Shown piece after piece: positions 1 to 64,000 of a stretch of 64,000 nt of DNA (positions are counted from its first letter, which is position 1; every line of letters starts with the position of its first letter). The notes under the pieces are model-generated. The model had not been told where the DNA came from, did no database searches, and was given only the letters and a program-made list of their open reading frames with translations. Origin of the DNA: Vibrio sp. AND4 (GTDB taxonomy: Bacteria > Pseudomonadota > Gammaproteobacteria > Enterobacterales > Vibrionaceae); contig NZ_ABGR01000002.1 of assembly GCF_000171815.1 (NCBI RefSeq), forward strand, positions 124,001-188,000, given 5' to 3'. The translations under genes were made by a program, and so were the position numbers.

Positions 1-2
1 AT

Positions 3-316
3 AAGGTGTTGAAGGTAAGGACGGGTTACCATAATCGGCGCAACTATTATATTGTTCCATGGATGCTGATGCTCTCTATTCTGGCAACTTACGTTACTGT
101 TGAATCGTGGCCAGATTTCCCTATCTAGTCGAAGATGCTCATGAAACCATAGCACTTATGCAAGAATATCGAAGAACAGGGGATAGGCCATTTTATGATA
201 TTGATAAGATGGAAGCTTACCATCGAGCAATGCTCAATGAAGATGGTAGGGCAACCTTTTTCCCTTACAGGGGAGTCATTGAAATAACGTTATTCCCTCT
301 GTCAACGCCAGCTTAA
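3..316 (+). pseudogene. possible frameshifted 3' gene remnant, unknown family
   Basis: Two short open frames overlap here. Frame 3 is open from the window edge to a TAG at 126-128 and would encode a membrane-like stretch (residues YYIVPWMLMLSILATYVTV) ending WPDFPI. Frame 2 opens with GTG at 107 and runs to a stop at 314-316, reading ARFPYLVEDAHET onward as a soluble tail rich in charged residues. One extra base in the ttt-ccc run near 117-122 would join them as WPDFPYLVEDAHET. That suggests one gene tail with a -1 frameshift, or a sequencing error. I do not recognise the family, and the start lies outside the window. Either frame could also be chance. Confidence 0.3.
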
Positions 317-365
317 AATTGACCCACAAAATTTGCGCAGCCAAAAGTTCAGAGTTTATCAGCCA

Positions 366-392
366 AACAAAAAGGGGCAACGAAGGCCCCTT
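366..392 (-). terminator. rho-independent terminator of the efflux operon
   Basis: Read on the minus strand, a GGGGCC/TTCGTT/GCCCC-type hairpin (stem about 372-392) is followed directly by a T-rich tract (364-373). It lies about 20 bases past the stop of the last permease gene, as expected for the operon terminator. Confidence 0.75.
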
Positions 393-411
393 GTGTCTTT
401 GGATAACGCGG

Positions 412-1563
412 CTATCCAAGGCTCTGTGTGACTACTGGCTTAGTATGACGCTTGGCAATCCAGTAAGCTGCGACGCCCCAGAGTAACGTCAGTACCCAAA
501 GTGCAGTCCAGTATTTAGCCACTTGCTGCCACGTTGCGCCCATTTGATTAAGCGCTAAGAAACCTTTAATTGCCCATGTGCTTGGGCTTAAATCTGCAAA
601 CCAAAGCAATGGAGCAGGAATAGCCTCAACAGGCCAAATAAATCCTGCTAGGAAGATTAAGGGCATTGAGCTCACCAGCACGACTAATGTCACCAGCTCA
701 CGCCTCGGTAGCAAGAAACCCAGCCATATACCTAAACCACAGCTGCTAAGTAAGAAAGGCAGCAAGAAACTAAGCAGTTCACTCGCGTTCGCAACATGGT
801 TTACGTTCAAGCGCTCAAAGCTGAAGCCAAAATAGTAGGCGCTCAGCAGGTAGTAGATAGCGACAAAAACCAAGGTTCTTGCGAATAACAAAGCACTGGT
901 AGGGACGTGTGACCAGTAGCCCCGGCCATGACGTTGTGTGCCCGTTTGTAAGCCTATTGCCATGAGCAATGTTTGTTGAAGGATCAAAACAAATACTGCT
1001 GGTACCACGTATTCAATGTAGCCCATGGTGGGGTTAAAGGTTGGTTTCAGGTTGAGTTTGATCGCTGAGTAATCGTGGCTTGCCTGACTTAATGGTACAC
1101 CATCAATCACCATCTTGCTCACTTTTACCTCTGCACCCAGCGTACCGCCTGCTTGGGCCAAACCCTCGACAATCGTGCCATACACCAAAAAGTAAGAGGC
1201 ATCACCGGCATAGGCCAAAGTCGGGCTGCGACCAAACATCAAATCTTTATAGAAGTGTTCTGGGATCACCAAGAAACCAGTAATCTCACGGTTTAAGAAT
1301 GCTTGTTTTGCATCGGCGATGGTGTACAGGCGAGTCACTACTTTGACCTGGGGGGTAGCATCCACCATACGTTCAAGCTTTAAACTGGTTTGGCTACCGT
1401 CGAGATTCACCACCGCAATCGGCTGCTCCCTCGGGGTTTGTTGTGCGTACGGAAGAGGGTACAAAAATGAGTAAAATACCACGCCCCCAAACACGGTCAG
1501 TACCACGACAGGGTTGGTCATTACTGAGCGAAGTTCTGTTTTGATCAGTTGCCACAGTGTCAT
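412..1563 (-). CDS. ABC-2 type transporter permease (YbhR/YhhJ-like)
   Basis: This 383-residue inner-membrane protein has the ABC2_membrane_3 layout: one N-terminal TM segment (about residues 17-37), a large periplasmic domain (about 40-175), then five or six hydrophobic segments to residue 370. Proteins of this type form the membrane channel of tripartite exporters such as YbhGFSR. Its start overlaps the end of the preceding permease gene by 4 bases, so the two are translationally coupled and probably form a heterodimer. It is the last gene of a four-gene operon whose other members are a TolC-like channel, a HlyD-like adaptor and a second permease. No nucleotide-binding subunit is encoded alongside. 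The substrate cannot be read from the sequence; drugs, bile-like compounds or siderophores are possible. Confidence 0.85.
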   Translation of the reverse strand: MTLWQLIKTELRSVMTNPVVVLTVFGGVVFYSFLYPLPYAQQTPREQPIAVVNLDGSQTSLKLERMVDATPQVKVVTRLYTIADAKQAFLNREITGFLVIPEHFYKDLMFGRSPTLAYAGDASYFLVYGTIVEGLAQAGGTLGAEVKVSKMVIDGVPLSQASHDYSAIKLNLKPTFNPTMGYIEYVVPAVFVLILQQTLLMAIGLQTGTQRHGRGYWSHVPTSALLFARTLVFVAIYYLLSAYYFGFSFERLNVNHVANASELLSFLLPFLLSSCGLGIWLGFLLPRRELVTLVVLVSSMPLIFLAGFIWPVEAIPAPLLWFADLSPSTWAIKGFLALNQMGATWQQVAKYWTALWVLTLLWGVAAYWIAKRHTKPVVTQSLG

Positions 1564-2762
1564 ACTGCCTCCTGTGAAGTGTCAGCCTTATTATTCTCAG
1601 CTTTGGATACGTGATTTTGCAGAGCGGTGCGGCGATGCTTTGTCATGAGCATTGCCACCATTACTAGGGGGAGGATGTACCCAATCATAGGCCAAAGTGA
1701 GGCAATAGATTGCTCAGCACTTGCGCCGTAGCCAGCCTGATCCACTTGAACTTCTATGTAATGCGTTATAGGCAGTAAACCTCTCCATGCATGGGCGAGA
1801 GTATTCATGTCTGAAACCGGGAAGGTTATGCCCATAAACGCGAAACTCGGTGCTGTGAATGCACCAGCAAAACTCAGGGCACGTGCAGGGTCCATGGATA
1901 AGAAAAAGAACAATGCCCCCATAATGATACAAGCGATTGTCGTTACCAACTGTGCCAATAAGATCACGATGTAACTGCCTTCCATCGGCCAATCTAATAC
2001 CACATAGAACCAGATCAGGAACAGCCCACCTTGCATCATAAATACGGGAATATATTGGCAAAGAATTTTGCTTAGTCGAGAGAAGGGGCGTTGGCCCAAG
2101 AATGCAAACTTGTTGTCGCCATTACCATACAAACGAAAATGTGCAGCGAGAATCAATATGGTACCGACCACGATACAGATCTGCCATATAGCAGGCACAA
2201 CCGCTGTCACCAAGAACTGCGCGTAGTTGGTGTTACGGTTAAACAAGGCGGTGATTTGAGTTGAAACTGGCACTGCTTGACCAATGGCAGCGAGCGCTGT
2301 GGTATTGCCTTTTGCTAGATGCCCCATTGTTTCGATCTGAGCATTAAAATACCCTTGAGATTGTGCGACTGCCGAGTTGATCAACTTCGCCACCAAAATG
2401 TATTGGCTGTTGATGAAAACCGATAACTGCGGTTGACGGTGCGCGAGAATGTCTTGATCAAACTGAGGCGGAATCACGGCGTAAGCGTAGATATCGCCTT
2501 CAATCATGGCATTCTTGGCTTCTGTGGCACTGGCGTAGTGATAATCAACAGAAAGGGTAGAAGAGGCATCAAAGGACTGAATCATTTTGCGCGACAATGG
2601 GGAATGCTGCAAATCAACCACACCAATCGGGAGGTCTCTTGCAATGCCCGCGGAGAAAATACCCCACATGGTAACGGCCAACAATATCGGCACCCACGTT
2701 AAGCAAGAGAGCAACCACTTATCGTGCCGCAGGATTTGTCGTTGTGAGATTTGAATTGTCAT
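1560..2762 (-). CDS. ABC-2 type transporter permease (YbhS-like)
   Basis: This inner-membrane permease of about 400 residues has the same architecture as the gene downstream: an N-terminal TM segment after a short cytoplasmic leader, a periplasmic domain of about 170 residues, and a six-segment membrane domain. The frame is open further upstream to 2795, but the ATG at 2760-2762 (MTIQISQRQ) is the better start. It sits 16 bases after the HlyD gene's stop with an AGG-type ribosome site, while the longer version would overlap that gene. The pair of similar but non-identical permeases implies a heterodimeric membrane unit. The family normally works with an ABC ATPase, which is absent here. Confidence 0.85.
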   Translation of the reverse strand: MTIQISQRQILRHDKWLLSCLTWVPILLAVTMWGIFSAGIARDLPIGVVDLQHSPLSRKMIQSFDASSTLSVDYHYASATEAKNAMIEGDIYAYAVIPPQFDQDILAHRQPQLSVFINSQYILVAKLINSAVAQSQGYFNAQIETMGHLAKGNTTALAAIGQAVPVSTQITALFNRNTNYAQFLVTAVVPAIWQICIVVGTILILAAHFRLYGNGDNKFAFLGQRPFSRLSKILCQYIPVFMMQGGLFLIWFYVVLDWPMEGSYIVILLAQLVTTIACIIMGALFFFLSMDPARALSFAGAFTAPSFAFMGITFPVSDMNTLAHAWRGLLPITHYIEVQVDQAGYGASAEQSIASLWPMIGYILPLVMVAMLMTKHRRTALQNHVSKAENNKADTSQEAV

Positions 2763-2778
2763 AGCTATACCTAGGTGA

Positions 2779-3759
2779 TTACAGCTCAACCACAAGGCTC
2801 ATGCCCATTCGAAGTTCAGGCTCTGGTTGGATAGGGCGAGCTTCAACTTCGAAAGTACGAAGGTCAAACCCTTTCGAGGCGTCGGTTGCCCGCCATGTTG
2901 CAAAATCTCCCATGACAGCGATATGCGTCACTTTAAACTCAACGTCTTTGTCTAATGCGGGTAGGTAAGCTTTGAAGGTGTCGCCTTTAGTAAAGTGCTG
3001 GAGCAAATCTTCACGAACGTTAAGCGTCGCCCAAGAGTCTTGTGTATCGATCACAGTAACAACGGGAAAACCTTGAGGAGAAAGCTCTCCACTTTTCAGT
3101 AGTACTTGAGATACTTCACCATCAAACCAACTGTAGATCTTGGTATCTTGTGCGTACGCTTCTACTTCGGCGACGGCGCCTGCTGCCATACGCGCTTTCT
3201 CTGCTGCGGCAATTTTGGTTTCGCTACGGGCGCCTTCTTTCGCCATTTCGTACATCTGAAATGCTGCGCTTTCTGTGTATTTAGAAGCTTGCCATTGGGT
3301 CCTTGCTTCATCACGTTTTTGCTCTGCAACCACGCCATCTTTATACAAGTTGTTGACCCGTTGGTAGGTTTTTTCCATTAAATTCGCAGCGGATTTTGCT
3401 TTCAACCATTGGTCTTTAGCGGCTTGGATCTGTTGCTCACGGGCGCCTTTTTCTGCTTCTAATGCCAAGGCTCCGGCGGCTTTTTCACCGGCTTTCGCTT
3501 GCTCGAGTTTTGCTTCAATTTCTGGACTATGAAGAGTAAAAATTAATTGCCCTTTTTCAACGTTGTCGCCTTTACGCACCATGACCTCGTCGATACGGCC
3601 AGGGACTTTAGAAGAGATGCTGTATTGCTGTGCTTCAATCAAACCTTGTAAGCGAGCAGGTTCCGGCTGATACGCTCGGTAAAACTGATAGCCAACCCAA
3701 GAAGCGACACCCAAAGCACAAAGTGAAAGTAAAACGGGTTTTAAAGATTTTGCTGCCAT
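2779..3759 (-). CDS. HlyD-family periplasmic adaptor (membrane fusion) protein
   Basis: This 326-residue protein has an N-terminal membrane anchor (about residues 8-25). A biotinyl-lipoyl half follows with the typical reading GRIDEVMVRKGDNVEKGQLI. Next comes a long Ala/Glu/Lys-rich coiled-coil hairpin (about 75-200), then the second lipoyl half and a beta-barrel segment. It matches YbhG/YhiI-type adaptors that bridge inner-membrane permeases to a TolC-like channel across the periplasm. It starts 3 bases after the stop of the TolC-like gene and precedes the two permease genes, so the operon order is channel, adaptor, permease, permease. Confidence 0.9.
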   Translation of the reverse strand: MAAKSLKPVLLSLCALGVASWVGYQFYRAYQPEPARLQGLIEAQQYSISSKVPGRIDEVMVRKGDNVEKGQLIFTLHSPEIEAKLEQAKAGEKAAGALALEAEKGAREQQIQAAKDQWLKAKSAANLMEKTYQRVNNLYKDGVVAEQKRDEARTQWQASKYTESAAFQMYEMAKEGARSETKIAAAEKARMAAGAVAEVEAYAQDTKIYSWFDGEVSQVLLKSGELSPQGFPVVTVIDTQDSWATLNVREDLLQHFTKGDTFKAYLPALDKDVEFKVTHIAVMGDFATWRATDASKGFDLRTFEVEARPIQPEPELRMGMSLVVEL

Positions 3760-3762
3760 GTC

Positions 3763-5178
3763 TTATTTTGCCTCTTTGGGTGTTGATGTTGGAACGTAAG
3801 CGGTGTTTTGGTACTGAGCGAAGCTGTTCATTTCGCTGCTCAGTGCTAACAGTTTGGTTAAAGATATCAGATAACGAAAACGTGCCGCCGATTGCTGTGT
3901 TTCCACACTTGCGACATAGAGTTGGGCGTCGACCACATCCAAAGATGAAGACAAGCCTTGAGTGAAGGCTTTCTCACGCAGACGAAGGTTCTCATTAGCC
4001 AGTGAAATACTGGAATCCAGACCTTGCACCTCATCAACGGCTTGTTGTGCTTCTAAATAGGTTTTTTGTACCAGAAGGGATAAGTCTTGTGTCGCTTGTG
4101 ATTTCAGCGCGTCGACTTGGGTGACCATACTCTGTGCGGCTTTCACTTTTTCGCTGCGCCCTGTGGACTCCATCAGTGGGATATTTACGCCCACACCCAC
4201 TAGCCAATCTGGTTTCATTTGGCTGGCAAGCGAGTCATCCTCGTACAGGCTATAGTCACCGTATAGATACACTTCTGGGTAGTATTTGCCTTTCTCTGCC
4301 TTGATTAAGTTGGATGCTTGCTTATGCTTGGCATCCAACAAATCTAAACCAGGGTAGGTCAGCAGGGTTTGGTCAACAAACGCGCTCAAGGGGGGCAAGC
4401 TACTATTGATAAACAAAGTCTCTGATGGCTCTACGATATCGTCTTGCGCCAAGATTTTGCTAAGCGCGGCTTGAGCAATACTTAGGTCACTCGTAGCTTT
4501 GCGTGTATCGACCTTAGCTTTGTCTAATGACGCCTCGGCTTGAAGGCGTTCAACACGGGCGATTTGGCCTTGTTCTTCCATCTTTATTGCAAAATCACGG
4601 TGTTTGATTAAACCTTTCTCGACTGCTTGGCGTGTGGCCAATACTTCTTTGGCTAGGACAACGGAGAAGTAGTATTTGGATAGATCTTCAAAGCGCGCTT
4701 GTTGCTCCATCGCGAGTTGGCTTTTGGCCTCGTCAGTTTTGCCTTCCGCTGCGGCTTGTGCTGCGTTGATTCGACCCCCGGTAAAAATCGGCCAGATGGC
4801 GCGAATGGAAGAAGAGAAGATATCACGTTCAGAAATGGTTGAAGTCGTATTTGACAAAGCACTGAAAATAGGTTGGAAAACAGGTGGAACACTAATGTGC
4901 TGCCCAGTACTGTCTAACAACTGCTGACCAGAAACGGTCACATCGGTATCTAAACGTGTGTAATTTGCGCCAAGAGTGACTTGTGGCAAATTGAGGTTAT
5001 CGGTCGCACTTTGTTGGTATTCATAGCTTTCGACATTGGCTCGTTGTGCTTTGAGGGAATAGTTGTTCTGTAATAACAGATCCCAAGCATCAGTAAATGT
5101 GATAGGAGCCGAGTGACAAGCAAGAGATATCGAGCTGCTCAGAAGGCCCAAAATCCAGAATGTTCCGGTTTTTTTCAT
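3763..5178 (-). CDS. TolC-family outer-membrane efflux channel
   Basis: This 471-residue protein has a signal peptide (cleavage near residue 23, after LACHSA) and two outer-membrane-efflux (OEP) repeats. The long helical segments are rich in Ala, Gln and Lys, as in TolC, CusC and OprM. No lipobox cysteine is placed for lipidation, so it is TolC-like and not OprM-like. It is the first gene of the operon and would be the exit duct for the adaptor and permeases downstream. A pair of overlapping palindromes just upstream of its start is a plausible repressor site. Its substrate is unknown. Confidence 0.88.
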   Translation of the reverse strand: MKKTGTFWILGLLSSSISLACHSAPITFTDAWDLLLQNNYSLKAQRANVESYEYQQSATDNLNLPQVTLGANYTRLDTDVTVSGQQLLDSTGQHISVPPVFQPIFSALSNTTSTISERDIFSSSIRAIWPIFTGGRINAAQAAAEGKTDEAKSQLAMEQQARFEDLSKYYFSVVLAKEVLATRQAVEKGLIKHRDFAIKMEEQGQIARVERLQAEASLDKAKVDTRKATSDLSIAQAALSKILAQDDIVEPSETLFINSSLPPLSAFVDQTLLTYPGLDLLDAKHKQASNLIKAEKGKYYPEVYLYGDYSLYEDDSLASQMKPDWLVGVGVNIPLMESTGRSEKVKAAQSMVTQVDALKSQATQDLSLLVQKTYLEAQQAVDEVQGLDSSISLANENLRLREKAFTQGLSSSLDVVDAQLYVASVETQQSAARFRYLISLTKLLALSSEMNSFAQYQNTAYVPTSTPKEAK

Positions 5179-5194
5179 AGTGGTTGCTTTATTT

Positions 5195-5220
5195 TTAGAG
5201 TACCAACTCTAATATAGAGT
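5195..5220 (-). promoter_or_regulatory. overlapping TAGAGT/ACTCTA palindromes, candidate operator
   Basis: TTAGAGT (5195-5201), spacer ACCA, ACTCTAA (5206-5212) is a perfect 7+7 inverted repeat. The second arm also pairs with TAGAGT at 5215-5220, giving ACTCTA-ATA-TAGAGT. Three alternating half-sites lie 17-42 bases before the start of the efflux operon, where a TetR- or MarR-type repressor often binds. No regulator gene is adjacent, so the cognate protein is unknown. Confidence 0.45.
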
Positions 5221-6103
5221 ATTCATCGGATGGTGTTAAGTGGTTAGAACAAAGAATTGTTGGAAAAATGTTGCGTATAGCTAGTCTGTGAATTTTCGGC
5301 ACAAGTGTTAATGACAAATCGGCGGCAAACTGGTTTGTTAATTGTTCAAACTCTCGTGTCCTATTGATTTTTATAGTATAAGCTGGAAAATTTAATCGCG
5401 CCTCAATAAGGGTGAAATTTGCTGTGATCCTGTTCAAGGTTCAAGTGGCAATTTGTGTTTGATAATGAATAACATCAAAACATGTTTGAGCGAGAAAGAG
5501 AATAGGATGAGCTTTTGATATCTCACCTCGGCAATAAGTATGTGAAGTCAGGATGAAATGGGTGTGGCGCACGGAAATGCAGAATACAGGCACAAAAGTG
5601 ACAGGGTAGCGCAATGTTGTTTGGATACACGACGGCACAAATGCAACCTACCACACATTACTCATGTAATGGATTGCAAATTCGAACAATCATTCCTCGG
5701 TCTAGAGCTTTTACTTGAATTGTTGCTGTCAAGATACGCAGTCTTTATTTTCAATTATTCAACAGCTTATGTCATTTTGTGTAAATTATTTAAACGTTTG
5801 CACTACCAAGTGTTGATGTAAATCAAATAGTCGTAGACAATACGTCCCCGTGTCGGAAATCTCATTCTTTCCGTGGAGTCCGAAATGGTACTCTAAAGAC
5901 ATGAGCGACCTGAATCCGACGTCATTATTGCAAGCTTAGCCTCATTAAAGCCTGAGTAAATGCCGATGTTTGGGTCTATAGGCCTTACCTATCAACGTAA
6001 TAGGTAAGACCAATTTTCTATTTTGGGGTGCCATTGATAGGGTTGGCTCAATCCTTTAGCCGTATCCGGGCACACAATAAGTACCTCGTTTTTAAAGGGA
6101 AAG
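5221..6103. other. long intergenic region between divergent efflux and zwf operons
   Basis: These 880 bases carry no convincing gene; the short ORFs at 5195-5437, 5441-5638 and 5558-5821 lack ribosome sites and look like chance. The left part is AT-rich and should hold the efflux promoter. The right part, from about 5840, holds the structured leader of zwf, listed separately. Confidence 0.6.
5852..6020 (+). promoter_or_regulatory. structured 5' leader of zwf, possible attenuator or sRNA
   Basis: GTCGGA (5852-5857) can pair with TCCGAC (5915-5920) and encloses a CGGAAA...TTTCCG hairpin. Further on, CTTACCTAT (5984-5992) and ATAGGTAAG (6000-6008) form a perfect 9-bp hairpin with a 7-base loop. 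A T-rich stretch (6013-6023) follows, resembling a weak intrinsic terminator 95 bases before zwf. This could be a regulated leader or a separate short RNA. I cannot match it to a named riboswitch. Confidence 0.35.
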
Positions 6104-7609
6104 ATGATGGTAATACCAGAAAACAGCAGCATCGTTATTTTTGGTGCTTCAGGTGATCTTACATATCGTAAGTTAATTCCTGCTCTATACCACCTCTATG
6201 CGAACAAACAGCTTCCAGAGAATTTTGCCATTCTTGGCGTTAGTCGCACTGAATACAGCGACGATTCTTACCGAGAAAAGCTGAAGAAATCGCTTCAGGA
6301 AATGGAGAAAACCGAGCCAGAAACGCTTAATGCATTTATCAACCACCTGCATTACCAAGCAATCAATACTTCTGACACACAAGATTACAGCAAGTTGGTG
6401 ACTCGATTAGACCAACTTGCCGATAAGTACCAATTCGAACAGCGTAATACGCTTTTCTATCTTGCAACGCCACCAAGCCTTTACAGCGTGATCCCTGCGA
6501 GTCTTGCAGCACATGGTCTGAATAAGGAAGAAGATGGTTGGAAACGTCTGATCATTGAAAAGCCATTCGGTTATGATCTTGAATCAGCGCGCACGCTAGA
6601 CAAAGAAATCCACGAACACTTCCAAGAACATCAGATTTACCGTATCGATCATTACCTTGGTAAAGAGACGGTTCAGAACCTGCTTGTCCTTCGTTTTTCT
6701 AACGCGATGTTTGAGCCGCTGTGGAACCGTAACTTCATTGATTACGTGGAAATCACAGGCGCGGAATTCTTAGGCGTAGAAGAGCGTGGTGGTTACTACG
6801 ACGGCTCTGGTGCAGTGCGTGACATGTTCCAAAATCACCTGTTGCAAGTGCTAGCAATGGTAGGCATGGAGCCGCCAGCGCAGATCAATGCAGACGCCAT
6901 GCGTGATGAGGTTGTAAAGGTGCTTCAGTGCCTTAAACCTCTGGATGAGAATGCTCTACGTAACGACCTTGTACTCGGTCAGTACACGGCATCGGACGTT
7001 CGTGGTCAGCACCTCCCGGGTTACCGTGAAGAAAACGGTGTAGCAGATGATTCTCGCACTGAGACATACATTGGTCTAAAAGCTTATATCAACAACTGGC
7101 GTTGGAATGGCGTGCCGTTCTACGTTCGTACAGGCAAGCGTCTACCGACTCGCGTCACCGAAGTGGTTATCCATTTTAAACAGACGCCACATCCGGTGTT
7201 TGGTCAAAACGCACCAGAGAACAAGTTGATTATTCGTATTCAACCAGACGAAGGCATCCAAATGAGCTTTGGTCTGAAAGAGCCGGGGGCAGGTTTTAAA
7301 GCGAAGGAAGTGAAGATGAACTTCCACTACGCTGATCTGCCAGAAACCCAAATGCTGACGGCTTATGAGCGTCTGCTTCTCGATGCCTTAAACGGGGATG
7401 CGACGCTATTTGCTCGTAGCGATGCGGTTGAAGCTTGTTGGAAATACGTGCAACCGATTTTAGATTTCAAGCAAGACCCACACGCGCTATTTGGTTACGC
7501 TTGTGGCACTTGGGGACCAAAAGAAGCGGACGTCTTGCTACAGCGAGCTAACCGCGCATGGCGTTTCCCTTGTAAAAACCTAACAGACACGGACTACTGC
7601 GAACTATGA
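6104..7609 (+). CDS. zwf: glucose-6-phosphate 1-dehydrogenase
   Basis: This 501-residue cytosolic enzyme oxidises glucose-6-phosphate to 6-phosphogluconolactone with NADP+, feeding the oxidative pentose phosphate and Entner-Doudoroff routes. The nucleotide-binding motif [11 protein letters not shown] lies at residues 15-25, and the family signature RIDHYLGKE, with substrate-binding Lys and His, is near residue 180. The length matches the bacterial family. Two ATGs in a row (6104 and 6107) follow the ribosome site AAGGGA; either may be used. The stop overlaps the pgl start by 4 bases, so translation is coupled. A long structured leader precedes it. Confidence 0.97.
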
Positions 7610-8322
7610 TCAACCACAAGATCTACCAAACAGCAGAGCAGGTAGTAGAAAGCCTTGCTAACGATATGAAAGCGTTTAGCGAAATGGGCCGACCTGTTCA
7701 CATCTCTCTTTCTGGCGGCAGCACACCTAAAATGCTGTTTAAACTTCTGGCAACAGACGCTTATGCGACATCAATTCAGTGGCAAAACCTACACTTCTGG
7801 TGGGGTGATGAACGCTGTGTTGCGCCAGATGATGCGGAAAGCAACTATGGCGAGGCCAATGCGCTACTTTTTACGCAGGTAAAAATCCCTGCTGAGAACA
7901 TCCACCGCATCCGTGGTGAAGAGGAGCCAAAAGCAGAAGCAGAGCGCTTTGCAAAAGAGATGAGCGATGTGATTCCAACTGAAAATGGCACCCCTGTGTT
8001 TGATTGGATCTTGCTTGGCGTTGGTGCAGATGGTCATACCGCATCACTGTTTCCTGGTCAGACAAATTACGATGATGAGAACCTATCCGTATTGGCTTCT
8101 CATCCTGAATCTGGTCAGATTCGCGTATCGAAGACGGCACGCGTGCTAGAAGCGGCGAAGCGCATCAGTTACTTAGTACTCGGTGCGGGTAAAGCAGACA
8201 TTATCGAAGAGATAAATAGCTCACCAGCCCCTGTACTTCCATATCCGGCAGCAAAGATCCAAGCAAAAGCGGGTCTGACGGAATGGTATTTAGATTTAGA
8301 CGCAGCGGCCAAAATCGCTTAA
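7606..8322 (+). CDS. pgl: 6-phosphogluconolactonase
   Basis: This 238-residue cytosolic enzyme of the SugE/DevB (NagB-like) family hydrolyses 6-phosphogluconolactone to 6-phosphogluconate. Seen in the sequence are the sugar-phosphate loop [12 protein letters not shown] near residue 35, the WWGDERCV motif near residue 65, and [12 protein letters not shown] near residue 142. It is the middle gene of zwf-pgl-gnd: its ATG overlaps the zwf stop, and gnd begins 41 bases later. The gene order follows the metabolic order of the three oxidative steps. Confidence 0.96.
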
Positions 8323-8363
8323 TGCGGTCGCTGGTCGAATAAAAGACAATTTGGAGAGAAACA

Positions 8364-9812
8364 ATGAAAGGTGATATCGGTGTAATTGGCCTTGCTGTAA
8401 TGGGTCAGAACCTTATCCTTAACATGAATGACCACGGCTTTAAAGTTGTGGCACATAACCGGACTGCTGCGAAGGTAGACGAGTTTTTGGAAGGTCCAGC
8501 GAAAGACACAAACATCGTTGGTGCATACTCTCTAGAAGAACTCGTAGAGAAGCTAGAGACGCCACGTAAAGTGATGCTTATGGTTCGTGCTGGTGATGTT
8601 GTTGATGCCTTTATCGACAATCTAATCCCACTTCTAGACGAAGGCGATATTATCATTGACGGTGGTAACACGAATTACCCAGATACAAACCGTCGCGTAG
8701 CACACTGCCGTGACAAGGGTATTCACTTCATTGGTACTGGTGTATCTGGTGGTGAAGAAGGTGCGCGTTTTGGCCCTTCAATCATGCCTGGTGGTGCTCC
8801 AGAAGCTTGGGATGCGGTTAAACCAATCTTCCAAGGTATCTCTGCAAAAACTGATGCTGGTGAACCGTGTTGTGACTGGGTTGGTAACGACGGTGCAGGT
8901 CACTTCGTTAAAATGGTACACAACGGTATCGAATATGGTGACATGCAGCTAATCACTGAAGCTTACCAGTTCATGAAAGACGGTCTTGGTATGTCTTCTG
9001 ATGAGATGCAAGCAGTATTCGCTGATTGGAACAAGACTGAGCTAGACAGCTACCTTGTTGAAATCACTGCTGACATCCTTGGCTACAAAGATGAAGATGG
9101 TGAGCCGCTGGTTGAGAAAATCCTAGACACAGCAGGCCAAAAAGGTACTGGTAAATGGACTGGTATCAATGCACTAGACCTAGGTATTCCACTAACACTT
9201 ATCTCTGAGTCTGTATTTTCTCGTTGTCTCTCTGCACTGAAAGACCAACGTGTTGAAGCTGAATCTCTATTCGGTAAGACAATCACACCAGTAGAAGGCG
9301 ACAAGCAAGAATGGGTTGATGCACTGCGTCAAGCGCTACTTGCATCTAAGATCATCTCTTACGCTCAAGGCTTCATGCTAATGCGCGAAGCATCGAACGA
9401 AAATGGTTGGGACCTAAACTACGGTAATGTGGCACTTATGTGGCGCGGTGGTTGTATCATCCGCTCAGCATTCTTAGGCAACATCCGTGATGCTTACGAA
9501 GCGAACCCAGACATTGCGTTCCTAGGTTCTGACGAGTACTTCAAAAACATTCTTCAAGGCAGCCTAGCAGCATGGCGCAAAGTCGCAGCAAAATCTCTAG
9601 AGTCTGGCATCCCAATGCCGTGTACGATTTCTGCGCTTTCTTTCCTAGATGGATACACAACGGCGCGTCTTCCAGCTAACTTGCTTCAAGCTCAACGTGA
9701 CTACTTCGGTGCGCACACTTACGAGCGTATTGACCGTCCGCGTGGTGAGTTCTTCCACACAAACTGGACTGGTACAGGCGGCGATACAGCGTCTACTACT
9801 TACGACGTTTAA
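8364..9812 (+). CDS. gnd: 6-phosphogluconate dehydrogenase, decarboxylating
   Basis: This 482-residue cytosolic enzyme converts 6-phosphogluconate and NADP+ to ribulose-5-phosphate, CO2 and NADPH. The N-terminal Rossmann fold begins GVIGLAVMGQNL (residues 5-16). The substrate loop GVSGGEEGARFGPS is near residue 128, and the catalytic region KMVHNGIEYGDMQ near residue 183. The C-terminal tail is rich in Gly and Thr, as in the dimeric enzyme. The ribosome site GGAGAG lies 9 bases before the ATG. A strong terminator follows within 30 bases, closing the operon. Codon choice is biased towards frequent codons, which suggests high expression. Confidence 0.97.
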   Translation: MKGDIGVIGLAVMGQNLILNMNDHGFKVVAHNRTAAKVDEFLEGPAKDTNIVGAYSLEELVEKLETPRKVMLMVRAGDVVDAFIDNLIPLLDEGDIIIDGGNTNYPDTNRRVAHCRDKGIHFIGTGVSGGEEGARFGPSIMPGGAPEAWDAVKPIFQGISAKTDAGEPCCDWVGNDGAGHFVKMVHNGIEYGDMQLITEAYQFMKDGLGMSSDEMQAVFADWNKTELDSYLVEITADILGYKDEDGEPLVEKILDTAGQKGTGKWTGINALDLGIPLTLISESVFSRCLSALKDQRVEAESLFGKTITPVEGDKQEWVDALRQALLASKIISYAQGFMLMREASNENGWDLNYGNVALMWRGGCIIRSAFLGNIRDAYEANPDIAFLGSDEYFKNILQGSLAAWRKVAAKSLESGIPMPCTISALSFLDGYTTARLPANLLQAQRDYFGAHTYERIDRPRGEFFHTNWTGTGGDTASTTYDV

Positions 9813-9840
9813 TCCGCAATCAGTAATCTGATAAAAACAG

Positions 9841-9867
9841 AAGGATGCCCAAGTGGCATCCTTTTTT
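9841..9867 (+). terminator. terminator of zwf-pgl-gnd
   Basis: AAGGATGCC (9841-9849), loop CAAGT and GGCATCCTT (9855-9863) form a perfect 9-bp hairpin running into six Ts (9862-9867), starting 28 bases after the gnd stop. Confidence 0.92.
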
Positions 9868-10170
9868 AATTCCTACTCTATGTAAACGTAAAGTGAGCCA
9901 GCGAGTCCTTTTGTATTTCCCGGTAGTGAAGGAGTCTGTGATTCAAATCAGTTAGCCCTTTGATGAACGACCCTGCCGCCAATATGGCAGTGAGAAAGGC
10001 AAAAAAGAACATACGTTGTATTAACTTATTAGGCAGTTTTTAATTAAGATTTATTGTGAGTGGTGTTGCATAAAGGATGTGAAAGCAGTGTTGTGTGTGG
10101 CAAGCAATCAAATAGCTCCCTAACTTTAAGTGGTTTGAATTTTTCACAACTGTTAACACAGGAAACTCTT
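9868..10170. other. intergenic region before the DUF1254 gene
   Basis: About 300 bases with no gene I can support. The frame upstream of the DUF1254 start is open back to 10060 but has neither a ribosome site nor a sensible N-terminus there. A promoter for the DUF1254 gene is expected here, but none stands out. Confidence 0.5.
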
Positions 10171-11691
10171 ATGATAAAGGACTCACTTAAACGTCTCACT
10201 TTACTAACGGGGATGCTGATTTCATCTCCTCTTCTAGCAAATACCAATAACTACAATACAGACATTCCAACCAGTATCATGACGCCTGATACGGTAGAAA
10301 CAAGTATCGGAACTCTTATCTTTAAGGATGGTGTGCCAAGCGAGCAAGCCATGGGTACACTTTATGACAACCTCGATAGGATGAGAGCGACAGAAGTATT
10401 TATGAATGCTGTCCCGATGGCGTCGTTAGAAGCATTACGAATAGGACATGAAAAGATGGGGTTAACGAAATCCAATCAGGTCATGCTGTTTGATAATCTG
10501 ATGGATTCGAACTCTTTATTCCTAACGGGAAACACGGATACCGTCTACGCCTCTGCTTTTCTTGACTTGGAACGTGATGGCCCGACGGTGGTTGAAATCC
10601 CTCCAGGTATGGGACCTACCACCATCAATGATGCATTTTTCCGTTTTGTGACCGATATGGGTGCGGTTGGGCCAGATAAAGGGAAGGGTGGCAAATACCT
10701 TATTTTGCCCCCTAACTACGATGGCTCAGTGCCTGAGGGCTATTATGTCTCTCAATCGACAACTTACGTTAACTGGTTTATCGCAAGAGGTTTTTTGAAA
10801 GATGGTAAAACCGACGCAGCAGTGAATTCGTACCATACTGGCTTGAAGATTTATCCTTTGTCCAAGAAGGATGATCAACCGAAGATGGCATTTACTTCTG
10901 TTAGTGGTAAAGCATTCAATACTATCCATGCCAATAACGAGCACTTCTATGATGAAATCAAAGTGGTGATCGACAAAGAGCCGATTGATTTTATCGATCC
11001 GGAAATGCGTGGTTTGATTGCGGCAATTGGTATTCAAAAAGGTAAGCCGTTTGAACCTGATGCACGAATGCAGAAGATTCTGAAAGATGCTGCTGCGATT
11101 GGGAACGCAACGGCTCGTGCATTGATGTTCAACCCACGCACAGAAAATGCGTACATTTGGGATGATCGCAATTGGAAAACCGCTTTTATCGGCAAAGATT
11201 ACCAATGGCTCATTGATGAGGGCAATGGTGGCCGTAACTTGGACGCGCGTACTTACTTTTTCTATATGGCAACGGTAAACACACCAGCGATGGCGCTTAA
11301 GATGGTTGGTAAAGGCTCTCAGTACGCCATAATTGACAAGACCGCGGAAGGTCAGTTTTTTGATGGCGGAAAGAACTACAAATTGACGCTCCCTTCTAAT
11401 GTGCCAGCGAAGGACTTCTGGTCTGTGGTCGTTTATGATACGCAAACACGCTCAGAGCTTCAAACCAGCCAGCCATTCCCAAGTAAGAATGATAAGCGTA
11501 ATAAGATGATTGAAAACCCTGATGGCTCTGTTGATTTGTACTTCGGGCCAATCGCCCCCGAGGGTAAAGAAGCAAACTGGATTCAAACGGTTCCAAACAA
11601 AGGGTGGTTTAGTCTTTTACGCTTATACGGTCCTCTAGAACCGTGGTACGACGGTTCATGGAAACCAAGTGATATCAGTGAAGTGAAATAA
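10171..11691 (+). CDS. secreted DUF1254/DUF1214 domain protein
   Basis: This exported protein of about 506 residues has an N-terminal DUF1254 domain (about residues 50-190) and a C-terminal DUF1214 domain (about 370-490), with a linker between. The start at 10171 (MIKDSLKRLTLL) is chosen because it has the ribosome site AGGAAA 6 bases upstream and a good signal peptide ending near SSPLLA. The longer frame from 10060 would bury the signal. The family is widespread in marine bacteria and has no settled biochemical role; some members bind or process lipophilic compounds. It is flanked by terminators, so it is probably a single-gene unit. Confidence 0.85.
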   Translation: MIKDSLKRLTLLTGMLISSPLLANTNNYNTDIPTSIMTPDTVETSIGTLIFKDGVPSEQAMGTLYDNLDRMRATEVFMNAVPMASLEALRIGHEKMGLTKSNQVMLFDNLMDSNSLFLTGNTDTVYASAFLDLERDGPTVVEIPPGMGPTTINDAFFRFVTDMGAVGPDKGKGGKYLILPPNYDGSVPEGYYVSQSTTYVNWFIARGFLKDGKTDAAVNSYHTGLKIYPLSKKDDQPKMAFTSVSGKAFNTIHANNEHFYDEIKVVIDKEPIDFIDPEMRGLIAAIGIQKGKPFEPDARMQKILKDAAAIGNATARALMFNPRTENAYIWDDRNWKTAFIGKDYQWLIDEGNGGRNLDARTYFFYMATVNTPAMALKMVGKGSQYAIIDKTAEGQFFDGGKNYKLTLPSNVPAKDFWSVVVYDTQTRSELQTSQPFPSKNDKRNKMIENPDGSVDLYFGPIAPEGKEANWIQTVPNKGWFSLLRLYGPLEPWYDGSWKPSDISEVK

Positions 11692-11720
11692 AGTAACGTA
11701 AGATAGGTAAGTTTAAGATG

Positions 11721-11758
11721 AAAGCCGACCTATTCATGGGTCGGCGTTTTCTTTTTAT
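11721..11758 (+). terminator. terminator of the DUF1254 gene
   Basis: GCCGACC (11724-11730) pairs with GGTCGGC (11739-11745) around a 7-base loop, followed by a T-rich run (TTTTCTTTTTA). Confidence 0.88.
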
Positions 11759-12020
11759 CTCTCTTATCTCTGACCGTTTTATAATTTTAGTATTCTTAGG
11801 CTCTTGCTCTGGCGATAAATGGTCTTGTGGCTTAAATCTTACATCCGTGACCTCTTAATTATGTTGCCTTGGTGGGAGTGAATGAGCCTAATACTTTCCT
11901 ACCAAACCATGCTAATCAGCCTCAAATTCATCTTCTCATGATGTGATCTCACACGTTATCGGCTTGTTAACGGTTGCTATACTTATTTGGCCATAAACAA
12001 AGGAAATATAAGGACGTTCA
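11759..12020. other. intergenic region before the TAXI protein gene
   Basis: About 260 bases, AT-rich, with no supported gene. The small minus-strand ORF at 11936-12118 runs into the TAXI gene and is a shadow. The TAXI promoter should lie in the right half; the ribosome site is the AAGGA cluster just before 12021. Confidence 0.5.
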
Positions 12021-12992
12021 ATGTTAAAGCTCAAGCAAATTGCTGCCGTGGCCTCACTGGCTGCACTAAGTACTAGTTTTTCAGTTTCTGCTAAAGAGGC
12101 CTTCGTGACCATAGGCACGGGCGGTGTAACGGGTGTGTACTACCCAACGGGTGGTGCAATTTGCCGTTTGGTGAATAAATCACGTTCTGATCATGGTATT
12201 CGTTGTTCGGTAGAAAGCACTGGTGGTTCCATTTACAACATCAATACCATTCGAGCAAAAGAGCTAGACCTTGGTATCGCTCAGTCAGACTGGCAGTACC
12301 ATGCTTACAATGGTACAAGCAAGTTTAAAGATGCAGGGCCATTCAAAGAGCTTCGCGCTGTATTCTCTGTCCACCCAGAACCGTTCACTGTTGTGGCTCG
12401 TAAAGATGCCAACATTCAATCATTTGAAGATTTGAAAGGTAAACGCGTTAACATTGGTAACCCTGGTTCTGGTCAACGCGGTACGATGGAAGTATTGATG
12501 AAAGAGTACGGTTGGACGAATGACGATTTCAAACTTGTGTCTGAGTTAAAAGCTTCTGAGCAGTCAAAAGCGCTGTGCGATAATAAGATTGATGCGATGA
12601 TCTACACCGTTGGTCACCCAAGTGGTGCGATTAAAGAAGCGACAACATCGTGTGACAGCAACATTGTAACGGTAGCAGGTAAACAAGTAGATAAACTTGT
12701 TGCTGACAACAGCTTCTACCGCGTTGCAAATGTACCCGGTGGTATGTACCGCGGATCAGAAAGCGATGTGCAAACTTTCGGTGTAGGTGCAACTTTCGTT
12801 TCCTCAACGGCAGTGCCAAACGAAGTTGTTTACAACGTTGTCAAAGCGGTATTTGAAAACTTTGACGATTTCCGTCGTCTACACCCAGCATTCGCCAACT
12901 TGAAGAAAGAAGAAATGGTTAAAGATGGTCTATCAGCACCGCTTCACCCAGGTGCCGAGAAGTACTACAGAGAAGTGGGTCTGATAAAGTAA
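12021..12992 (+). CDS. TAXI-family TRAP transporter solute-binding protein
   Basis: This 323-residue periplasmic protein has a signal peptide cleaved near residue 24 (after FSVSA). The mature N-terminus [20 protein letters not shown] is the hallmark of the TAXI (TRAP-associated extracytoplasmic immunogenic) family, whose known ligands include glutamate and other dicarboxylates. The conserved motif [16 protein letters not shown] lies near residue 148. TAXI proteins usually sit beside a fused 4TM-12TM permease gene; none is present in this window, so it is an orphan. It lies directly upstream of three membrane receptors with periplasmic binding domains, which leaves open a role in sensing as well as uptake. 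Confidence 0.92.
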
Positions 12993-13053
12993 TCCTGTTG
13001 CAAAAATAGGAAATGAGGTGTTGATATAGATCGCGTCATATGTTTCAAGCAAC

Positions 13054-13090
13054 AAAAATGCCATCGTATTTACGGTGGCATTTTTGTAGT
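13054..13090 (+). terminator. terminator of the TAXI gene
   Basis: AAAAATGCCATCGTA (13054-13068) and TACGGTGGCATTTTT (13071-13085) form a long A/T-flanked hairpin about 60 bases past the stop, with T runs on both strands. Confidence 0.88.
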
Positions 13091-13275
13091 TTAGTCAGTG
13101 GTTAGTTTTGATTAAGTTGTGACGATTTTTTGATGACACACTTTGAATATAAAACCGTTTCCAAGTCATATTTTACAGGACAGGTCATTGATATAATGCG
13201 TGTTGAGTTGCATAATATAATTGTGGTTAAAGGGTCTACAAACATTCATTTAATGCCATTGGAGAGCAACAGGAG

Positions 13276-16200
13276 ATGGAACTACCTTCGGCACTTTCGC
13301 GCAAGTTCTCAATAAAGTCTACCATTGGTTGTATGTTTCTAATTACAGCCACTATCACCGCTGCTTTCGCTATCAGTCTACAATACTATTTTGGCAAACA
13401 AACTTCACGAGATTATGTACTGTCAAAGCTCTCTGTCGCTTCGGATCAAGTGAGCGATTATTTACAGCGTGTTGAGAGTAATGCGATCAGCAGTGCACAA
13501 TTGCTCCGGAGTGTGGCGTTATCGACAGACCACACTTTTTCAGAGCAGGAAATTAGAGATATTTTTATTCGAGTCCTAACTGACAACCCTCTTTTCAACA
13601 GTCTTTATTTCGGACTAGATAACGATGATTTTTACCAAGTTATCAACTTGGCGTCTTCTTCTATCGTCAGGAAAAAGCTCGGAGCAGCTGCACTAGAGCG
13701 ATGGGTGATTGTAAAAATTTCGGGGGATCCCGGCTCTAGGGTCAAACAAAGTTATTATTTCACTTCAGAATTTAAGCTTACGAGACAAATCAACGAGATC
13801 AGTGATTATTATCCATCTCGTCGACCTTGGTTTGTAAAAGCTTCACAAGAGTCAGTTTTTAAGACGGCTCCTTATCTCTTCCAAAATTTGAGAACTACCG
13901 GCAAAACATACTCAGTACGCAGCGGGAGAGGCGTCATTGGTATCGATATTGTCTTATCTTCCGTTGAAAATAAGATTGTTCCATTGGAGCTCGGTTTGTT
14001 GCCAAATAGCGGCGCGGAGACATTTATATTTAACCAGAGGGGAGGAGTGATAGCCTCTAATACAAAACTTCAGGATAACATCTTAATTCCCGAGTCAGTT
14101 CCACTAAAACTGACAGAGGAACAAAAAGCGATTATTCAATCGTCACCTTCATTGATTGTATCGAACCAAAATAGTTGGGGGCCTTATGACTATTCACAAT
14201 CAGGTGAACCAATGGGGTATGCTATCGACGTTCTTGCGCTCATTGCACAACAGACGGGTATAGAGTTGAAATATATTAATGGCTTTGACTCTAAAACGCT
14301 ATCAGGCAAATATCAAAAAGGCCACTTGGATATTATTCATTCCGTTGTGGGTGATCCTAAAACATTTGGGGAACGGAGCCTACCGATTTTCAAGAGTTAT
14401 CTTGCTGTTGCAGAGAGGGACACTAAATCTAGTCAGAGAGTTTTACAAGATATAGACACAGAGAACATTGGTATAGTCGCTGGCTTTGGAATGAAACAGT
14501 GGTTATCAGAATATTATCCAACACTCAGTACTATTGAGTTTCCCGGTTTAGACGAGGCAAGAAAGGCACTCGATAGCGGTAAGATTCAATATATCCTCGA
14601 TACTGAACTTACGTTATCCGATACGGATTTTTTAGGCAATAACACACCTCTCAAGATCTCTACATTTAACGAGCGTGAACCTGTTTCATTTCACCTGTTC
14701 ATGAGAGAGAACAATGCTGACTTGCTAGCAATTATCAATCAGGCTATTGGTGAGATTACCCCCAAACAAAGAGAGGCTTTGTCTAGGAAATGGTTGGATG
14801 CTAAATGGCAGCAAGAAGGCGTCTTACCCTACAAAGAAGTGCATCAGTTTGCTGCTCGGCGAGATAAACATAATACTATGGTAAAAATAGAGATAAATGG
14901 TGAATCAAAGTACTTATATATTTCACAGCTAAAATCTCACTTTAGCTCTAGCGACTATTTTGCAGTCCTTATACCAGAAGATATTGTTTCAAGTGCAGTG
15001 GTCGATCATATGTTTAAATCGATAACAGCGACGATGTTCTTGATGGCGACTCTGTGTCCTTTCGTTTGGAATTTTGGCGCGCCAGTTGTCAGGAGAATAA
15101 AAGATCTAGAGAGAGAAACTGCAAAGATTAAAGCTCGTAATTTTAGTGATGTTAGGATTGTCCCTAGCCGTATCGCAGAGGTGTCTGAGTTGTCGCAGTC
15201 AATATGCGAAATGGGGAAGGCAATAGGGTTGCATGAGAAGCGGCAAGAAGAATTTTTAGATGCGATAGTTCAGCTTATTGCTCAAGCTGTCGATGATAAG
15301 TCACCTTATACAGCAGGACATTGTAACCGTGTTCCCGAAATTGCAATGATGCTTGCTGATGCCGCGGAAAAAAGCCAAAAATTAGCCTTTCGCAACTTTG
15401 CCTTCAAGAATGAAGACGAGAAACGTGAATTTAAGATCGCTGCTTGGTTACACGATTGCGGTAAGATTACGACGCCAGAGCATATTGTCGACAAGGGGAC
15501 TAAGCTAGGAGCAAACTATAATCGAATCAATGAGATAAGGACACGTTTCGAGGTTCTCTGGAGAGATGCTGAGATTCACTATTACCAAAGTATTATTGAT
15601 GGAAAAAAGAACCCAGAAGAGTTGTTAGGCCAACTTAATGCACGAAAACTCAGCTTAACTCAGGATTTTGAATTTATTGCCAATGTGAATATCGGTGGTG
15701 AGTCTATGAGTAAGGAGCAGTTAGAGCGTATCAAACAGATAGCGCAGCAAAAGTGGCTAAGGTATTTTGATGACAGCTTAGGTCTTTCACCATTTGAAGA
15801 GACCAAAAGGTCAAAAGAGAAGGTGTCTTTGCCTGCTGTGGAACATTTACTGGCAGATAAACCAGAGCATATTACTCGTAGATTTAGGCCTATAGAGTTT
15901 GACCCAAATCTAGGTATTAAGATGACAGTGCCGGAATATGAATACAATCACGGTGAAATTTACAACCTGTCTATTTCACGAGGTACACTGACAGAAGAGG
16001 AACGTTATAAGATAAATGAGCATGTGATAAGTAGCATTAAGATGCTTGAAGCCTTACCGTTTCCTCCTGAGTTAAGCAAAGTTCCAAGTTACGCATCGAC
16101 ACACCATGAGACTTTAAGAGGGACTGGTTATCCTCGTGGTTTAAAAGCTGAAGACCTTTCGATACTCGATAGAATACTCGCTATTGCCGATATATTCGAA

Positions 16201-16422
16201 GCTTTGACCGCTGCAGATCGGCCTTACAAGAGAGCGAAGCCTGTCAGTGTTGCACTCGATATTATGTATAAGATGGCGTTGGACCAGAATATTGACATAG
16301 ACCTTTTCTTGCTGTTTTTAGAAAGTGGGGTGTATTTGGAATATGCCAATATTTTTCTACCAGACAACCAGAACGATAAGGTTGATATCCGAAAATATTT
16401 CAAAGGTTACGAATTGGTCTGA
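13276..16422 (+). CDS. membrane receptor with split Cache, inserted SBP_bac_3 domain and HD-GYP output (copy 1)
   Basis: This 1048-residue inner-membrane protein has TM1 at 16-39, a periplasmic Cache-like sensor first part at about 40-290, and a complete SBP_bac_3-type solute-binding domain at about 292-512 (begins VSNQNSWGPYDY). The last Cache strands follow (about 525-570), then TM2 (577-600), a HAMP-like linker (600-655) and an extended HD-GYP domain (660-985). Catalytic residues are intact: GHCNRV at 681-686, HDCGK at 726-730, HH at 943-944 and GTGYP at 949-953. About 170 residues separate the HD and GYP halves. HD-GYP domains hydrolyse c-di-GMP or, in some Vibrio enzymes, 3'3'-cGAMP; which applies is unknown. 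The ATG at 13276 follows GGAGAG. It is the most diverged of three tandem paralogues. Confidence 0.9.
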   Translation: MELPSALSRKFSIKSTIGCMFLITATITAAFAISLQYYFGKQTSRDYVLSKLSVASDQVSDYLQRVESNAISSAQLLRSVALSTDHTFSEQEIRDIFIRVLTDNPLFNSLYFGLDNDDFYQVINLASSSIVRKKLGAAALERWVIVKISGDPGSRVKQSYYFTSEFKLTRQINEISDYYPSRRPWFVKASQESVFKTAPYLFQNLRTTGKTYSVRSGRGVIGIDIVLSSVENKIVPLELGLLPNSGAETFIFNQRGGVIASNTKLQDNILIPESVPLKLTEEQKAIIQSSPSLIVSNQNSWGPYDYSQSGEPMGYAIDVLALIAQQTGIELKYINGFDSKTLSGKYQKGHLDIIHSVVGDPKTFGERSLPIFKSYLAVAERDTKSSQRVLQDIDTENIGIVAGFGMKQWLSEYYPTLSTIEFPGLDEARKALDSGKIQYILDTELTLSDTDFLGNNTPLKISTFNEREPVSFHLFMRENNADLLAIINQAIGEITPKQREALSRKWLDAKWQQEGVLPYKEVHQFAARRDKHNTMVKIEINGESKYLYISQLKSHFSSSDYFAVLIPEDIVSSAVVDHMFKSITATMFLMATLCPFVWNFGAPVVRRIKDLERETAKIKARNFSDVRIVPSRIAEVSELSQSICEMGKAIGLHEKRQEEFLDAIVQLIAQAVDDKSPYTAGHCNRVPEIAMMLADAAEKSQKLAFRNFAFKNEDEKREFKIAAWLHDCGKITTPEHIVDKGTKLGANYNRINEIRTRFEVLWRDAEIHYYQSIIDGKKNPEELLGQLNARKLSLTQDFEFIANVNIGGESMSKEQLERIKQIAQQKWLRYFDDSLGLSPFEETKRSKEKVSLPAVEHLLADKPEHITRRFRPIEFDPNLGIKMTVPEYEYNHGEIYNLSISRGTLTEEERYKINEHVISSIKMLEALPFPPELSKVPSYASTHHETLRGTGYPRGLKAEDLSILDRILAIADIFEALTAADRPYKRAKPVSVALDIMYKMALDQNIDIDLFLLFLESGVYLEYANIFLPDNQNDKVDIRKYFKGYELV

Positions 16423-16702
16423 TGCTTGTTTTTATAATTTGGTAAGGTTCAATAAATATTTTTATTTTTTTCGACATAAGGAGTGTTTCTTCAAATTGCT
16501 TTAGCAAAGCTTGAAAGCGAACGTAACGAATTGATCGCAACTTCGTCATGACTATTTTATTGCTTGAAAGTGTCCTTTTGCTCGATATACGACGGAGGTC
16601 TCTGAAAAAATTAACACAGATTTAAAAAAATTCGTTTAATAGACTATCTTGATAGATGGCGCCGCTGCGTTTGCTATAAAAGCCACCGGAGGGCTTTATT
16701 AC
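16423..16702. other. intergenic spacer before receptor copy 2
   Basis: These 280 bases contain a segment around 16584-16615 (ending GTCTCTGAAAA) that resembles the equivalent place before copy 3 (20050-20075). The duplication unit therefore seems to include its own upstream region and probably its own promoter. Confidence 0.45.
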
Positions 16703-19700
16703 ATGAAGGTTGAATCTTGTACCCCTCGTAAATTTTCGATTAAATTTACTATAGGAAGTTTATTTGTTATTGCTACGGCAGTGGTTGCAGTGCTTGGGCT
16801 CGGGATGCAATATTACTTCGGTAAACAAATGTCAGAGGAACATATTCTAACTCGATTAACCATGAAGGCTAAAGACGTCAGTAACTATATCTACCAAATT
16901 GACGCCAGAGCTACCAGCAGTGCGGGTATTTTAAAAAGCGTTGCTGATTTTAGTGATTCTGAGCTGAATGAATCCGAAATCAGGCGAGTGTTTATCCAAA
17001 CTCTACTCGATAATCCCATGTTTTACAGTATCTATTTTGCCACTGAAAACGAATATTTCTTCCAAGTTATCAATTTAGAATCGTCTCCTGAGGTACGAGG
17101 GAAGATAGTCGCAAGAGCAGACGAGCGTTGGGCCATCATCAGGATCAAAGGTGACGGCAAAGCGCGAATAAGACAAACGATGTATTATTCGCAATCGCTA
17201 GAGTTAATCCGTCAAACCGAACACAGAAGTCACTATTACCCGTCCCGGCGACCTTGGTTTGTCGGTGCTTCATCGGAGCATGTTTACAAAACCGATCCTT
17301 ATCTCTTCCAGTATCTAAAAATCGCAGGGCAGACCTATTCTGTGCGAAGTAACCTTGCTGTTATTGGTGTAGATACCGTGCTGTCGTCATTGAGTGAAAA
17401 GATCAGCGCTACTGAGCTTGGAATGAAGAAAGACGACAGTGTTGAAGCCTTTATTTTTAAGTCCAATGGTGAAGTTATCGCATCCAGCAAAGAAGCTTTC
17501 AACGAAGTAGATATCCCTCATTCATCGCTATTGGAACTGAGCGAACAACAAAGGTCTTTACTGGGCGACCGATCGCTTGTGGTTTCGAATCAAAACGACT
17601 GGGGGCCCTATGATTATAATCAGAGCGGCAAACCCGGTGGTTATGTTGTTGATGTGCTCAACCTGATTTCACAGAAAACGGGCATGGTATTGGAGTTCGT
17701 AAATGGTTTTAACTCTACAGAGTTAGAAAAGAAATATCGTAAAGGTGATATTGATATCCTCCAGCCTGTATTGGGCTCACCCCCAGAATTAGGTATTAAG
17801 AGTGATCCACTGTTTATCGGGCAGCTTGCCATTGCGGCTAAGACAAAGAACCCTCTGCCGTTATCACTCAATGAGTTGAGTGAAGAAAGTATTGGCGTTG
17901 TGGGTGGTTTTGGCATGAAGGAGTGGCTACTTGAACGTTATCCAACGCTGAATATTGTCGAACAGCCAAACCTTGATGTTGCTAAGCGAGCACTTTATTT
18001 GGGAGCCATTCAGTACCTAGTAGACAGTTATTTAACCATGGTTGATGTGAAGCGATTAGTTAAGATAACTGATATTTATGTGGGTGAGCTCGATGCGCCA
18101 CCTCTTGAATTCTCACTGTTTATGAAAGAGAAAGACAAAGATGTGGTTGAGCTTATTAACCAAGCTATTGCGGGTATATCACCCGAGCAAAAATCGGCAT
18201 TAAGAGAAAAATGGCTGCAGCCGAACCAATGGAGAGGTAATTTTGTTCCTTATCCAGAGGTGTATACGCAAGTACGCCAAAAAGACAAGCATGGCACGAT
18301 GAGTGAGGTAAATATTGAAGGTGAGCATCGATTTCTTTACATCACCAAGTTGCCGTCTAATCGCGGAGCAAGTGATTACCTCGCGGTGCTTATTCCAAAC
18401 CAAGTAGTTACAGATGCCGTTATCACTCGATTATCCAAGGCTATTGCATTTACCTCTATCGTAATGGTGTGTTTATTTCCATTCGCATGGAAAGTGGGGG
18501 CACCTATTGTTCGCCCAATTGTGGCCCTGCGAAAAGAAACCATCAAAATCAAAGACCGCCAGTTTGATAAGCTCGTTCCGGTAGAAACACGTATCAAGGA
18601 GGTGTCCGGTTTATCCGACTCAGTAACCGCAATGGTACATGAGATTCAGCATCATGAAAGGCAACAACAAGAGTTTGTGGAAGCTTTTATACGCCTTATT
18701 GCTCAAGCGATCGATGATAAGTCACCTTATACCGCAGGGCATTGTAATCGTGTACCGGAAATAGGTTTGATGCTGGCTGAGGCAGCAGAGAGGTGTGACA
18801 CTGGTAGGTTTAAAGACTTCAAATTTAACAATGACGATGAACGACGTGAATTTCGCATTGCTGCCTGGCTGCACGATTGTGGCAAAATCACCACGCCAGA
18901 GCACATAGTGGACAAGGGCACTAAGTTAGAAGCCAACTACAATCGTATCAATGAAATTCGCACTCGTTTCGAAGTGCTAAGACGCGATGCCGAAGTCATC
19001 ATGTGGAAAGCGATATCAACAGGTGAGCTGTCCAAAGAAGAGGCACAGGCTAATTTCGAACAGCGAGTTAAGCAGTTGGATGAGGACTTCCGATTTGTAG
19101 CAAACGCCAATGTGGGTGGTGAGTTCATGAGTGACGATAAGATCGAACGAATCAAACAGATCGCCCAGCAAACGTGGCTACGTCATTATGATGATCGCCT
19201 TGGCCTTTCTCCGTTTGAAGAAATGATTAAGCCAAAATCAGACATGACGTTGCCAGTGGTCGAAAACCTTTTGGCGGATAAGCCTGACCATATTATAGAG
19301 CGCGTTCGCCCGATGGAATTCGCGCCAGAGCATGGAATACAGGTGCAAGTACCGGAACACCAATACAACTTGGGTGAAGTGTACAACCTGACCATTTCAC
19401 GTGGTACGTTAACGCCGGAAGACCGCTTTAAGATAAACGAGCATATGATCAGCGGCATCAAAATGCTTGGTGCACTGCCATTTCCTCCGGAGTTAAGCAA
19501 TGTGCCACGTTATGCTTCAACTCACCATGAGACGCTGAAAGGCACAGGCTACCCACGTCGATTAAGTGCCGAAGATTTGTCGATCCCTGAACGTATTTTG
19601 GTTATTGCTGATATTTTTGAGGCGTTAACCGCAGGTGACCGACCATACAAGAAAGCGAAGCCAGTCAGTGTTGCTATCGATATCATGTACAAGATGGCAG

Positions 19701-19876
19701 TGGACGAGCATCTGGATATGGACTTGTTTTTGTTGTTCTTAGAAAGCGGGGTTTACCGTGAATATGCGAGCATTTTTATGCCAGCGGAACAGGTTGATGA
19801 GGTGGATATTGAAAAATACCTAAAAGAAAAATCGTCAGATGCTTCTAAAGGTCGAAACACACATCAGACACCATGA
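16703..19876 (+). CDS. membrane receptor with split Cache, inserted SBP_bac_3 domain and HD-GYP output (copy 2)
   Basis: This 1057-residue paralogue of the gene at 13276 has the same order: TM1 (about 20-42), Cache first part, inserted SBP_bac_3 domain opening VSNQNDWGPYDY, Cache last strands, TM2, HAMP-like linker, extended HD-GYP. HDCGK and GTGYP are both intact. The frame is open back to a TTG at 16649, but I place the start at the ATG at 16703. GGAGG lies about 10 bases before it, and this start gives the same 1057-residue length as copy 3. The last 930 bases of the output domain are almost identical to copy 3, although the sensor halves have clearly diverged. It would be a periplasmic ligand sensor that lowers a cyclic dinucleotide. 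Confidence 0.9.
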   Translation: MKVESCTPRKFSIKFTIGSLFVIATAVVAVLGLGMQYYFGKQMSEEHILTRLTMKAKDVSNYIYQIDARATSSAGILKSVADFSDSELNESEIRRVFIQTLLDNPMFYSIYFATENEYFFQVINLESSPEVRGKIVARADERWAIIRIKGDGKARIRQTMYYSQSLELIRQTEHRSHYYPSRRPWFVGASSEHVYKTDPYLFQYLKIAGQTYSVRSNLAVIGVDTVLSSLSEKISATELGMKKDDSVEAFIFKSNGEVIASSKEAFNEVDIPHSSLLELSEQQRSLLGDRSLVVSNQNDWGPYDYNQSGKPGGYVVDVLNLISQKTGMVLEFVNGFNSTELEKKYRKGDIDILQPVLGSPPELGIKSDPLFIGQLAIAAKTKNPLPLSLNELSEESIGVVGGFGMKEWLLERYPTLNIVEQPNLDVAKRALYLGAIQYLVDSYLTMVDVKRLVKITDIYVGELDAPPLEFSLFMKEKDKDVVELINQAIAGISPEQKSALREKWLQPNQWRGNFVPYPEVYTQVRQKDKHGTMSEVNIEGEHRFLYITKLPSNRGASDYLAVLIPNQVVTDAVITRLSKAIAFTSIVMVCLFPFAWKVGAPIVRPIVALRKETIKIKDRQFDKLVPVETRIKEVSGLSDSVTAMVHEIQHHERQQQEFVEAFIRLIAQAIDDKSPYTAGHCNRVPEIGLMLAEAAERCDTGRFKDFKFNNDDERREFRIAAWLHDCGKITTPEHIVDKGTKLEANYNRINEIRTRFEVLRRDAEVIMWKAISTGELSKEEAQANFEQRVKQLDEDFRFVANANVGGEFMSDDKIERIKQIAQQTWLRHYDDRLGLSPFEEMIKPKSDMTLPVVENLLADKPDHIIERVRPMEFAPEHGIQVQVPEHQYNLGEVYNLTISRGTLTPEDRFKINEHMISGIKMLGALPFPPELSNVPRYASTHHETLKGTGYPRRLSAEDLSIPERILVIADIFEALTAGDRPYKKAKPVSVAIDIMYKMAVDEHLDMDLFLLFLESGVYREYASIFMPAEQVDEVDIEKYLKEKSSDASKGRNTHQTP

Positions 19877-20163
19877 TGAAGAAAGTTTGGATACTTCGTT
19901 CTTTCTGTCAGGAGGGAGTGTCGCGAATGCCTATTGAGATGTACACGCAAGACTAGAAAGTGCATAAGTGCTGTAACTAACATTCAAATTAAGCGATGGT
20001 CAGCAAGACAGGAACTGCTCTTTTAGTTGCGTAAAGTGCACCTTTCTCATATTCGACGCAAGTCTCTGAGAAAAAGAAGTTTAGACATTTAAAAAATGTT
20101 GTAGGCTAGATAGATATCTCAGCGCAGTTGTGTGTTGTTGCAGCTATCATAGGGCACTTTTAC
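19877..20163. other. intergenic spacer before receptor copy 3
   Basis: These 287 bases carry no gene. Around 20053-20075 (CGACGCAAGTCTCTGAGAAAA) the sequence echoes the spacer before copy 2, so each receptor probably has its own promoter. Confidence 0.45.
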
Positions 20164-23100
20164 GTGATGATTAAATCTGGTACCCCCCGTAAATTTTCGA
20201 TTAAATCCACAATCGGAAGTTTATTTGTTATTACTACGGCAGTGGCGGCACTGCTCGGACTTGGGATGCAGTATTACTTCGCTAAACAGATGTCGGAGGA
20301 ACATATCCTGACTCGATTAACCATGAAGGCTAAAGACGTCAGTACCCATATCCGCCAAATTGATGCAAGTGCTACCAGCAGCGTTGAAGTCTTACGGAGC
20401 GTTGTTGATTTTAGTGATTCTGATCTGAATGAATCCGAAATCAAGCGGGTGTTTATCCAAACTCTGCTCGATAATCCTGTTTTTTACAGTATCTATTTTG
20501 CCAATAAGAAAGAACACTTTTTCCAAGTTATCAACTTGGAATCGTCCCCTGAAGTTCGAGAGAAGCTAGGCGCTAAAGTTAATGAGCGTTGGGTCATCAT
20601 CAACATCAAAGGTGAAGGCAAAGCTCGAATGCGACAAACGACGTATTATTCGAATTCGCTAGAGTTAGTCCGCGAAACAGAACAGAAAAGTAATTTTTAT
20701 CCATCTCGTCAACCTTGGTTTGTCAACGCATCATCGGACAGCGTTCACAAAACCGATCCTTACCTCTTCCAGCACCAAAAAATCACAGGACAGTCTTATT
20801 CTGTGAGCAGTAAAGTTGCGGTTGTTGGTGTAGATACTGTGTTGTCGTCATTGAGTGAAAAGATCGGTGCTACTGAGCTTGGGATGAAGAAAGACGACAG
20901 TGTCGAAGCGTTTATTTTTAATTCTCGTGGTGAGGTTATCGCATCCAGTATTAATGCTTTACACGACGTGGAGATCCCTCATTCATCGCGATTGGAACTG
21001 AGTGAACAACAAAAGGCTTTATTAGGCGACCGAGAGTTTGTGGTTTCTAACCAAAACGACTGGGGGCCCTATGATTACACTCAGAGCGGTAAGCCCGGTG
21101 GTTATGCTGTTGATGTTCTCAACCTGATTTCGCAGAAAACGACTATGAGATTTGGGTTTGTTAATGGCTTTAGTTCGAGAGAGTTAGAAAAGAAATATCG
21201 CGAAGGGGAGATTGATATCCTCCAGCCTGTACTGGGCTCACCTTTGGGTTTAGGTATTAAGAGTGATCCACTGTTTATCGGGCAACTTGCGATTGCGGCT
21301 AAGACAACGAACCCATTGCCGTCGTCACTCAATGAATTGGGTGATGAAAGTGTTGGCGTTGTGTCTGGTTTTGGCATGAAAGAATGGCTTCTTGAACGCT
21401 ATCCAACACTGAATATTGTCGAACAGCCTAATCTCGATCTAGCTAAGCGAGCGCTACACGAAGGGGATATTCAGTATCTGGTAGACAGTTATTTAACTAT
21501 GGTTGAGATGAAACGTTTGGTGAAGCTAACCAATATTTATGTCGCTGTACTCGACGCGCCACCTCTTGAATTCTCACTGTTTATGAAAGAGAAAGACAAA
21601 GATGTGGTTGCGTTGGTTAACCAAGCCATCGCGGGCATTTCACCCGATCAAAAAGTGGCGCTAGAGAAGAAGTGGCTGAGGCCTAACCTATGGACAGGGA
21701 GTTTCGTTCCTTATCCAGAGGTCTATGAGCAAGCACGCCAAAGAGACAAGCACGACACGATGATTAAAGTAGATATTGAAGGTGAGCATCGTTTTCTTTA
21801 CATCACAGAGTTGCAATCTACCCGTCGAACAATTGATTACTTTGCGGTGCTCGTTCCCGATCAGGTAGTAACTGATGCTGTCATCAGTCGATTATCCGAG
21901 GCTATTGCGTTTACTTCTATCGTGATGGTGTGTTTATTTCCATTCGCATGGAAAGTGGGTTCGCACATTGTTCGTCCAATTTTGGCGTTGCAGAAAGAAA
22001 CCGTCAAAATCAAAGACCGCCAGTTTGATAAGCTCGTTCCGGTAGAAACACGTATCAAGGAGGTATCCGATTTATCCGACTCAGTAACCGCGATGATACA
22101 AGAGATTCAGCACCATGAACGGCAACAAGAAGAGTTTGTGGAAGCCTTTATACGCCTTATTGCTCAAGCGATCGATGACAAGTCACCTTATACCGCAGGA
22201 CATTGTAATCGTGTGCCAGAGATAGGTTTGATGCTGGCTGAGGCAGCAGAAAGGTGCGACTCCGGTAGGTTCAAAGACTTCAAATTTAATAATGACGATG
22301 AACGACGTGAATTTCGCATTGCTGCCTGGCTGCACGATTGTGGCAAAATCACCACGCCAGAGCACATAGTGGACAAGGGCACTAAGTTAGAAGCCAACTA
22401 CAATCGTATCAATGAAATTCGCACTCGTTTCGAAGTGCTAAGACGCGATGCCGAAGTCATCATGTGGAAAGCGATATCAACAGGTGAGCTGTCCAAAGAA
22501 GAGGCACAGGCTAATTTCGAACAGCGAGTTAAGCAGTTGGATGAGGACTTCCGATTTGTAGCAAACGCCAATGTGGGTGGTGAGTTCATGAGTGACGATA
22601 AGATCGAACGAATCAAACAGATCGCCCAGCAAACGTGGCTACGTCATTATGATGATCACCTTGGCCTTTCTCCGTTTGAAGAAATGATTAAGTCAAAATC
22701 AGACATGACGTTGCCAGTGGTCGAAAACCTTTTGGCGGATAAGCCTGACCATATTATAGAGCGCGTTCGCCCGATGGAATTCGCGCCAGAGCATGGGATC
22801 CAGGTACAAGTACCGGAACACCAATACAACTTGGGTGAAGTGTACAACCTGACCATTTCACGTGGTACGTTAACGCCGGAAGACCGCTTTAAGATAAACG
22901 AGCATATGATCAGCGGCATCAAAATGCTTGGTGCACTGCCATTTCCTCCGGAGTTAAGCAATGTGCCACGTTATGCTTCAACTCACCATGAGACGCTGAA
23001 AGGCACAGGCTACCCACGTCGATTAAGTGCCGAAGATTTGTCGATCCCTGAACGTATTTTGGTTATTGCTGATATTTTTGAGGCGTTAACCGCAGGTGAC

Positions 23101-23337
23101 CGACCATATAAGAAAGCGAAGCCAGTCAGTGTTGCTATCGATATCATGTACAAGATGGCAGTGGACGAGCATCTGGATATGGACTTGTTTTTGTTGTTCT
23201 TAGAAAGTGGGGTTTACCGTAAATATGTGAATAAGTTCATGCCAGCGGAACAGGTTGATGAGGTGGATATTGAAAAATACTTAAAAGCGAAATCACCAGA
23301 TGTATCTAAATCTCGATGTCACGATTTTGTAGGTTAA
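20164..23337 (+). CDS. membrane receptor with split Cache, inserted SBP_bac_3 domain and HD-GYP output (copy 3)
   Basis: This is the third tandem paralogue, 1057 residues from a GTG at 20164. That start has AGGG at 20151-20154 with a 9-base spacer and aligns with the start of copy 2; the ATG at 20167 is the alternative. The frame is also open to 20128 without support. Its domains match copy 2, and HDCGK, HH and GTGYP are intact. The binding domain differs from copy 2 at scattered positions (for example TMRFGFVNGFSSREL against GMVLEFVNGFNSTEL), which could change the ligand. The output half from about base 22291 is near-identical to copy 2. The gene ends 102 bases before the prp regulator. Confidence 0.9.
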   Translation: MMIKSGTPRKFSIKSTIGSLFVITTAVAALLGLGMQYYFAKQMSEEHILTRLTMKAKDVSTHIRQIDASATSSVEVLRSVVDFSDSDLNESEIKRVFIQTLLDNPVFYSIYFANKKEHFFQVINLESSPEVREKLGAKVNERWVIINIKGEGKARMRQTTYYSNSLELVRETEQKSNFYPSRQPWFVNASSDSVHKTDPYLFQHQKITGQSYSVSSKVAVVGVDTVLSSLSEKIGATELGMKKDDSVEAFIFNSRGEVIASSINALHDVEIPHSSRLELSEQQKALLGDREFVVSNQNDWGPYDYTQSGKPGGYAVDVLNLISQKTTMRFGFVNGFSSRELEKKYREGEIDILQPVLGSPLGLGIKSDPLFIGQLAIAAKTTNPLPSSLNELGDESVGVVSGFGMKEWLLERYPTLNIVEQPNLDLAKRALHEGDIQYLVDSYLTMVEMKRLVKLTNIYVAVLDAPPLEFSLFMKEKDKDVVALVNQAIAGISPDQKVALEKKWLRPNLWTGSFVPYPEVYEQARQRDKHDTMIKVDIEGEHRFLYITELQSTRRTIDYFAVLVPDQVVTDAVISRLSEAIAFTSIVMVCLFPFAWKVGSHIVRPILALQKETVKIKDRQFDKLVPVETRIKEVSDLSDSVTAMIQEIQHHERQQEEFVEAFIRLIAQAIDDKSPYTAGHCNRVPEIGLMLAEAAERCDSGRFKDFKFNNDDERREFRIAAWLHDCGKITTPEHIVDKGTKLEANYNRINEIRTRFEVLRRDAEVIMWKAISTGELSKEEAQANFEQRVKQLDEDFRFVANANVGGEFMSDDKIERIKQIAQQTWLRHYDDHLGLSPFEEMIKSKSDMTLPVVENLLADKPDHIIERVRPMEFAPEHGIQVQVPEHQYNLGEVYNLTISRGTLTPEDRFKINEHMISGIKMLGALPFPPELSNVPRYASTHHETLKGTGYPRRLSAEDLSIPERILVIADIFEALTAGDRPYKKAKPVSVAIDIMYKMAVDEHLDMDLFLLFLESGVYRKYVNKFMPAEQVDEVDIEKYLKAKSPDVSKSRCHDFVG

Positions 23338-23409
23338 ATTGTCGACAATTTTCTTGATTGTCAACACATATATAGTCTATTTTGTATTCAGGTAAACAAG
23401 TTGTTGACA
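23338..23409 (+). promoter_or_regulatory. three TTGTC/TTGACA half-palindromes, candidate GntR operator and promoter
   Basis: ATTGTCGACAAT (23338-23349) is a perfect palindrome fitting the TnGTnnnACnA-like pattern of FadR-subfamily GntR sites. TTGTCAACA (23358-23366) and TTGTTGACA (23401-23409) are related near-palindromes. They lie just upstream of the GntR gene and could be its autoregulatory operators. TTGTCA (23358) could also serve as a -35 box with an AT-rich -10 near 23381. Confidence 0.45.
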
Positions 23410-23439
23410 CTTTAACATCTCACCGAGATTGCCTCGAAT

Positions 23440-24159
23440 ATGAATGCCAATTGGAAATTTCCTTATAAAGCACGTGTTTCTGACAGAGAACATACCAAGT
23501 CTTCATCACTGGCTGAATCTCTAGTAGAGGCGATCGTCAGTGGTGACATTGAACCGGGCAGTAAAATATCAGAGCCTGAATTAGCCAAAAAACATCATGT
23601 AAGTCGAGGTCCTTTGCGTGAAGCCTTGATGCGCCTTGAAGGACTTGGCTTAATTGAACGTATTCCTCATGTCGGTGCTCGTGTTATCACTTTCTCGCCA
23701 GAAAAACTCATCGAATTGTATTCAGTCCGTGAAGCATTAGAGGGCATGGCGGCAAGACTTGCCGCTCGCTATATCACTCAAGAAGAGTTAGTGAGCTTGG
23801 AAATGCTATTGTTGACACATTCCAAACACATCGACGAAGTCGAAGGCGCTTCTTACTTCCACCAGCATGGTGATTTCGACTTCCATTATCGAATTATTCA
23901 AGCAAGCCGAAACAGCAAGCTTATCTCTTTGCTTTGCGACGAGCTGTATCATTTGTTGCGCATGTATCGTTACCAATCACCACGCGCGCAATCTCGTCCT
24001 AATGAAGCACTCAACGAACACAAATTCATTCTGCAAGCGATTCGCAACCGTGATGAAGAGCTGGCAGAAATGCTGATGAGAAGGCACATCTCAGGTAGCC
24101 GAAAACTTATCGAATTACAGTTTCTACATTCTGAAAGTAAAGATAGAGAACAAGACTAG
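23440..24159 (+). CDS. GntR/FadR-type (FCD) regulator of the prp locus
   Basis: This 239-residue cytosolic DNA-binding protein has a winged helix-turn-helix at about residues 25-90 (ISEPELAKKHHVSRGPLREAL is the recognition region). An FCD effector domain follows at about 95-225, with the metal-binding His/Asp pattern around DFDFHYRII. It lies 12 bases upstream of prpB in the same direction. The likely role is a repressor of the methylcitrate genes that responds to a pathway intermediate, replacing the sigma-54 activator PrpR of enteric bacteria. The effector is inferred from context only. The ATG at 23440 has only a weak ribosome site. Confidence 0.88.
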   Translation: MNANWKFPYKARVSDREHTKSSSLAESLVEAIVSGDIEPGSKISEPELAKKHHVSRGPLREALMRLEGLGLIERIPHVGARVITFSPEKLIELYSVREALEGMAARLAARYITQEELVSLEMLLLTHSKHIDEVEGASYFHQHGDFDFHYRIIQASRNSKLISLLCDELYHLLRMYRYQSPRAQSRPNEALNEHKFILQAIRNRDEELAEMLMRRHISGSRKLIELQFLHSESKDREQD

Positions 24160-24171
24160 AAGGAAATTGTC

Positions 24172-25068
24172 ATGAGCTTATCTCCGGGGGCGAAGTTCAG
24201 ACTCGCCATTGAGCAAAACAATCCGCTGCAGATCGTCGGCACCATCAACCCATACTGCGCCATGATGGCGAAAAACTTGGGTCACCAAGCTATCTATTTG
24301 TCGGGTGGCGGCATCGCTAACGCATCATACGGTTTGCCAGATCTTGGTATTACGACACTGAACGATGTTTTGGTGGATGTCGACCGTATCACAAACGCGT
24401 GTGATTTGCCGTTATTGGTTGATATCGATACCGGTTTTGGTGGCGCATTTAACATCGCACGCACTATCAAGGCGATGGAAAAAGCGGGCGCGGCGGCTGT
24501 GCATATGGAAGACCAAGTGGCGCAGAAGCGCTGTGGTCATCGTCCAAACAAAGCGATTGTTAGCCAACAAGAAATGGTTGATCGAGTGAAAGCGGCGGTG
24601 GATGCACGTAATGACGAGAGCTTTGTCATTATGGCTCGCACTGATGCGCTAGCGGTGGAAGGCATGGATAGCGCGATTGAACGAGCGATTGCATGTGTGG
24701 AAGCGGGCGCAGACATGATCTTCCCAGAGGCAATGAATCAGCTAGACCAATATCAACAGTTCTCGACAGCGGTCGAAGACGCAACAGGGAAGCACGTGCC
24801 GATTCTTGCCAACATTACTGAGTTTGGACAAACGCCGTTATACGGTTGTGAAGAGTTAGCCCAATCCAACGTCGACATGGTTTTGTACCCATTGAGCGCA
24901 TTCCGTGCGATGAACAAAGCTGCTGAGATGGTATATAAACACTTGCTAGAAGTTGGCAACCAAGAAGCGCTGCTTGATTCAATGCAGACACGAAAAGAGC
25001 TGTATGAGCACCTTAATTACCACGACTACGAGAATAAGTTAGACAAGCTGTTCTCCGAGGGTAAATAA
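24172..25068 (+). CDS. prpB: 2-methylisocitrate lyase
   Basis: This 298-residue cytosolic enzyme of the isocitrate lyase/PEP mutase family cleaves 2-methylisocitrate to pyruvate and succinate, the last step of the methylcitrate cycle. The catalytic loop KRCGH is at residues 119-123, and Mg-binding DIDTGFGG lies near residue 84. A good ribosome site (AAGGAAA) precedes the ATG. It starts 12 bases after the GntR regulator gene and is followed 130 bases later by prpC. The length is normal for the family. Confidence 0.97.
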
Positions 25069-25198
25069 GGTCAATAAAGAAACAAACGGAAGCCCAAGAC
25101 AAATACTATTTAAGAATCTCTGATCCAATAACGTGAAACTTGTCTGATTAAAAAGAGCCCATTAAGAGAGCCAATTCAGACAGAAAAGGAGTTCAACA

Positions 25199-26341
25199 AT
25201 GCCTCATTCTGTAGAAAAAAAAGCTGAGATAGACGGCGCAGGTCTACGCGGTCAAAGCGCGGGAAGCACAGCTTTATGCACTGTCGGTAAAACGGGGACA
25301 GGTCTAACGTATCGTGGTTACGATATTACGGACTTGGCAAATCATGCTCAATTTGAAGAGGTGGCGCATTTGCTGTTACGCGGTCACTTACCTAATCAAC
25401 AAGAGCTAGACGCCTACAAGACACATCTATTGAGCTTGCGCGGCTTACCAGCGGAGCTTAAGCAAGCGTTAGAGCTGATTCCTGCTGATGCTCACCCGAT
25501 GGATGTTATGCGCACAGGTTGCTCTATGCTGGGTAATTTAGAGCAAGAAATGGACTTTGAGCAACAGCTCCATGCTACTGAGCGAATGCTGGCGCTTTTC
25601 CCTGCCATCATCTGTTACTGGTATCGATTCAGCCACGATGGTGTGCGAATCAAAACGCACGATAACAGTGAAGACTGCATTGGCGGCTACTTCCTAAAAC
25701 TGCTTACCGATAAAGCACCAAGCGAAACGCACAAAAAGGTGATGCACTGTTCTTTGATTCTTTATGCAGAGCATGAGTTTAATGCCTCAACATTTGCAGC
25801 GCGCGTGTGTGCTTCTACGCTTTCTGATCTTCATTCTTGTATTACGGCTGCTATCGGTACGTTACGTGGTCCACTTCATGGCGGTGCGAACGAAGCGGCG
25901 ATGGAGATGATTCAAGATTGGCAAACGCCAGATGAAGCAGAAGCCAATATTCTGCAAATGCTAGAGAACAAAGACAAAATCATGGGCTTTGGTCATGCGA
26001 TTTACCGCGAAAGTGACCCTCGTAATGCACTGATCAAGCGTTGGTCAGAAGCGTTATCAAAAGAGGTGGGTGACACGCATCTTTACGCGGTTTCTGAGCG
26101 TGTGGAATCCGTCATGAAGCGTGAGAAAGGTCTGTTCTGTAATGCCGATTTCTTCCATGCTTCGGCTTACCACTTCATGGATATTCCGACCAAATTGTTT
26201 ACGCCAATCTTTGTGATGAGTCGACTGACAGGTTGGGCGGCGCACGTGTATGAACAACGCGCGAACAATCGAATCATTCGCCCAAGTGCGGATTATACCG
26301 GACCGGATCATCAAGACTGGGTGCCAATCGAACAACGCTAG
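25199..26341 (+). CDS. prpC: 2-methylcitrate synthase
   Basis: This 380-residue enzyme of the citrate synthase family condenses propionyl-CoA with oxaloacetate. Seen are the CoA/oxaloacetate motifs GPLHGGANEAAMEM (near residue 224) and GFGHAIYRESDPRN (near residue 262), and the C-terminal RPSADYTGP arginine segment. The shorter length and the Ala/Glu-rich dimer region fit the PrpC type and not the GltA hexamer. The ribosome site AAAGGAG is clear. A large hairpin lies just past the stop, before acnD. Confidence 0.96.
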   Translation: MPHSVEKKAEIDGAGLRGQSAGSTALCTVGKTGTGLTYRGYDITDLANHAQFEEVAHLLLRGHLPNQQELDAYKTHLLSLRGLPAELKQALELIPADAHPMDVMRTGCSMLGNLEQEMDFEQQLHATERMLALFPAIICYWYRFSHDGVRIKTHDNSEDCIGGYFLKLLTDKAPSETHKKVMHCSLILYAEHEFNASTFAARVCASTLSDLHSCITAAIGTLRGPLHGGANEAAMEMIQDWQTPDEAEANILQMLENKDKIMGFGHAIYRESDPRNALIKRWSEALSKEVGDTHLYAVSERVESVMKREKGLFCNADFFHASAYHFMDIPTKLFTPIFVMSRLTGWAAHVYEQRANNRIIRPSADYTGPDHQDWVPIEQR

Positions 26342-26346
26342 CGCGT

Positions 26347-26393
26347 GACGCCTCTTTGTGAGTTTTGTCTTGATGGCAATCACAAGGGGCGTC
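26347..26393 (+). promoter_or_regulatory. large hairpin between prpC and acnD
   Basis: GACGCC...TTTGTGA (26347-26361) pairs with TCACAAGGGGCGTC (26380-26393), with a two-base bulge region, around an 18-base loop. It starts 6 bases after the prpC stop. Only a short T-rich tail follows, so it is more likely a processing/stability hairpin or a leaky terminator than a full stop. Confidence 0.5.
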
Positions 26394-26473
26394 TCTTTCA
26401 CCGCGAATCCATTTCAAAAACAGTATCGCGGTGCGTTCAGGCACAAGATGTACACTAAAGTGGAAGCAAGCCG

Positions 26474-29083
26474 ATGAGCATCACCACAAATATAAATACT
26501 CAATATCGTAAGCCGCTCCCGGGAACCCAGCTCGATTATTTTGATACCCGAGAAGCAGTTAACGATATTTCTCCTGGAGCCTATGAAAAGCTCCCATACA
26601 CCTCGCGTGTTTTAGCTGAGCAGTTGGTTCGTCGCTGCGACCCAAATACGCTCACTGATAGCTTAAAACAGTTGATCGAACGCAAGCGTGACCTTGATTT
26701 TCCTTGGTATCCGGCGCGCGTGGTTTGTCATGACATCCTTGGACAAACCGCACTAGTCGATCTCGCTGGTCTGCGTGATGCGATTGCCGAACAAGGCGGT
26801 GACCCAGCGAAAGTAAACCCTGTGGTTGAAACGCAGTTGATTGTTGACCATTCACTGGCGGTTGAACACGCTGGCTTTGACCCAGAGGCGTTTGAGAAAA
26901 ACCGCGCGATAGAAGAGCGCAGAAACGAAGACCGATTCCACTTTATCGAGTGGTGTAAGACGGCGTTTGAGAACGTCAGTGTTATTCCTGCGGGCAATGG
27001 CATCATGCACCAAATCAACTTGGAGAAGATGTCTCCAGTTGTGCAAGCCAAGCAAGGCATTGCTTACCCAGATACCTGTGTCGGCACAGACAGTCACACA
27101 CCTCACGTTGATTCACTCGGTGTTATTGCGATTGGTGTTGGCGGTTTGGAGGCGGAGACGGTTATGCTTGGTCGCCCTTCGATGATGCGTTTGCCAGACA
27201 TTGTTGGTGTGAAGCTTACTGGTAAGCGTCAACCGGGTATTACCGCCACCGATATCGTACTAGCGATTACCGAGTTTCTGCGAAATGAACGCGTGGTTTC
27301 ATCCTATCTCGAATTCTTTGGCGAAGGGGCGCGAGACCTAACCATTGGTGACCGCGCGACCATCTCCAACATGACGCCAGAATACGGCGCAACCGCTGGG
27401 ATGTTCTACATTGATGAGCAGACCATTAATTACCTCAAACTGACAGGACGTGATGATCAACAGGTCGACTTGGTCGAGAGGTACGCCAAGCAAACCGGTC
27501 TATGGGCAGATGACTTAGATACTGCCGTTTACGAACGCGTACTTGAGTTTGATTTGTCTCAAGTTGGGCGCAACTTGGCAGGTCCATCTAATCCTCATCG
27601 ACGTTTGCCTACGTCAGAGCTTGCTGAGCGAGGCGTTTCTGGTCAGTGGCAAGAGAAAGAAGGCGAGCTTCCAGACGGCGCGGTGATCATCGCAGCGATT
27701 ACCTCCTGTACCAACACAAGTAACCCAAGAAACGTTGTGGCAGCGGGTCTGGTTGCTAAGAAAGCGAATGAGCTTGGCTTGGTGCGCAAACCTTGGGTGA
27801 AGTCTTCATTTGCTCCGGGGTCTAAAGTTGCTCGACTCTACCTTGAAGAATCTGGCTTACTCCCTGAATTGGAGAAGCTTGGCTTTGGTATCGTCGCTTA
27901 TGCGTGTACAACCTGTAACGGTATGAGCGGCGCACTTGACCCGAAAATCCAACAAGAAATCATCGACCGAGATCTATATTCAACGGCGGTACTTTCTGGG
28001 AATCGCAACTTTGATGGTCGAATTCATCCTTATGCAAAACAAGCATTCTTAGCATCGCCACCTTTGGTCGTTGCATACGCGTTAGCTGGTACGATTCGTT
28101 TTGATATCGAACGTGATTTTTTAGGCACAGACAAAGAGGGCAAGCCGGTTTACCTCAATGACTTGTGGCCAACGGATGAAGAAATTGATGCTGTGGTGGG
28201 TGAGTACGTTAAGCCTGAGCAATTTAATCAAGTCTACATTCAAATGTTCAAACTGAATGATGAGGCTCGTAACCCAAATCCGCTCTACGATTGGCGCCCG
28301 ATGAGTACGTATATCAGAAGACCCCCTTACTGGAAAAAAGAGGGGGATGGAGCATTGGCTGGTGAGCGAACTCTGTCTTCAATGCGTCCTCTTGCCGTTT
28401 TAGGCGATAACATTACGACCGATCATTTATCGCCATCGAATGCGATTTTGGCAAGCAGCGCCGCAGGTGAGTACCTCGCAAAGATGGGTGTGCCAGAAGA
28501 AGACTTTAACTCATACGCGACGCACCGAGGTGACCACTTAACCGCACAGCGTGCCACTTTCGCTAACCCGAAATTGTTCAACGAAATGGTCACGGAAAAT
28601 GGCGAAGTCGTGCAAGGATCGCTGGCGAGAGTCGAACCTGAAGGCAAAGTGACGCGCATGTGGGAAGCGATAGAGACTTACATGAATCGCAAGCAGCCGC
28701 TTATCGTGGTCGCAGGTGCGGATTATGGTCAAGGCTCGTCGCGAGATTGGGCGGCGAAAGGCGTTCGCTTGGCGGGGGTAGAAGCCATTGTCGCGGAAGG
28801 GTTTGAGCGCATTCACCGTACCAACCTAGTTGGCATGGGTGTGCTCCCTCTGCAATTTAAAGATGGCGTAAACCGCAATACGCTCGAACTAGATGGTACT
28901 GAGCTTTATGACGTTATCGGCGATATCACTCCTGGTGCTGATTTGGCGTTGTTGATTACCCGCGCAAATGGCGAGAAGGTTGATGTGCGTGTGAATTGTC
29001 GACTCGATACCGAAGACGAAGTTCACGTGTACAAAGCAGGTGGTGTGTTACAGCGTTTTGCTCAAGACTTCCTCTCGCAATAG
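26474..29083 (+). CDS. acnD: Fe/S-dependent 2-methylisocitrate dehydratase (AcnD)
   Basis: This 869-residue aconitase-superfamily enzyme dehydrates 2-methylcitrate to 2-methyl-trans-aconitate. The 4Fe-4S ligands are visible in TSCTNTSNPRNV (near residue 413) and YACTTCNGMSGALDP (near residue 475). The swivel domain follows from about residue 640, with DYGQGSSRDWAAKG. AcnD needs PrpF as partner, and prpF lies 43 bases downstream. This AcnD/PrpF pair replaces the PrpD enzyme of enteric bacteria. The start has the modest ribosome site GGAAG. Confidence 0.95.
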   Translation: MSITTNINTQYRKPLPGTQLDYFDTREAVNDISPGAYEKLPYTSRVLAEQLVRRCDPNTLTDSLKQLIERKRDLDFPWYPARVVCHDILGQTALVDLAGLRDAIAEQGGDPAKVNPVVETQLIVDHSLAVEHAGFDPEAFEKNRAIEERRNEDRFHFIEWCKTAFENVSVIPAGNGIMHQINLEKMSPVVQAKQGIAYPDTCVGTDSHTPHVDSLGVIAIGVGGLEAETVMLGRPSMMRLPDIVGVKLTGKRQPGITATDIVLAITEFLRNERVVSSYLEFFGEGARDLTIGDRATISNMTPEYGATAGMFYIDEQTINYLKLTGRDDQQVDLVERYAKQTGLWADDLDTAVYERVLEFDLSQVGRNLAGPSNPHRRLPTSELAERGVSGQWQEKEGELPDGAVIIAAITSCTNTSNPRNVVAAGLVAKKANELGLVRKPWVKSSFAPGSKVARLYLEESGLLPELEKLGFGIVAYACTTCNGMSGALDPKIQQEIIDRDLYSTAVLSGNRNFDGRIHPYAKQAFLASPPLVVAYALAGTIRFDIERDFLGTDKEGKPVYLNDLWPTDEEIDAVVGEYVKPEQFNQVYIQMFKLNDEARNPNPLYDWRPMSTYIRRPPYWKKEGDGALAGERTLSSMRPLAVLGDNITTDHLSPSNAILASSAAGEYLAKMGVPEEDFNSYATHRGDHLTAQRATFANPKLFNEMVTENGEVVQGSLARVEPEGKVTRMWEAIETYMNRKQPLIVVAGADYGQGSSRDWAAKGVRLAGVEAIVAEGFERIHRTNLVGMGVLPLQFKDGVNRNTLELDGTELYDVIGDITPGADLALLITRANGEKVDVRVNCRLDTEDEVHVYKAGGVLQRFAQDFLSQ

Positions 29084-29126
29084 ACAGCACAATAACAATA
29101 GATAGCGCAATAATGGAGCTCAATAT

Positions 29127-30314
29127 ATGGATAGCAAGATGCAAAGCCAAATCAAAGTCCCGGCGACTTATATGCGCGGCGGTACGAGCAAAGGCGTGTT
29201 CTTCAACCTTGAAGAGTTGCCACAGCCAGCTCAAGTCGCAGGCGAGGCAAGAGACAAGCTGCTACTTCGTGTGATTGGTAGCCCTGACCCGTACGCCAAA
29301 CACATTGATGGCATGGGCGGCGCGACTTCCAGCACCAGTAAAACTGTGATTGTGTCGCGCAGCGAGCGGTCCGGTCACGACGTTGATTACCTTTTTGGTC
29401 AAGTATCGATAGATAAGCCGTTTGTCGATTGGAGTGGTAACTGTGGCAATCTTTCTGCCGCTGTCGGACCTTTTGCCATTCATGCAGGGTTGATCGACGA
29501 AGAACGTATTCCCGAAAACGGCATCGTTACTGTTCGCGTATGGCAGGTAAATATTGGAAAAACCATATTGATTCATGTGCCAATCATAAATGGTTTCGTT
29601 CAAGAAACAGGAGAGTTTGAGCTTGATGGTGTGACGTTCCCTGCTGCTGAAATCCAAGTTGATTTTGTCGACCCTGCTGATGGCGAAGGCAGCATGTTTC
29701 CAACCGGCAATCTAGTAGACGATTTGGTCGTGCCAGATGTTGGGACGTTTAACGCCACTTTCATTAACGCAGGCATACCGACAGTCTTCATTAATGCAGA
29801 AGCACTTGGCTACCAAGGCACTGAGCTTCAAGATGACATCAATAACGATGAATCTGCCCTTATGAGGTTTGAGTCCATTCGTGCTCATGGCGCGTTAAAA
29901 ATGGGGTTGATTGATTCTCTCGAAGAGGCTCAAACACGTCAACACACGCCTAAGATTGCGTTTGTTTCCCAACCTAAATCCTACTTATCGTCGAGTGGTA
30001 AAACCGTAGAAGCAGGTGAGCTCGATATTCTCGTCCGGGCTTTATCTATGGGCAAACTTCACCATGCCATGATGGGAACCGCAGCGGTCGCCATTGCTTC
30101 CGCGGCATGCGTTCCTGGTACTGTGGTTAATTTGGCCGCTGGCAGCGGCGAGAGAGAATCTGTGATTTTTGGACACCCATCAGGAACGCTTAAGGTGGGA
30201 GCAGAAGCCAAACGAACAGAACAAGGCTGGGGAGTAAAAAGAGTCACCATGAGTCGCAGTGCGAGAATACTGATGGAGGGCTTTGTGCGTGTTCCCTTCA
30301 ATGTATTGGAATAG
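29127..30314 (+). CDS. prpF: 2-methylaconitate cis-trans isomerase
   Basis: This 395-residue enzyme with a diaminopimelate-epimerase-like fold converts 2-methyl-trans-aconitate to the cis form so that aconitase can hydrate it. The opening YMRGGTSKGVFF and the segment DWSGNCGNLSAAVGPFA are the family hallmarks. It is the last gene of the prpB-prpC-acnD-prpF run. The propionyl-CoA synthetase gene prpE, which I would expect next in several Vibrio species, is absent; a GNAT gene follows after 155 bases. Confidence 0.95.
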   Translation: MDSKMQSQIKVPATYMRGGTSKGVFFNLEELPQPAQVAGEARDKLLLRVIGSPDPYAKHIDGMGGATSSTSKTVIVSRSERSGHDVDYLFGQVSIDKPFVDWSGNCGNLSAAVGPFAIHAGLIDEERIPENGIVTVRVWQVNIGKTILIHVPIINGFVQETGEFELDGVTFPAAEIQVDFVDPADGEGSMFPTGNLVDDLVVPDVGTFNATFINAGIPTVFINAEALGYQGTELQDDINNDESALMRFESIRAHGALKMGLIDSLEEAQTRQHTPKIAFVSQPKSYLSSSGKTVEAGELDILVRALSMGKLHHAMMGTAAVAIASAACVPGTVVNLAAGSGERESVIFGHPSGTLKVGAEAKRTEQGWGVKRVTMSRSARILMEGFVRVPFNVLE

Positions 30315-30469
30315 TATAGCGACCAAGTACATTAAGTTTTAAGTTTACATAAGCATAGGCTGGTATTTGAAGCTGTTTTATTCCTCTGTTAAAGGTTATC
30401 GCATTCCTACTTGCCTAAATGGGCGTTTAAACACACACTGTATCCGTTCCTAATTTTGACTATGCGTTT

Positions 30470-30952
30470 ATGTGTACTTTTATAATAAAACCAGCCCTTT
30501 TTGAAGACCTAGAACAGCTCAACAACCTGATGTTTGAGTTGCATGATGAGCACCACATCCAGTCCCCAGAGTTTTTTAAAACGGCAGAAGAAATCGAGCA
30601 AGAGAAAAGTATCGCTCGGTATTTCGATAATCCCGAATGCTTGGTTTATGTAGCAAGACTAGACGATGAGATCATCGGCTTTGTATCGGGACATTTTTGT
30701 GAGCTCATTTCAACGGTTAGTAAGCCTGTAATGATGGGAAGTATTGATGAACTATATGTCTTACCTGAGTATCGAAAACAAGGTGTGGCAAAAGCTCTGA
30801 TTGAAAAAATCGAGGCCACATTCGTTGACTACGGGGTAAAGCAGATGTTTGTTGAGGTATGGGGCTTCAATCAAAGCGCAGTTTCTCTCTATGAGAATCA
30901 AGGATTTGGTCATCATATTCACTGGTTAAGAAAGTCGTTGTCCACACATTAA
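30470..30952 (+). CDS. GNAT family N-acetyltransferase
   Basis: This 160-residue cytosolic acetyltransferase has the acetyl-CoA-binding motif A, LYVLPEYRKQGVAKALIEKI, at about residues 105-124. Motif B follows (VEVWGFNQSAVSLYENQGF, 133-151), ending in the usual aromatic tail. The substrate cannot be inferred: the family acetylates amines on small molecules, peptides or proteins. It sits alone between prpF and the Nudix/PAP2 gene and has its own upstream spacer of 155 bases, so operon membership with prp is doubtful. Confidence 0.9.
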   Translation: MCTFIIKPALFEDLEQLNNLMFELHDEHHIQSPEFFKTAEEIEQEKSIARYFDNPECLVYVARLDDEIIGFVSGHFCELISTVSKPVMMGSIDELYVLPEYRKQGVAKALIEKIEATFVDYGVKQMFVEVWGFNQSAVSLYENQGFGHHIHWLRKSLSTH

Positions 30953-31314
30953 TTTGTGTCATTCTTTACGCGGGCAGAATTTGAACGACGAATAGCTCAA
31001 GCTGTCATCTTGCACAAAAGTAGATAAAGAGAGTTTATTGAGCTTAAGTTATATGCTCTCTCTTGTTGTTTCAATCATGAGATCGAGTAAAATCCGTGTA
31101 AAGTATTCTGACATTAACTTGATATAACTGGCACAATTGCGACCAAAATCTTAGTTAGTGTCTGATTTTTGTCAGAGCTATACGGTAAAGTCTTACTGAT
31201 TCTTTTTGATATTTGCGCTAAGTGTATGACAGGTTCTCAATTTCCATCGGGGTTTTACTGGTTTTTCTATCATCACAAGCTTGTGGTTCTTCTCTTTCTT
31301 TAAGGTTGTATTTT
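30953..31314. other. intergenic region before the Nudix/PAP2 gene
   Basis: About 360 bases. AAGAGAG (31027-31033) and CTCTCTT (about 31057-31063) form a loose hairpin followed by a T-rich stretch that may end the GNAT transcript. The rest is AT-rich without a clear motif. The frame of the next gene is open back to a GTG at 31222 but lacks a ribosome site there. Confidence 0.4.
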
Positions 31315-32760
31315 GTGCTGAGACCGTTTTTATTTCTCACCCTGCATTTCATTTTGTTGCTTATTTCTCCCATATCTCACGCGAATTCTTTTCCTCAAGA
31401 TCCCAAAGGGGCGCTGTGCGTTATCCGAGCTGATAACAAGCTGTTACTTATTCATGAGATATTTACAAACAAAATCTCGCTTCCCGGCGGTACGATTATC
31501 GCGGGAGAATCACCGAAAATGGCCGCTCAGCGAGAAACCTGGGAAGAGACAGGATTAGTCGTCTCTGTCGGTAATGAGTTGGGTCGATCTGACACAGCCG
31601 TGTTTTTTGACTGTATCTCGGATTCCGAGGTAATTGCATTTTCAACGACCAACTTGTTAGACGGAAACGAACTACCTATCTGGTTTGCGCCGCATTACGG
31701 TGTTGAGGTTGCATCTGCTATGTTAATGGAACCGAACAATATCGTTGCATCCTCATATCGTTACCCGTCTCAATGGGTCAGTGTTACGAGCTTTTATTCA
31801 CGCGCGACAGATCAATCTGTGGGTTATGTGAAACAATTAATTGAGGCGGCCCCAAGCTATCGCCAAGTTGAGTTGTCTTGGATGGTGGCTCTTCAAACTT
31901 GGATAGGATCATTTTCAGCTTCCAGCCTTGGGGTAGCCTGTGAGATTGCCGATATGATTACGGGGTTAAGTAATCCAACTTTTTTGCTGTTTTTATTCCC
32001 ATTTGTAATGATGAAATTTGATAGTCGTCTCGCGTATCGCCTATTTTTTGCGGTAGCGGCTACTTCATTAATTACATTGGTTGTCCAGCAAGGGTTCTCA
32101 TTACCTCGTCCCCATGTTTATGTGCCGATGACTGAGTTGACCACCAGTTTTGGTTTTAGCTTCCCAAGTTTACCCATCGCAGTTTGGTTTTGTGTTATGA
32201 CGTTTATGTTTCAAAGAACGGCTAGCATAGGCCTAAATCGAACTACTTTGTTTGCCGCCTTAGTCACGATGATCTTGGTGGGATGTAAGTTCTTTCTCGG
32301 AACCGCTTTTATTTTGGATATGTCCACAGGGGCGGTGTTAGGCGTGTTAGTTGCGTGGCACGTACTGCGTTTGGAAAGCACACCTGACGTGGATGTCGAT
32401 AAATTACTGAGTTCGAAGAGCACTTGGCTCACGATGACAGCGATAACAGTAGTGGTTTTGGTCGTTTGGCCATTGCCAGTATTTGCCAGTTGGTTGGCAA
32501 TTTTAATCACTGCTTCTTTTTTGGTGATGACGTCGAAAGGAACGAAGATTCGATTTGGACATCGGCAAATGTTTTTTGTGATTCTAGCCCTCTTGCTCGT
32601 TAACCAGCTTTATTTGTATTTTGGAGCAATGGTTTCATTCAGCGGGTCCTGGTCACTGGTATTCATCACTTTCCATTATCCACTGCTCATGTCGATTTTT
32701 GTCGCTCTCTCGAGAAAGCTTACCAGCGATAAGATAACAAGAGCTAACCACTCGACTTAG
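31315..32760 (+). CDS. periplasmic Nudix domain fused to a degenerate PAP2 membrane domain
   Basis: I start this at the GTG at 31315: AAGG lies 9 bases upstream, and the product (481 residues) then begins with a clean signal peptide ending ISHA. A Nudix domain follows with a complete Nudix box (residues 59-81: G-x5-E-x7-RE-x2-EE-x-G), so it is probably an active pyrophosphohydrolase, facing the periplasm. The C-terminal half has about eight hydrophobic segments and aligns with PAP2 phosphatases. Its catalytic signature is decayed: K is Q258, RP is kept (265-266), PSGH reads PSLP (284-287), SR reads CK (324-325) and the nucleophile His is A331; the final Asp (335) remains. The membrane half therefore probably does not hydrolyse phosphate and may act as an anchor or lipid-binding module. 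Confidence 0.8.
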   Translation: MLRPFLFLTLHFILLLISPISHANSFPQDPKGALCVIRADNKLLLIHEIFTNKISLPGGTIIAGESPKMAAQRETWEETGLVVSVGNELGRSDTAVFFDCISDSEVIAFSTTNLLDGNELPIWFAPHYGVEVASAMLMEPNNIVASSYRYPSQWVSVTSFYSRATDQSVGYVKQLIEAAPSYRQVELSWMVALQTWIGSFSASSLGVACEIADMITGLSNPTFLLFLFPFVMMKFDSRLAYRLFFAVAATSLITLVVQQGFSLPRPHVYVPMTELTTSFGFSFPSLPIAVWFCVMTFMFQRTASIGLNRTTLFAALVTMILVGCKFFLGTAFILDMSTGAVLGVLVAWHVLRLESTPDVDVDKLLSSKSTWLTMTAITVVVLVVWPLPVFASWLAILITASFLVMTSKGTKIRFGHRQMFFVILALLLVNQLYLYFGAMVSFSGSWSLVFITFHYPLLMSIFVALSRKLTSDKITRANHST

Positions 32761-32788
32761 ATAATAGATGACTGTTTGTCACCCCAAC

Positions 32789-32815
32789 GCCTCGCACCTT
32801 GCGAGGCTTTTTTGT
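32789..32815 (+). terminator. terminator of the Nudix/PAP2 gene
   Basis: GCCTCGC (32789-32795), loop ACCTT, GCGAGGC (32801-32807) followed by TTTTTT, 28 bases after the stop. Confidence 0.92.
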
Positions 32816-33125
32816 TTAATGACTTAAGGCTATTCCTAAATAAAGTCTCATTTTGAAAATTCAATTCAAGTTTTGCCTCAAAGATAAATATGAATGGCGG
32901 TCTTATACTATGGTTTTCTCCAAGTATCTGATTATATTCGATTATAAATTTCAATTGAAAGTGGCTTCATATTTGCTTCGCCTGTTAGTAAATCTGTTGC
33001 GCTCGTGATTAATTCGGGCAGTGAACATATGGGCTTGTGGTTAGAGGTCATAAAACGGATTTAATGCCTTTTCACGCTATTTAGATCAGCTGAAAACTAT
33101 CTACATCACATAAGAGAGACAAATT
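32816..33125. other. intergenic region before the LruC gene
   Basis: About 310 AT-rich bases with no gene. I looked for a c-di-GMP riboswitch core, since several secreted Vibrio proteins have one, and found none. The ribosome site for the next gene is AAGAGAG, just before 33126. Confidence 0.5.
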
Positions 33126-35237
33126 ATGATAGCGAAATTTAATATTACGCTCGCTTGTCTACTTGGCATCGTCAGTCCTAACGTAATGAGTGAAATTGTC
33201 GACCTAGACTTTTCTAATCATCAAGAGACGACTGATGGTACTGATTCACAATTGGGGCCAAGTTACAGCGGCGCAGACATGCACTTTATCAATGTTGGCA
33301 CGCATGACGGCAAAACAATTGATGCCAAAGTGACCAGCAACACATTTGGCGATGCCACTTTTTTGTTCCACACTCCCAACTATAAGCAGACAACGACATC
33401 TGAGCCAAATGGTGATATTGGCTTTGTCTATCAAACCGAATCTGCGGGTGCTGCCGGCCTCGTCTATAAATTCGAGTTCTACGACGGGACGGACGCGCTG
33501 AGTGGTACGTTCTCTGTCCCTTACACTATTCCAGAGTTTGAGTTCATCGGATACGACATTGATGGTGAGCCAAGCCAATCAGAGCAGCTCCGTGTGTTCA
33601 AAAGTGAAGGTTTCTTCAGTTATCAAACGGGTAATTCAGCAGCAAGTTTGACTGCGGTAGAAGAGGCTGATGGGTCGGTGCTCTTTACCGGACCTGGCAC
33701 AAATTATGACGAAGCAAATACCTCAGGTGCTGTCAAACTGGTTTATAAAAACTCTTCAACAGTCACACTCCAGTTTGAGACAGTAACCGCCGCTAATTCT
33801 AGCTTTCCAAACCAAATTTTCTCTGCTTTTGACGGGAATTGGGAATTATCAGGTTTTACGAATCCAACGCCAACAAACGATGAGTTTGACTTTGGTGATG
33901 CTCCGGATAGCTATGGCACGTTACTCGCAAACAATGGGGCACAGCACGCTGTGACAACGACGCTGTTTATGGGTAGCAGTATTGATGCTGAGAGTGATGG
34001 CCAACCAAACGTGGCTTCAACAGGCGATGACTTTGATGCGCTTGGTGATGATGAAGATGGTGTTAATCTTCTCACTAACTTTGAGAAAGGCCTTGATTCT
34101 GTGGTTAACGTAACCGTCGTCGGCACTGGTTATCTTCAAGCTTGGGCTGATTGGGATATGAATGGCAGTTTTGATGCTGATGAGCAGATAATCAAGAACC
34201 ACGCAGTGACGACCGGTATAAATGCCGTCCCAGTTCGGGTAAATGATGATGCATTGATTGGTAATGTTCAGACGCGCTTCAGAGTTTCTAGTTTGTTGAA
34301 TCTTCCAAGCGACGGTTACGCTGGTGATGGGGAAGTAGAGGACCACGTTTTCGATGTAACCGATCCTGGAACAACGGTACAAACATCAGACTATTATACC
34401 GCCGCGTTTGAAGACAACTGGCCAGAAATGGGCGATTTTGACCTCAACGACGTGGTGACTTACTACCGATCTAAGCTGATTATCAAAGATGGCAACGTTT
34501 TGCGATTTGACATAGACGGGACAGTAACCGCCTATGGAGCTTACTACAGGAATGGTCTAGCGTGGAAATTGTCTGGTTTCTCTGAGAGTGACGTTAACGC
34601 TCAGACTGCGAGAGTGACCAAGAATGGCGTAACACGAAGCAATATCTCTCCCTTTACCGGCCAAGACAAATCAATTGCATCACCGGGAGGAGACCTTGTT
34701 GTGGTTGCATCTGCTAACTTGAAAGGTGATATTCCGATCAACCCCGAGTGTGGTTTCCACAGAACCAACCCGAGCTGTAGTATTAGTCTTGAATCAACAG
34801 AGATGACGTTCAGTATTTCTCTACCTTTCAAAGCAGGCTCTGAGCCATCGCTATCCTCTTTCCCTACATTAAGTGGCTTCGACCCGTTTATCTTCGCAGG
34901 TGGTGGATACCATGGTGATAGTTTCACCACACCTCCGGGTAAAGATATCGAGATTCATACAGCGGACTTCGCACCTACATCAAGGGGTACTTCGGTTAGT
35001 GGATTTTACGGTTCTGCAGATGATGATTCGGATGCAGCAACCAGCAAATACTACCGTACCAGTGGTAACCTTCCGTGGGGGATCATCATTCCTTCAAGTT
35101 GGAACCATCCTTCGGAGTTCATTGATGTCAGTGTTGCTTATCCAGACTTTGCGGAGTGGGCGGTATCAGGTGGTTCATCGAAACCGACTTGGTACAACAA
35201 CCCCGATGCCAGCCAAACTTGGACAACAACGGATTAA
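33126..35237 (+). CDS. secreted GEVED and LruC domain protein
   Basis: This 703-residue exported protein has a signal peptide cleaved near residue 22. An N-terminal beta-rich region (about 23-245) is followed by a GEVED-type domain (about 255-405) that opens FDFGDAPDSYGT, contains LGDDEDGV and AWADWDMNGSF, and ends GEVEDHVFDV. A LruC domain (about 425-690) starts EDNWPEMGDFDLNDVVTYY. Both domains are acidic and Asp/Asn-rich, suggesting calcium binding. LruC proteins are surface or extracellular proteins of unknown function, common in Vibrio and Leptospira. A lipoprotein gene follows after 12 bases and is probably co-expressed. Confidence 0.88.
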   Translation: MIAKFNITLACLLGIVSPNVMSEIVDLDFSNHQETTDGTDSQLGPSYSGADMHFINVGTHDGKTIDAKVTSNTFGDATFLFHTPNYKQTTTSEPNGDIGFVYQTESAGAAGLVYKFEFYDGTDALSGTFSVPYTIPEFEFIGYDIDGEPSQSEQLRVFKSEGFFSYQTGNSAASLTAVEEADGSVLFTGPGTNYDEANTSGAVKLVYKNSSTVTLQFETVTAANSSFPNQIFSAFDGNWELSGFTNPTPTNDEFDFGDAPDSYGTLLANNGAQHAVTTTLFMGSSIDAESDGQPNVASTGDDFDALGDDEDGVNLLTNFEKGLDSVVNVTVVGTGYLQAWADWDMNGSFDADEQIIKNHAVTTGINAVPVRVNDDALIGNVQTRFRVSSLLNLPSDGYAGDGEVEDHVFDVTDPGTTVQTSDYYTAAFEDNWPEMGDFDLNDVVTYYRSKLIIKDGNVLRFDIDGTVTAYGAYYRNGLAWKLSGFSESDVNAQTARVTKNGVTRSNISPFTGQDKSIASPGGDLVVVASANLKGDIPINPECGFHRTNPSCSISLESTEMTFSISLPFKAGSEPSLSSFPTLSGFDPFIFAGGGYHGDSFTTPPGKDIEIHTADFAPTSRGTSVSGFYGSADDDSDAATSKYYRTSGNLPWGIIIPSSWNHPSEFIDVSVAYPDFAEWAVSGGSSKPTWYNNPDASQTWTTTD

Positions 35238-35249
35238 TGAGGAGGATTT

Positions 35250-35765
35250 ATGAAAATACGTAACTGGATAGTAAGCGTCCTGGCAATTCTCTTCGTCTTT
35301 GGGTGTGGAGGAGGGGATGACTCAGGTTCTGACTCGTCTACACCGCCTGTGAGCGTCACTCAAGATGATGAGGAGCAAGCTGAAAACGGTGAGCAGCAAA
35401 CCGGGGATGAAGACCAAGCACAGGATGAGGATGTCGCTCCAACCGGGATAACTGCAAACTTGGTGGTGCCTGAAGACTTTGACTTCAAATCCGAAAGAGA
35501 GGTGAAAGTTGAGTTGTCTGTCGCTAATAGTCAGTACACACGGGGGTTTTTATCGGTTTATACTGATATCGTCGATGGTGAAGTAGATTACAACTCTCAA
35601 GTAATCAGAGCCCCGGTAACCAGCGGTAAGCCCTATGAGGGGGTGTTGATGTTACCTAACCATAAACAGGCTATCTGGGTTGAAGTTTGGTATCCAGAAG
35701 ACATTGGCGCAGTAATAAAGCAACAAGTTGATGTTATTGATGGTGTAGCTAGTGCTCAGCTGTGA
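35250..35765 (+). CDS. small acidic lipoprotein next to LruC
   Basis: This 171-residue predicted lipoprotein has an N-terminal signal with lipobox VFGC (Cys19). A Gly/Asp/Ser/Glu/Gln-rich acidic linker (about 20-70) follows, then a compact beta-rich domain of about 100 residues. I do not recognise the domain. Its start is 12 bases downstream of the LruC gene with a strong ribosome site (GAGGAGG), so the two form an operon. The lipoprotein may anchor or assist the secreted LruC protein at the cell surface; this is inferred from position only. Confidence 0.82.
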   Translation: MKIRNWIVSVLAILFVFGCGGGDDSGSDSSTPPVSVTQDDEEQAENGEQQTGDEDQAQDEDVAPTGITANLVVPEDFDFKSEREVKVELSVANSQYTRGFLSVYTDIVDGEVDYNSQVIRAPVTSGKPYEGVLMLPNHKQAIWVEVWYPEDIGAVIKQQVDVIDGVASAQL

Positions 35766-35781
35766 TATCAATGTAAAGAGA

Positions 35782-35811
35782 GGCCGAGCGATTTATGCTC
35801 GGCCCTTTTTT
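35782..35811 (+). terminator. terminator of the LruC-lipoprotein operon
   Basis: GGCCGAGC (35782-35789) pairs with GCTCGGCC (35797-35804), followed by TTTTTT. It overlaps the last codon of the convergent HAD gene, so the two units share this point. Confidence 0.9.
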
Positions 35812-36622
35812 ATTTGGCGTTAAAAATAAACTTCTCAATGGCTTTTGCCACACCATGATCATCGTTGCTTTCGGTAATGTAATCTGCGATCCGTTTGGTT
35901 TCTTCCATCGCATTTGCCATGGCAATACCAAGGCCTGCGTACTCAAGCATGTGGTGATCGTTTTCTGCATCGCCCATACAAATCACTTCCTCAGCTTTGA
36001 TGCCCAAATATTCAGCGATCGCCGAAACACCAATGCCCTTGTTGCTTGACGGGTTTAAAAACTCTAAGAAGAAAGGTGCGCTTTGCACTACCGTAAACTC
36101 TGCTTTTAATTCCGCAGGTAACGCCGCGATAACTTCAGTCAGTTTACTTGGCTCTGCAACCATCATCGCTTTAATGATCCCGTGGTCATCTTCTAGAGCG
36201 TCGAAGTTCATTACGGTAACTTCAAGACCATTGATTTTTGCTTCGATGTCTGTGTAAGGGTTGTTTTCTTCCGTGATTAGGCCATGCACTTTGCTGAAGG
36301 CGTGGACATACGCGCCGAGTTCTCGTGCCTTACGTGCTATTTTTTTTGCTGCCTTTCCATCGATAATTTGTTCATGGATGATGTCGCCAGTGCCAATGTT
36401 TTTGACCATAGAGCCGTTGTAGTAAAGAACAAAGTCTTTGTCTGAATCGATGTTCAAATCATCTAGTTTATTTTGCATTCCTTCAAGAGGGCGGCCTGAG
36501 GCGAGCACGACAGTCACGCCAGCCTCTCTTGCTTTAGCAATCGCTTGTTTGTTTTCTTCAGAGATTACTTTGTCACTGTTTAACAGTGTACCGTCCATGT
36601 CTAGGGCGATCAGTTTGTACAT
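35810..36622 (-). CDS. Cof-type HAD-superfamily sugar phosphatase (YidA-like)
   Basis: This 270-residue cytosolic phosphatase of HAD subfamily IIB has motif I DMDGTLLNS at residues 8-16 with both catalytic Asp residues. Motif II is ASGRPLEG near residue 41. The Cof-type cap lies in the middle, and motif IV GDAENDHHMLEYAG near residue 217. It resembles YidA, which dephosphorylates sugar phosphates and related metabolites. It is a single gene convergent with the LruC operon and divergent from queE. Confidence 0.9.
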   Translation of the reverse strand: MYKLIALDMDGTLLNSDKVISEENKQAIAKAREAGVTVVLASGRPLEGMQNKLDDLNIDSDKDFVLYYNGSMVKNIGTGDIIHEQIIDGKAAKKIARKARELGAYVHAFSKVHGLITEENNPYTDIEAKINGLEVTVMNFDALEDDHGIIKAMMVAEPSKLTEVIAALPAELKAEFTVVQSAPFFLEFLNPSSNKGIGVSAIAEYLGIKAEEVICMGDAENDHHMLEYAGLGIAMANAMEETKRIADYITESNDDHGVAKAIEKFIFNAK

Positions 36623-36755
36623 CTTTACTTACCTTAAAAATTGGGAACCTGCTTATGAAACTATAAATCGCCCTATTTTAACAAATTATTTTGGGTTTGA
36701 ATTGACCTGAGTGCGCCTCTCCTTTAAGGTCTTCGCCTCGAAGTATAATGAGTGA

Positions 36756-37436
36756 GTGAGTTCTACGTTGTATAAGCTAAATGAGATGTTTGAGACCATC
36801 CAAGGGGAAGGGGTTTTCACTGGCGTGCCAGCGGTTTTCGTGCGTTTGCAAGAGTGTCCGGTTGGATGTTCTTGGTGCGATACTAAACAGACTTGGTATG
36901 CTAAAGAAGAAGACCAGCGCCAGATCGGCGATATCTTGGTGAAAACCGAGGACTCTCCAACGTGGTGCTTCGCATCTGCACAAGACATCGTAGTGGAATA
37001 CAAAAAGCAGGGCTTTAACGCAAAGCACATTGTGATCACTGGTGGTGAACCATGCATTTATGATTTGCGTGAGTTGACGGCTGCATTTGAAGAAATGGAT
37101 TGCCAATGCCAAATCGAAACCAGTGGTACTTCAGAAGTGGTGGCTTCAGAAAGCACATGGGTGACAGTGTCACCAAAGGTGGCAATGAAAGGCAAGTTAC
37201 CAATACTGAAGAGTGCACTAGGTCGGGCAAACGAGATTAAGCATCCTGTTGGTACCCAAAAAGACATTGATCAACTTGATGTACTATTGGCGTCAGCGGA
37301 GGTTGGGGAGAGCACGGTCATCGCGCTTCAACCGATAAGTCAAAAGCCGCGTGCTACCCAACTTTGTATTGATACCTGTATCGCTCGCAACTGGCGTTTG
37401 TCGGTCCAAACTCACAAATACTTAAGTATTGCTTAA
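36756..37436 (+). CDS. queE: 7-carboxy-7-deazaguanine synthase
   Basis: This 226-residue radical SAM enzyme converts 6-carboxytetrahydropterin to 7-carboxy-7-deazaguanine in queuosine synthesis. The iron-sulfur motif reads CPVGCSWC (C-x3-C-x2-C, near residues 34-41), typical of the gammaproteobacterial type. The Gly-rich [11 protein letters not shown] follows near residue 94. The GTG at 36756 is the likely start ([18 protein letters not shown] follows). queC starts 14 bases after its stop, so they form a two-gene operon for preQ0 synthesis. Confidence 0.95.
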
Positions 37437-37450
37437 GCTCGGAGAGAAAG

Positions 37451-38149
37451 ATGAAAAAAGCTGTGGTTGTTTTTAGTGGTGGACAAGACTCTACAACATG
37501 CCTTGTTCAAGCGTTAAAAGAGTTCGATGAAGTACATGCGATTACATTTGACTACGGTCAGCGTCATAAGCTTGAGATTGAAGTCGCGGAGAAAGTAGCG
37601 CAAGATCTTGGTGTTACTGCGCACAAAGTCATGGATGTCGGTCTACTGAATGAGCTCGCCATCAGCTCTTTAACTCGTGATGATATTCCTGTGTCACATG
37701 ATCTTCAGGAAAACGGTTTACCGAACTCCTTCGTTCCCGGCCGCAACATCTTGTTCCTCACCCTTGCTGGTATCTATGCGTACCAAATTGGTGCGGAAAC
37801 AGTAATAACAGGCGTTTGTGAAACAGACTTTAGTGGTTACCCAGATTGCCGTGATGATTTCGTTAAAGCGATGAACAGCGCGTTGGTTAAAGGCATGGAT
37901 CGTCAGTTCGAAATCAAGACTCCACTGATGTGGTTGAACAAAGCGGAAACGTGGGCATTAGCTGATCAATACGATGCGTTGCAACTTGTACGTGAAAATA
38001 CGCTAACCTGTTACAACGGTATCATCGGGGATGGCTGTGGAGACTGCCCATCTTGCGATCTGCGCAAAGCGGGCTTAGATGATTACTTGAGTAACAAAGA
38101 CGCGGTTATGCAGTCGTTGATTCGAAAGCAGAAAGCGGAAGAACAATAG
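37451..38149 (+). CDS. queC: 7-cyano-7-deazaguanine (preQ0) synthase
   Basis: This 232-residue cytosolic enzyme converts 7-carboxy-7-deazaguanine, ATP and ammonia to preQ0. The ATP-pyrophosphatase loop [13 protein letters not shown] lies at residues 5-17. The zinc site includes [13 protein letters not shown] near residue 197 with an earlier Cys (TCYNG). It has a clear ribosome site (GGAGAGAAAG). Its last 44 bases overlap the 3' end of the convergent TPR-GGDEF gene, so the two transcripts are antisense over their ends. Confidence 0.96.
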
Positions 38150-40073
38150 GTTCGTTGTAAGCATCAACCAAGGCGTTATGCCCATTCTTTTTCGATTGGG
38201 ACAAAGCTTGGTCTAATATCGAATACAGTCTATCAAAGCTACTCAAAGGTTTTGATGTGGAAAGGTAGGCCAAGCTTGCAGTCACATAAAGAGATTCGTT
38301 TTGTTTACTCACAAACTGCTTTTCCAAGATGGATTTTTGTAAACTTTGAATTCGGAATGGAACATCAATCTCATCAACATTCTTAAGCAGTAAGATAAAC
38401 TCTTCTCCCCCTAATCGCCCTATGTACTCGCCTTTATTCAGTTTTGCTTGGACGGCCTGGCATACGTGTTTCAGAACCAGGTCTCCAGTTGGATGGCCGT
38501 ATTTATCATTAATTGATTTAAAGCGATCCATGTCTATCAGCACTAACACATAGCGCATGTTTTCAGGGGCACTGATAGTTTGAGAGCTAATTTTATCGAT
38601 AATAGCACTGCGGTTTAATGAACCTGTTAATCGGTCCAATCGAGATTTGATTTTTATTTTACGCAGCACAAATAACACGACGAGTAATGCAGTCAGTAAG
38701 CAAAAAATAATAAAACTGTACACACGCTTCTGTTCACCAAGCTTCTCAATTTCGAGTAATTTTAGATTCCTCTCATTATCGAGCTTCATAAGTTGCAGTT
38801 CATATTCATACTCGTTTTTGGTCAAATCCAAAGCTTCAATAGCTTTGACGTTATTAGTGTCGCGGCTCGCCAATTCTAATCTTGCATACTCTTGATAGTG
38901 GGAAAGGGCAACGGAGTCGTCACCTTGCTTTTGATGTACCTGAGATAACAGTAACTGAGCTTCTGCCTGAAGCGCTATCGTGGTATTTTTGTTTGCAAGT
39001 TCTAACGCAATTTCACCATGTTGAAGTGCTTTATCTAAAACATGGTGTTTTAAGTAAGCAAAGCCTGCGGCAAGGTGACTTTCGGTTTGTAACCTGTCGT
39101 TATTACTTTTTTTACCATACTCAAGCGCCTTCTGAATGTGTGGAATAGCACGTTCCAAATCACCAGAATTAACATAAGCAGACCCTAAGCCAAGATAGGT
39201 AAGTCCTTTTCCGTATGGGTAATCCATCTTAGCAAGTAAAGTTAGTGTATTTTTGTAATGGTTGACTGCTTTTTCATAGTCTTTAGACCGATTGTACATG
39301 GACGCTAAGCTGTGTTCTACCTGTGCCACTTCTATGGGCGATGAATCTATTTGCCGAGCGAGAAGAGCTTGAATCAAGTATTGCTCTGACTGTTCGTATT
39401 GTCCTAATTCGCTGAGTAAATTTCCTACGTCATTGTATACCGCTGTAGGGTCGCTTTGAGGGGGGATTTCAGTGAGTAAACGGCGGTACAAATTCAACGC
39501 GGTCTCATAGTCGCCGCGAAAATCAAAATTATTTGCGATTATCCGTAATGCGAGGTCAGTTGGAATGCTCTCTTTATGGTGATGAGTAAGGTGTTGGTTT
39601 AATGAAGAGCAAAAAAAGTTGGCCTTGTGGTACCTCCCTTGCTGGTTCAGCGTGTAGCACAGTTGATAATTCATCAGTGCCTTCGTCTCTTCGTCCGAAC
39701 GTTCTTTTGCGCTTTTTAAAAGGGAAGTAAAGATATTTTCTGAGGCGTCGTAGTTCCCTTGCCTTCTTTCAGTTAGAGCAAGAAGGTATTTGGATTCTAG
39801 CTTGGCAAAATGATCCTCTAAGTTTTGACTGCTGCCGTAATAGGGTTGGTCTATGTTTGACATATAGTCATAGATCAAGCCGCTAACGTACAGTTTTTCA
39901 CTCTCAGAATCTGCGGTATGGTATCGATCCTGGAGCATATTAAGTGCGGATGTTGAATTTTTTTTCATCGTCGCTTGGTAGACGGCATGCCACTGCGTGA
40001 TGTTTTGTGTGTCACTCGCGTTTACTTGGCTGCCTAGAGATAGGGACGCAAGCAAGGAAAGCAGCGTACGCAT
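38106..40073 (-). CDS. periplasmic TPR sensor with GGDEF diguanylate cyclase
   Basis: This 655-residue inner-membrane protein has a signal peptide (cleavage near residue 19) and a periplasmic array of TPR repeats (about 60-400). A coiled coil (about 405-445), one TM segment (about 451-471) and a cytoplasmic GGDEF domain (about 478-635) follow. The active-site motif reads GGEEF near residue 553, compatible with diguanylate cyclase activity. No RxxD inhibitory site is seen five residues before it, so product inhibition is unlikely. It would make c-di-GMP in response to a periplasmic protein or peptide signal. Its 3' end overlaps queC by 44 bases. Confidence 0.9.
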
Positions 40074-40224
40074 AGAGATGTAACCTTATGTTATTTTTAT
40101 ATTCTTTTCCCAGAATGATATACCAAATGAGAGGAGGGCATTGTGACAAAAACCGAAGGATACAGAGATTGGAATGAAGAAAAGTATGCGCTCAGTCGAG
40201 CTTCACATAGAAACGATAAGTAAC

Positions 40225-40254
40225 AAATAAAGACCTCAGCGCGTTGCTGAGGCC
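40225..40254 (-). terminator. terminator of the DUF2750 gene
   Basis: On the minus strand CCTCAGC/AACGC/GCTGAGG (40234-40252) is followed by TCTTTATTTGTT, directly after the DUF2750 stop. Confidence 0.8.
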
Positions 40255-40262
40255 ACAGAAAA

Positions 40263-40619
40263 TTAATCTAAATACAGTTTAGCTAGGTCTTGAGGTTCAA
40301 GCTCTTTGCCTTCCAACTGCGCGTTCCAGTTTGTACCAATAAGAACGCCATCTTCTGCAAGAGTTAAAAGCCAATCTTCAACAAAGATATCGAGAGGGAT
40401 TTCTAGTACTTCGAAATCTGCCCATTCTTCAACGTTATGCGCTTGTGCGTCTTCTTTTGCTGACCAGAAAGGCATGACTTCGCTACTTTCGAACTCAGTT
40501 GAGTCGCAAGATAGCCAACCATCTTCTTTATTGCGTAGACCCCAAACCAGTTGGTTCTCTTTCGTTTCAGCGACGAAAAGGTCAAGGTTTGCTTGGATAT
40601 CTGTTGTAAGTTTGCTCAT
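40263..40619 (-). CDS. DUF2750 family small acidic protein
   Basis: This 118-residue cytosolic protein is strongly acidic (many Glu and Asp, few basic residues). The family pattern is recognisable from VWGLRNKEDGWL, the FWSAKEDAQ segment and FVEDWLLTLAEDGVLIGTNW near the C-terminus. DUF2750 proteins are common in Vibrio and relatives and have no known function. It is a single gene between its own terminator and a spacer. A good ribosome site (GAGAG) precedes the ATG. Confidence 0.88.
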   Translation of the reverse strand: MSKLTTDIQANLDLFVAETKENQLVWGLRNKEDGWLSCDSTEFESSEVMPFWSAKEDAQAHNVEEWADFEVLEIPLDIFVEDWLLTLAEDGVLIGTNWNAQLEGKELEPQDLAKLYLD

Positions 40620-40707
40620 TTCAAAACTCTCATTGTTATGACGTGGCTAGGTTAACACTAAAGCGCCGATTCCTAAAGCATAATACGGACTATAGAGAGT
40701 GAAAAAA

Positions 40708-40730
40708 GAAAAGGAGCCGAAGCCCCTTAA
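40708..40730 (-). terminator. terminator of the TolC/OmpA module
   Basis: Minus strand AAGGGGC, TTCG tetraloop, GCTCCTT (40711-40728) followed by TTCTTTTTTC, immediately after the OmpA-like stop at 40732. Confidence 0.85.
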
Positions 40731-40731
40731 A

Positions 40732-41346
40732 TTAACTTTGAGGTAGGGTAGTGAATATCGTCCATTCTTTTTTTATTTCACCCTTGTAACCAATCACTGA
40801 AGCGGTAACTCGTCGGTTGAGAGCATGGCTTACTTCGTCTGTACCTTGTTGCTCAAGGTGCGTATCACCAAGGCCGACAATACGGACTCTTGCAGGATCG
40901 ATACCATACCCAAGTAGAGCGGTACGGACGTTGCTTGCTCTGCGCTTTGATAAGTCTAAGTTGTGCTCTGAACCACCTACTTTGCTTGCATAGCCTCTTA
41001 ATTCGATGGATGTGCTGGGATATTCATTTAAAAATTCAGACAGCTCGCCAATTTGGCGACGATACACAGTATCAACGTCGTCCGAATCATTCGAGAAAAG
41101 TATGCGTACTTCCATTCGTTCAGAAGATTTTATGTACTCTTCACAGCCATCGTTATTGATCTCAGAGAACTCAGGTGTGGCGGGACACAGATCTCGGGCG
41201 TTGATTACCCCGTCATTATCATCATCTTGAAGGTCTGCCACTTGCTCGGCTTTAGGTGTTTCTGCGTAATCGTATTCATCTTCAGCTAATGCATGCTGAG
41301 TCGTCAAAATAGTGCCTAATACGAACAGTATTTTCGTTGCTTTCAT
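40732..41346 (-). CDS. OmpA-family protein, soluble secreted form (module copy B)
   Basis: This 204-residue protein has a type I signal peptide (cleavage near HALA, residue 21) and no lipobox Cys. A thrombospondin-type-3-like calcium motif (DDDNDGVINARDLCP, near residue 42) precedes an OmpA C-terminal peptidoglycan-binding domain (about 80-185) with the family segments SIELRGYASKVG and LSKRRASNVRTAL. It follows a TolC-like gene by 3 bases. The paralogue at 42814 has the same domains but is a lipoprotein. Such proteins accompany LapE-type channels in adhesin-secretion loci, so a role in anchoring the channel to the cell wall is plausible. Confidence 0.88.
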   Translation of the reverse strand: MKATKILFVLGTILTTQHALAEDEYDYAETPKAEQVADLQDDDNDGVINARDLCPATPEFSEINNDGCEEYIKSSERMEVRILFSNDSDDVDTVYRRQIGELSEFLNEYPSTSIELRGYASKVGGSEHNLDLSKRRASNVRTALLGYGIDPARVRIVGLGDTHLEQQGTDEVSHALNRRVTASVIGYKGEIKKEWTIFTTLPQS

Positions 41347-41349
41347 AGT

Positions 41350-42660
41350 CTAGTACTCCACCTTCTGGTTCCACTCGTTTGGAACATCAACACGCAAAGC
41401 GTTGAGTAGTTGTCCTGTCGCATTCATGACTCGATACTTAGCGTATTGTTCGGCGTATTTTGTATCTAAATAATCTTTACGAGCTTCGAACAGTTCGTTT
41501 TCGGTGTTTAACAAATCGAGTAGGGTACGTTTGCCGATGCGATATTGCTTTTCGTAGGCGATGACCGTTTTAGATGCAGAATCGACGTGAGCGGATAAAA
41601 ATTGCTTCTGTTTTTGAGTCAGTTCCAAAGCACTCCAAGAGAGTTTTAAACCTTCTTCAACATTGCGGTAAGCACGCTCGCGCAGATCTTTTGCTTTATT
41701 TAACTGATAGGCAAAGCTCTCTGTGTTGGCAACGTCACTCCCCCCATTGAATAGGTTGTAGCGCATACGAAGCATGGCGGTGGTTTCATCACCTCTACCT
41801 TCAATGCCTCCAGCATCATCGCGCCATGTTTGCGCTGCCTCAACAGAAAGTGTCGGAAAGTATGTACCTTTCGATTGCTTATATTGGAACTTTGCAGAGT
41901 CTACGTCAGCCATTGAAATTTGAATGACTGGGTGAGTAAGAAATGCCAAGCTAATCGCATCATCTATTGAGTAAGGGATGAAGTTTTGATCGGCATGAGG
42001 AAATATCAAGTCTTGAGGCGTTTGACCAACGATGCGGGTGAACATAGTGTGGCTATCGAACAAGTTGTTCTGTGCGGCAGCTAGGTTGCCATTTGCTTTC
42101 GCTAGGCGAGCCTCGACTTGTGTAAGGTCAGCGGTCGATCCAATACCCGAATCAACGCGCTTTTTGATATCTTGATAAATCTTTTCATGTACTTCCAGAT
42201 TGCTCTCCGATAGCGTTAGGATTTCGTATGCTTTTACCGCATCTAAGTATACTTTAGAAACTTCAAGTGCGGTGTTTTGAGCGTCTGCAAGTAACTGAAA
42301 TCGTAAGGATTCAGCGTCCGCTGCTGTTCTATCGATGTCATTGAGCGTTGCAGAACCATCCCAAATCAGCTGTGTGAGTGTGATGGTTGCTTCTTTTCGA
42401 GTGAGCTCCGTTGGCTCTCTTCCGGATTCTGCTGGGTCAATAGCTTCGTATCCAATACTGGCATCAAGATCGACCGAGGGGAGATAAGCGCCGCTCGAGG
42501 CTTCGTTCACATACTGCTTACTTACGAATTCATTAAACGCACTTTTAATGTCGGGGTTTGTCTTAAGTGCATTCTCAACGGCTTGCTCCAAAGTTTGTCC
42601 AAAAACAGGGCTAGTCGCGATTACACTTAAGTAAAAGGCGTTGGCACGAGTCCACTTCAC
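41350..42660 (-). CDS. TolC-family outer-membrane channel, LapE/AggA-like (module copy B)
   Basis: This 436-residue protein has a signal peptide (cleavage near VFGQ, residue 21) and two OEP repeats: YVNEASSGAYLPSVDLDAS opens the first, and YKQSKGTYFPTLSVEA marks the second. The type is that of type I secretion exit channels such as LapE, with DRTAADAESLRFQLLADA in the first helical hairpin. It is about 80% similar by eye to the gene at 43454. No ABC exporter or adaptor gene for type I secretion is in the window. It is co-transcribed with the OmpA-like gene downstream. Confidence 0.88.
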   Translation of the reverse strand: MKWTRANAFYLSVIATSPVFGQTLEQAVENALKTNPDIKSAFNEFVSKQYVNEASSGAYLPSVDLDASIGYEAIDPAESGREPTELTRKEATITLTQLIWDGSATLNDIDRTAADAESLRFQLLADAQNTALEVSKVYLDAVKAYEILTLSESNLEVHEKIYQDIKKRVDSGIGSTADLTQVEARLAKANGNLAAAQNNLFDSHTMFTRIVGQTPQDLIFPHADQNFIPYSIDDAISLAFLTHPVIQISMADVDSAKFQYKQSKGTYFPTLSVEAAQTWRDDAGGIEGRGDETTAMLRMRYNLFNGGSDVANTESFAYQLNKAKDLRERAYRNVEEGLKLSWSALELTQKQKQFLSAHVDSASKTVIAYEKQYRIGKRTLLDLLNTENELFEARKDYLDTKYAEQYAKYRVMNATGQLLNALRVDVPNEWNQKVEY

Positions 42661-42813
42661 TGTGATTCTCCTAATTCAATAATGTCAGAGAGGAGAGATT
42701 ATTCTTATGAATTGAAAATCCTCTTTAGGCGTCAATAATTTAACGCACATTGACATGAAGAATCAATAACACATCCCGTTTCGAAATGATCGATGTGAAA
42801 TGGATATGATTTT

Positions 42814-43452
42814 TTATCTACTATTACTGGTATTAGGTAACGTAGTGAAAATCGTCCATTCCTTCTCTATTTCTCCCTTGTAGCCGATTACAGAAGCGGT
42901 AACACGGCGGTTAAGAGCTTGGCTGGTTTCGTCTGTTCCTTGAGACGCAGGGTTATTCTCCCCGAATCCAACAATTTCTAGGCGCTCTGGAGCAATACCG
43001 TTATTGACCAATTCCTGCCTCACACTTTCCGCTCGTCGCTTTGAAAGGGCGAGATTATATTCATTTGTGCCAGTGATACTTGTATAACCTTTTAACTCAA
43101 TTGATGTCGTTGGGTACTCTTTTAGGAAATCGGAAAGTTCACTGATCTGGCCGGCAAAAACTGGATCAATCCTTGAGGAGTCGTTAGCAAATAAGATTCG
43201 AATTTGCATCTGCTGTGAAGACTCAGAGTATTTACCGCAACCATCATTATCGATCTCTGAACCCACAGGCGTTTCTGGACAGAGATCTCGCGCATTGATG
43301 ACACCATCGTTGTCATCATCGATCAAATCAGCAATTTGATTTGCATTTGGTGTTTCCATGTATTCATATTCATCGCCCGTTGCTCTGTTCGAATGAGAAA
43401 CGCTGCATGCTGAAATCAAGCCACCCATGAACAAAATAGGTATTATCTTCAT
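42814..43452 (-). CDS. OmpA-family lipoprotein (module copy A)
   Basis: This 212-residue predicted lipoprotein has lipobox LISAC (Cys16). A thrombospondin-type-3-like calcium motif (near residue 43) and an OmpA C-terminal domain (about 85-190) with SIELKGYTSITG and LSKRRAESVRQEL follow. It starts 1 base after the stop of its TolC-like partner. Its copy at 40732 keeps nearly the same C-terminal tail (GYKGEIxKEWTIFTTLP) but has lost the lipid anchor. The two OmpA proteins thus have the same fold and different attachment to the outer membrane. Confidence 0.88.
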   Translation of the reverse strand: MKIIPILFMGGLISACSVSHSNRATGDEYEYMETPNANQIADLIDDDNDGVINARDLCPETPVGSEIDNDGCGKYSESSQQMQIRILFANDSSRIDPVFAGQISELSDFLKEYPTTSIELKGYTSITGTNEYNLALSKRRAESVRQELVNNGIAPERLEIVGFGENNPASQGTDETSQALNRRVTASVIGYKGEIEKEWTIFTTLPNTSNSR

Positions 43453-43453
43453 A

Positions 43454-44770
43454 TTAATACTCCACCTTTTCTAACCATTCTTGCGGGGTGTCGATGCGCA
43501 ATGCATTAAGAAGCTGGCCAGTTGCGTTCAACACGCGGTATTTGCCATACTGTTCAGCATACTTCGTATCTAAATAATCTTTACGAGCTTCAAATAGTTC
43601 GTTTTCTGTATTGAGTAAATCTAATAATGTTCGCTTACCGATACGGTATTGCTTTTCGTAAGCAATAACCGTTTTTGATGCGGAATCAACATGTTTTGAT
43701 AAGAATTCTTTTTGTCGTAAAGTTAAGTCCAACGCACTCCAAGACAGCCTCAAGCCTTCCTCTACATTTTGATAAGCCCCTTCACGCAGATCTTTCGCTT
43801 TATTAAGCTGATAGGCGAAGTTTTGAGAGTTGGCTGCATCACTGCCACCGTTGTATAAATTGTAACGGAGTCTGAGCATGGCGAGTGTTTCGTCGCTTCG
43901 GCCCTTCAAACCATCGGCATCGTCGCGCCAGGTTTGTGAAGCTTCGATTGAGAGTGTCGGGTAGTTTACCCCTTTTGATTGTTTATATTGGAACTTTGCA
44001 GAGTCTACATCCGCAAGCGCAACCTGAATGACAGGGTGCACCTCGAAGGCTAGATTAATAGCGTCGTCAATTGTGTATGGAAGAAAGTTCTCATCTGCTC
44101 TCGGGAATATCAATCCCTGTGGTGTTTGTCCAACCAGCCGCGTGAACATGGTGTGAGTATCGGATAGATTATTTTGTGCAGCCGCTAGGTTACTTTGTGC
44201 TTTTGCTAGACGAGCTTCTACTTGCGTTAGGTCTGCGGTTGAGCCTATTCCTGAATTCACTCGTTTTTTAATGTCCGCATAAATCTTCTCATGAACGGCT
44301 AGATTGTTTTCTGAGAGGGTCAGAACCTCATATGCCTTGATAGCGTCTAAGTAGACGTTTGATACCTCAAGTGCAGTATCTGATGCATCTGCCAAGAGTT
44401 GAAACCTCACAGATTCTGCGTCCGCCGCTGTTCTATCTATATCGTTTAGCGTAGCACTACCATCCCAAATTAATTGGCTCAAGGTAACTGACGCTTCTTT
44501 TCTGGTGTAATCCGTATCTTCTCTGCCGCCTTCGTCTGATGGGTTAAGTCCTTCGTAGCCAATTCCAGCATCGAGATCGAGCGAAGGCAGGTATGCACCA
44601 GAGGCCGCTCTGTTCATATATTTTCGGCTGTTGAATTCGTTGAATGCACTTTTTATGTCAGGGTTATTTTTTAAGGTGAGTGCGACCGCTTGCTCTAAAG
44701 TTTGACCGAAAACGGACGGAGATAACATCACACTACAGCAACAAGCGACTTTTAGTCGATTCCATTTCAC
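43454..44770 (-). CDS. TolC-family outer-membrane channel, LapE/AggA-like (module copy A)
   Basis: This 438-residue paralogue of the gene at 41350 has the same signal-peptide and OEP layout (YMNRAASGAYLPSLDLDAG; YKQSKGVNYPTLSIEA). The last 90 residues, including AYEKQYRIGKRTLLDLLNTENE, are almost identical between the two copies. It opens the four-gene stretch TolC-OmpA-TolC-OmpA. A spacer of about 150 bases lies between the two modules, so copy B may have its own promoter. It probably serves a type I secretion system encoded elsewhere. Confidence 0.88.
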   Translation of the reverse strand: MKWNRLKVACCCSVMLSPSVFGQTLEQAVALTLKNNPDIKSAFNEFNSRKYMNRAASGAYLPSLDLDAGIGYEGLNPSDEGGREDTDYTRKEASVTLSQLIWDGSATLNDIDRTAADAESVRFQLLADASDTALEVSNVYLDAIKAYEVLTLSENNLAVHEKIYADIKKRVNSGIGSTADLTQVEARLAKAQSNLAAAQNNLSDTHTMFTRLVGQTPQGLIFPRADENFLPYTIDDAINLAFEVHPVIQVALADVDSAKFQYKQSKGVNYPTLSIEASQTWRDDADGLKGRSDETLAMLRLRYNLYNGGSDAANSQNFAYQLNKAKDLREGAYQNVEEGLRLSWSALDLTLRQKEFLSKHVDSASKTVIAYEKQYRIGKRTLLDLLNTENELFEARKDYLDTKYAEQYGKYRVLNATGQLLNALRIDTPQEWLEKVEY

Positions 44771-45213
44771 GGTGGCTCTCCTAGAAAATTAATAATGTTA
44801 TTTATCGTTGCCTTGTTCGCTAGATGAAGCAAAACAAACAGCATCGGTTTGTCGATTGAAGCGCCAAGCTGTTGCACACTCTGTCTTTTATGGATAAAAA
44901 CTCAGTGAGGACTGCCTTATTAAACTTTAGTACATTTGCGTGCAATTGCATATGTGGTGGGAGCTTCATTTCAAAAGAAAAGAACATGCTCTAAAAGTAT
45001 AGAACCCATTGGTGTATTTTCACATTTGACTAAAATGAAGTTTGGCTTCTGAGTTCCAGCATACCGGGGAGGAGGGTGATATGTAGTTGGGTGAGATGTA
45101 GTACGATGGATGCCGATTACAGATTTAAATTGGTAATGCCTTAACTTTGTAAACACTTTGAAGTGCTTCAGCGGAGGATATTGCCAACAATCCGACTAAC
45201 AAATTAGAACAAA
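44771..45213. other. intergenic region between rlmI and the TolC/OmpA modules
   Basis: About 440 bases. It should hold the promoter of the first module (minus strand) in its left part. The small minus-strand ORF at 44971-45156 lacks a ribosome site and family resemblance, so I do not call it. Nothing else is seen. Confidence 0.5.
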
Positions 45214-45250
45214 GAAAGCATGGAAACGGAGCAAAAAACCGCTTCCACGC
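45214..45250 (-). terminator. terminator of rlmI
   Basis: Minus strand GCGTGGAAGCGG (45250-45239) pairs along 12 positions (two G-T wobbles) with CCGTTTCCATGC (45229-45218), followed by TTTCTTTG. Confidence 0.8.
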
Positions 45251-45268
45251 ATTGACTTTAATCTGTAA

Positions 45269-46462
45269 TTAAAGAACTTTACAAGCAAAACCTTTAAGGT
45301 AGAAACCTTCAGGGTATGCGGTATCAGTCGGGTGATCGGCTGCTTGCTCAAAACGCTCTATAAATTTAACTTGGCGGTTTGCATCGACTGCTGCATCGGC
45401 GATGATTTTTTGGAACAGAACTTGATCCATTAAGCCTGAGCAAGAGTAAGTTAGTAGCGTCCCACCAGGGGTTAGAATTTGCATCGCCAGCATGTTGATG
45501 TCTTTGTAGCCACGACATGCGCCGTTTAACTGCGCTTTGCTTTCCGCAAATTTCGGTGGATCCATGATCACCACGTCGAACTTGGTGCCTTGGTCACGGT
45601 ACTCGCGTAAAAGTTTAAACACATCTGCATTTAGGAATACTGCACGCTTCTTTGAAATATCGAATTCGTTCAGTTCCGCGTTAAATTTGGCTGTATCCAG
45701 AGCAGGTTGCGATACGTCAGCGTTGATAACACGCTTCGCACCACCTTTTAGTGCATAAAGACCAAAGCCACCGGTATAAGAGAAACAGTTCAAAACTGTT
45801 TTGTCTTTTACGTATTTCATCGCTTGCTGGCGGCTATCACGCTGGTCTAGGTAGAAACCTGTTTTATGACCACTAACAATGTCCACGCTGATTTTCACGC
45901 CGTTTTCTTCGATGACGACTGACTTTGGTGGCTCTTCACCATGCAATACGCCTGTGGTTTCTTCTAGGCCTTCTTTTTTGCGTACCGAAACATCAGAGCG
46001 TTCGTAAACGTTACAATCGGGAAAGCATTCAACCAGAGCTTCTACAATCGCTTGTTTGTTGTATTCTGCGCCCGCACTTAAAAGTTGGCATACAAAGAAA
46101 TTCTTGTAACGGTCGATCGTTACGCCAGGCATACCATCAGACTCCGCCGCGACAAGGCGGTAACCCGTGAGGCCATCACGTTCGATAATATCTTCACGAA
46201 GAAACTGAGCATCTTTGAAGCGTTTAACAAAGAAGGCTTTGTTGATCGCTTCCTTTTCAAAGCTCCAAATACGAGCACGAATTTGAGAAACTGGAGAATA
46301 TGCAGCCTTAGCTAGCCATTTTCCGTCGTGAGTGAACACATCAACGGTTTCGCCAAGAGCTGGTTCGCCCTCAACTTTACTGATGCCTCGAGAGAAGATC
46401 CAAGGGTGCTTGCGCTTAACCGATTTCTCACGACCTTTAACCAAGTAAATAGCAGCTATCAT
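45269..46462 (-). CDS. rlmI: 23S rRNA m5C1962 methyltransferase
   Basis: This cytosolic enzyme of about 397 residues methylates C1962 of 23S rRNA. An N-terminal PUA domain (about residues 1-75; [18 protein letters not shown]) is followed by an EEHEE-type central part and a Rossmann SAM-dependent methyltransferase domain with [10 protein letters not shown] and the catalytic DPPKFAESK. The frame is open to 46525, but the start [12 protein letters not shown] at 46462 matches the usual RlmI N-terminus; the 21 residues upstream look like leader translated by chance. It is a single gene with its own terminator. Confidence 0.94.
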
Positions 46463-46734
46463 TTCTTTAGCTCTTGTTGAGTTTTTAAAGGGGCGTATTG
46501 TCAGGGAAGTTACCTGCAAAAGCAATATCCATCGGCTATGACAGCAAAAGACTCGACTCTGTTCGCCAGCACGAGCGGCTTCTATTGCACCATCTTGCGC
46601 AAGTAAGTTTGCTCGTTCAGAGGTGGAAAGAAATTTCTTTCATAATTATTATAACCATATAAAAACCCACTATCCTTAGTGGGGTAAATAGACGCAAATA
46701 AATATATCACCCAAGTTTAGGGAGCGGTATACGG

Positions 46735-47007
46735 ATGATTCTAAAGTGTGAGAAGTTTCTTATAGTGGGTCATGTGCAGGGGGTAGGATTTCGTTACCAC
46801 ACCTCACATCATGGATTGAAGTTGGGTCTAACGGGGTACGCCAAAAATCTAAATAGCGGGAGTGTTGAAGTGATTGCCTGTGGCACAGAGGAACAAATTG
46901 CTGTGTTTTCCGCTTGGCTAGAGGAAGGACCGCGGTCGGCGAGGGTAGACAGTGTTACGCAGGAGACAGTGTCTTATAAGCCTTTCCGCGGGTTCAAGAT
47001 TTTATAG
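46735..47007 (+). CDS. yccX: acylphosphatase
   Basis: This 90-residue cytosolic enzyme hydrolyses acyl phosphates. The family signature VGHVQGVGFRYHTSHHGLKL is complete (residues 12-31), with the catalytic Arg23. The conserved GYAKNLNSGSVEV with the catalytic Asn follows. The ATG at 46735 has the site GGGAGCGG upstream. It lies beside rlmI and tusE, as in enterobacteria (yccW-yccX-tusE). Confidence 0.94.
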   Translation: MILKCEKFLIVGHVQGVGFRYHTSHHGLKLGLTGYAKNLNSGSVEVIACGTEEQIAVFSAWLEEGPRSARVDSVTQETVSYKPFRGFKIL

Positions 47008-47054
47008 AATTACCATCAATAATATTTCAAGTAATTATTCCGAAAACAAAAGAC

Positions 47055-47384
47055 CTACAAACATTTTGCAGGCTTTGGCAAGCCAGCCAGTTTGGTTGCT
47101 TGCTTGGCAGGGCCTTTTTTAAACAGTTTGAATAGGTACTTACTGTTACCTTTTTCCGGGCCATGTGCTTTTTCCATTGCTTTTACCAGCATTCTTACTG
47201 CTGGTGACGTGTTGAATTCTTCATAAAAGTCGCGAACGAAGTGAACGACTTCTAGATGTGCTTCAGTCAACTCAATGTCTTCTTCTTTTGCTAAAAGCTC
47301 AATCATGCCTTGTTCCCACTGAGTGTGGTCAAGTAGGTAACCTTGAGCATCAGTTTCAATTTCTTTGCCGTTGTAAACAAACAT
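47055..47384 (-). CDS. tusE: sulfurtransferase TusE (DsrC family)
   Basis: This 109-residue cytosolic protein accepts sulfur from the TusBCD complex and passes it to MnmA for 2-thiouridine in tRNA. The persulfide-carrying Cys is the penultimate residue (PAKCL). The central [20 protein letters not shown] is the family signature. Its neighbours yccX and yccA are the same as in enterobacteria. It is a single gene on the minus strand, convergent with yccX. Confidence 0.95.
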
Positions 47385-47660
47385 AGCTTTATTTCCGCTA
47401 AGTAACTTTTGATATATACAGGGTAGCGTAGAGGCTGACGTGTTCTCAACAAAAGAATCTTTTGAGTTATCTGAGCGATGTAAATATGAGCAATGAAATG
47501 GGCAATTAATAAAACGAGGAAGACGGTTTGTATAAAACAGTTTTTATTCATTAAATTGTTTATTTATGCGTTGAGTGAGAGGTTTTGCGGGGTGGGCATT
47601 TCTGTTTTTGCATGAGCATTCAATCTCTGCCCTAGAAACTTCGTTTGAAGAAAGCAGAAA
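47385..47660. other. intergenic region upstream of tusE
   Basis: About 275 bases carrying the tusE promoter region. The minus-strand ORF at 47303-47551 overlaps tusE in another frame and is not supported. Confidence 0.45.
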
Positions 47661-47693
47661 AGAAAAAGGCCTGAAGGTAAACTTCAGGCCTTT
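47661..47693 (-). terminator. terminator of yccA
   Basis: Minus strand AAAGGCCTGAAG, loop TTTAC, CTTCAGGCCTTT (47693-47665), a perfect 12-bp stem running into TTTTTCTTTTC. Confidence 0.92.
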
Positions 47694-47713
47694 GAATTTA
47701 TGATAATAACGGA

Positions 47714-48382
47714 TTAATCGTCGTTCATAATACCTAGAATGCTAAGAAGGCTAGTGAATAGGTTCAGGATGTTTAGGTACATCGAGATGGTTGCGCTCAC
47801 GTAGTTTGTTTCTTCACCACGAACAATGCGGCTTGTGTCGTAAAGAATGAAACCAGAAAACACAAGTGCAGACACACTACTGATCACAAGATGAGCAAGT
47901 GTTGAACCAACAAAAATGTTGATGAGCGCCGCCACGATAACGATGATCAGGCCAGCCATCAGGAAATTGCGCATGAAAGAAAAGTCTTTCTTACTTGAAA
48001 TAGTGTATGCAGATAGACCCAGAAATACCATACCTGTCAAGCCGAGAGCTTGCGCAATGATGCTCGGTCCATTAGGGATTGCCACATAGTGGTTAAGCAT
48101 AGGACCAAGCGCACCACCCATAAGCGTTGTAAACACAAACGTCCATACAATGCCTGTCGATGAATTAATCGCTTTAGGCATAACGAAAAACAAAATACCG
48201 ATAGCTGCTAACTGCATAACGATAGCCACGATTGATGAAATCTGCATTGCCATTGTTGCCATAGCTGCGATTGCACTTGTAACCAGCGTCATTGAAAGCA
48301 AGAAATAAGTGTTTTTCAATACTTTGTTTGTTTCAAGTGTGCTAGGGGCACTTGTAGAGCGAGAAAACATTGGACTGTTCAT
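47714..48382 (-). CDS. yccA: Bax inhibitor-1 family membrane protein (YccA)
   Basis: This 222-residue inner-membrane protein has seven hydrophobic segments and the C-terminal BI-1 pattern SALVFSGFILYDTSRIVRGE with the conserved Asp. Enterobacterial YccA is a substrate and modulator of the FtsH protease; the broader family forms pH-sensitive ion leak channels. The neighbours fit yccA. It is a single gene with a strong terminator. The ATG is followed by a polar N-terminus of about 25 residues that faces the cytoplasm. Confidence 0.93.
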   Translation of the reverse strand: MNSPMFSRSTSAPSTLETNKVLKNTYFLLSMTLVTSAIAAMATMAMQISSIVAIVMQLAAIGILFFVMPKAINSSTGIVWTFVFTTLMGGALGPMLNHYVAIPNGPSIIAQALGLTGMVFLGLSAYTISSKKDFSFMRNFLMAGLIIVIVAALINIFVGSTLAHLVISSVSALVFSGFILYDTSRIVRGEETNYVSATISMYLNILNLFTSLLSILGIMNDD

Positions 48383-48663
48383 AATTTTCCTTAATAAGGG
48401 CTGTCTTACTTAATTATATAGACATATATGGGCCTGATAGTTCAAAAAATCAAGGCCGTCACAAGTATATCTAGGACAAAATAATAATAGAAATAGTGCG
48501 TTATGTATCTTGCAACTTGTAACACAATGTTACCAGCTTGCAAAGCGAACAAAACCTTAATATTCAAAGCCATGATGATTGCTTCGCAAATTGTGTGCAA
48601 ATTCACAACCCATTGAATCAATGAGATTCTTGTTCTGAGAAAGACTCGCTCATGTTGGCGAAA
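48383..48663. other. intergenic region between yccA and the aap operon
   Basis: About 280 bases, AT-rich, that should hold the yccA promoter on the minus strand. No gene or recognisable RNA is seen. Confidence 0.45.
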
Positions 48664-48694
48664 ATAAAAAGCACTGATTGGAGGTCAGTGCTTT
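48664..48694 (-). terminator. terminator of aapJQMP
   Basis: AAAGCACTGA (48668-48677) pairs with TCAGTGCTTT (48685-48694); on the minus strand it is followed by TTTATTTTCG. Confidence 0.88.
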
Positions 48695-48744
48695 AAACTG
48701 GATACGAGTGTTTGTTTGAGTATACGCCTGTTTTTTAGCCGTCA

Positions 48745-49494
48745 CTAATGATGAAGAATTTGAGCCAAGAAATTCTGAGTTCGATCCGATTGCGGGTTCT
48801 CAAAGAAGTCGACTGGGTTGTTTTCTTCTATGATCTCACCTGCATCCATAAAGATAACGCGATCAGCGACTTCCTTTGCAAAACCCATCTCGTGCGTTAC
48901 GCATAGCATGGTCATGCCTTCTTCAGCTAGTTCTACCATGACATCAAGAACCTCACGTACCATTTCTGGATCGAGTGCTGATGTTGGCTCATCAAACAAC
49001 ATCACCTTCGGATTCATACAGAGTGATCGGGCGATGGCCACACGCTGTTGTTGACCACCTGAAAGTTGCCCCGGGTATTTATCAGCTTGATCTGGGATCT
49101 TAACTCGTTCTAGGTATTGCATTGCGATGGCTTCTGCCTCGGCTTTTGGCATTTTCTTAACCCAAATCGGCGCAAGTGAACAATTTTCTAAAACGGTTAG
49201 ATGAGGAAAAAGGTTGAAATGCTGAAAGCACATGCCCACCTCACGACGAACGGCCTCGATATTTTTAAGATCCTCTGTAAGCTCGGTACCAGAAACATAA
49301 ATACTACCAGCTTGATGCTCTTCCAAGCGGTTAATACAACGAATCATGGTCGATTTACCGGAACCAGAAGGACCGCAGATAACGATTTTTTCACCCTTTT
49401 TTACTTCTAGGTTGATGTTCTTTAGTACGTGAAACTCACCGTACCACTTGTTCATGTCTTTCAACTGAATCATATAATCTTCTTGTTGCGTCAT
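48745..49494 (-). CDS. aapP: polar amino-acid ABC transporter ATPase
   Basis: This 249-residue cytosolic ATPase of the glutamate/glutamine/aspartate importer family has Walker [11 protein letters not shown] near residue 40. The signature [14 protein letters not shown] lies near residue 143, Walker [15 protein letters not shown] near residue 163, and the switch His in CVTHEMGFA near residue 198. It is the last gene of aapJQMP, 23 bases after aapM. With the two permeases and the binding protein it forms a complete importer for acidic or general L-amino acids. Confidence 0.95.
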
Positions 49495-49517
49495 AATACG
49501 TCCTTGATATTAATGAG

Positions 49518-50615
49518 CTATCTTTTGTGACCGGTATGGAGTTTGTTTTCCAGCCATATTGAGTACCGCGACATCCCAAAACAGAATACCCAAAACACTA
49601 ACGCGACAAACACATAACTTTCGGTTGCGAAGCCTAACCATTCAGGGTCGGTATTCGCGGCTTGTCCGATACCTAACACGTCAAACATACCAATAATAAG
49701 TACTAGGCTGGTGTCTTTAAAGAGACCGATAAAGGTGTTCACAATTGAAGGAATGGTAATCTTTAATGCCTGGGGCAGAATAATCAGTCCGGTTTTTTTC
49801 CAGTAACTGAGACCGAGTGCATCAGCTGCTTCGTATTGACCTTTTGGAATCGCTTGTAATCCACCGCGCACAACTTCTGCCATGTATGCGGCACTGAACA
49901 TGACTACGCCTATAAGAGCCCGTATTAGCTTGTCTGTCTCTGATCCTTCGGATAAGAAAAGAGGCAGCATGACCGATGCCATGAATAGCACAGTAATCAA
50001 GGGAACGCCGCGCCAGACTTCTATGTACACCGTACAGATACTACGAATAATCGGCATATCTGAACGACGTCCAAGCGCCAAAGCAACACCAATAGGTAGT
50101 GAAACGACAATACCAACGAGCGCGATGATCAAGGTAACTAGCAAACCGCCCCATTTGTGGGTCTCAACCACCTCCAGACCAAATACGCCGCCATAAAGCA
50201 ACGCAGCGATGATGAATGGATAAATGTTGACGAAGAACAACCAAATCCAAATACGTTTTGGTGTTTTCTCGTACGCAAGCAGTACAGTAAAGATAGCCAG
50301 CGTGATATAAAACAAGCGAGGACGCCAAAGCTCAGCTTCAGGGTAGAAGCCATACATAAACTGTTCCCAGCGAACACTGATGAATACCCAACAGGCTCCT
50401 TCGCGACTACAATCATCTCTGGTTGTGCCAATCCAGTCTGCATTAATGAACGCCCAATCTAGGATGTTCCAAAGCGCAGAAAATACAATATAAGCAAGAA
50501 ATAGGGTGACGATGGAGTTGATTGGCCCATTAAATAGGTTTTTGCGCAGCCAGCCAACCACCCCAATAGTATTTGCTGGTGGCGGGAGGTCGGGTTGGAA
50601 TTGATGTATGCTCAT
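49518..50615 (-). CDS. aapM: polar amino-acid ABC transporter permease AapM
   Basis: This inner-membrane permease of about 365 residues has the HisM/GlnP-type transport domain in its C-terminal half. The coupling loop EAADALGLSYWKKTGLIILPQA (about residues 264-285) contacts the ATPase. An extra N-terminal region of several TM segments is typical of AapM. The start at 50615 (MSIHQFQPD) follows the ribosome site GGAGAGA and leaves one base between it and the aapQ stop; the longer frame to 50636 would overlap aapQ. Confidence 0.93.
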   Translation of the reverse strand: MSIHQFQPDLPPPANTIGVVGWLRKNLFNGPINSIVTLFLAYIVFSALWNILDWAFINADWIGTTRDDCSREGACWVFISVRWEQFMYGFYPEAELWRPRLFYITLAIFTVLLAYEKTPKRIWIWLFFVNIYPFIIAALLYGGVFGLEVVETHKWGGLLVTLIIALVGIVVSLPIGVALALGRRSDMPIIRSICTVYIEVWRGVPLITVLFMASVMLPLFLSEGSETDKLIRALIGVVMFSAAYMAEVVRGGLQAIPKGQYEAADALGLSYWKKTGLIILPQALKITIPSIVNTFIGLFKDTSLVLIIGMFDVLGIGQAANTDPEWLGFATESYVFVALVFWVFCFGMSRYSIWLENKLHTGHKR

Positions 50616-50616
50616 A

Positions 50617-51822
50617 TTATCTCTCCACCAGTGCAACTTTACGGTTGTAAAGGTTCATCAACGCCGAAGTAATCAGGCTCAATGCCAAATAAACACCCAT
50701 GGTCATCGCGATAATCTCAATCGCTTGTCCAGTTTGGTTTAAGGTGGTACCTGCGAAAACAGAAACCAAGTCCGGGTAACCAATTGCCATTGCTAGCGAG
50801 GAGTTTTTGGTTAGGTTCAGATATTGGCTGGTAAGAGGGGGGATAATAATGCGTAATGCTTGCGGAATGACCACCAACTTAAGTGTCTTAGTACGAGGAA
50901 GACCAAGTGACATCGCCGCTTCCGTTTGACCATGACTGACGGCATTAATACCAGAACGTACTATCTCAGCAATGAACGATGCAGTATAGACACTTAGCGC
51001 GAGTAACAGTGCGGCAAGTTCAGGGATGATGCTAATACCACCACGGAAGTTAAAACCTTTTAGCTCCGGATATTGCAGTGAAATAGGCATACCCGCTATA
51101 AAGTAAACGGCCAATGGTAGAACAATGACTAATCCAAAGACAATTCGGACCATTGGCGTCTGTTGTCCCGTTAAGCGCTGTTTATTTCTGGCCCATATGT
51201 AGATCAAGAAACTCGCGACAATTCCAAAAATAAATGCGGCAATAACAACGCTGCTTCCTGCTTCCCAAATTGGTGCGGGGAAGTACAAACCACGCACGTT
51301 TAAAAAGACGGCCTCACCAATACTCATACTTTGACGTGGTGAAGGGAGGGCCTGAAGAACGGCGAAATACCAAAAGAAGATTTGTAAAAGGAGTGGGATA
51401 TTTCGGAACGTTTCTATATATACTGCTGCTAGCCTGCTCACCAACCAGTTGGACGACAGACGGGCTATCCCCATGATAAAACCTATGATGGTGGCGAGAA
51501 TAATGCCCAGTACAGCAACCAGTGCGGTGTTAAGCAAACCGACGATAAAAGTACGACCATAAGAAAAGGTTTCATCGTATTCAATGAGTGTTAGGCCAAT
51601 CCCAAAGCCTGCCTCTTGATTTAGGAAGCCAAACCCTGTTGCAATACCACGTGCTTCAAGGTTAGATAGTGCGTTGTTGACGATAGTGTAGAAGAAAAAT
51701 ACCAGTGCTGCGACGGCTATGAACTGGAAAAAAGCAGAGCGAAAAGCTGGATTATAGAGCAAGTTTTCACTACGCCTTGGTTTGGACATCGTACTTGGCG
51801 ATGTATTATTCGTCGGTTTCAT
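50617..51822 (-). CDS. aapQ: polar amino-acid ABC transporter permease AapQ
   Basis: This 401-residue inner-membrane permease pairs with AapM. It has a large N-terminal membrane part and the C-terminal transport domain with coupling loop EAAMSLGLPRTKTLKLVVIP near residue 303. The insertion between the early TM segments, about 100 residues long, is typical of AapQ/YhdX. It lies about 80 bases downstream of aapJ, behind a hairpin terminator that may reduce read-through from aapJ. Confidence 0.93.
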   Translation of the reverse strand: MKPTNNTSPSTMSKPRRSENLLYNPAFRSAFFQFIAVAALVFFFYTIVNNALSNLEARGIATGFGFLNQEAGFGIGLTLIEYDETFSYGRTFIVGLLNTALVAVLGIILATIIGFIMGIARLSSNWLVSRLAAVYIETFRNIPLLLQIFFWYFAVLQALPSPRQSMSIGEAVFLNVRGLYFPAPIWEAGSSVVIAAFIFGIVASFLIYIWARNKQRLTGQQTPMVRIVFGLVIVLPLAVYFIAGMPISLQYPELKGFNFRGGISIIPELAALLLALSVYTASFIAEIVRSGINAVSHGQTEAAMSLGLPRTKTLKLVVIPQALRIIIPPLTSQYLNLTKNSSLAMAIGYPDLVSVFAGTTLNQTGQAIEIIAMTMGVYLALSLITSALMNLYNRKVALVER

Positions 51823-51866
51823 ACAGCGATAACCTCAAACCTTTATGTATACATGTACTCACGAAA

Positions 51867-51888
51867 AAGGGCGGCATAAACCGCCCTA
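51867..51888 (-). terminator. hairpin between aapJ and aapQ, probable partial terminator
   Basis: AGGGCGG (51868-51874) and CCGCCCT (51881-51887) form a perfect 7-bp GC-rich stem. On the minus strand it runs into TTTTTCGTG. It lies about 15 bases past the aapJ stop. Such hairpins let the binding protein be made in excess over the permeases. Confidence 0.75.
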
Positions 51889-51902
51889 TGGTGATCGTTG
51901 TA

Positions 51903-52931
51903 TTAGCGAATTGGTGGCGCGTACATAAACCCGCCCGCATTCCACAGTGCATTCACGCCACGAGAAATGTTCAACGGTGAAGCAGTACCAACCGTGCGCT
52001 CGAAGCTTTCGCCATAGTTACCGACTTGTTTAATAACTTGATAGCCCCAATCGTCACGAATGCCAAGACCTTTGCCTTTCGGCCCATCCACACCGAGAAT
52101 ACGCTTGATGTTCGGATCCTTCGATTTCTTCATTTCGTCAACATTTTTGGAGCTAATGCCATATTCTTCTGCGTTAACCATGGTAGCTAACGTCCACTTC
52201 GCAATATTGAACCATCGGTCATCGCCTTGGCGAACTACTGGGCCTAGAGGCTCTTTTGAAATGATTTCAGGTAAAACGGTTGCAGATGACGGGTCTTCAA
52301 GGTTGAGACGCAGAGCATAAAGGCCAGATTGGTCCGTTGTTAGAACGTCACAACGGCCTGCATCAAACCCTTTAGAAGTCTGTGCTGCCGTATCAAATAC
52401 GACGGGTTTGTATGCCATACCCTGATTGCGGAAGTAGTCAGCTAAGTTGAGTTCTGTCGTTGTACCTGATTGCACACAGACTGATGCGCCATCCAAATCT
52501 TTTGCACTTGAAACTTCAAGATCTTTTTTAACCATGAACCCTTGGCCGTCGTAATAGTTCACTCCGACAAAGTTCAGGCCTAAAGCTGTGTCGCGATGAA
52601 GTGTCCAGGTGGTATTACGTGAAAGCACATCGATTTCACCCGATTGAAGTGCGGTGAAACGTTCTTTCGCGGTCAGGGGGACATATTTAACTTTCGATTT
52701 ATCCCCAAGAACGGCGGCAGCCAGTGCTTGGCAATATTCTACGTCAATACCTTCCCATTCTCCTTTTGCGTTAGGGTTTGAGAAGCCAGGTAGACCGGTG
52801 CTTACGCCACAGTTGAGGAAACCTTGTTTTGTGACTTTTTCCAGAGTACCGTCAGCGGCATGTGCTGTAGTAGCCAACATGGTGGTAGAAGCCGCGATAA
52901 CGGAAGCTAGAATAGTGAGTTTATTTGCCAT
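51903..52931 (-). CDS. aapJ: polar amino-acid ABC transporter binding protein AapJ
   Basis: This periplasmic SBP_bac_3 protein of about 342 residues has a signal peptide cleaved after ATTAHA (about residue 25 from the start MANKLTILAS). The family opening LNCGVSTGLPGFSNPNAKGEWEGIDVEYCQ is clear. The larger size compared with HisJ/GlnH matches the AapJ/YhdW type. The ATG at 52931 has the site CAGGATGG upstream; the frame is open to 52955 without support. It is the first gene of the aapJQMP operon. Confidence 0.94.
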   Translation of the reverse strand: MANKLTILASVIAASTTMLATTAHAADGTLEKVTKQGFLNCGVSTGLPGFSNPNAKGEWEGIDVEYCQALAAAVLGDKSKVKYVPLTAKERFTALQSGEIDVLSRNTTWTLHRDTALGLNFVGVNYYDGQGFMVKKDLEVSSAKDLDGASVCVQSGTTTELNLADYFRNQGMAYKPVVFDTAAQTSKGFDAGRCDVLTTDQSGLYALRLNLEDPSSATVLPEIISKEPLGPVVRQGDDRWFNIAKWTLATMVNAEEYGISSKNVDEMKKSKDPNIKRILGVDGPKGKGLGIRDDWGYQVIKQVGNYGESFERTVGTASPLNISRGVNALWNAGGFMYAPPIR

Positions 52932-52960
52932 ATGTATCCATCCTGTATGATCCATGTTTG

Positions 52961-52977
52961 ATCAGGAGCGTCCTGAT
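52961..52977. promoter_or_regulatory. palindrome ATCAGGA-GCG-TCCTGAT upstream of aapJ
   Basis: A perfect 7+7 inverted repeat, 30 bases before the aapJ start. It may be an operator or a hairpin in the 5' leader. The sequence does not match an operator I know. Confidence 0.4.
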
Positions 52978-53392
52978 ACAACGTGTCCAATTCATCTGTG
53001 TTTTCGTCCTATATGATTGATTTTTAGACAAACCGCCATCTTCAAATCAGTCAGTAGTAAGCGTAGGAAAGGATTTGCTAATTCTCAAATATATAATTTA
53101 CAGAAGGTTTTGGTGAGAAGTCACAAAATGCCTTGCGGATTAGAATGGCGAACTGTTAATTGTTTGTAAATAGTGCAACTAATTGTAGAAATTAGTGCAT
53201 CAGCACAATCGGTAAAATAAGAAAAAAAAAGTAGGACAAATAACTTATTATTAAAACTATCACTAGCGAAAAGTGGTTCTAGTAGCCAAAAATTTGAACA
53301 AATATTATTTGTGAAGTCGAAACAAGGTGAAGTGATTGCCTCATTTTTGATAGCATGAACCTAGATTGTTATTTGAAGTGGTCATGGATTGA
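52978..53392. other. intergenic region between divergent aapJ and the CysG-N-like gene
   Basis: About 415 AT-rich bases between two divergent genes, so it carries promoters for both. I searched for a sigma-54 -24/-12 motif, which many glutamate importers use, and did not find one. Confidence 0.5.
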
Positions 53393-54313
53393 ATGCGATA
53401 TTTTCCTCTGTTCTTAGATTTAGTAAACAAACCGGTTCTGATTGTCGGTGGTGGCGAAGTAGCAAGCCGCAAGGTGGAGGCATTGTTGAAGGCTGGGGCG
53501 AATGTCACTATTGTCTCCCCAACGGTTGTCGACTTCCTCGATAACCTTGCCCGAGCACATCAAGTTGATTGGATTCAAAGGTTTTATTCAAGTGACATTG
53601 TCACAAAGTCATTCATTCAAGTATGGGCGACGACGGATAATCCAGAGTTAAACCATCAAGTCTACAAAGATGCCAAAGAGCTCGGTATTCTTGTTAACGT
53701 TGTTGACGATAAACCTTATTGCGACTTTATTACGCCTTCAATGATCAACCGTGGTCGTATTCAAGTTGCCATCTCAAGTGGTGGCGCGTCACCGGTGTTG
53801 ATTCGCAACATTCGTGAAAAGCTTGAATCGATCCTCCCACAAAATATGGAGTTAATGGCGGAGTTTGCTAATTCTAAACGGAATTCGATTAAACAAGTCC
53901 TTCCTAACGTTGATTTGCGTCGAAAGTTTTGGGAAAGCTATTTTTCACACCCAGAAGTGGAAAACGCCCGCGATAACCGAGAGCTCGAAGTTATTTATCA
54001 ACAAACCTTGTCCGAGCCCTTAGATGAGACAGGCAGTTGTACTTGGATTCAAGTAGGTAAAGATGTTGAGATGTTACCGATCAAAGCTGTTCGCTACATG
54101 CAGCAGGCGGAACTCGTACTTTATTCAACCAAATGCAAATCCGATGTGATGGAGCTGGTGAGAAGAGACGCGGAACGTGAGGCATTTGATCATGCTACTG
54201 AGCTTTCGGATCTGTTAAGTAAAGCCAAAGAAAATAAGCTGCGGGTGTGCGTATTCATCCCTCAGGGTACAAGTGAGTTCTCTCTGCTGCAAGGGCGAGA
54301 CTTGGTTATTTAA
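53393..54313 (+). CDS. precorrin-2 dehydrogenase/ferrochelatase-like protein with a vestigial methyltransferase tail
   Basis: This 306-residue protein matches the N-terminal module of siroheme synthase CysG. A Rossmann fold (LIVGGGEVASRKVEALLKAGA, residues 16-36) is followed by NVVDD (catalytic Asp, about 105-106) and VAISSGGASPVLIR (serine loop, about 125-138). Residues 216-306 align with the first 90 residues of the SUMT methyltransferase half. The SAM-binding GxGPGD reads GKDVE, the ...KGGDPFxFGRG motif reads IPQGTSEFSLLQGRD, and the protein then stops. It should make siroheme from precorrin-2 but cannot methylate, unless it has taken a different role. It stands alone and is divergent from the aap operon. 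Confidence 0.85.
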   Translation: MRYFPLFLDLVNKPVLIVGGGEVASRKVEALLKAGANVTIVSPTVVDFLDNLARAHQVDWIQRFYSSDIVTKSFIQVWATTDNPELNHQVYKDAKELGILVNVVDDKPYCDFITPSMINRGRIQVAISSGGASPVLIRNIREKLESILPQNMELMAEFANSKRNSIKQVLPNVDLRRKFWESYFSHPEVENARDNRELEVIYQQTLSEPLDETGSCTWIQVGKDVEMLPIKAVRYMQQAELVLYSTKCKSDVMELVRRDAEREAFDHATELSDLLSKAKENKLRVCVFIPQGTSEFSLLQGRDLVI

Positions 54314-54429
54314 CTCTTTAATTTTAAGGTAATTGTGCACCTTTAAACGAATACCAATTCATTCTCGCTGAACCACGTATCTTTAGGTTACATGATTCCC
54401 CTTGGTTTAGTGATTATACATACCAAAAA

Positions 54430-54463
54430 CAAACGCCGACGAGATAATCGTCGGCGTTTTCAT
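54430..54463. terminator. bidirectional terminator between the CysG-N-like gene and yajQ
   Basis: AACGCCGACGA (54432-54442) pairs with TCGTCGGCGTT (54449-54459) with a short AT loop. A and T runs flank both sides, so it can serve both convergent units. Confidence 0.88.
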
Positions 54464-54543
54464 TCAACTATTGTTATTCACCCGAGAGTTACTATTTACT
54501 CAGGGTCCATATCTACTCAAAGTAAAAGAAAAGGGGAGCGCAA

Positions 54544-55026
54544 TTAATCTCGGAAGTTATTGTACTGAAATGGGATACCCATTTCTGCTTCACGGATCGC
54601 TGCCATTGTCGCTTGTAAGTCATCACGCTTCTTACCCGTTACGCGAACTTTTTCGCCTTGGATAGATGCTTGCACTTTGAGTTTTGCATCTTTAATTAGC
54701 TTCACGACTTTTTTCGCAGTGGGCGTATCTATACCTTGGCGGAAAGCGATATTTTGGTGCCAGTTCTTACCTGTCGCTTCTGGAGTTTTTGCGTCCATAG
54801 CATTCGCATCAATGTTTCGCTTTGCTAAGTGGCTACGTAGGATGTCACGCATTTGCTTCAGCTGGAACTCGCCTTCTGCTGACACTTTTACATTTTCTTC
54901 TACTAGCTCAAAGCTTGCTTTTACATTGCGGAAATCGAAACGAGTGGATAATTCACGGTTAGCGTTATCAACCGCGTTACGCAGTTCAACGGTATCAATT
55001 TCTGAAACAATATCAAACGATGGCAT
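54544..55026 (-). CDS. yajQ: YajQ-family nucleotide-binding protein
   Basis: This 160-residue cytosolic protein opens [21 protein letters not shown] and contains the two-domain ferredoxin-like pattern with [17 protein letters not shown]. In Xanthomonas, family members bind c-di-GMP and influence gene expression; in E. coli YajQ is a nucleotide-binding protein of unclear role. Given the HD-GYP and GGDEF proteins in this window, a c-di-GMP effector role is worth noting but is not shown by the sequence. Confidence 0.94.
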
Positions 55027-55058
55027 GAGGATTCCTTGATTATCTTGTTATAGGGAAA

Positions 55059-56111
55059 TTACTTACTGGATTTTACGGCTTCTGCCAGCATATCTAGCAT
55101 AGTCACAGTATCATTCCAACTCAGGCATGGGTCAGTGATAGATTGCCCATAAGTAAGGTTGTCGATATCAGCCATAGACTGGTTGCCTTCAATGATAAAG
55201 CTTTCTGCCATGATCCCCGCTATGCGGTGGCTGCCAGATTTAATCTGATCACAAATATCTTGAGCCACTTCAATTTGTTTACGATGCTGCTTCTGACAGT
55301 TCGCATGGCTAAAGTCTACAATCAAGCGTTGTGGCAAATCGAATTCGGCCAGAGATTCGCACGTTTGTTTTACAGAGGCTTTGTCAAAGTTCGGGCCTTT
55401 GTCACCGCCGCGAAGGATGATGTGCCCGTAGGGGTTACCACTCGTGCGGTAAACCGTCATGCGCCCACTTTTGTCTGGAGAATAAAAATAGTGAGATGCT
55501 TTAGAAGCACGAATCGCATCAATCGCAATTTTTACATTGCCATTTGTACCGTTTTTGAATCCAACTGGGCAAGACAGGGCTGAAGCCATTTCGCGGTGGA
55601 TTTGTGATTCTGTTGTGCGAGCACCAATGGCCCCCCAGGAAATCAGATCGGCGATATACTGACCTGTAATCATATCAAGAAACTCTGTAGCGGTGGCAAG
55701 ACCAAGCTTGTTGATATCCAGGAGCAGTTTGCGTGCCTTATGAAGGCCTGCTTCAAGGGCGTATGAACCGTCTAGGTTCGGGTCGGTAATCAAGCCTTTC
55801 CAACCAACAACGGTACGAGGCTTTTCAAAATAAGTACGCATGACGATGAGTAGCTCATCTTTGTACTTGTCTTGGATATTCGCGAGGCGAGTTGCATAGT
55901 CGATCGCCGCTTCAGTGTCATGAACTGAACATGGGCCAACAATAGCGAGGATACGATTATCCTTACCAGTTAAAATATTCTCAATTTGACGACGAGATTG
56001 AGCGATGTGGTCAGCGAGCTCATCGGTAATAGGATGTACGCTTCCCAGCTCTGCGGGTGTAGGCATCGGACCCAAGGCTTGGGATCTCAATTCATCTGTT
56101 TTGATAGGCAT
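55059..56111 (-). CDS. aroH: 3-deoxy-7-phosphoheptulonate synthase, AroH-like
   Basis: This 350-residue cytosolic enzyme condenses phosphoenolpyruvate and erythrose-4-phosphate, the first step of the shikimate pathway. Seen are GPCSVHD (residues 59-65), the substrate loop YFEKPRTVVGWKGL near residue 94, and GARTTESQIHREMASALS near residue 163. The wording TEFLDMITGQYIADLISWG and SPDKSGRMTVYRTSGNPYGH is closer to E. coli AroH (tryptophan-sensitive) than to AroF or AroG. The inhibitor preference is inferred from that similarity. I do not see a clear Trp or Tyr operator upstream. Confidence 0.93.
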   Translation of the reverse strand: MPIKTDELRSQALGPMPTPAELGSVHPITDELADHIAQSRRQIENILTGKDNRILAIVGPCSVHDTEAAIDYATRLANIQDKYKDELLIVMRTYFEKPRTVVGWKGLITDPNLDGSYALEAGLHKARKLLLDINKLGLATATEFLDMITGQYIADLISWGAIGARTTESQIHREMASALSCPVGFKNGTNGNVKIAIDAIRASKASHYFYSPDKSGRMTVYRTSGNPYGHIILRGGDKGPNFDKASVKQTCESLAEFDLPQRLIVDFSHANCQKQHRKQIEVAQDICDQIKSGSHRIAGIMAESFIIEGNQSMADIDNLTYGQSITDPCLSWNDTVTMLDMLAEAVKSSK

Positions 56112-56515
56112 GTTATAGCTTTATTCTCTTTTTCGTAGCGGTAAAGATAACGGATTTACAATGAGGAATAAACCGTTTCACGGGATTCTTATTTAGTAAA
56201 TAGCGAAATGTATCTGATGTTGCTTTCTATCATAAGTGACGCTTATGTATAAATGACAAAAATAAGTTAGGAGATCAATACCTAGTCGATTGAATTTATA
56301 ACTATTTTTTCTATCTGCTAGCCCGATAGCCTTGCAAAATGCACTTGGTCAAACAGTGACGGCAGAAATTTCCACTAGTACAAAAATTGCTTGGTAAAGA
56401 AAACCGTTTGAGAACGAGAAATTTCGATACCGAGATCGAGTTGCTATTAACATTTCTTTGACATTTTTAAGTCTGGTTGATTAACTGGTCTGACTAGCTT
56501 GTTAAGGAGATCGAT
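56112..56515. other. intergenic region between divergent aroH and the DUF4442 gene
   Basis: About 400 bases with promoters for both genes. GGTAAA-N9-TTTACA (56140-56160) resembles a TyrR box with the wrong spacing; I do not call it. The DUF4442 gene has the good ribosome site AAGGAG at about 56503. Confidence 0.45.
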
Positions 56516-56992
56516 ATGTTATCTGCCGTTCGCCACGCAAATCTCTACTTAAAATTCTTTGGTTTTTCCAAGGTACCGCTTATTTGGTTATGTCGTCCAA
56601 AGATCTTAGCGATTGACGATCAGCATGTCGAAGTCAAAATTCCACTGAGACGTCGAACAAAGAACCATCTCAATAGTATGTATTTCGGTGCGCTTGCTGT
56701 TGGAGCGGATGTAGCGGGGGGCTTTCTCGCCATGAGTAAAGCACAACAGCAAGGTGAGCGCATTTCCCTGGCGTTTAAAAGTGTGTCAGCCGAGTTTCTA
56801 AAGCGTCCAGAAGGGGATGTTCATTTCGTTTGTTACGATGGTCCATTAATTGATGAAATGCTTCGGTCGACATTAGAGACAGGTGAGCGTGTTAACCAAG
56901 ATGTGAAAATTACGGCGTTATGTCCAAGCATAAGTGGCGATGAACCAATGGCCGAGTTTTCTTTGACGCTTTCGATAAAAAAAGCAGCTTAG
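56516..56992 (+). CDS. DUF4442 hotdog-fold thioesterase-like protein
   Basis: This 158-residue cytosolic protein fits DUF4442, a hotdog-fold family related to acyl-CoA thioesterases. The central LNSMYFGALAVGADVAGGF corresponds to the helix of the hotdog fold where the catalytic region lies. A PRRTKNH-like basic strand precedes it. The substrate is unknown; fatty acyl-CoA is likely from the fold. A strong ribosome site (AAGGAG) precedes the ATG. Its 3' end overlaps a minus-strand terminator hairpin. Confidence 0.85.
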   Translation: MLSAVRHANLYLKFFGFSKVPLIWLCRPKILAIDDQHVEVKIPLRRRTKNHLNSMYFGALAVGADVAGGFLAMSKAQQQGERISLAFKSVSAEFLKRPEGDVHFVCYDGPLIDEMLRSTLETGERVNQDVKITALCPSISGDEPMAEFSLTLSIKKAA

Positions 56993-57005
56993 GAACAAAC
57001 TGCTT
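56976..57005 (-). terminator. hairpin with T-run on the minus strand
   Basis: Minus strand AAGCAG (57005-57000) and CTGCTT (56987-56982) followed by TTTTTATCG. It lies past the end of the minus-strand gene at 57043 and overlaps the last codons of the DUF4442 gene. Confidence 0.5.
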
Positions 57006-57042
57006 GCGTGAACATCTGATATTACGGATCAACCGTTATGTT

Positions 57043-58395
57043 TTAAACCAAGTCGATTTGTTCAATTGATACAATCTTAGAGCGGTTTAAAACCACCTTC
57101 CAACGATAGTAAATGGCTTCCTCAGTGTGATTATCCTCTTTGACAATCACATTGAGCAGATGACGCTTTTCAACGGACTCTTTACTGACTTGCCCATCGT
57201 TCAATCGATATACTCGGTTGGAGCTTTTATCCATCAAGCGAATAATTGGACGTAAACTCATGTTCAATGTCTCGCGAGTCTGCTCGTAGCCGCTCAGGAA
57301 TGATGAAGTCGCCATTTCGGTCTTAGCATGATAATGAAGAATTTTCTCTTCACGCTGAACGACTCGTTTTTTACGAATGCTTTGAATACGGTCAGGCAAA
57401 CTTGAGAGTGAACGGTAATCTAGCCATTCTAACTTTCGACCAACGACTTTCTTTGTTGTCGGGTCCATATACTTTTTACGCCATTTTGGTTTATCTTTGC
57501 GAATCCAACGCCACATAGCATCCCGCAGATCATCTTTGAAGATCTCACGAAGCGCATAGATGAATGACAAAGCGATAATAAATGACGCAGAAATCTCGCC
57601 TAAATAATCTCGCGCAAGTATCACTGTACTCGTCACAACGACCATCACCAAGCCTGTCGCAATCCCTTTAATTGCTCGCTTAATATTATTGCCCATGGAC
57701 ATGGTCTTTTCACTCAGGACAATAGGGTGTTCGATCAAACGTCTTAGCAAACGCATCTTGTTCGACAGGCGAGTGACATCATCCATCACGCTCACCGAGT
57801 TATAGTTGTTAAGTTTACGGTGTGCTTGTTCTTTCTCACACAACGTAATTAAGCGTTCTTTAATCGTACCGTAATCACCTTCACGAGGTAGATGAGCAAC
57901 AAGAGATAGGAATCTCTGCTCGGTATACCAAGATAGGTAGTTATCAATGTTGACATAGTAGCGCTTGAGGTTTTCTTCATACGGAATCGAACGGCGCAGA
58001 CGCTTTAGGATATCGAGTGTCAGTTCAATGACTTCATCCACTTCTTCTGCGGTTACGCTGTCATTTTCATGTTTATTCAGTGCGGCTACCGCTTTATCAA
58101 GTGCTATAACGTATTGATATGCAAATAAACTTAAACTAACGCGATACTGGCGACTGGACAAGTGGCCACGTTTAGCCAGACGGCTGTGTACTAATGGCAG
58201 CAGCACTTCCGTACTGTAATAAGATCGTTTTTGTGTGATAGACGTGTAGTAGTACTCAGACTCACTGATGATGTCGGAATTCAAACCCAACTCACCAGGG
58301 ATAAAAATGTAGATATCAAGGTCGAGCGTTTTACTCTTTGCCAGCGCGTGGCTAATTTTTAAAGTTACCGAGTCTTGTTTGTCAACAGTGACCAA
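57043..58395 (-). CDS. conserved hypothetical inner-membrane protein, 450 aa
   Basis: I do not recognise this family. The 450-residue protein has no signal peptide. It has an N-terminal cytosolic region of about 245 residues with helical, charged stretches, and two TM segments close together (about 247-268 and 273-290; ATGLVMVVVTSTVILA, ASFIIALSFIYAL). A basic C-terminal cytosolic domain of about 155 residues follows, rich in Arg/Lys (RWIRKDKPKWRKKYMD). Both ends would face the cytoplasm. It is a single gene. The basic domain next to the membrane may bind nucleic acid or lipid; that is a guess. Confidence 0.8.
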   Translation of the reverse strand: MVTVDKQDSVTLKISHALAKSKTLDLDIYIFIPGELGLNSDIISESEYYYTSITQKRSYYSTEVLLPLVHSRLAKRGHLSSRQYRVSLSLFAYQYVIALDKAVAALNKHENDSVTAEEVDEVIELTLDILKRLRRSIPYEENLKRYYVNIDNYLSWYTEQRFLSLVAHLPREGDYGTIKERLITLCEKEQAHRKLNNYNSVSVMDDVTRLSNKMRLLRRLIEHPIVLSEKTMSMGNNIKRAIKGIATGLVMVVVTSTVILARDYLGEISASFIIALSFIYALREIFKDDLRDAMWRWIRKDKPKWRKKYMDPTTKKVVGRKLEWLDYRSLSSLPDRIQSIRKKRVVQREEKILHYHAKTEMATSSFLSGYEQTRETLNMSLRPIIRLMDKSSNRVYRLNDGQVSKESVEKRHLLNVIVKEDNHTEEAIYYRWKVVLNRSKIVSIEQIDLV

Positions 58396-58578
58396 GGAAG
58401 GCTCCTGATTTTTCTAACGCATCCTATACTCATAAGCGTCCGATAATTAAATTAACTTAAGTTCGGGCTAGGATAAATTCTCGTATATTCAAAGCATAAC
58501 AGAGAGGTGCGCTTTTCTCTCTGATTTTCTTGTTAGTTTGGGTATAATTCCCCAGAAACTTTAAAAGAGACAAATTCA

Positions 58579-59412
58579 ATGATTAAAATTGGTCAAATTA
58601 ACAGCTTAGAAGTCATTAAAACGGCTGATTTTGGTGTATTTCTGGATGGTGAGGATTATGGTTCGGTATTGCTACCCAATAAATATGTCCCAGAGGGTAC
58701 TGAGCTTGGTGCTCATCTTGACGTATTTCTTTACTTCGATTCAGAAAGTCAGCTAGCTGCGACCATTGATAAGCCCATCGCTCAAGTCGGTGAATGGGGC
58801 CTAATGAAAATCGAAGGCATTAATAATACAGGTGCGTTCGTCAATTGGGGTATAAAAGAAAAAGATCTTCTCATCCCGTTTAGTGAGCAGAGAGCTCGTT
58901 TTACAGCGGGTCAAATCTTACTCGTTTACGTATACACAGATAAAGCCTCTGGCCGTATTGTCGGTACAACAAAGTTCAACAAATGGCTAGATAAAACGCC
59001 AGCTAACTACGAAGTGAACGAACAAGTTGATTTGATTATCGCAGAGCGCAGCGAACTTGGTTACAAGGCGATTGTTAATGGTGAACATTGGGGCATGATT
59101 TTCCCATCAGACGTGTTTGGTAAACTCTTCATCGGTAAAAAGCTTAAAGGCTACATCAAACAAGTTCGTGAAGACGGCAAGATTGATCTAGCGTTACAAA
59201 AAGTTGGTGTGGCGAAGATGGATGATCTATCCAGTAAGATCATAGAACTGCTGGAAAAGAAGGGGGGATTTTTACCTTTGAATGATAAATCCTCTCCAGA
59301 AGCGATTTTCGACGCATTCCGAACCAGTAAAGGCACATATAAAAAGACCATTGGGGCTCTCTATAAAGCAGGTAAAATCGTTATCGAAAAAGACGGTATA
59401 AAACTTGTTTAA
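58579..59412 (+). CDS. CvfB-family S1 RNA-binding protein
   Basis: This 277-residue cytosolic protein has three S1-like domains in order (about residues 1-65, 70-135 and 150-215; motifs FGVFLDGEDYGSVLLPNKYVP and GKLFIGKKLKGYIKQVREDGK). A C-terminal winged-helix segment (about 220-277) ends FDAFRTSKGTYKKTIGALYKAGKI. This is the CvfB layout known from Gram-positive virulence regulators that bind RNA. The RNA target is unknown. It is divergent from the 450-residue gene, with a ribosome site (AAAAGAG) before the ATG. Confidence 0.9.
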   Translation: MIKIGQINSLEVIKTADFGVFLDGEDYGSVLLPNKYVPEGTELGAHLDVFLYFDSESQLAATIDKPIAQVGEWGLMKIEGINNTGAFVNWGIKEKDLLIPFSEQRARFTAGQILLVYVYTDKASGRIVGTTKFNKWLDKTPANYEVNEQVDLIIAERSELGYKAIVNGEHWGMIFPSDVFGKLFIGKKLKGYIKQVREDGKIDLALQKVGVAKMDDLSSKIIELLEKKGGFLPLNDKSSPEAIFDAFRTSKGTYKKTIGALYKAGKIVIEKDGIKLV

Positions 59413-59560
59413 TAATCGATGATCTAATTATGTTTTAACGTTAGATTCTCTGTAGAAATAGAATCCACTGCAAGCAACAGACTTAATTGTAAAGAGAGTC
59501 TTATGTTGATGGTTCGAGTCTCAATGAATGAGTTTTGACTCTCAGCGTTGAAGTGTTATA
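59413..59560. other. 3' flank of the CvfB-like gene
   Basis: About 150 bases with a weak hairpin GATTCT/AGAATC near 59443-59465. I see no strong plus-strand terminator. The larger gap from 59413 to 59819 also holds a hairpin cluster, listed separately. Confidence 0.4.
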
Positions 59561-59755
59561 AAAAAATGGCCCAAACTCATCCTTATTTGGGCCTAGGGGG
59601 AAGAGGCTCTACGATAGAGCCTGCGCTAAACTTTGTGACCTGCACTTATTGCTAGCTAAACATAAAGAGAAGTGTCGTTTCAAAGCGATACTCTAATACG
59701 TCAAGTTTAGTACAGGTCGCTCGGATCGCTAGTGAACCCAGTGCCATCAAGCTTT
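59561..59755 (-). ncRNA. candidate intergenic small RNA with its own terminator
   Basis: On the minus strand the interval ends in a strong intrinsic terminator: GGCCCAAA (59593-59586), 10-base loop, TTTGGGCC (59575-59568), then seven Ts. Just before it is a hairpin AGGCTCT-ATCGT-AGAGCCT (59622-59604) and a C-rich single-stranded linker (TCTTCCCCCTA). The rsmF terminator lies separately at 59761-59792, so this second terminator must serve another transcript. I do not match it to a named sRNA, and no clear promoter box is seen. Confidence 0.4.
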
Positions 59756-59760
59756 CGAAT

Positions 59761-59792
59761 GAAAAAGCCATCGTTAATACGACGGCTTTTTC
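59761..59792 (-). terminator. terminator of rsmF
   Basis: GAAAAAGCCATCG (59761-59773) pairs with CGACGGCTTTTTC (59780-59792) with one mismatch. On the minus strand it is flanked by T runs, about 30 bases past the rsmF stop. Confidence 0.85.
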
Positions 59793-59819
59793 ATAGTTTT
59801 ATGGCGTGTCGCTTTGTGT

Positions 59820-61256
59820 TTAAAATAAGTTTTTATCACGTACCAGTTCACGCGGCAGACCGTTTTTAATGCGATTGCTTACCCATTTCCCAAGGCCAAT
59901 AATCGCACCTTCGTATTTCACGAACACTTCGCCTTTACCTGTCTTCATACCTGCTGGAATGTTTTGTGGGCGAACATCGCGGCCCATGTACCACTCGCGT
60001 GCTTCTTCAATTGTTAATTCAATTGTGTTTTTCTCGTCGCCAGTTGCTAGGGCTGTCGCAACTTGATGTTGCCAGCGATAACCGTTTTTATGCGTTTCTG
60101 CAATTTTAATACCCATTCGAGAGAAACGCAGTTCGCCAATCATTGGCTCTAGTGAATCTGGAAAAAGCCATACATCTTTCTCACGAACCCATAATGTGCT
60201 GTCTTCAGGCAGTTTGATGTCCATCGTATTTTGCAGCTGATTTGCAATCTGGGCTGACTCTTTGTTTGATGCTTTCACAAATGGGAATTTGCCCATGCGT
60301 TTTTTCACTTCTGGAGCATCGACTGCTGTAAGTTTACGAATACGAGCGACGAAGAAGCCCTCGCAGTCATAAACTTGGGGGAAAATATGCAAAAAGCCTT
60401 CGTCTGTTAGCGATGTTTCTGCATTTTCGAACAGATCTTTTAAGCTCTCGAATTCAACCGCGTCGCCAAATGTCTCTTTTAGGTGATGACAAACTTGTTG
60501 GTTTTCTTCCGTACTCAATGTACAGGTTGAATAAACCATCACTCCACCCGGTTTGAGTGCATGGAACGCACTTTCAATCAGGTCTTTCTGTGTATCTGCG
60601 ATTTCGATAACCGACGCTTGGGTCCAGTTCTTCATTGCATCTTCATCTTTGCGAACCGTGCCTTCACCCGAGCAAGGGGCGTCAAGTAAAACAGCATCAA
60701 ACTGTTCTGGTAACCAGCCGCCAAAGACACGACCATCGAAATTGCTTAATGCCGCGTTACGTACGCCACAACGTTCAATGTTTGCATGCAGAACCTTGAC
60801 CCGGCTCGCCGCATACTCGTTTGCGACCAAAATACCTTCGTTGTTCATTAATGCGGCGATTTGAGTGGTCTTTGAACCTGGTGCCGCAGCAGTATCAAGA
60901 ACCGAATCAAACGTTTCATTGGTCATGAATAGGGCAGATACTGGCATCATCGAACTGGCTTCTTGAATGTAAAATAGGCCTGACATGTGTTCTGCGGTAT
61001 TACCAAGTGGGACAACCGATTCATCCGCTTCAATCCAAAAGCCCGTTTCACACCAAGGTACGGGGGAAAGCTTCCAACCTTTTGCATCCGCACGTTCTAG
61101 AAATGCATCAACGCTGATCTTTAGGGTATTAACACGAATACTTTTGCGTAGAGGCTTCTGGCATGACGCGATAAAGTCTTCCATGTTGAGATGAGTTGGA
61201 AGTATGGTCTGGATTTTTTCCAGAAAAGCTTCTGGGATGTAAACGTTAGGATGCAA
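59820..61256 (-). CDS. rsmF: 16S rRNA m5C1407 methyltransferase
   Basis: This 478-residue cytosolic enzyme of the RsmB/RsmF family methylates C1407 of 16S rRNA. The SAM-binding loop [15 protein letters not shown] lies near residue 120, the motif IV catalytic region [13 protein letters not shown] near residue 191, and the second catalytic Cys in [14 protein letters not shown] near residue 240. A C-terminal PUA-like extension (about 320-478) is typical of RsmF and YebU. The neighbour letB lies upstream in the same direction, as in E. coli. Confidence 0.95.
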
Positions 61257-61336
61257 AGTAAAATCTCGATTGAAGAATTTGCTGCAAATGATATACGAAA
61301 GCAGTTAAGAAACGAATAGCCACAAAGGTTTGAGTA

Positions 61337-61366
61337 ATAAAAAAGAGCAGCGATAGCTGCTCTTTT
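61337..61366 (-). terminator. terminator between letB and rsmF
   Basis: AAAAGAGCAGC (61341-61351) and GCTGCTCTTTT (61356-61366) form a perfect 11-bp stem. On the minus strand it runs into TTATTACTC with a T run. It lies 25 bases past the letB stop. Confidence 0.9.
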
Positions 61367-61390
61367 GGTTACTCTTTTTCTCTTAACCCA

Positions 61391-64000
61391 TCATGGCCTT
61401 GGAATTGCGGTACGCCACTGAGTCCAAGCTTCTTCCGCCTCAGGGTATAAGTAGAAAGAGTGCCCATTTTTCGCCGCTGGTGGAATTTTTGATTGCTCTG
61501 GCGTTGAGAAAGCAATCCCGCCACGTACTAAGCTATCAAAAGTACCCGCTTTGATGTTCGCACCGCCCAGACCAATAGAAACATCCACGCCAGATACGTT
61601 CCAGAACACGCTGTTTTGACGGACAAGGTAAGCGTATTCTGGTTGGATCTCGATCTTCGTAACGATGCGATCAGCAAACTCACCCAAGGTCACTTTGGTG
61701 ACACGGCCAACTTCCAACTGTCGATAGAGAATAGGGGTGCCTACTTGAACAGAGCCACGTTGTTCGCTTTGTAATGTGAAGGATATGCCTTGTTCGGTTT
61801 GCTTATCCTTTGCCAAATCAAATTGAAATTTTGCTGCACCTTTACCTGGCTCTACGCTGATGGATTTCGATACTAATGATCCCAAGTTCTTAACACCACC
61901 TAAACCGATTTCAGGTTGCGTTAACCAAAAATGTGACCCGGTCACTGCGATGTTTTCGACATATTCGGGAAGAATTCTGGCGCTAACTTCGACGATTTTA
62001 CGCTTAAAATTCGGAACCACCACGGTGACTTCTCCGACTTTTACACCCTGATATTTGATCGGCATACCTCTGGTTACTTCTTGGCTACCGTCTGTTTCTA
62101 GTGCAATGACACGACCAAACTTACGAGCTTGGTTTTGATCTTTATAAAGCTTCCAACGTTGACCAACTTTGTTCTCTATGCCAGGTATGGAGTCGAAAGC
62201 AATACCACCTTTAATTAATGTTTTGAGGGGGTGTGCTTTCACAGTTATTCCTGCTAAAGAAGCATCAATCTCAACACCTGAGCGATTCCAAAATACGGTT
62301 TGTGCGCTGAGCAGATGAGCGTAACGATTCTCAATGGTCGCTTTGACCACCACACCCCCGTCAACCAAGCTGAAGTCTGAAATGTTACCGACAGGTAAGT
62401 TACGATAAAGTAATGGACTGCCTTTCGAAATCGGTGGTAGCTCACTGGCAAACAGACTTAACGTTTTCGAACCGGTCTGGTTATACCTGGCCAGTTCCGC
62501 TAGTGAAGCGCTTTGGAACAGTTGGTATTCATTTTGGATCTTCTCTTTTCCCTGACTTACAAAACTGATTGAACCAGTTAGAAGCTGCTTAGCAGGGGGG
62601 ACGGTTACACTCAAACCTGATTCGGTCAACTCCGCGGACGCACTACCAGTGACGTAAAATCGGTTATCCGCTTTAATCAAACGTTTGTACTCATTATCAA
62701 TAAGGACATCCATGAATACTTCATGTTTCGAGGTTTGTGCTTTTGTTTTGTCAAGTAAGCCAACTTTAATGATCGAACCCACAACTATGCCTTTGTAAAG
62801 TACGTTGGCACCAGTATCTAGACCAAAAGAATTGTCCGAGACTAAGCGGATAGCAATTGATTTTTGTTGTTGTTGGTTAAAGACATTTTTGCGAATTGCG
62901 GTAAAACGACGAGCGCGTTCACCTTCTCCCGGAACTATGGTTAAAAAGTTGCCACGGACGAGGTTGGTAATGTTTTCCACCCCTGAGAGGGAAACTTTTG
63001 CTTCTTCAAGAACAAAACGCGTTCCAGAAGTTAACATATCGCTAAAGGCTGGTTGGATGGCGGCTGATGCTAAAATGACTTCACGACCTTTAGAAAGGTG
63101 CAAATCCGTGATTTGGCCCACCTCGATTCCGCGGTACATAATGGGTGCGCCTTCACCACTGATATTATTATCGTCAGGAAGGGTGATTTTAATTGGAATA
63201 CCTCGACCTGCGGTTTTGAGATCTTTATACAGGCGGAATTCGGTATTTTCTTTCACAGGTTCACCATCATCTGGCGAATCTACTGCAATTGCCCCTCCAA
63301 GGAGGGCGCTCATGCTTTCAAAACGAATGTCTACACCATCAAACCCGATACTGGCGCCAATACCACTGACATTCCAAAAACGGCTGCGACTGTTAATTAG
63401 GTGCTGGTATTGTTCTTGAATATTAGCTTGAATGGTGATGGATTTGGTGTCGTCGTTCAGTTGATAGCTGAAAACTTCGCCAATTGGGATCTTTTTATAG
63501 ATAATCTTTGAGCCAATTGAAACGCCCCCCAGATCACGGCTCTTCATTTTGATATTTAGGCCTTGTGTCACGCGTAAATCAGTAGGCGCTGAGTCAAGTG
63601 CATGAAAGCTTGTTTCAAACTCTTCGCCGTCACCAGGCTGAATAGCAATGTAATTACCAGATACGAGAGCGTCAAGCCCGGAAACACCAGTCAAGCTTGC
63701 TGTCGGCTTTACTAGCCAAAACCGCGTTTTGTCGTTCAGCAATTTTGTGGCTTCCGGATAGATATCTGCGTCGACATAAATACTGCCTAAATCTTCGGAA
63801 AGGTTAATATCTCGAACCATACCTACTTCTAATCCCTGATAGCGGATGGTCGTTCGGCCAGCGACCAAACCTGCTGCATCGGAGAAGTATATTTGTACAC
63901 CTTGTCCTGCGTCATGAATTGATTTCATAACGAGCCATCCGGCTAATACCATGGTCAAAATCGGCAATAACCAAAGGGGAGATATACCTTTTCTCCTCTT
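61391..64000 (-). CDS. letB: MCE-domain lipid-transport tunnel protein LetB (YebT), 5' end outside the window
   Basis: This protein of at least 869 residues continues past the right edge, since the frame is open upstream of the TTG at 63967 (residues KRRKGISPLWLLPILT). An N-terminal TM segment is followed by seven MCE repeats. Each has the ...G(S/T)xIxYxG(I/L)xVGxV pattern, for example TTIRYQGLEVGMV, SKIIYKKIPIGEV, APIMYRGIEVGQI, ANVLYKGIVVGSI, SPLLYRNLPVGNI, MPIKYQGVKVGEV and TPILYRQLEVGRV. Seven repeats match LetB, which stacks into a tube across the periplasm and carries phospholipids between membranes. Its membrane partner LetA (YebS) should lie just beyond the window. rsmF follows downstream, as in E. 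coli. Confidence 0.95.
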   Translation of the reverse strand, partial: KRRKGISPLWLLPILTMVLAGWLVMKSIHDAGQGVQIYFSDAAGLVAGRTTIRYQGLEVGMVRDINLSEDLGSIYVDADIYPEATKLLNDKTRFWLVKPTASLTGVSGLDALVSGNYIAIQPGDGEEFETSFHALDSAPTDLRVTQGLNIKMKSRDLGGVSIGSKIIYKKIPIGEVFSYQLNDDTKSITIQANIQEQYQHLINSRSRFWNVSGIGASIGFDGVDIRFESMSALLGGAIAVDSPDDGEPVKENTEFRLYKDLKTAGRGIPIKITLPDDNNISGEGAPIMYRGIEVGQITDLHLSKGREVILASAAIQPAFSDMLTSGTRFVLEEAKVSLSGVENITNLVRGNFLTIVPGEGERARRFTAIRKNVFNQQQQKSIAIRLVSDNSFGLDTGANVLYKGIVVGSIIKVGLLDKTKAQTSKHEVFMDVLIDNEYKRLIKADNRFYVTGSASAELTESGLSVTVPPAKQLLTGSISFVSQGKEKIQNEYQLFQSASLAELARYNQTGSKTLSLFASELPPISKGSPLLYRNLPVGNISDFSLVDGGVVVKATIENRYAHLLSAQTVFWNRSGVEIDASLAGITVKAHPLKTLIKGGIAFDSIPGIENKVGQRWKLYKDQNQARKFGRVIALETDGSQEVTRGMPIKYQGVKVGEVTVVVPNFKRKIVEVSARILPEYVENIAVTGSHFWLTQPEIGLGGVKNLGSLVSKSISVEPGKGAAKFQFDLAKDKQTEQGISFTLQSEQRGSVQVGTPILYRQLEVGRVTKVTLGEFADRIVTKIEIQPEYAYLVRQNSVFWNVSGVDVSIGLGGANIKAGTFDSLVRGGIAFSTPEQSKIPPAAKNGHSFYLYPEAEEAWTQWRTAIPRP

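Follow-up and report, generated by a model that had tools for sequence, protein, structure and literature searches.

Three consecutive genes of Vibrio sp. AND4 encode putative receptors, here called P1, P2 and P3, in which an SBP_bac_3 domain precedes an HD-GYP output; they lie in the 64,000-nucleotide stretch analysed here (the window). The locus raises the question of whether the SBP is inserted within a Cache-like sensor and, if so, whether two sensors would govern one enzyme. A sequence-only reading had placed the SBP at a shared WGPYDY motif, with strands of the interrupted sensor following it, and we find motif, strands and domain order at those positions in all three proteins.

Organization of the receptor array

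Each protein comprises TM1, a first Cache-like part, a complete SBP_bac_3 domain, the last Cache strands, TM2, a HAMP-like linker and HD-GYP (Table 1). The assignment of P1–P3 as predicted membrane receptors, with SBP_bac_3 nested in the second sensor domain upstream of HD-GYP, is thus confirmed at the level of predicted domains. TM1 is evident from hydropathy in all three. With a cut-off of 1.6, TM2 passes in P2 and P3 and falls just short, at 1.57, in P1. Pfam scores for HAMP were below the gathering score of 25 in P2 (16.4 bits) and P3 (20.0 bits), and no HAMP match was reported for P1. The true starts of P2 and P3 probably lie downstream of the listed TTG codons, because internal ATG codons give a better fit to the alignment. 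A search of the organism's own genome (4.26 Mb, 91% complete) found no further full-length copy.

Table 1. Positions in the window of the receptors, their domains and the shared P2/P3 tract
Feature	Position	Strand	Details
P1, receptor 1 of array	13276..16422	+	1048 aa; ORF, Pfam, own-genome search
P1 Cache before insert	13393..14061	+	residues 40-262; amino-acid motif Y178 R183 W185 F186 Y200 D224
P1 nested SBP_bac_3	14119..14808	+	residues 282-511
P1 Cache after insert, last helix and strands	14824..14976	+	residues 517-567; SBP-free homologues, model
P1 HD-GYP	15253..16404	+	residues 660-1043; 155-residue insert at 746-900
P2, receptor 2	16649..19876	+	1075 aa counted from TTG; likely start ATG 16703
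P2 Cache before insert	16820..17488	+	dCache_1 63-299, E 7.1e-5, below cut-off
P2 nested SBP_bac_3	17576..18220	+	Pfam 310-524, E 1.1e-9
P2 Cache after insert	18245..18397	+	alignment
P2 HD-GYP	18674..19825	+	Pfam, alignment
P2 side of near-identical 900-bp tract	18827..19726	+	7 mismatches in 900 vs P3
P3, receptor 3	20128..23337	+	1069 aa counted from TTG; likely start ATG 20167
P3 Cache before insert	20281..20949	+	dCache_1 59-281, E 0.0016, below cut-off
P3 codon for Gln195	20710..20712	+	amino-acid motif Arg in 68/69 SBP-bearing rows
P3 nested SBP_bac_3	21043..21678	+	Pfam 306-517, E 3e-8
P3 Cache after insert	21706..21858	+	alignment
P3 HD-GYP	22135..23286	+	Pfam, alignment
P3 side of near-identical 900-bp tract	22288..23187	+	7 mismatches in 900 vs P2

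Insertion of the SBP into the Cache

The best evidence for nesting comes from natural SBP-free homologues that, on alignment, keep both flanks. Thirteen such proteins, from V. kasasachensis, Marinomonas and one more lineage, have 11–22 residues in place of the 255 of P1; the SBP-free P0109 matches P1 at 55% over residues 8–262 and at 58% over 512–1046, with nine residues between. The dCache_1 match in P0109 spans the junction (residues 45–309, profile positions 8–229 of 240), and ends before it in two Marinomonas proteins, these being two of the three SBP-free proteins scanned. In P2 and P3 dCache_1 was matched only before the SBP, and no match was reported by Pfam for P1. These matches, like those in P0109, P0002 and the two Marinomonas proteins, were below the gathering score, with none at cut-off among the members scanned, and we therefore name the sensor dCache_1-like; database domain lists assign PF02743 to P0109, P0002 and some others.

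Structure prediction had been suggested as a check on the flanks, and a full-length model of P1 gives the expected strands, though strands only, on either side of the SBP, with a helix at 520–526 and strands at 535–540, 543–552 and 560–567 following it. The predicted entry point of the SBP is in the later part of the sensor, in the membrane-near Cache half, after strand 2 and before the helix. The matches listed by fold searches with this model were SBP chains; the 50 listed in one search are all confined to residues 267–534 and are hence silent on the Cache, neither for nor against. Together with the tree and intact metal-ligand residues described below, the SBP-free homologues uphold the proposal that the SBP interrupts a single Cache-like sensor upstream of HD-GYP.

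Distribution and history

A search for the same insertion elsewhere showed that the layout is not unique: among 197 genomes sampled within the order, 33 encode such proteins, 39 in total and every one with HD-GYP; for the window's own genus the figure is eight of 13 sampled genomes. SBP-bearing relatives of P0109 include proteins of V. rhodolitus or V. fluminensis (L081, L082). It is also present in proteins of Vibrio, Photobacterium, Shewanella and Moritella that bear generic names only. The earlier proposal would have been refuted by many characterized homologues with this layout; homologues are indeed many, and our literature search found none that is characterized. Nor did it find a paper describing the layout, although this could be listed in tables S1/S2 of PMC8846402.

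On a tree rooted with Cache–GAF–HD-GYP proteins, the most economical history has the SBP gained once and lost three times, while the starred-level branches taken alone force three changes, not four. Clean loss of the inserted domain has thus likely happened at least three times. This tree (LG+G4 without mixture) holds 53 of 94 aligned rows and nine of the 13 SBP-free ones, leaving out near-copies and long branches, including P0058, L080, L067, L068, L070–L073 and L075. A quick tree of 80 rows with the long branches included gave the same three SBP-free groups. Three rows required individual handling: L077 bears an SBP and is thus not an outgroup row; L094 (V. maerlii), which seemed SBP-free by match length, consists of two SBP-bearing genes in tandem and was rejected as such; and L100, with no extracted ORF above 457 aa, is uncounted.

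Ligand-binding features of the two sensors

The reference motif for amino-acid-binding dCache_1AA sensors is Y121 R126 W128 Y129 Y144 D173 of PctA. A new observation is that P1 and P2 retain the published motif residues and that P3 is without the key Arg: P1 and P2 read YRWFYD, in keeping with the dCache_1AA motif, with Phe at the place of Y129, a residue that makes no ligand contact in PctA, whereas P3 reads FQWFYD and departs from the motif. P3 is the sole one of 69 SBP-bearing rows with Gln for this Arg. A profile of 12 Cache first parts matches PctA and PctB chains weakly (E 0.005–0.008). We predict from these residues that the Cache of P1 and P2 binds amino acids, but outgroup sensors hold most of the motif, which is consequently not special to this receptor family.

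The presence of most of the motif in outgroup Caches would also suit an unlikely alternative, in which the SBP alone senses, the Cache serves as a structural stalk through which SBP closure is transmitted to TM2, and the motif is an inherited leftover. The SBP is complete, its nearest solved relatives include the sensor SBPs of RmcA, BvgS and EvgS, and BvgS and EvgS function with no Cache. Such a leftover is, however, hard to square with retention of each motif position in 68–69 of the 69 SBP-bearing rows, or with the persistence in Vibrio (P0109) and Marinomonas of SBP-free forms with intact Arg, Asp and HD pair.

SBP_bac_3 was matched above the gathering score in P1 (293–508), P2 (310–524) and P3 (306–517), and both the whole-domain profile match and the type II SBP fold place all three in this family; the closest solved fold is RmcA (7ejg). 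In amino-acid SBPs a carboxylate-binding Arg is located after the TpeR motif. We found no clear counterpart in the SBPs of P1–P3: aligned with 7ejg and 3h7m, P3 has no Arg at this place, and P1 has one nearby, in GERS, where the alignment register is unsure. This, and the loss of the SBP about three times with the remainder kept, could be expected if the SBP bound no ligand and acted as a spacer or dimer contact, leaving the Cache as sole sensor. We consider that quite unlikely, given that the SBP is retained in 39 composites from 33 genomes, that Ser296, Asn297, Trp301, Pro303, Asp305, Asn335 and Gly336 are invariant or almost so, and that no other sensor part has so low a dN/dS between P2 and P3 (see below).

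The HD-GYP output

Pfam HD_5 and HD were matched in all three proteins, and the HD pair, HHExxxGxGYP and the metal-ligand set are intact, which places them in HD_5 by sequence. Tyr678 replaces the third-metal Glu, and two metals are therefore predicted. By sequence, the nearest solved HD-GYP domains are V-cGAP3 (5z7c) and PmGH (4mcw); V-cGAP3 shares KSPYTAGH and the Tyr at the Glu place with the window proteins, whereas the aligned chains of both are without the 155-residue insert. The pLDDT of the P1 model drops in this region, to 37–44 at 731–750 and 32–43 at 861–910.

A phosphodiesterase is the likely function of these domains. That P1–P3 are instead degenerate, or are cyclic-dinucleotide receptors rather than enzymes, is very doubtful. 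A precedent exists in VCA0895 of V. cholerae, a 981-aa HAMP-containing HD-GYP protein that was reported inactive, though it has no intact HD motif (PMC4212101), and the HD pair has been lost from four rows of one SBP-free lineage. Those are the only four of 94 aligned rows to have lost it, and the metal-ligand positions of P1–P3 are intact.

Apparent gene conversion and selection in the P2/P3 pair

A catalytic tract of 900 bp is nearly identical in P2 and P3, with 7 mismatches, and the adjoining sensors are about 83% identical. This contrast, also newly recognized, is a pattern of apparent gene conversion. Across the sensor parts dN/dS between P2 and P3 is 0.17–0.40, lowest (0.17) for the SBP, and gives no sign of positive selection; synonymous sites between P1 and P2 are saturated. 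Positive selection on the P2 and P3 sensors is thus unsupported, and the values indicate purifying selection. The suggestion that three copies in a row reflect ligand diversification survives in part, as it finds no backing in selection but agrees with the two motif positions, the key Arg among them, at which P3 differs from P2.

Known systems and a proposed mechanism

Several known proteins share parts of this design. BvgS and EvgS, found as sequence matches, also carry SBP domains in a membrane sensor, as tandem SBPs joined to a TM and histidine kinase with no Cache. RmcA of P. aeruginosa, like P1–P3, has an SBP_bac_3 periplasmic sensor governing a c-di-GMP enzyme (phosphodiesterase), but its SBP is free-standing at the N-terminus, with no Cache around it, and its output is GGDEF–EAL. 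According to a 2022 review, no PBP-clan family other than SBP_bac_3, in RmcA, has been studied in c-di-GMP networks (PMC8846402). The Cache of P1 and P2 has the same Y, R, W, aromatic, Y and D as PctA-type sensors, which differ in being chemoreceptors with an unbroken dCache, whereas the later half is split by the SBP in P1–P3. Insertion of a whole domain into dCache_1 is described for alpha2delta-1 (PMC9901441), a eukaryotic channel subunit; there the insert is a VWA domain that splits the amino-acid motif, while the SBP of P1–P3 lies after it. The Cache–GAF–HD-GYP outgroup proteins resemble P1–P3 in their Cache-like sensor and in the split HD-GYP output, but have no SBP, and carry a GAF before HD-GYP that the window proteins are without. 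In LuxP–LuxQ the periplasmic part of a signalling protein is the target of a binding protein in the periplasm. NspS is reported to act likewise on MbaA (PMC8079147). Both of these systems are two proteins acting in trans, whereas P1–P3 are natural fusions, covalent and nested.

The two-signal receptor of the sequence-only reading is plausible because P1 and P2 retain the dCache_1 amino-acid motif and the SBP fold is complete. On balance, we regard P1–P3 as predicted inner-membrane receptors and favour joint control of a cytoplasmic HD-GYP by a dCache_1-like sensor (predicted to bind an amino acid in P1 and P2) and the inserted SBP, through TM2 and the HAMP-like linker; a Cache amino-acid receptor with its binding-protein partner in cis would be the best reading, and one we hold to be moderately probable. 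The SBP would close upon its own ligand and push the Cache strands leading into TM2, acting in cis as free NspS does on MbaA in trans. The Cache may still function alone, since SBP-free relatives with intact motifs persist. The array would provide several inputs to one pathway, with gene conversion holding the P2 and P3 enzymes alike. More tentatively, an amino-acid Cache receptor may have absorbed a whole SBP in its membrane-near PAS sheet, so that two inputs would gate cyclic-dinucleotide breakdown in cis. The SBP would then be a cassette that lineages can shed with the receptor left intact, and tandem copies would differ in their sensors alone, their enzyme halves being made alike by conversion.

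As natural relatives have lost the SBP only, the contribution of each sensor could be measured on natural proteins, and P3 is a ready natural test of the amino-acid motif. With the layout present in eight of the 13 genomes from the window's genus and in the named proteins listed above, the corresponding ligands would be further inputs to the c-di-GMP or cGAMP network of marine bacteria.

Genomic neighbourhood

No Rfam match was found in 9700–26500, and promoter-like sites were fewer than in shuffles. Upstream genes for a TAXI TRAP binding protein and a DUF1254 protein were considered as a ligand clue and dropped: neither had a match in 22 loci (flanks of at most 5 kb, some shortened by contig ends), and so no link to the receptors is claimed. 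Downstream of the locus, GntR, PrpB, PrpC and AcnD have matches in V. rotiferianus and V. genomosp. F10, and GntR and PrpB in a further locus (G387) that ends there; PrpC, PrpB and AcnD are ~99% identical to those of V. rotiferianus.

Architecture and distribution of the receptors

The sequence-only reading, which placed an SBP_bac_3-type domain within a Cache-like sensor ahead of an HD-GYP output in three tandem proteins (P1, P2 and P3), was borne out, and on better evidence than was available to it. P2 and P3 are 54% and 53% identical to P1, respectively. Pfam matched SBP_bac_3 (residues 293-508 in P1, 310-524 in P2 and 306-517 in P3), HD_5 and HD in each protein, with a weak dCache_1 match ahead of the SBP in P2 and P3. 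No additional full-length copy was found in the organism's own genome (4.26 Mb, 91% complete).

Features of the receptor array and the gene next to it
Feature	Position in window	Strand	Description
TAXI-family TRAP solute-binding protein	12021-12992		directly upstream of array
P1	13276-16422	+	ORF, 1048 aa
P2	16649-19876	+	ORF, 1075 aa
P3	20128-23337	+	ORF, 1069 aa

We searched for the whole Cache-SBP-Cache composite with a profile of 17 sensors in samples of the order, class and phylum (thresholds 1e-60, 1e-25 and 1e-60, respectively). With the organism's own genome included, it occurred in at least 33 of 197 genomes of the order (39 proteins), at least 5 of 369 of the class and at least 11 of 398 of the phylum, counts that are lower bounds because the samples overlap, the thresholds differ and a maximum of three or six candidates was scored per genome. 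HHExxxGxGYP is present in 38 of the 39 order-level composites and the remaining one matches the HD-GYP part; no other output domain was seen among these 39. Among the protein-database matches listed (120 of 190) for the sensor of P0109, an SBP-free Vibrio kasasachensis homologue, all 119 other relatives carry PF00497. Some genome-search matches are reported to contain in-frame stop codons (G146:C70, G377:C38, G429:C23 and others).

The family, common in Vibrio, is a new layout of known domains and not a new domain class, and no characterised member was found in the literature searched. An amino-acid-type Cache receptor with its SBP partner in cis is the best explanation and, in our judgement, somewhat likelier to be right than wrong; our confidence was lowered because two of three dCache_1 matches in SBP-free proteins end ahead of the junction where both Cache flanks adjoin. 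A two-input mechanism is a reasoned proposal for such a receptor.

Gain and loss of the SBP domain

For the HD-GYP part, a tree was built in careful mode under LG+G4 (53 of 94 rows, 409 columns). Its root was placed on six SBP-free proteins in which scans showed GAF and HD-GYP and whose sensor is Cache-like (dCache_1 in five of six). The tree requires four changes of SBP state, likewise across the 5-95% bootstrap range, and the starred branches alone force three. The SBP-free rows form three groups, namely P0109 within Vibrio (support 100/99), Marinomonas (100/100) and the f192 family (100/100), which were also recovered in an 80-row quick tree; a single group of all SBP-free rows was rejected (p 2.6e-99). 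Repeated gain of the SBP at one site is, in our judgement, an unlikely account of this pattern, and one gain with three losses is the most economical history.

The HD pair, Arg and Asp are kept in P0109 and all five SBP-free Marinomonas rows. Four SBP-free f192 rows, L065-L068 (genomes G503, G441, G459 and G529), have a broken HD pair and a largely eroded Cache motif, and two further f192 rows read YQWFYN. It is possible that L065-L068 lost enzyme activity after losing the SBP. A GAF domain precedes HD-GYP in the SBP-free outgroup (L012, L013, L015, L017, L019 and L079) and is absent from the window proteins; SBP gain and GAF loss may have gone together.

Predicted ligands

A profile built from 12 first Cache parts matched chemoreceptor chains including PctA and PctB (E 0.003-0.008); Y-R-W-Y, Y and D line up in the alignment. 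The published amino-acid motif of PctA is Y121 R126 W128 Y129 Y144 D173 (PMC9796306). At these positions P1 and P2 read YRWFYD and P3 reads FQWFYD. The strict motif is present in 57 of 69 SBP-bearing rows (66 distinct), among which P3 alone lacks the Arg; Phe at 178 also occurs in other members. Since most of the motif is also present in outgroup Caches, the motif is inherited rather than special. We predict that the P1 and P2 Caches bind amino acids and that the P3 Cache would bind no amino acid, or a different kind of ligand such as an amine; in the amine receptor PacA, Gln is the nearest counterpart of the motif Arg (PMC10104139).

The solved structures nearest to the SBP domain are sensor SBPs, glutamine binders and arginine binders. 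No residue of P1-P3 clearly corresponds to the carboxylate Arg found in SBPs that bind amino acids. Conserved positions (SN...W.P.D and NG) suggest that the SBP pocket is kept.

HD-GYP output

Metal-ligand positions occur in 87-93 of 93 rows, and 85 of 93 have Tyr at the place of the third-metal Glu, as does V-cGAP3. The candidate substrates are c-di-GMP and cGAMP. The HD-GYP domain of P1 is split by a 155-residue insert (residues 746-900, window 15511-15975) between VDKGTKL and RGTLTEEER, with equivalents in P2 and P3. The insert recurs in aligned relatives with different sensors, including the Spirochaeta protein P0058, whereas the solved HD-GYPs 5z7c and 4mcw lack it. In a study of nine V. 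cholerae HD-GYP proteins, most were 400-500 aa, and the large one, VCA0895 (981 aa), was inactive and without an intact HD motif (PMC4212101).

Tandem history and neighbouring genes

The sensors of P2 and P3 are 82-83% identical in DNA (65-68% at 4-fold sites), whereas their catalytic halves share a 900-bp tract with seven mismatches. In this tract dS falls from about 0.4-0.6 to 0.03-0.05, and the two genes diverge again at the C-terminal tail. Gene conversion fits such a bounded step. No sign of positive selection was seen between the two sensors (dN/dS 0.17-0.40). A similar sensor-output split separates V. jasicida copy b from V. harveyi (identity 74% in the first Cache part, 70% in the SBP, 80% in the last Cache part and 93-95% in HD-GYP), and paired genes of this family also occur in genome G387, V. 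jasicida and V. maerlii.

Downstream of the array (23440-29083) lie what we take to be a GntR regulator and prpB, prpC and acnD-like genes of the 2-methylcitrate cycle. Identity to the V. rotiferianus proteins is about 99% for PrpB, PrpC and AcnD. Relatives of some genes of this region likewise lie downstream of one or two SBP-HD-GYP genes in V. rotiferianus, V. genomosp. F10 and G387. The TAXI TRAP solute-binding protein had no match among 22 related loci. A near-perfect 36-bp inverted repeat with a T run at its end (13052-13087) may serve as terminator for the TAXI gene.
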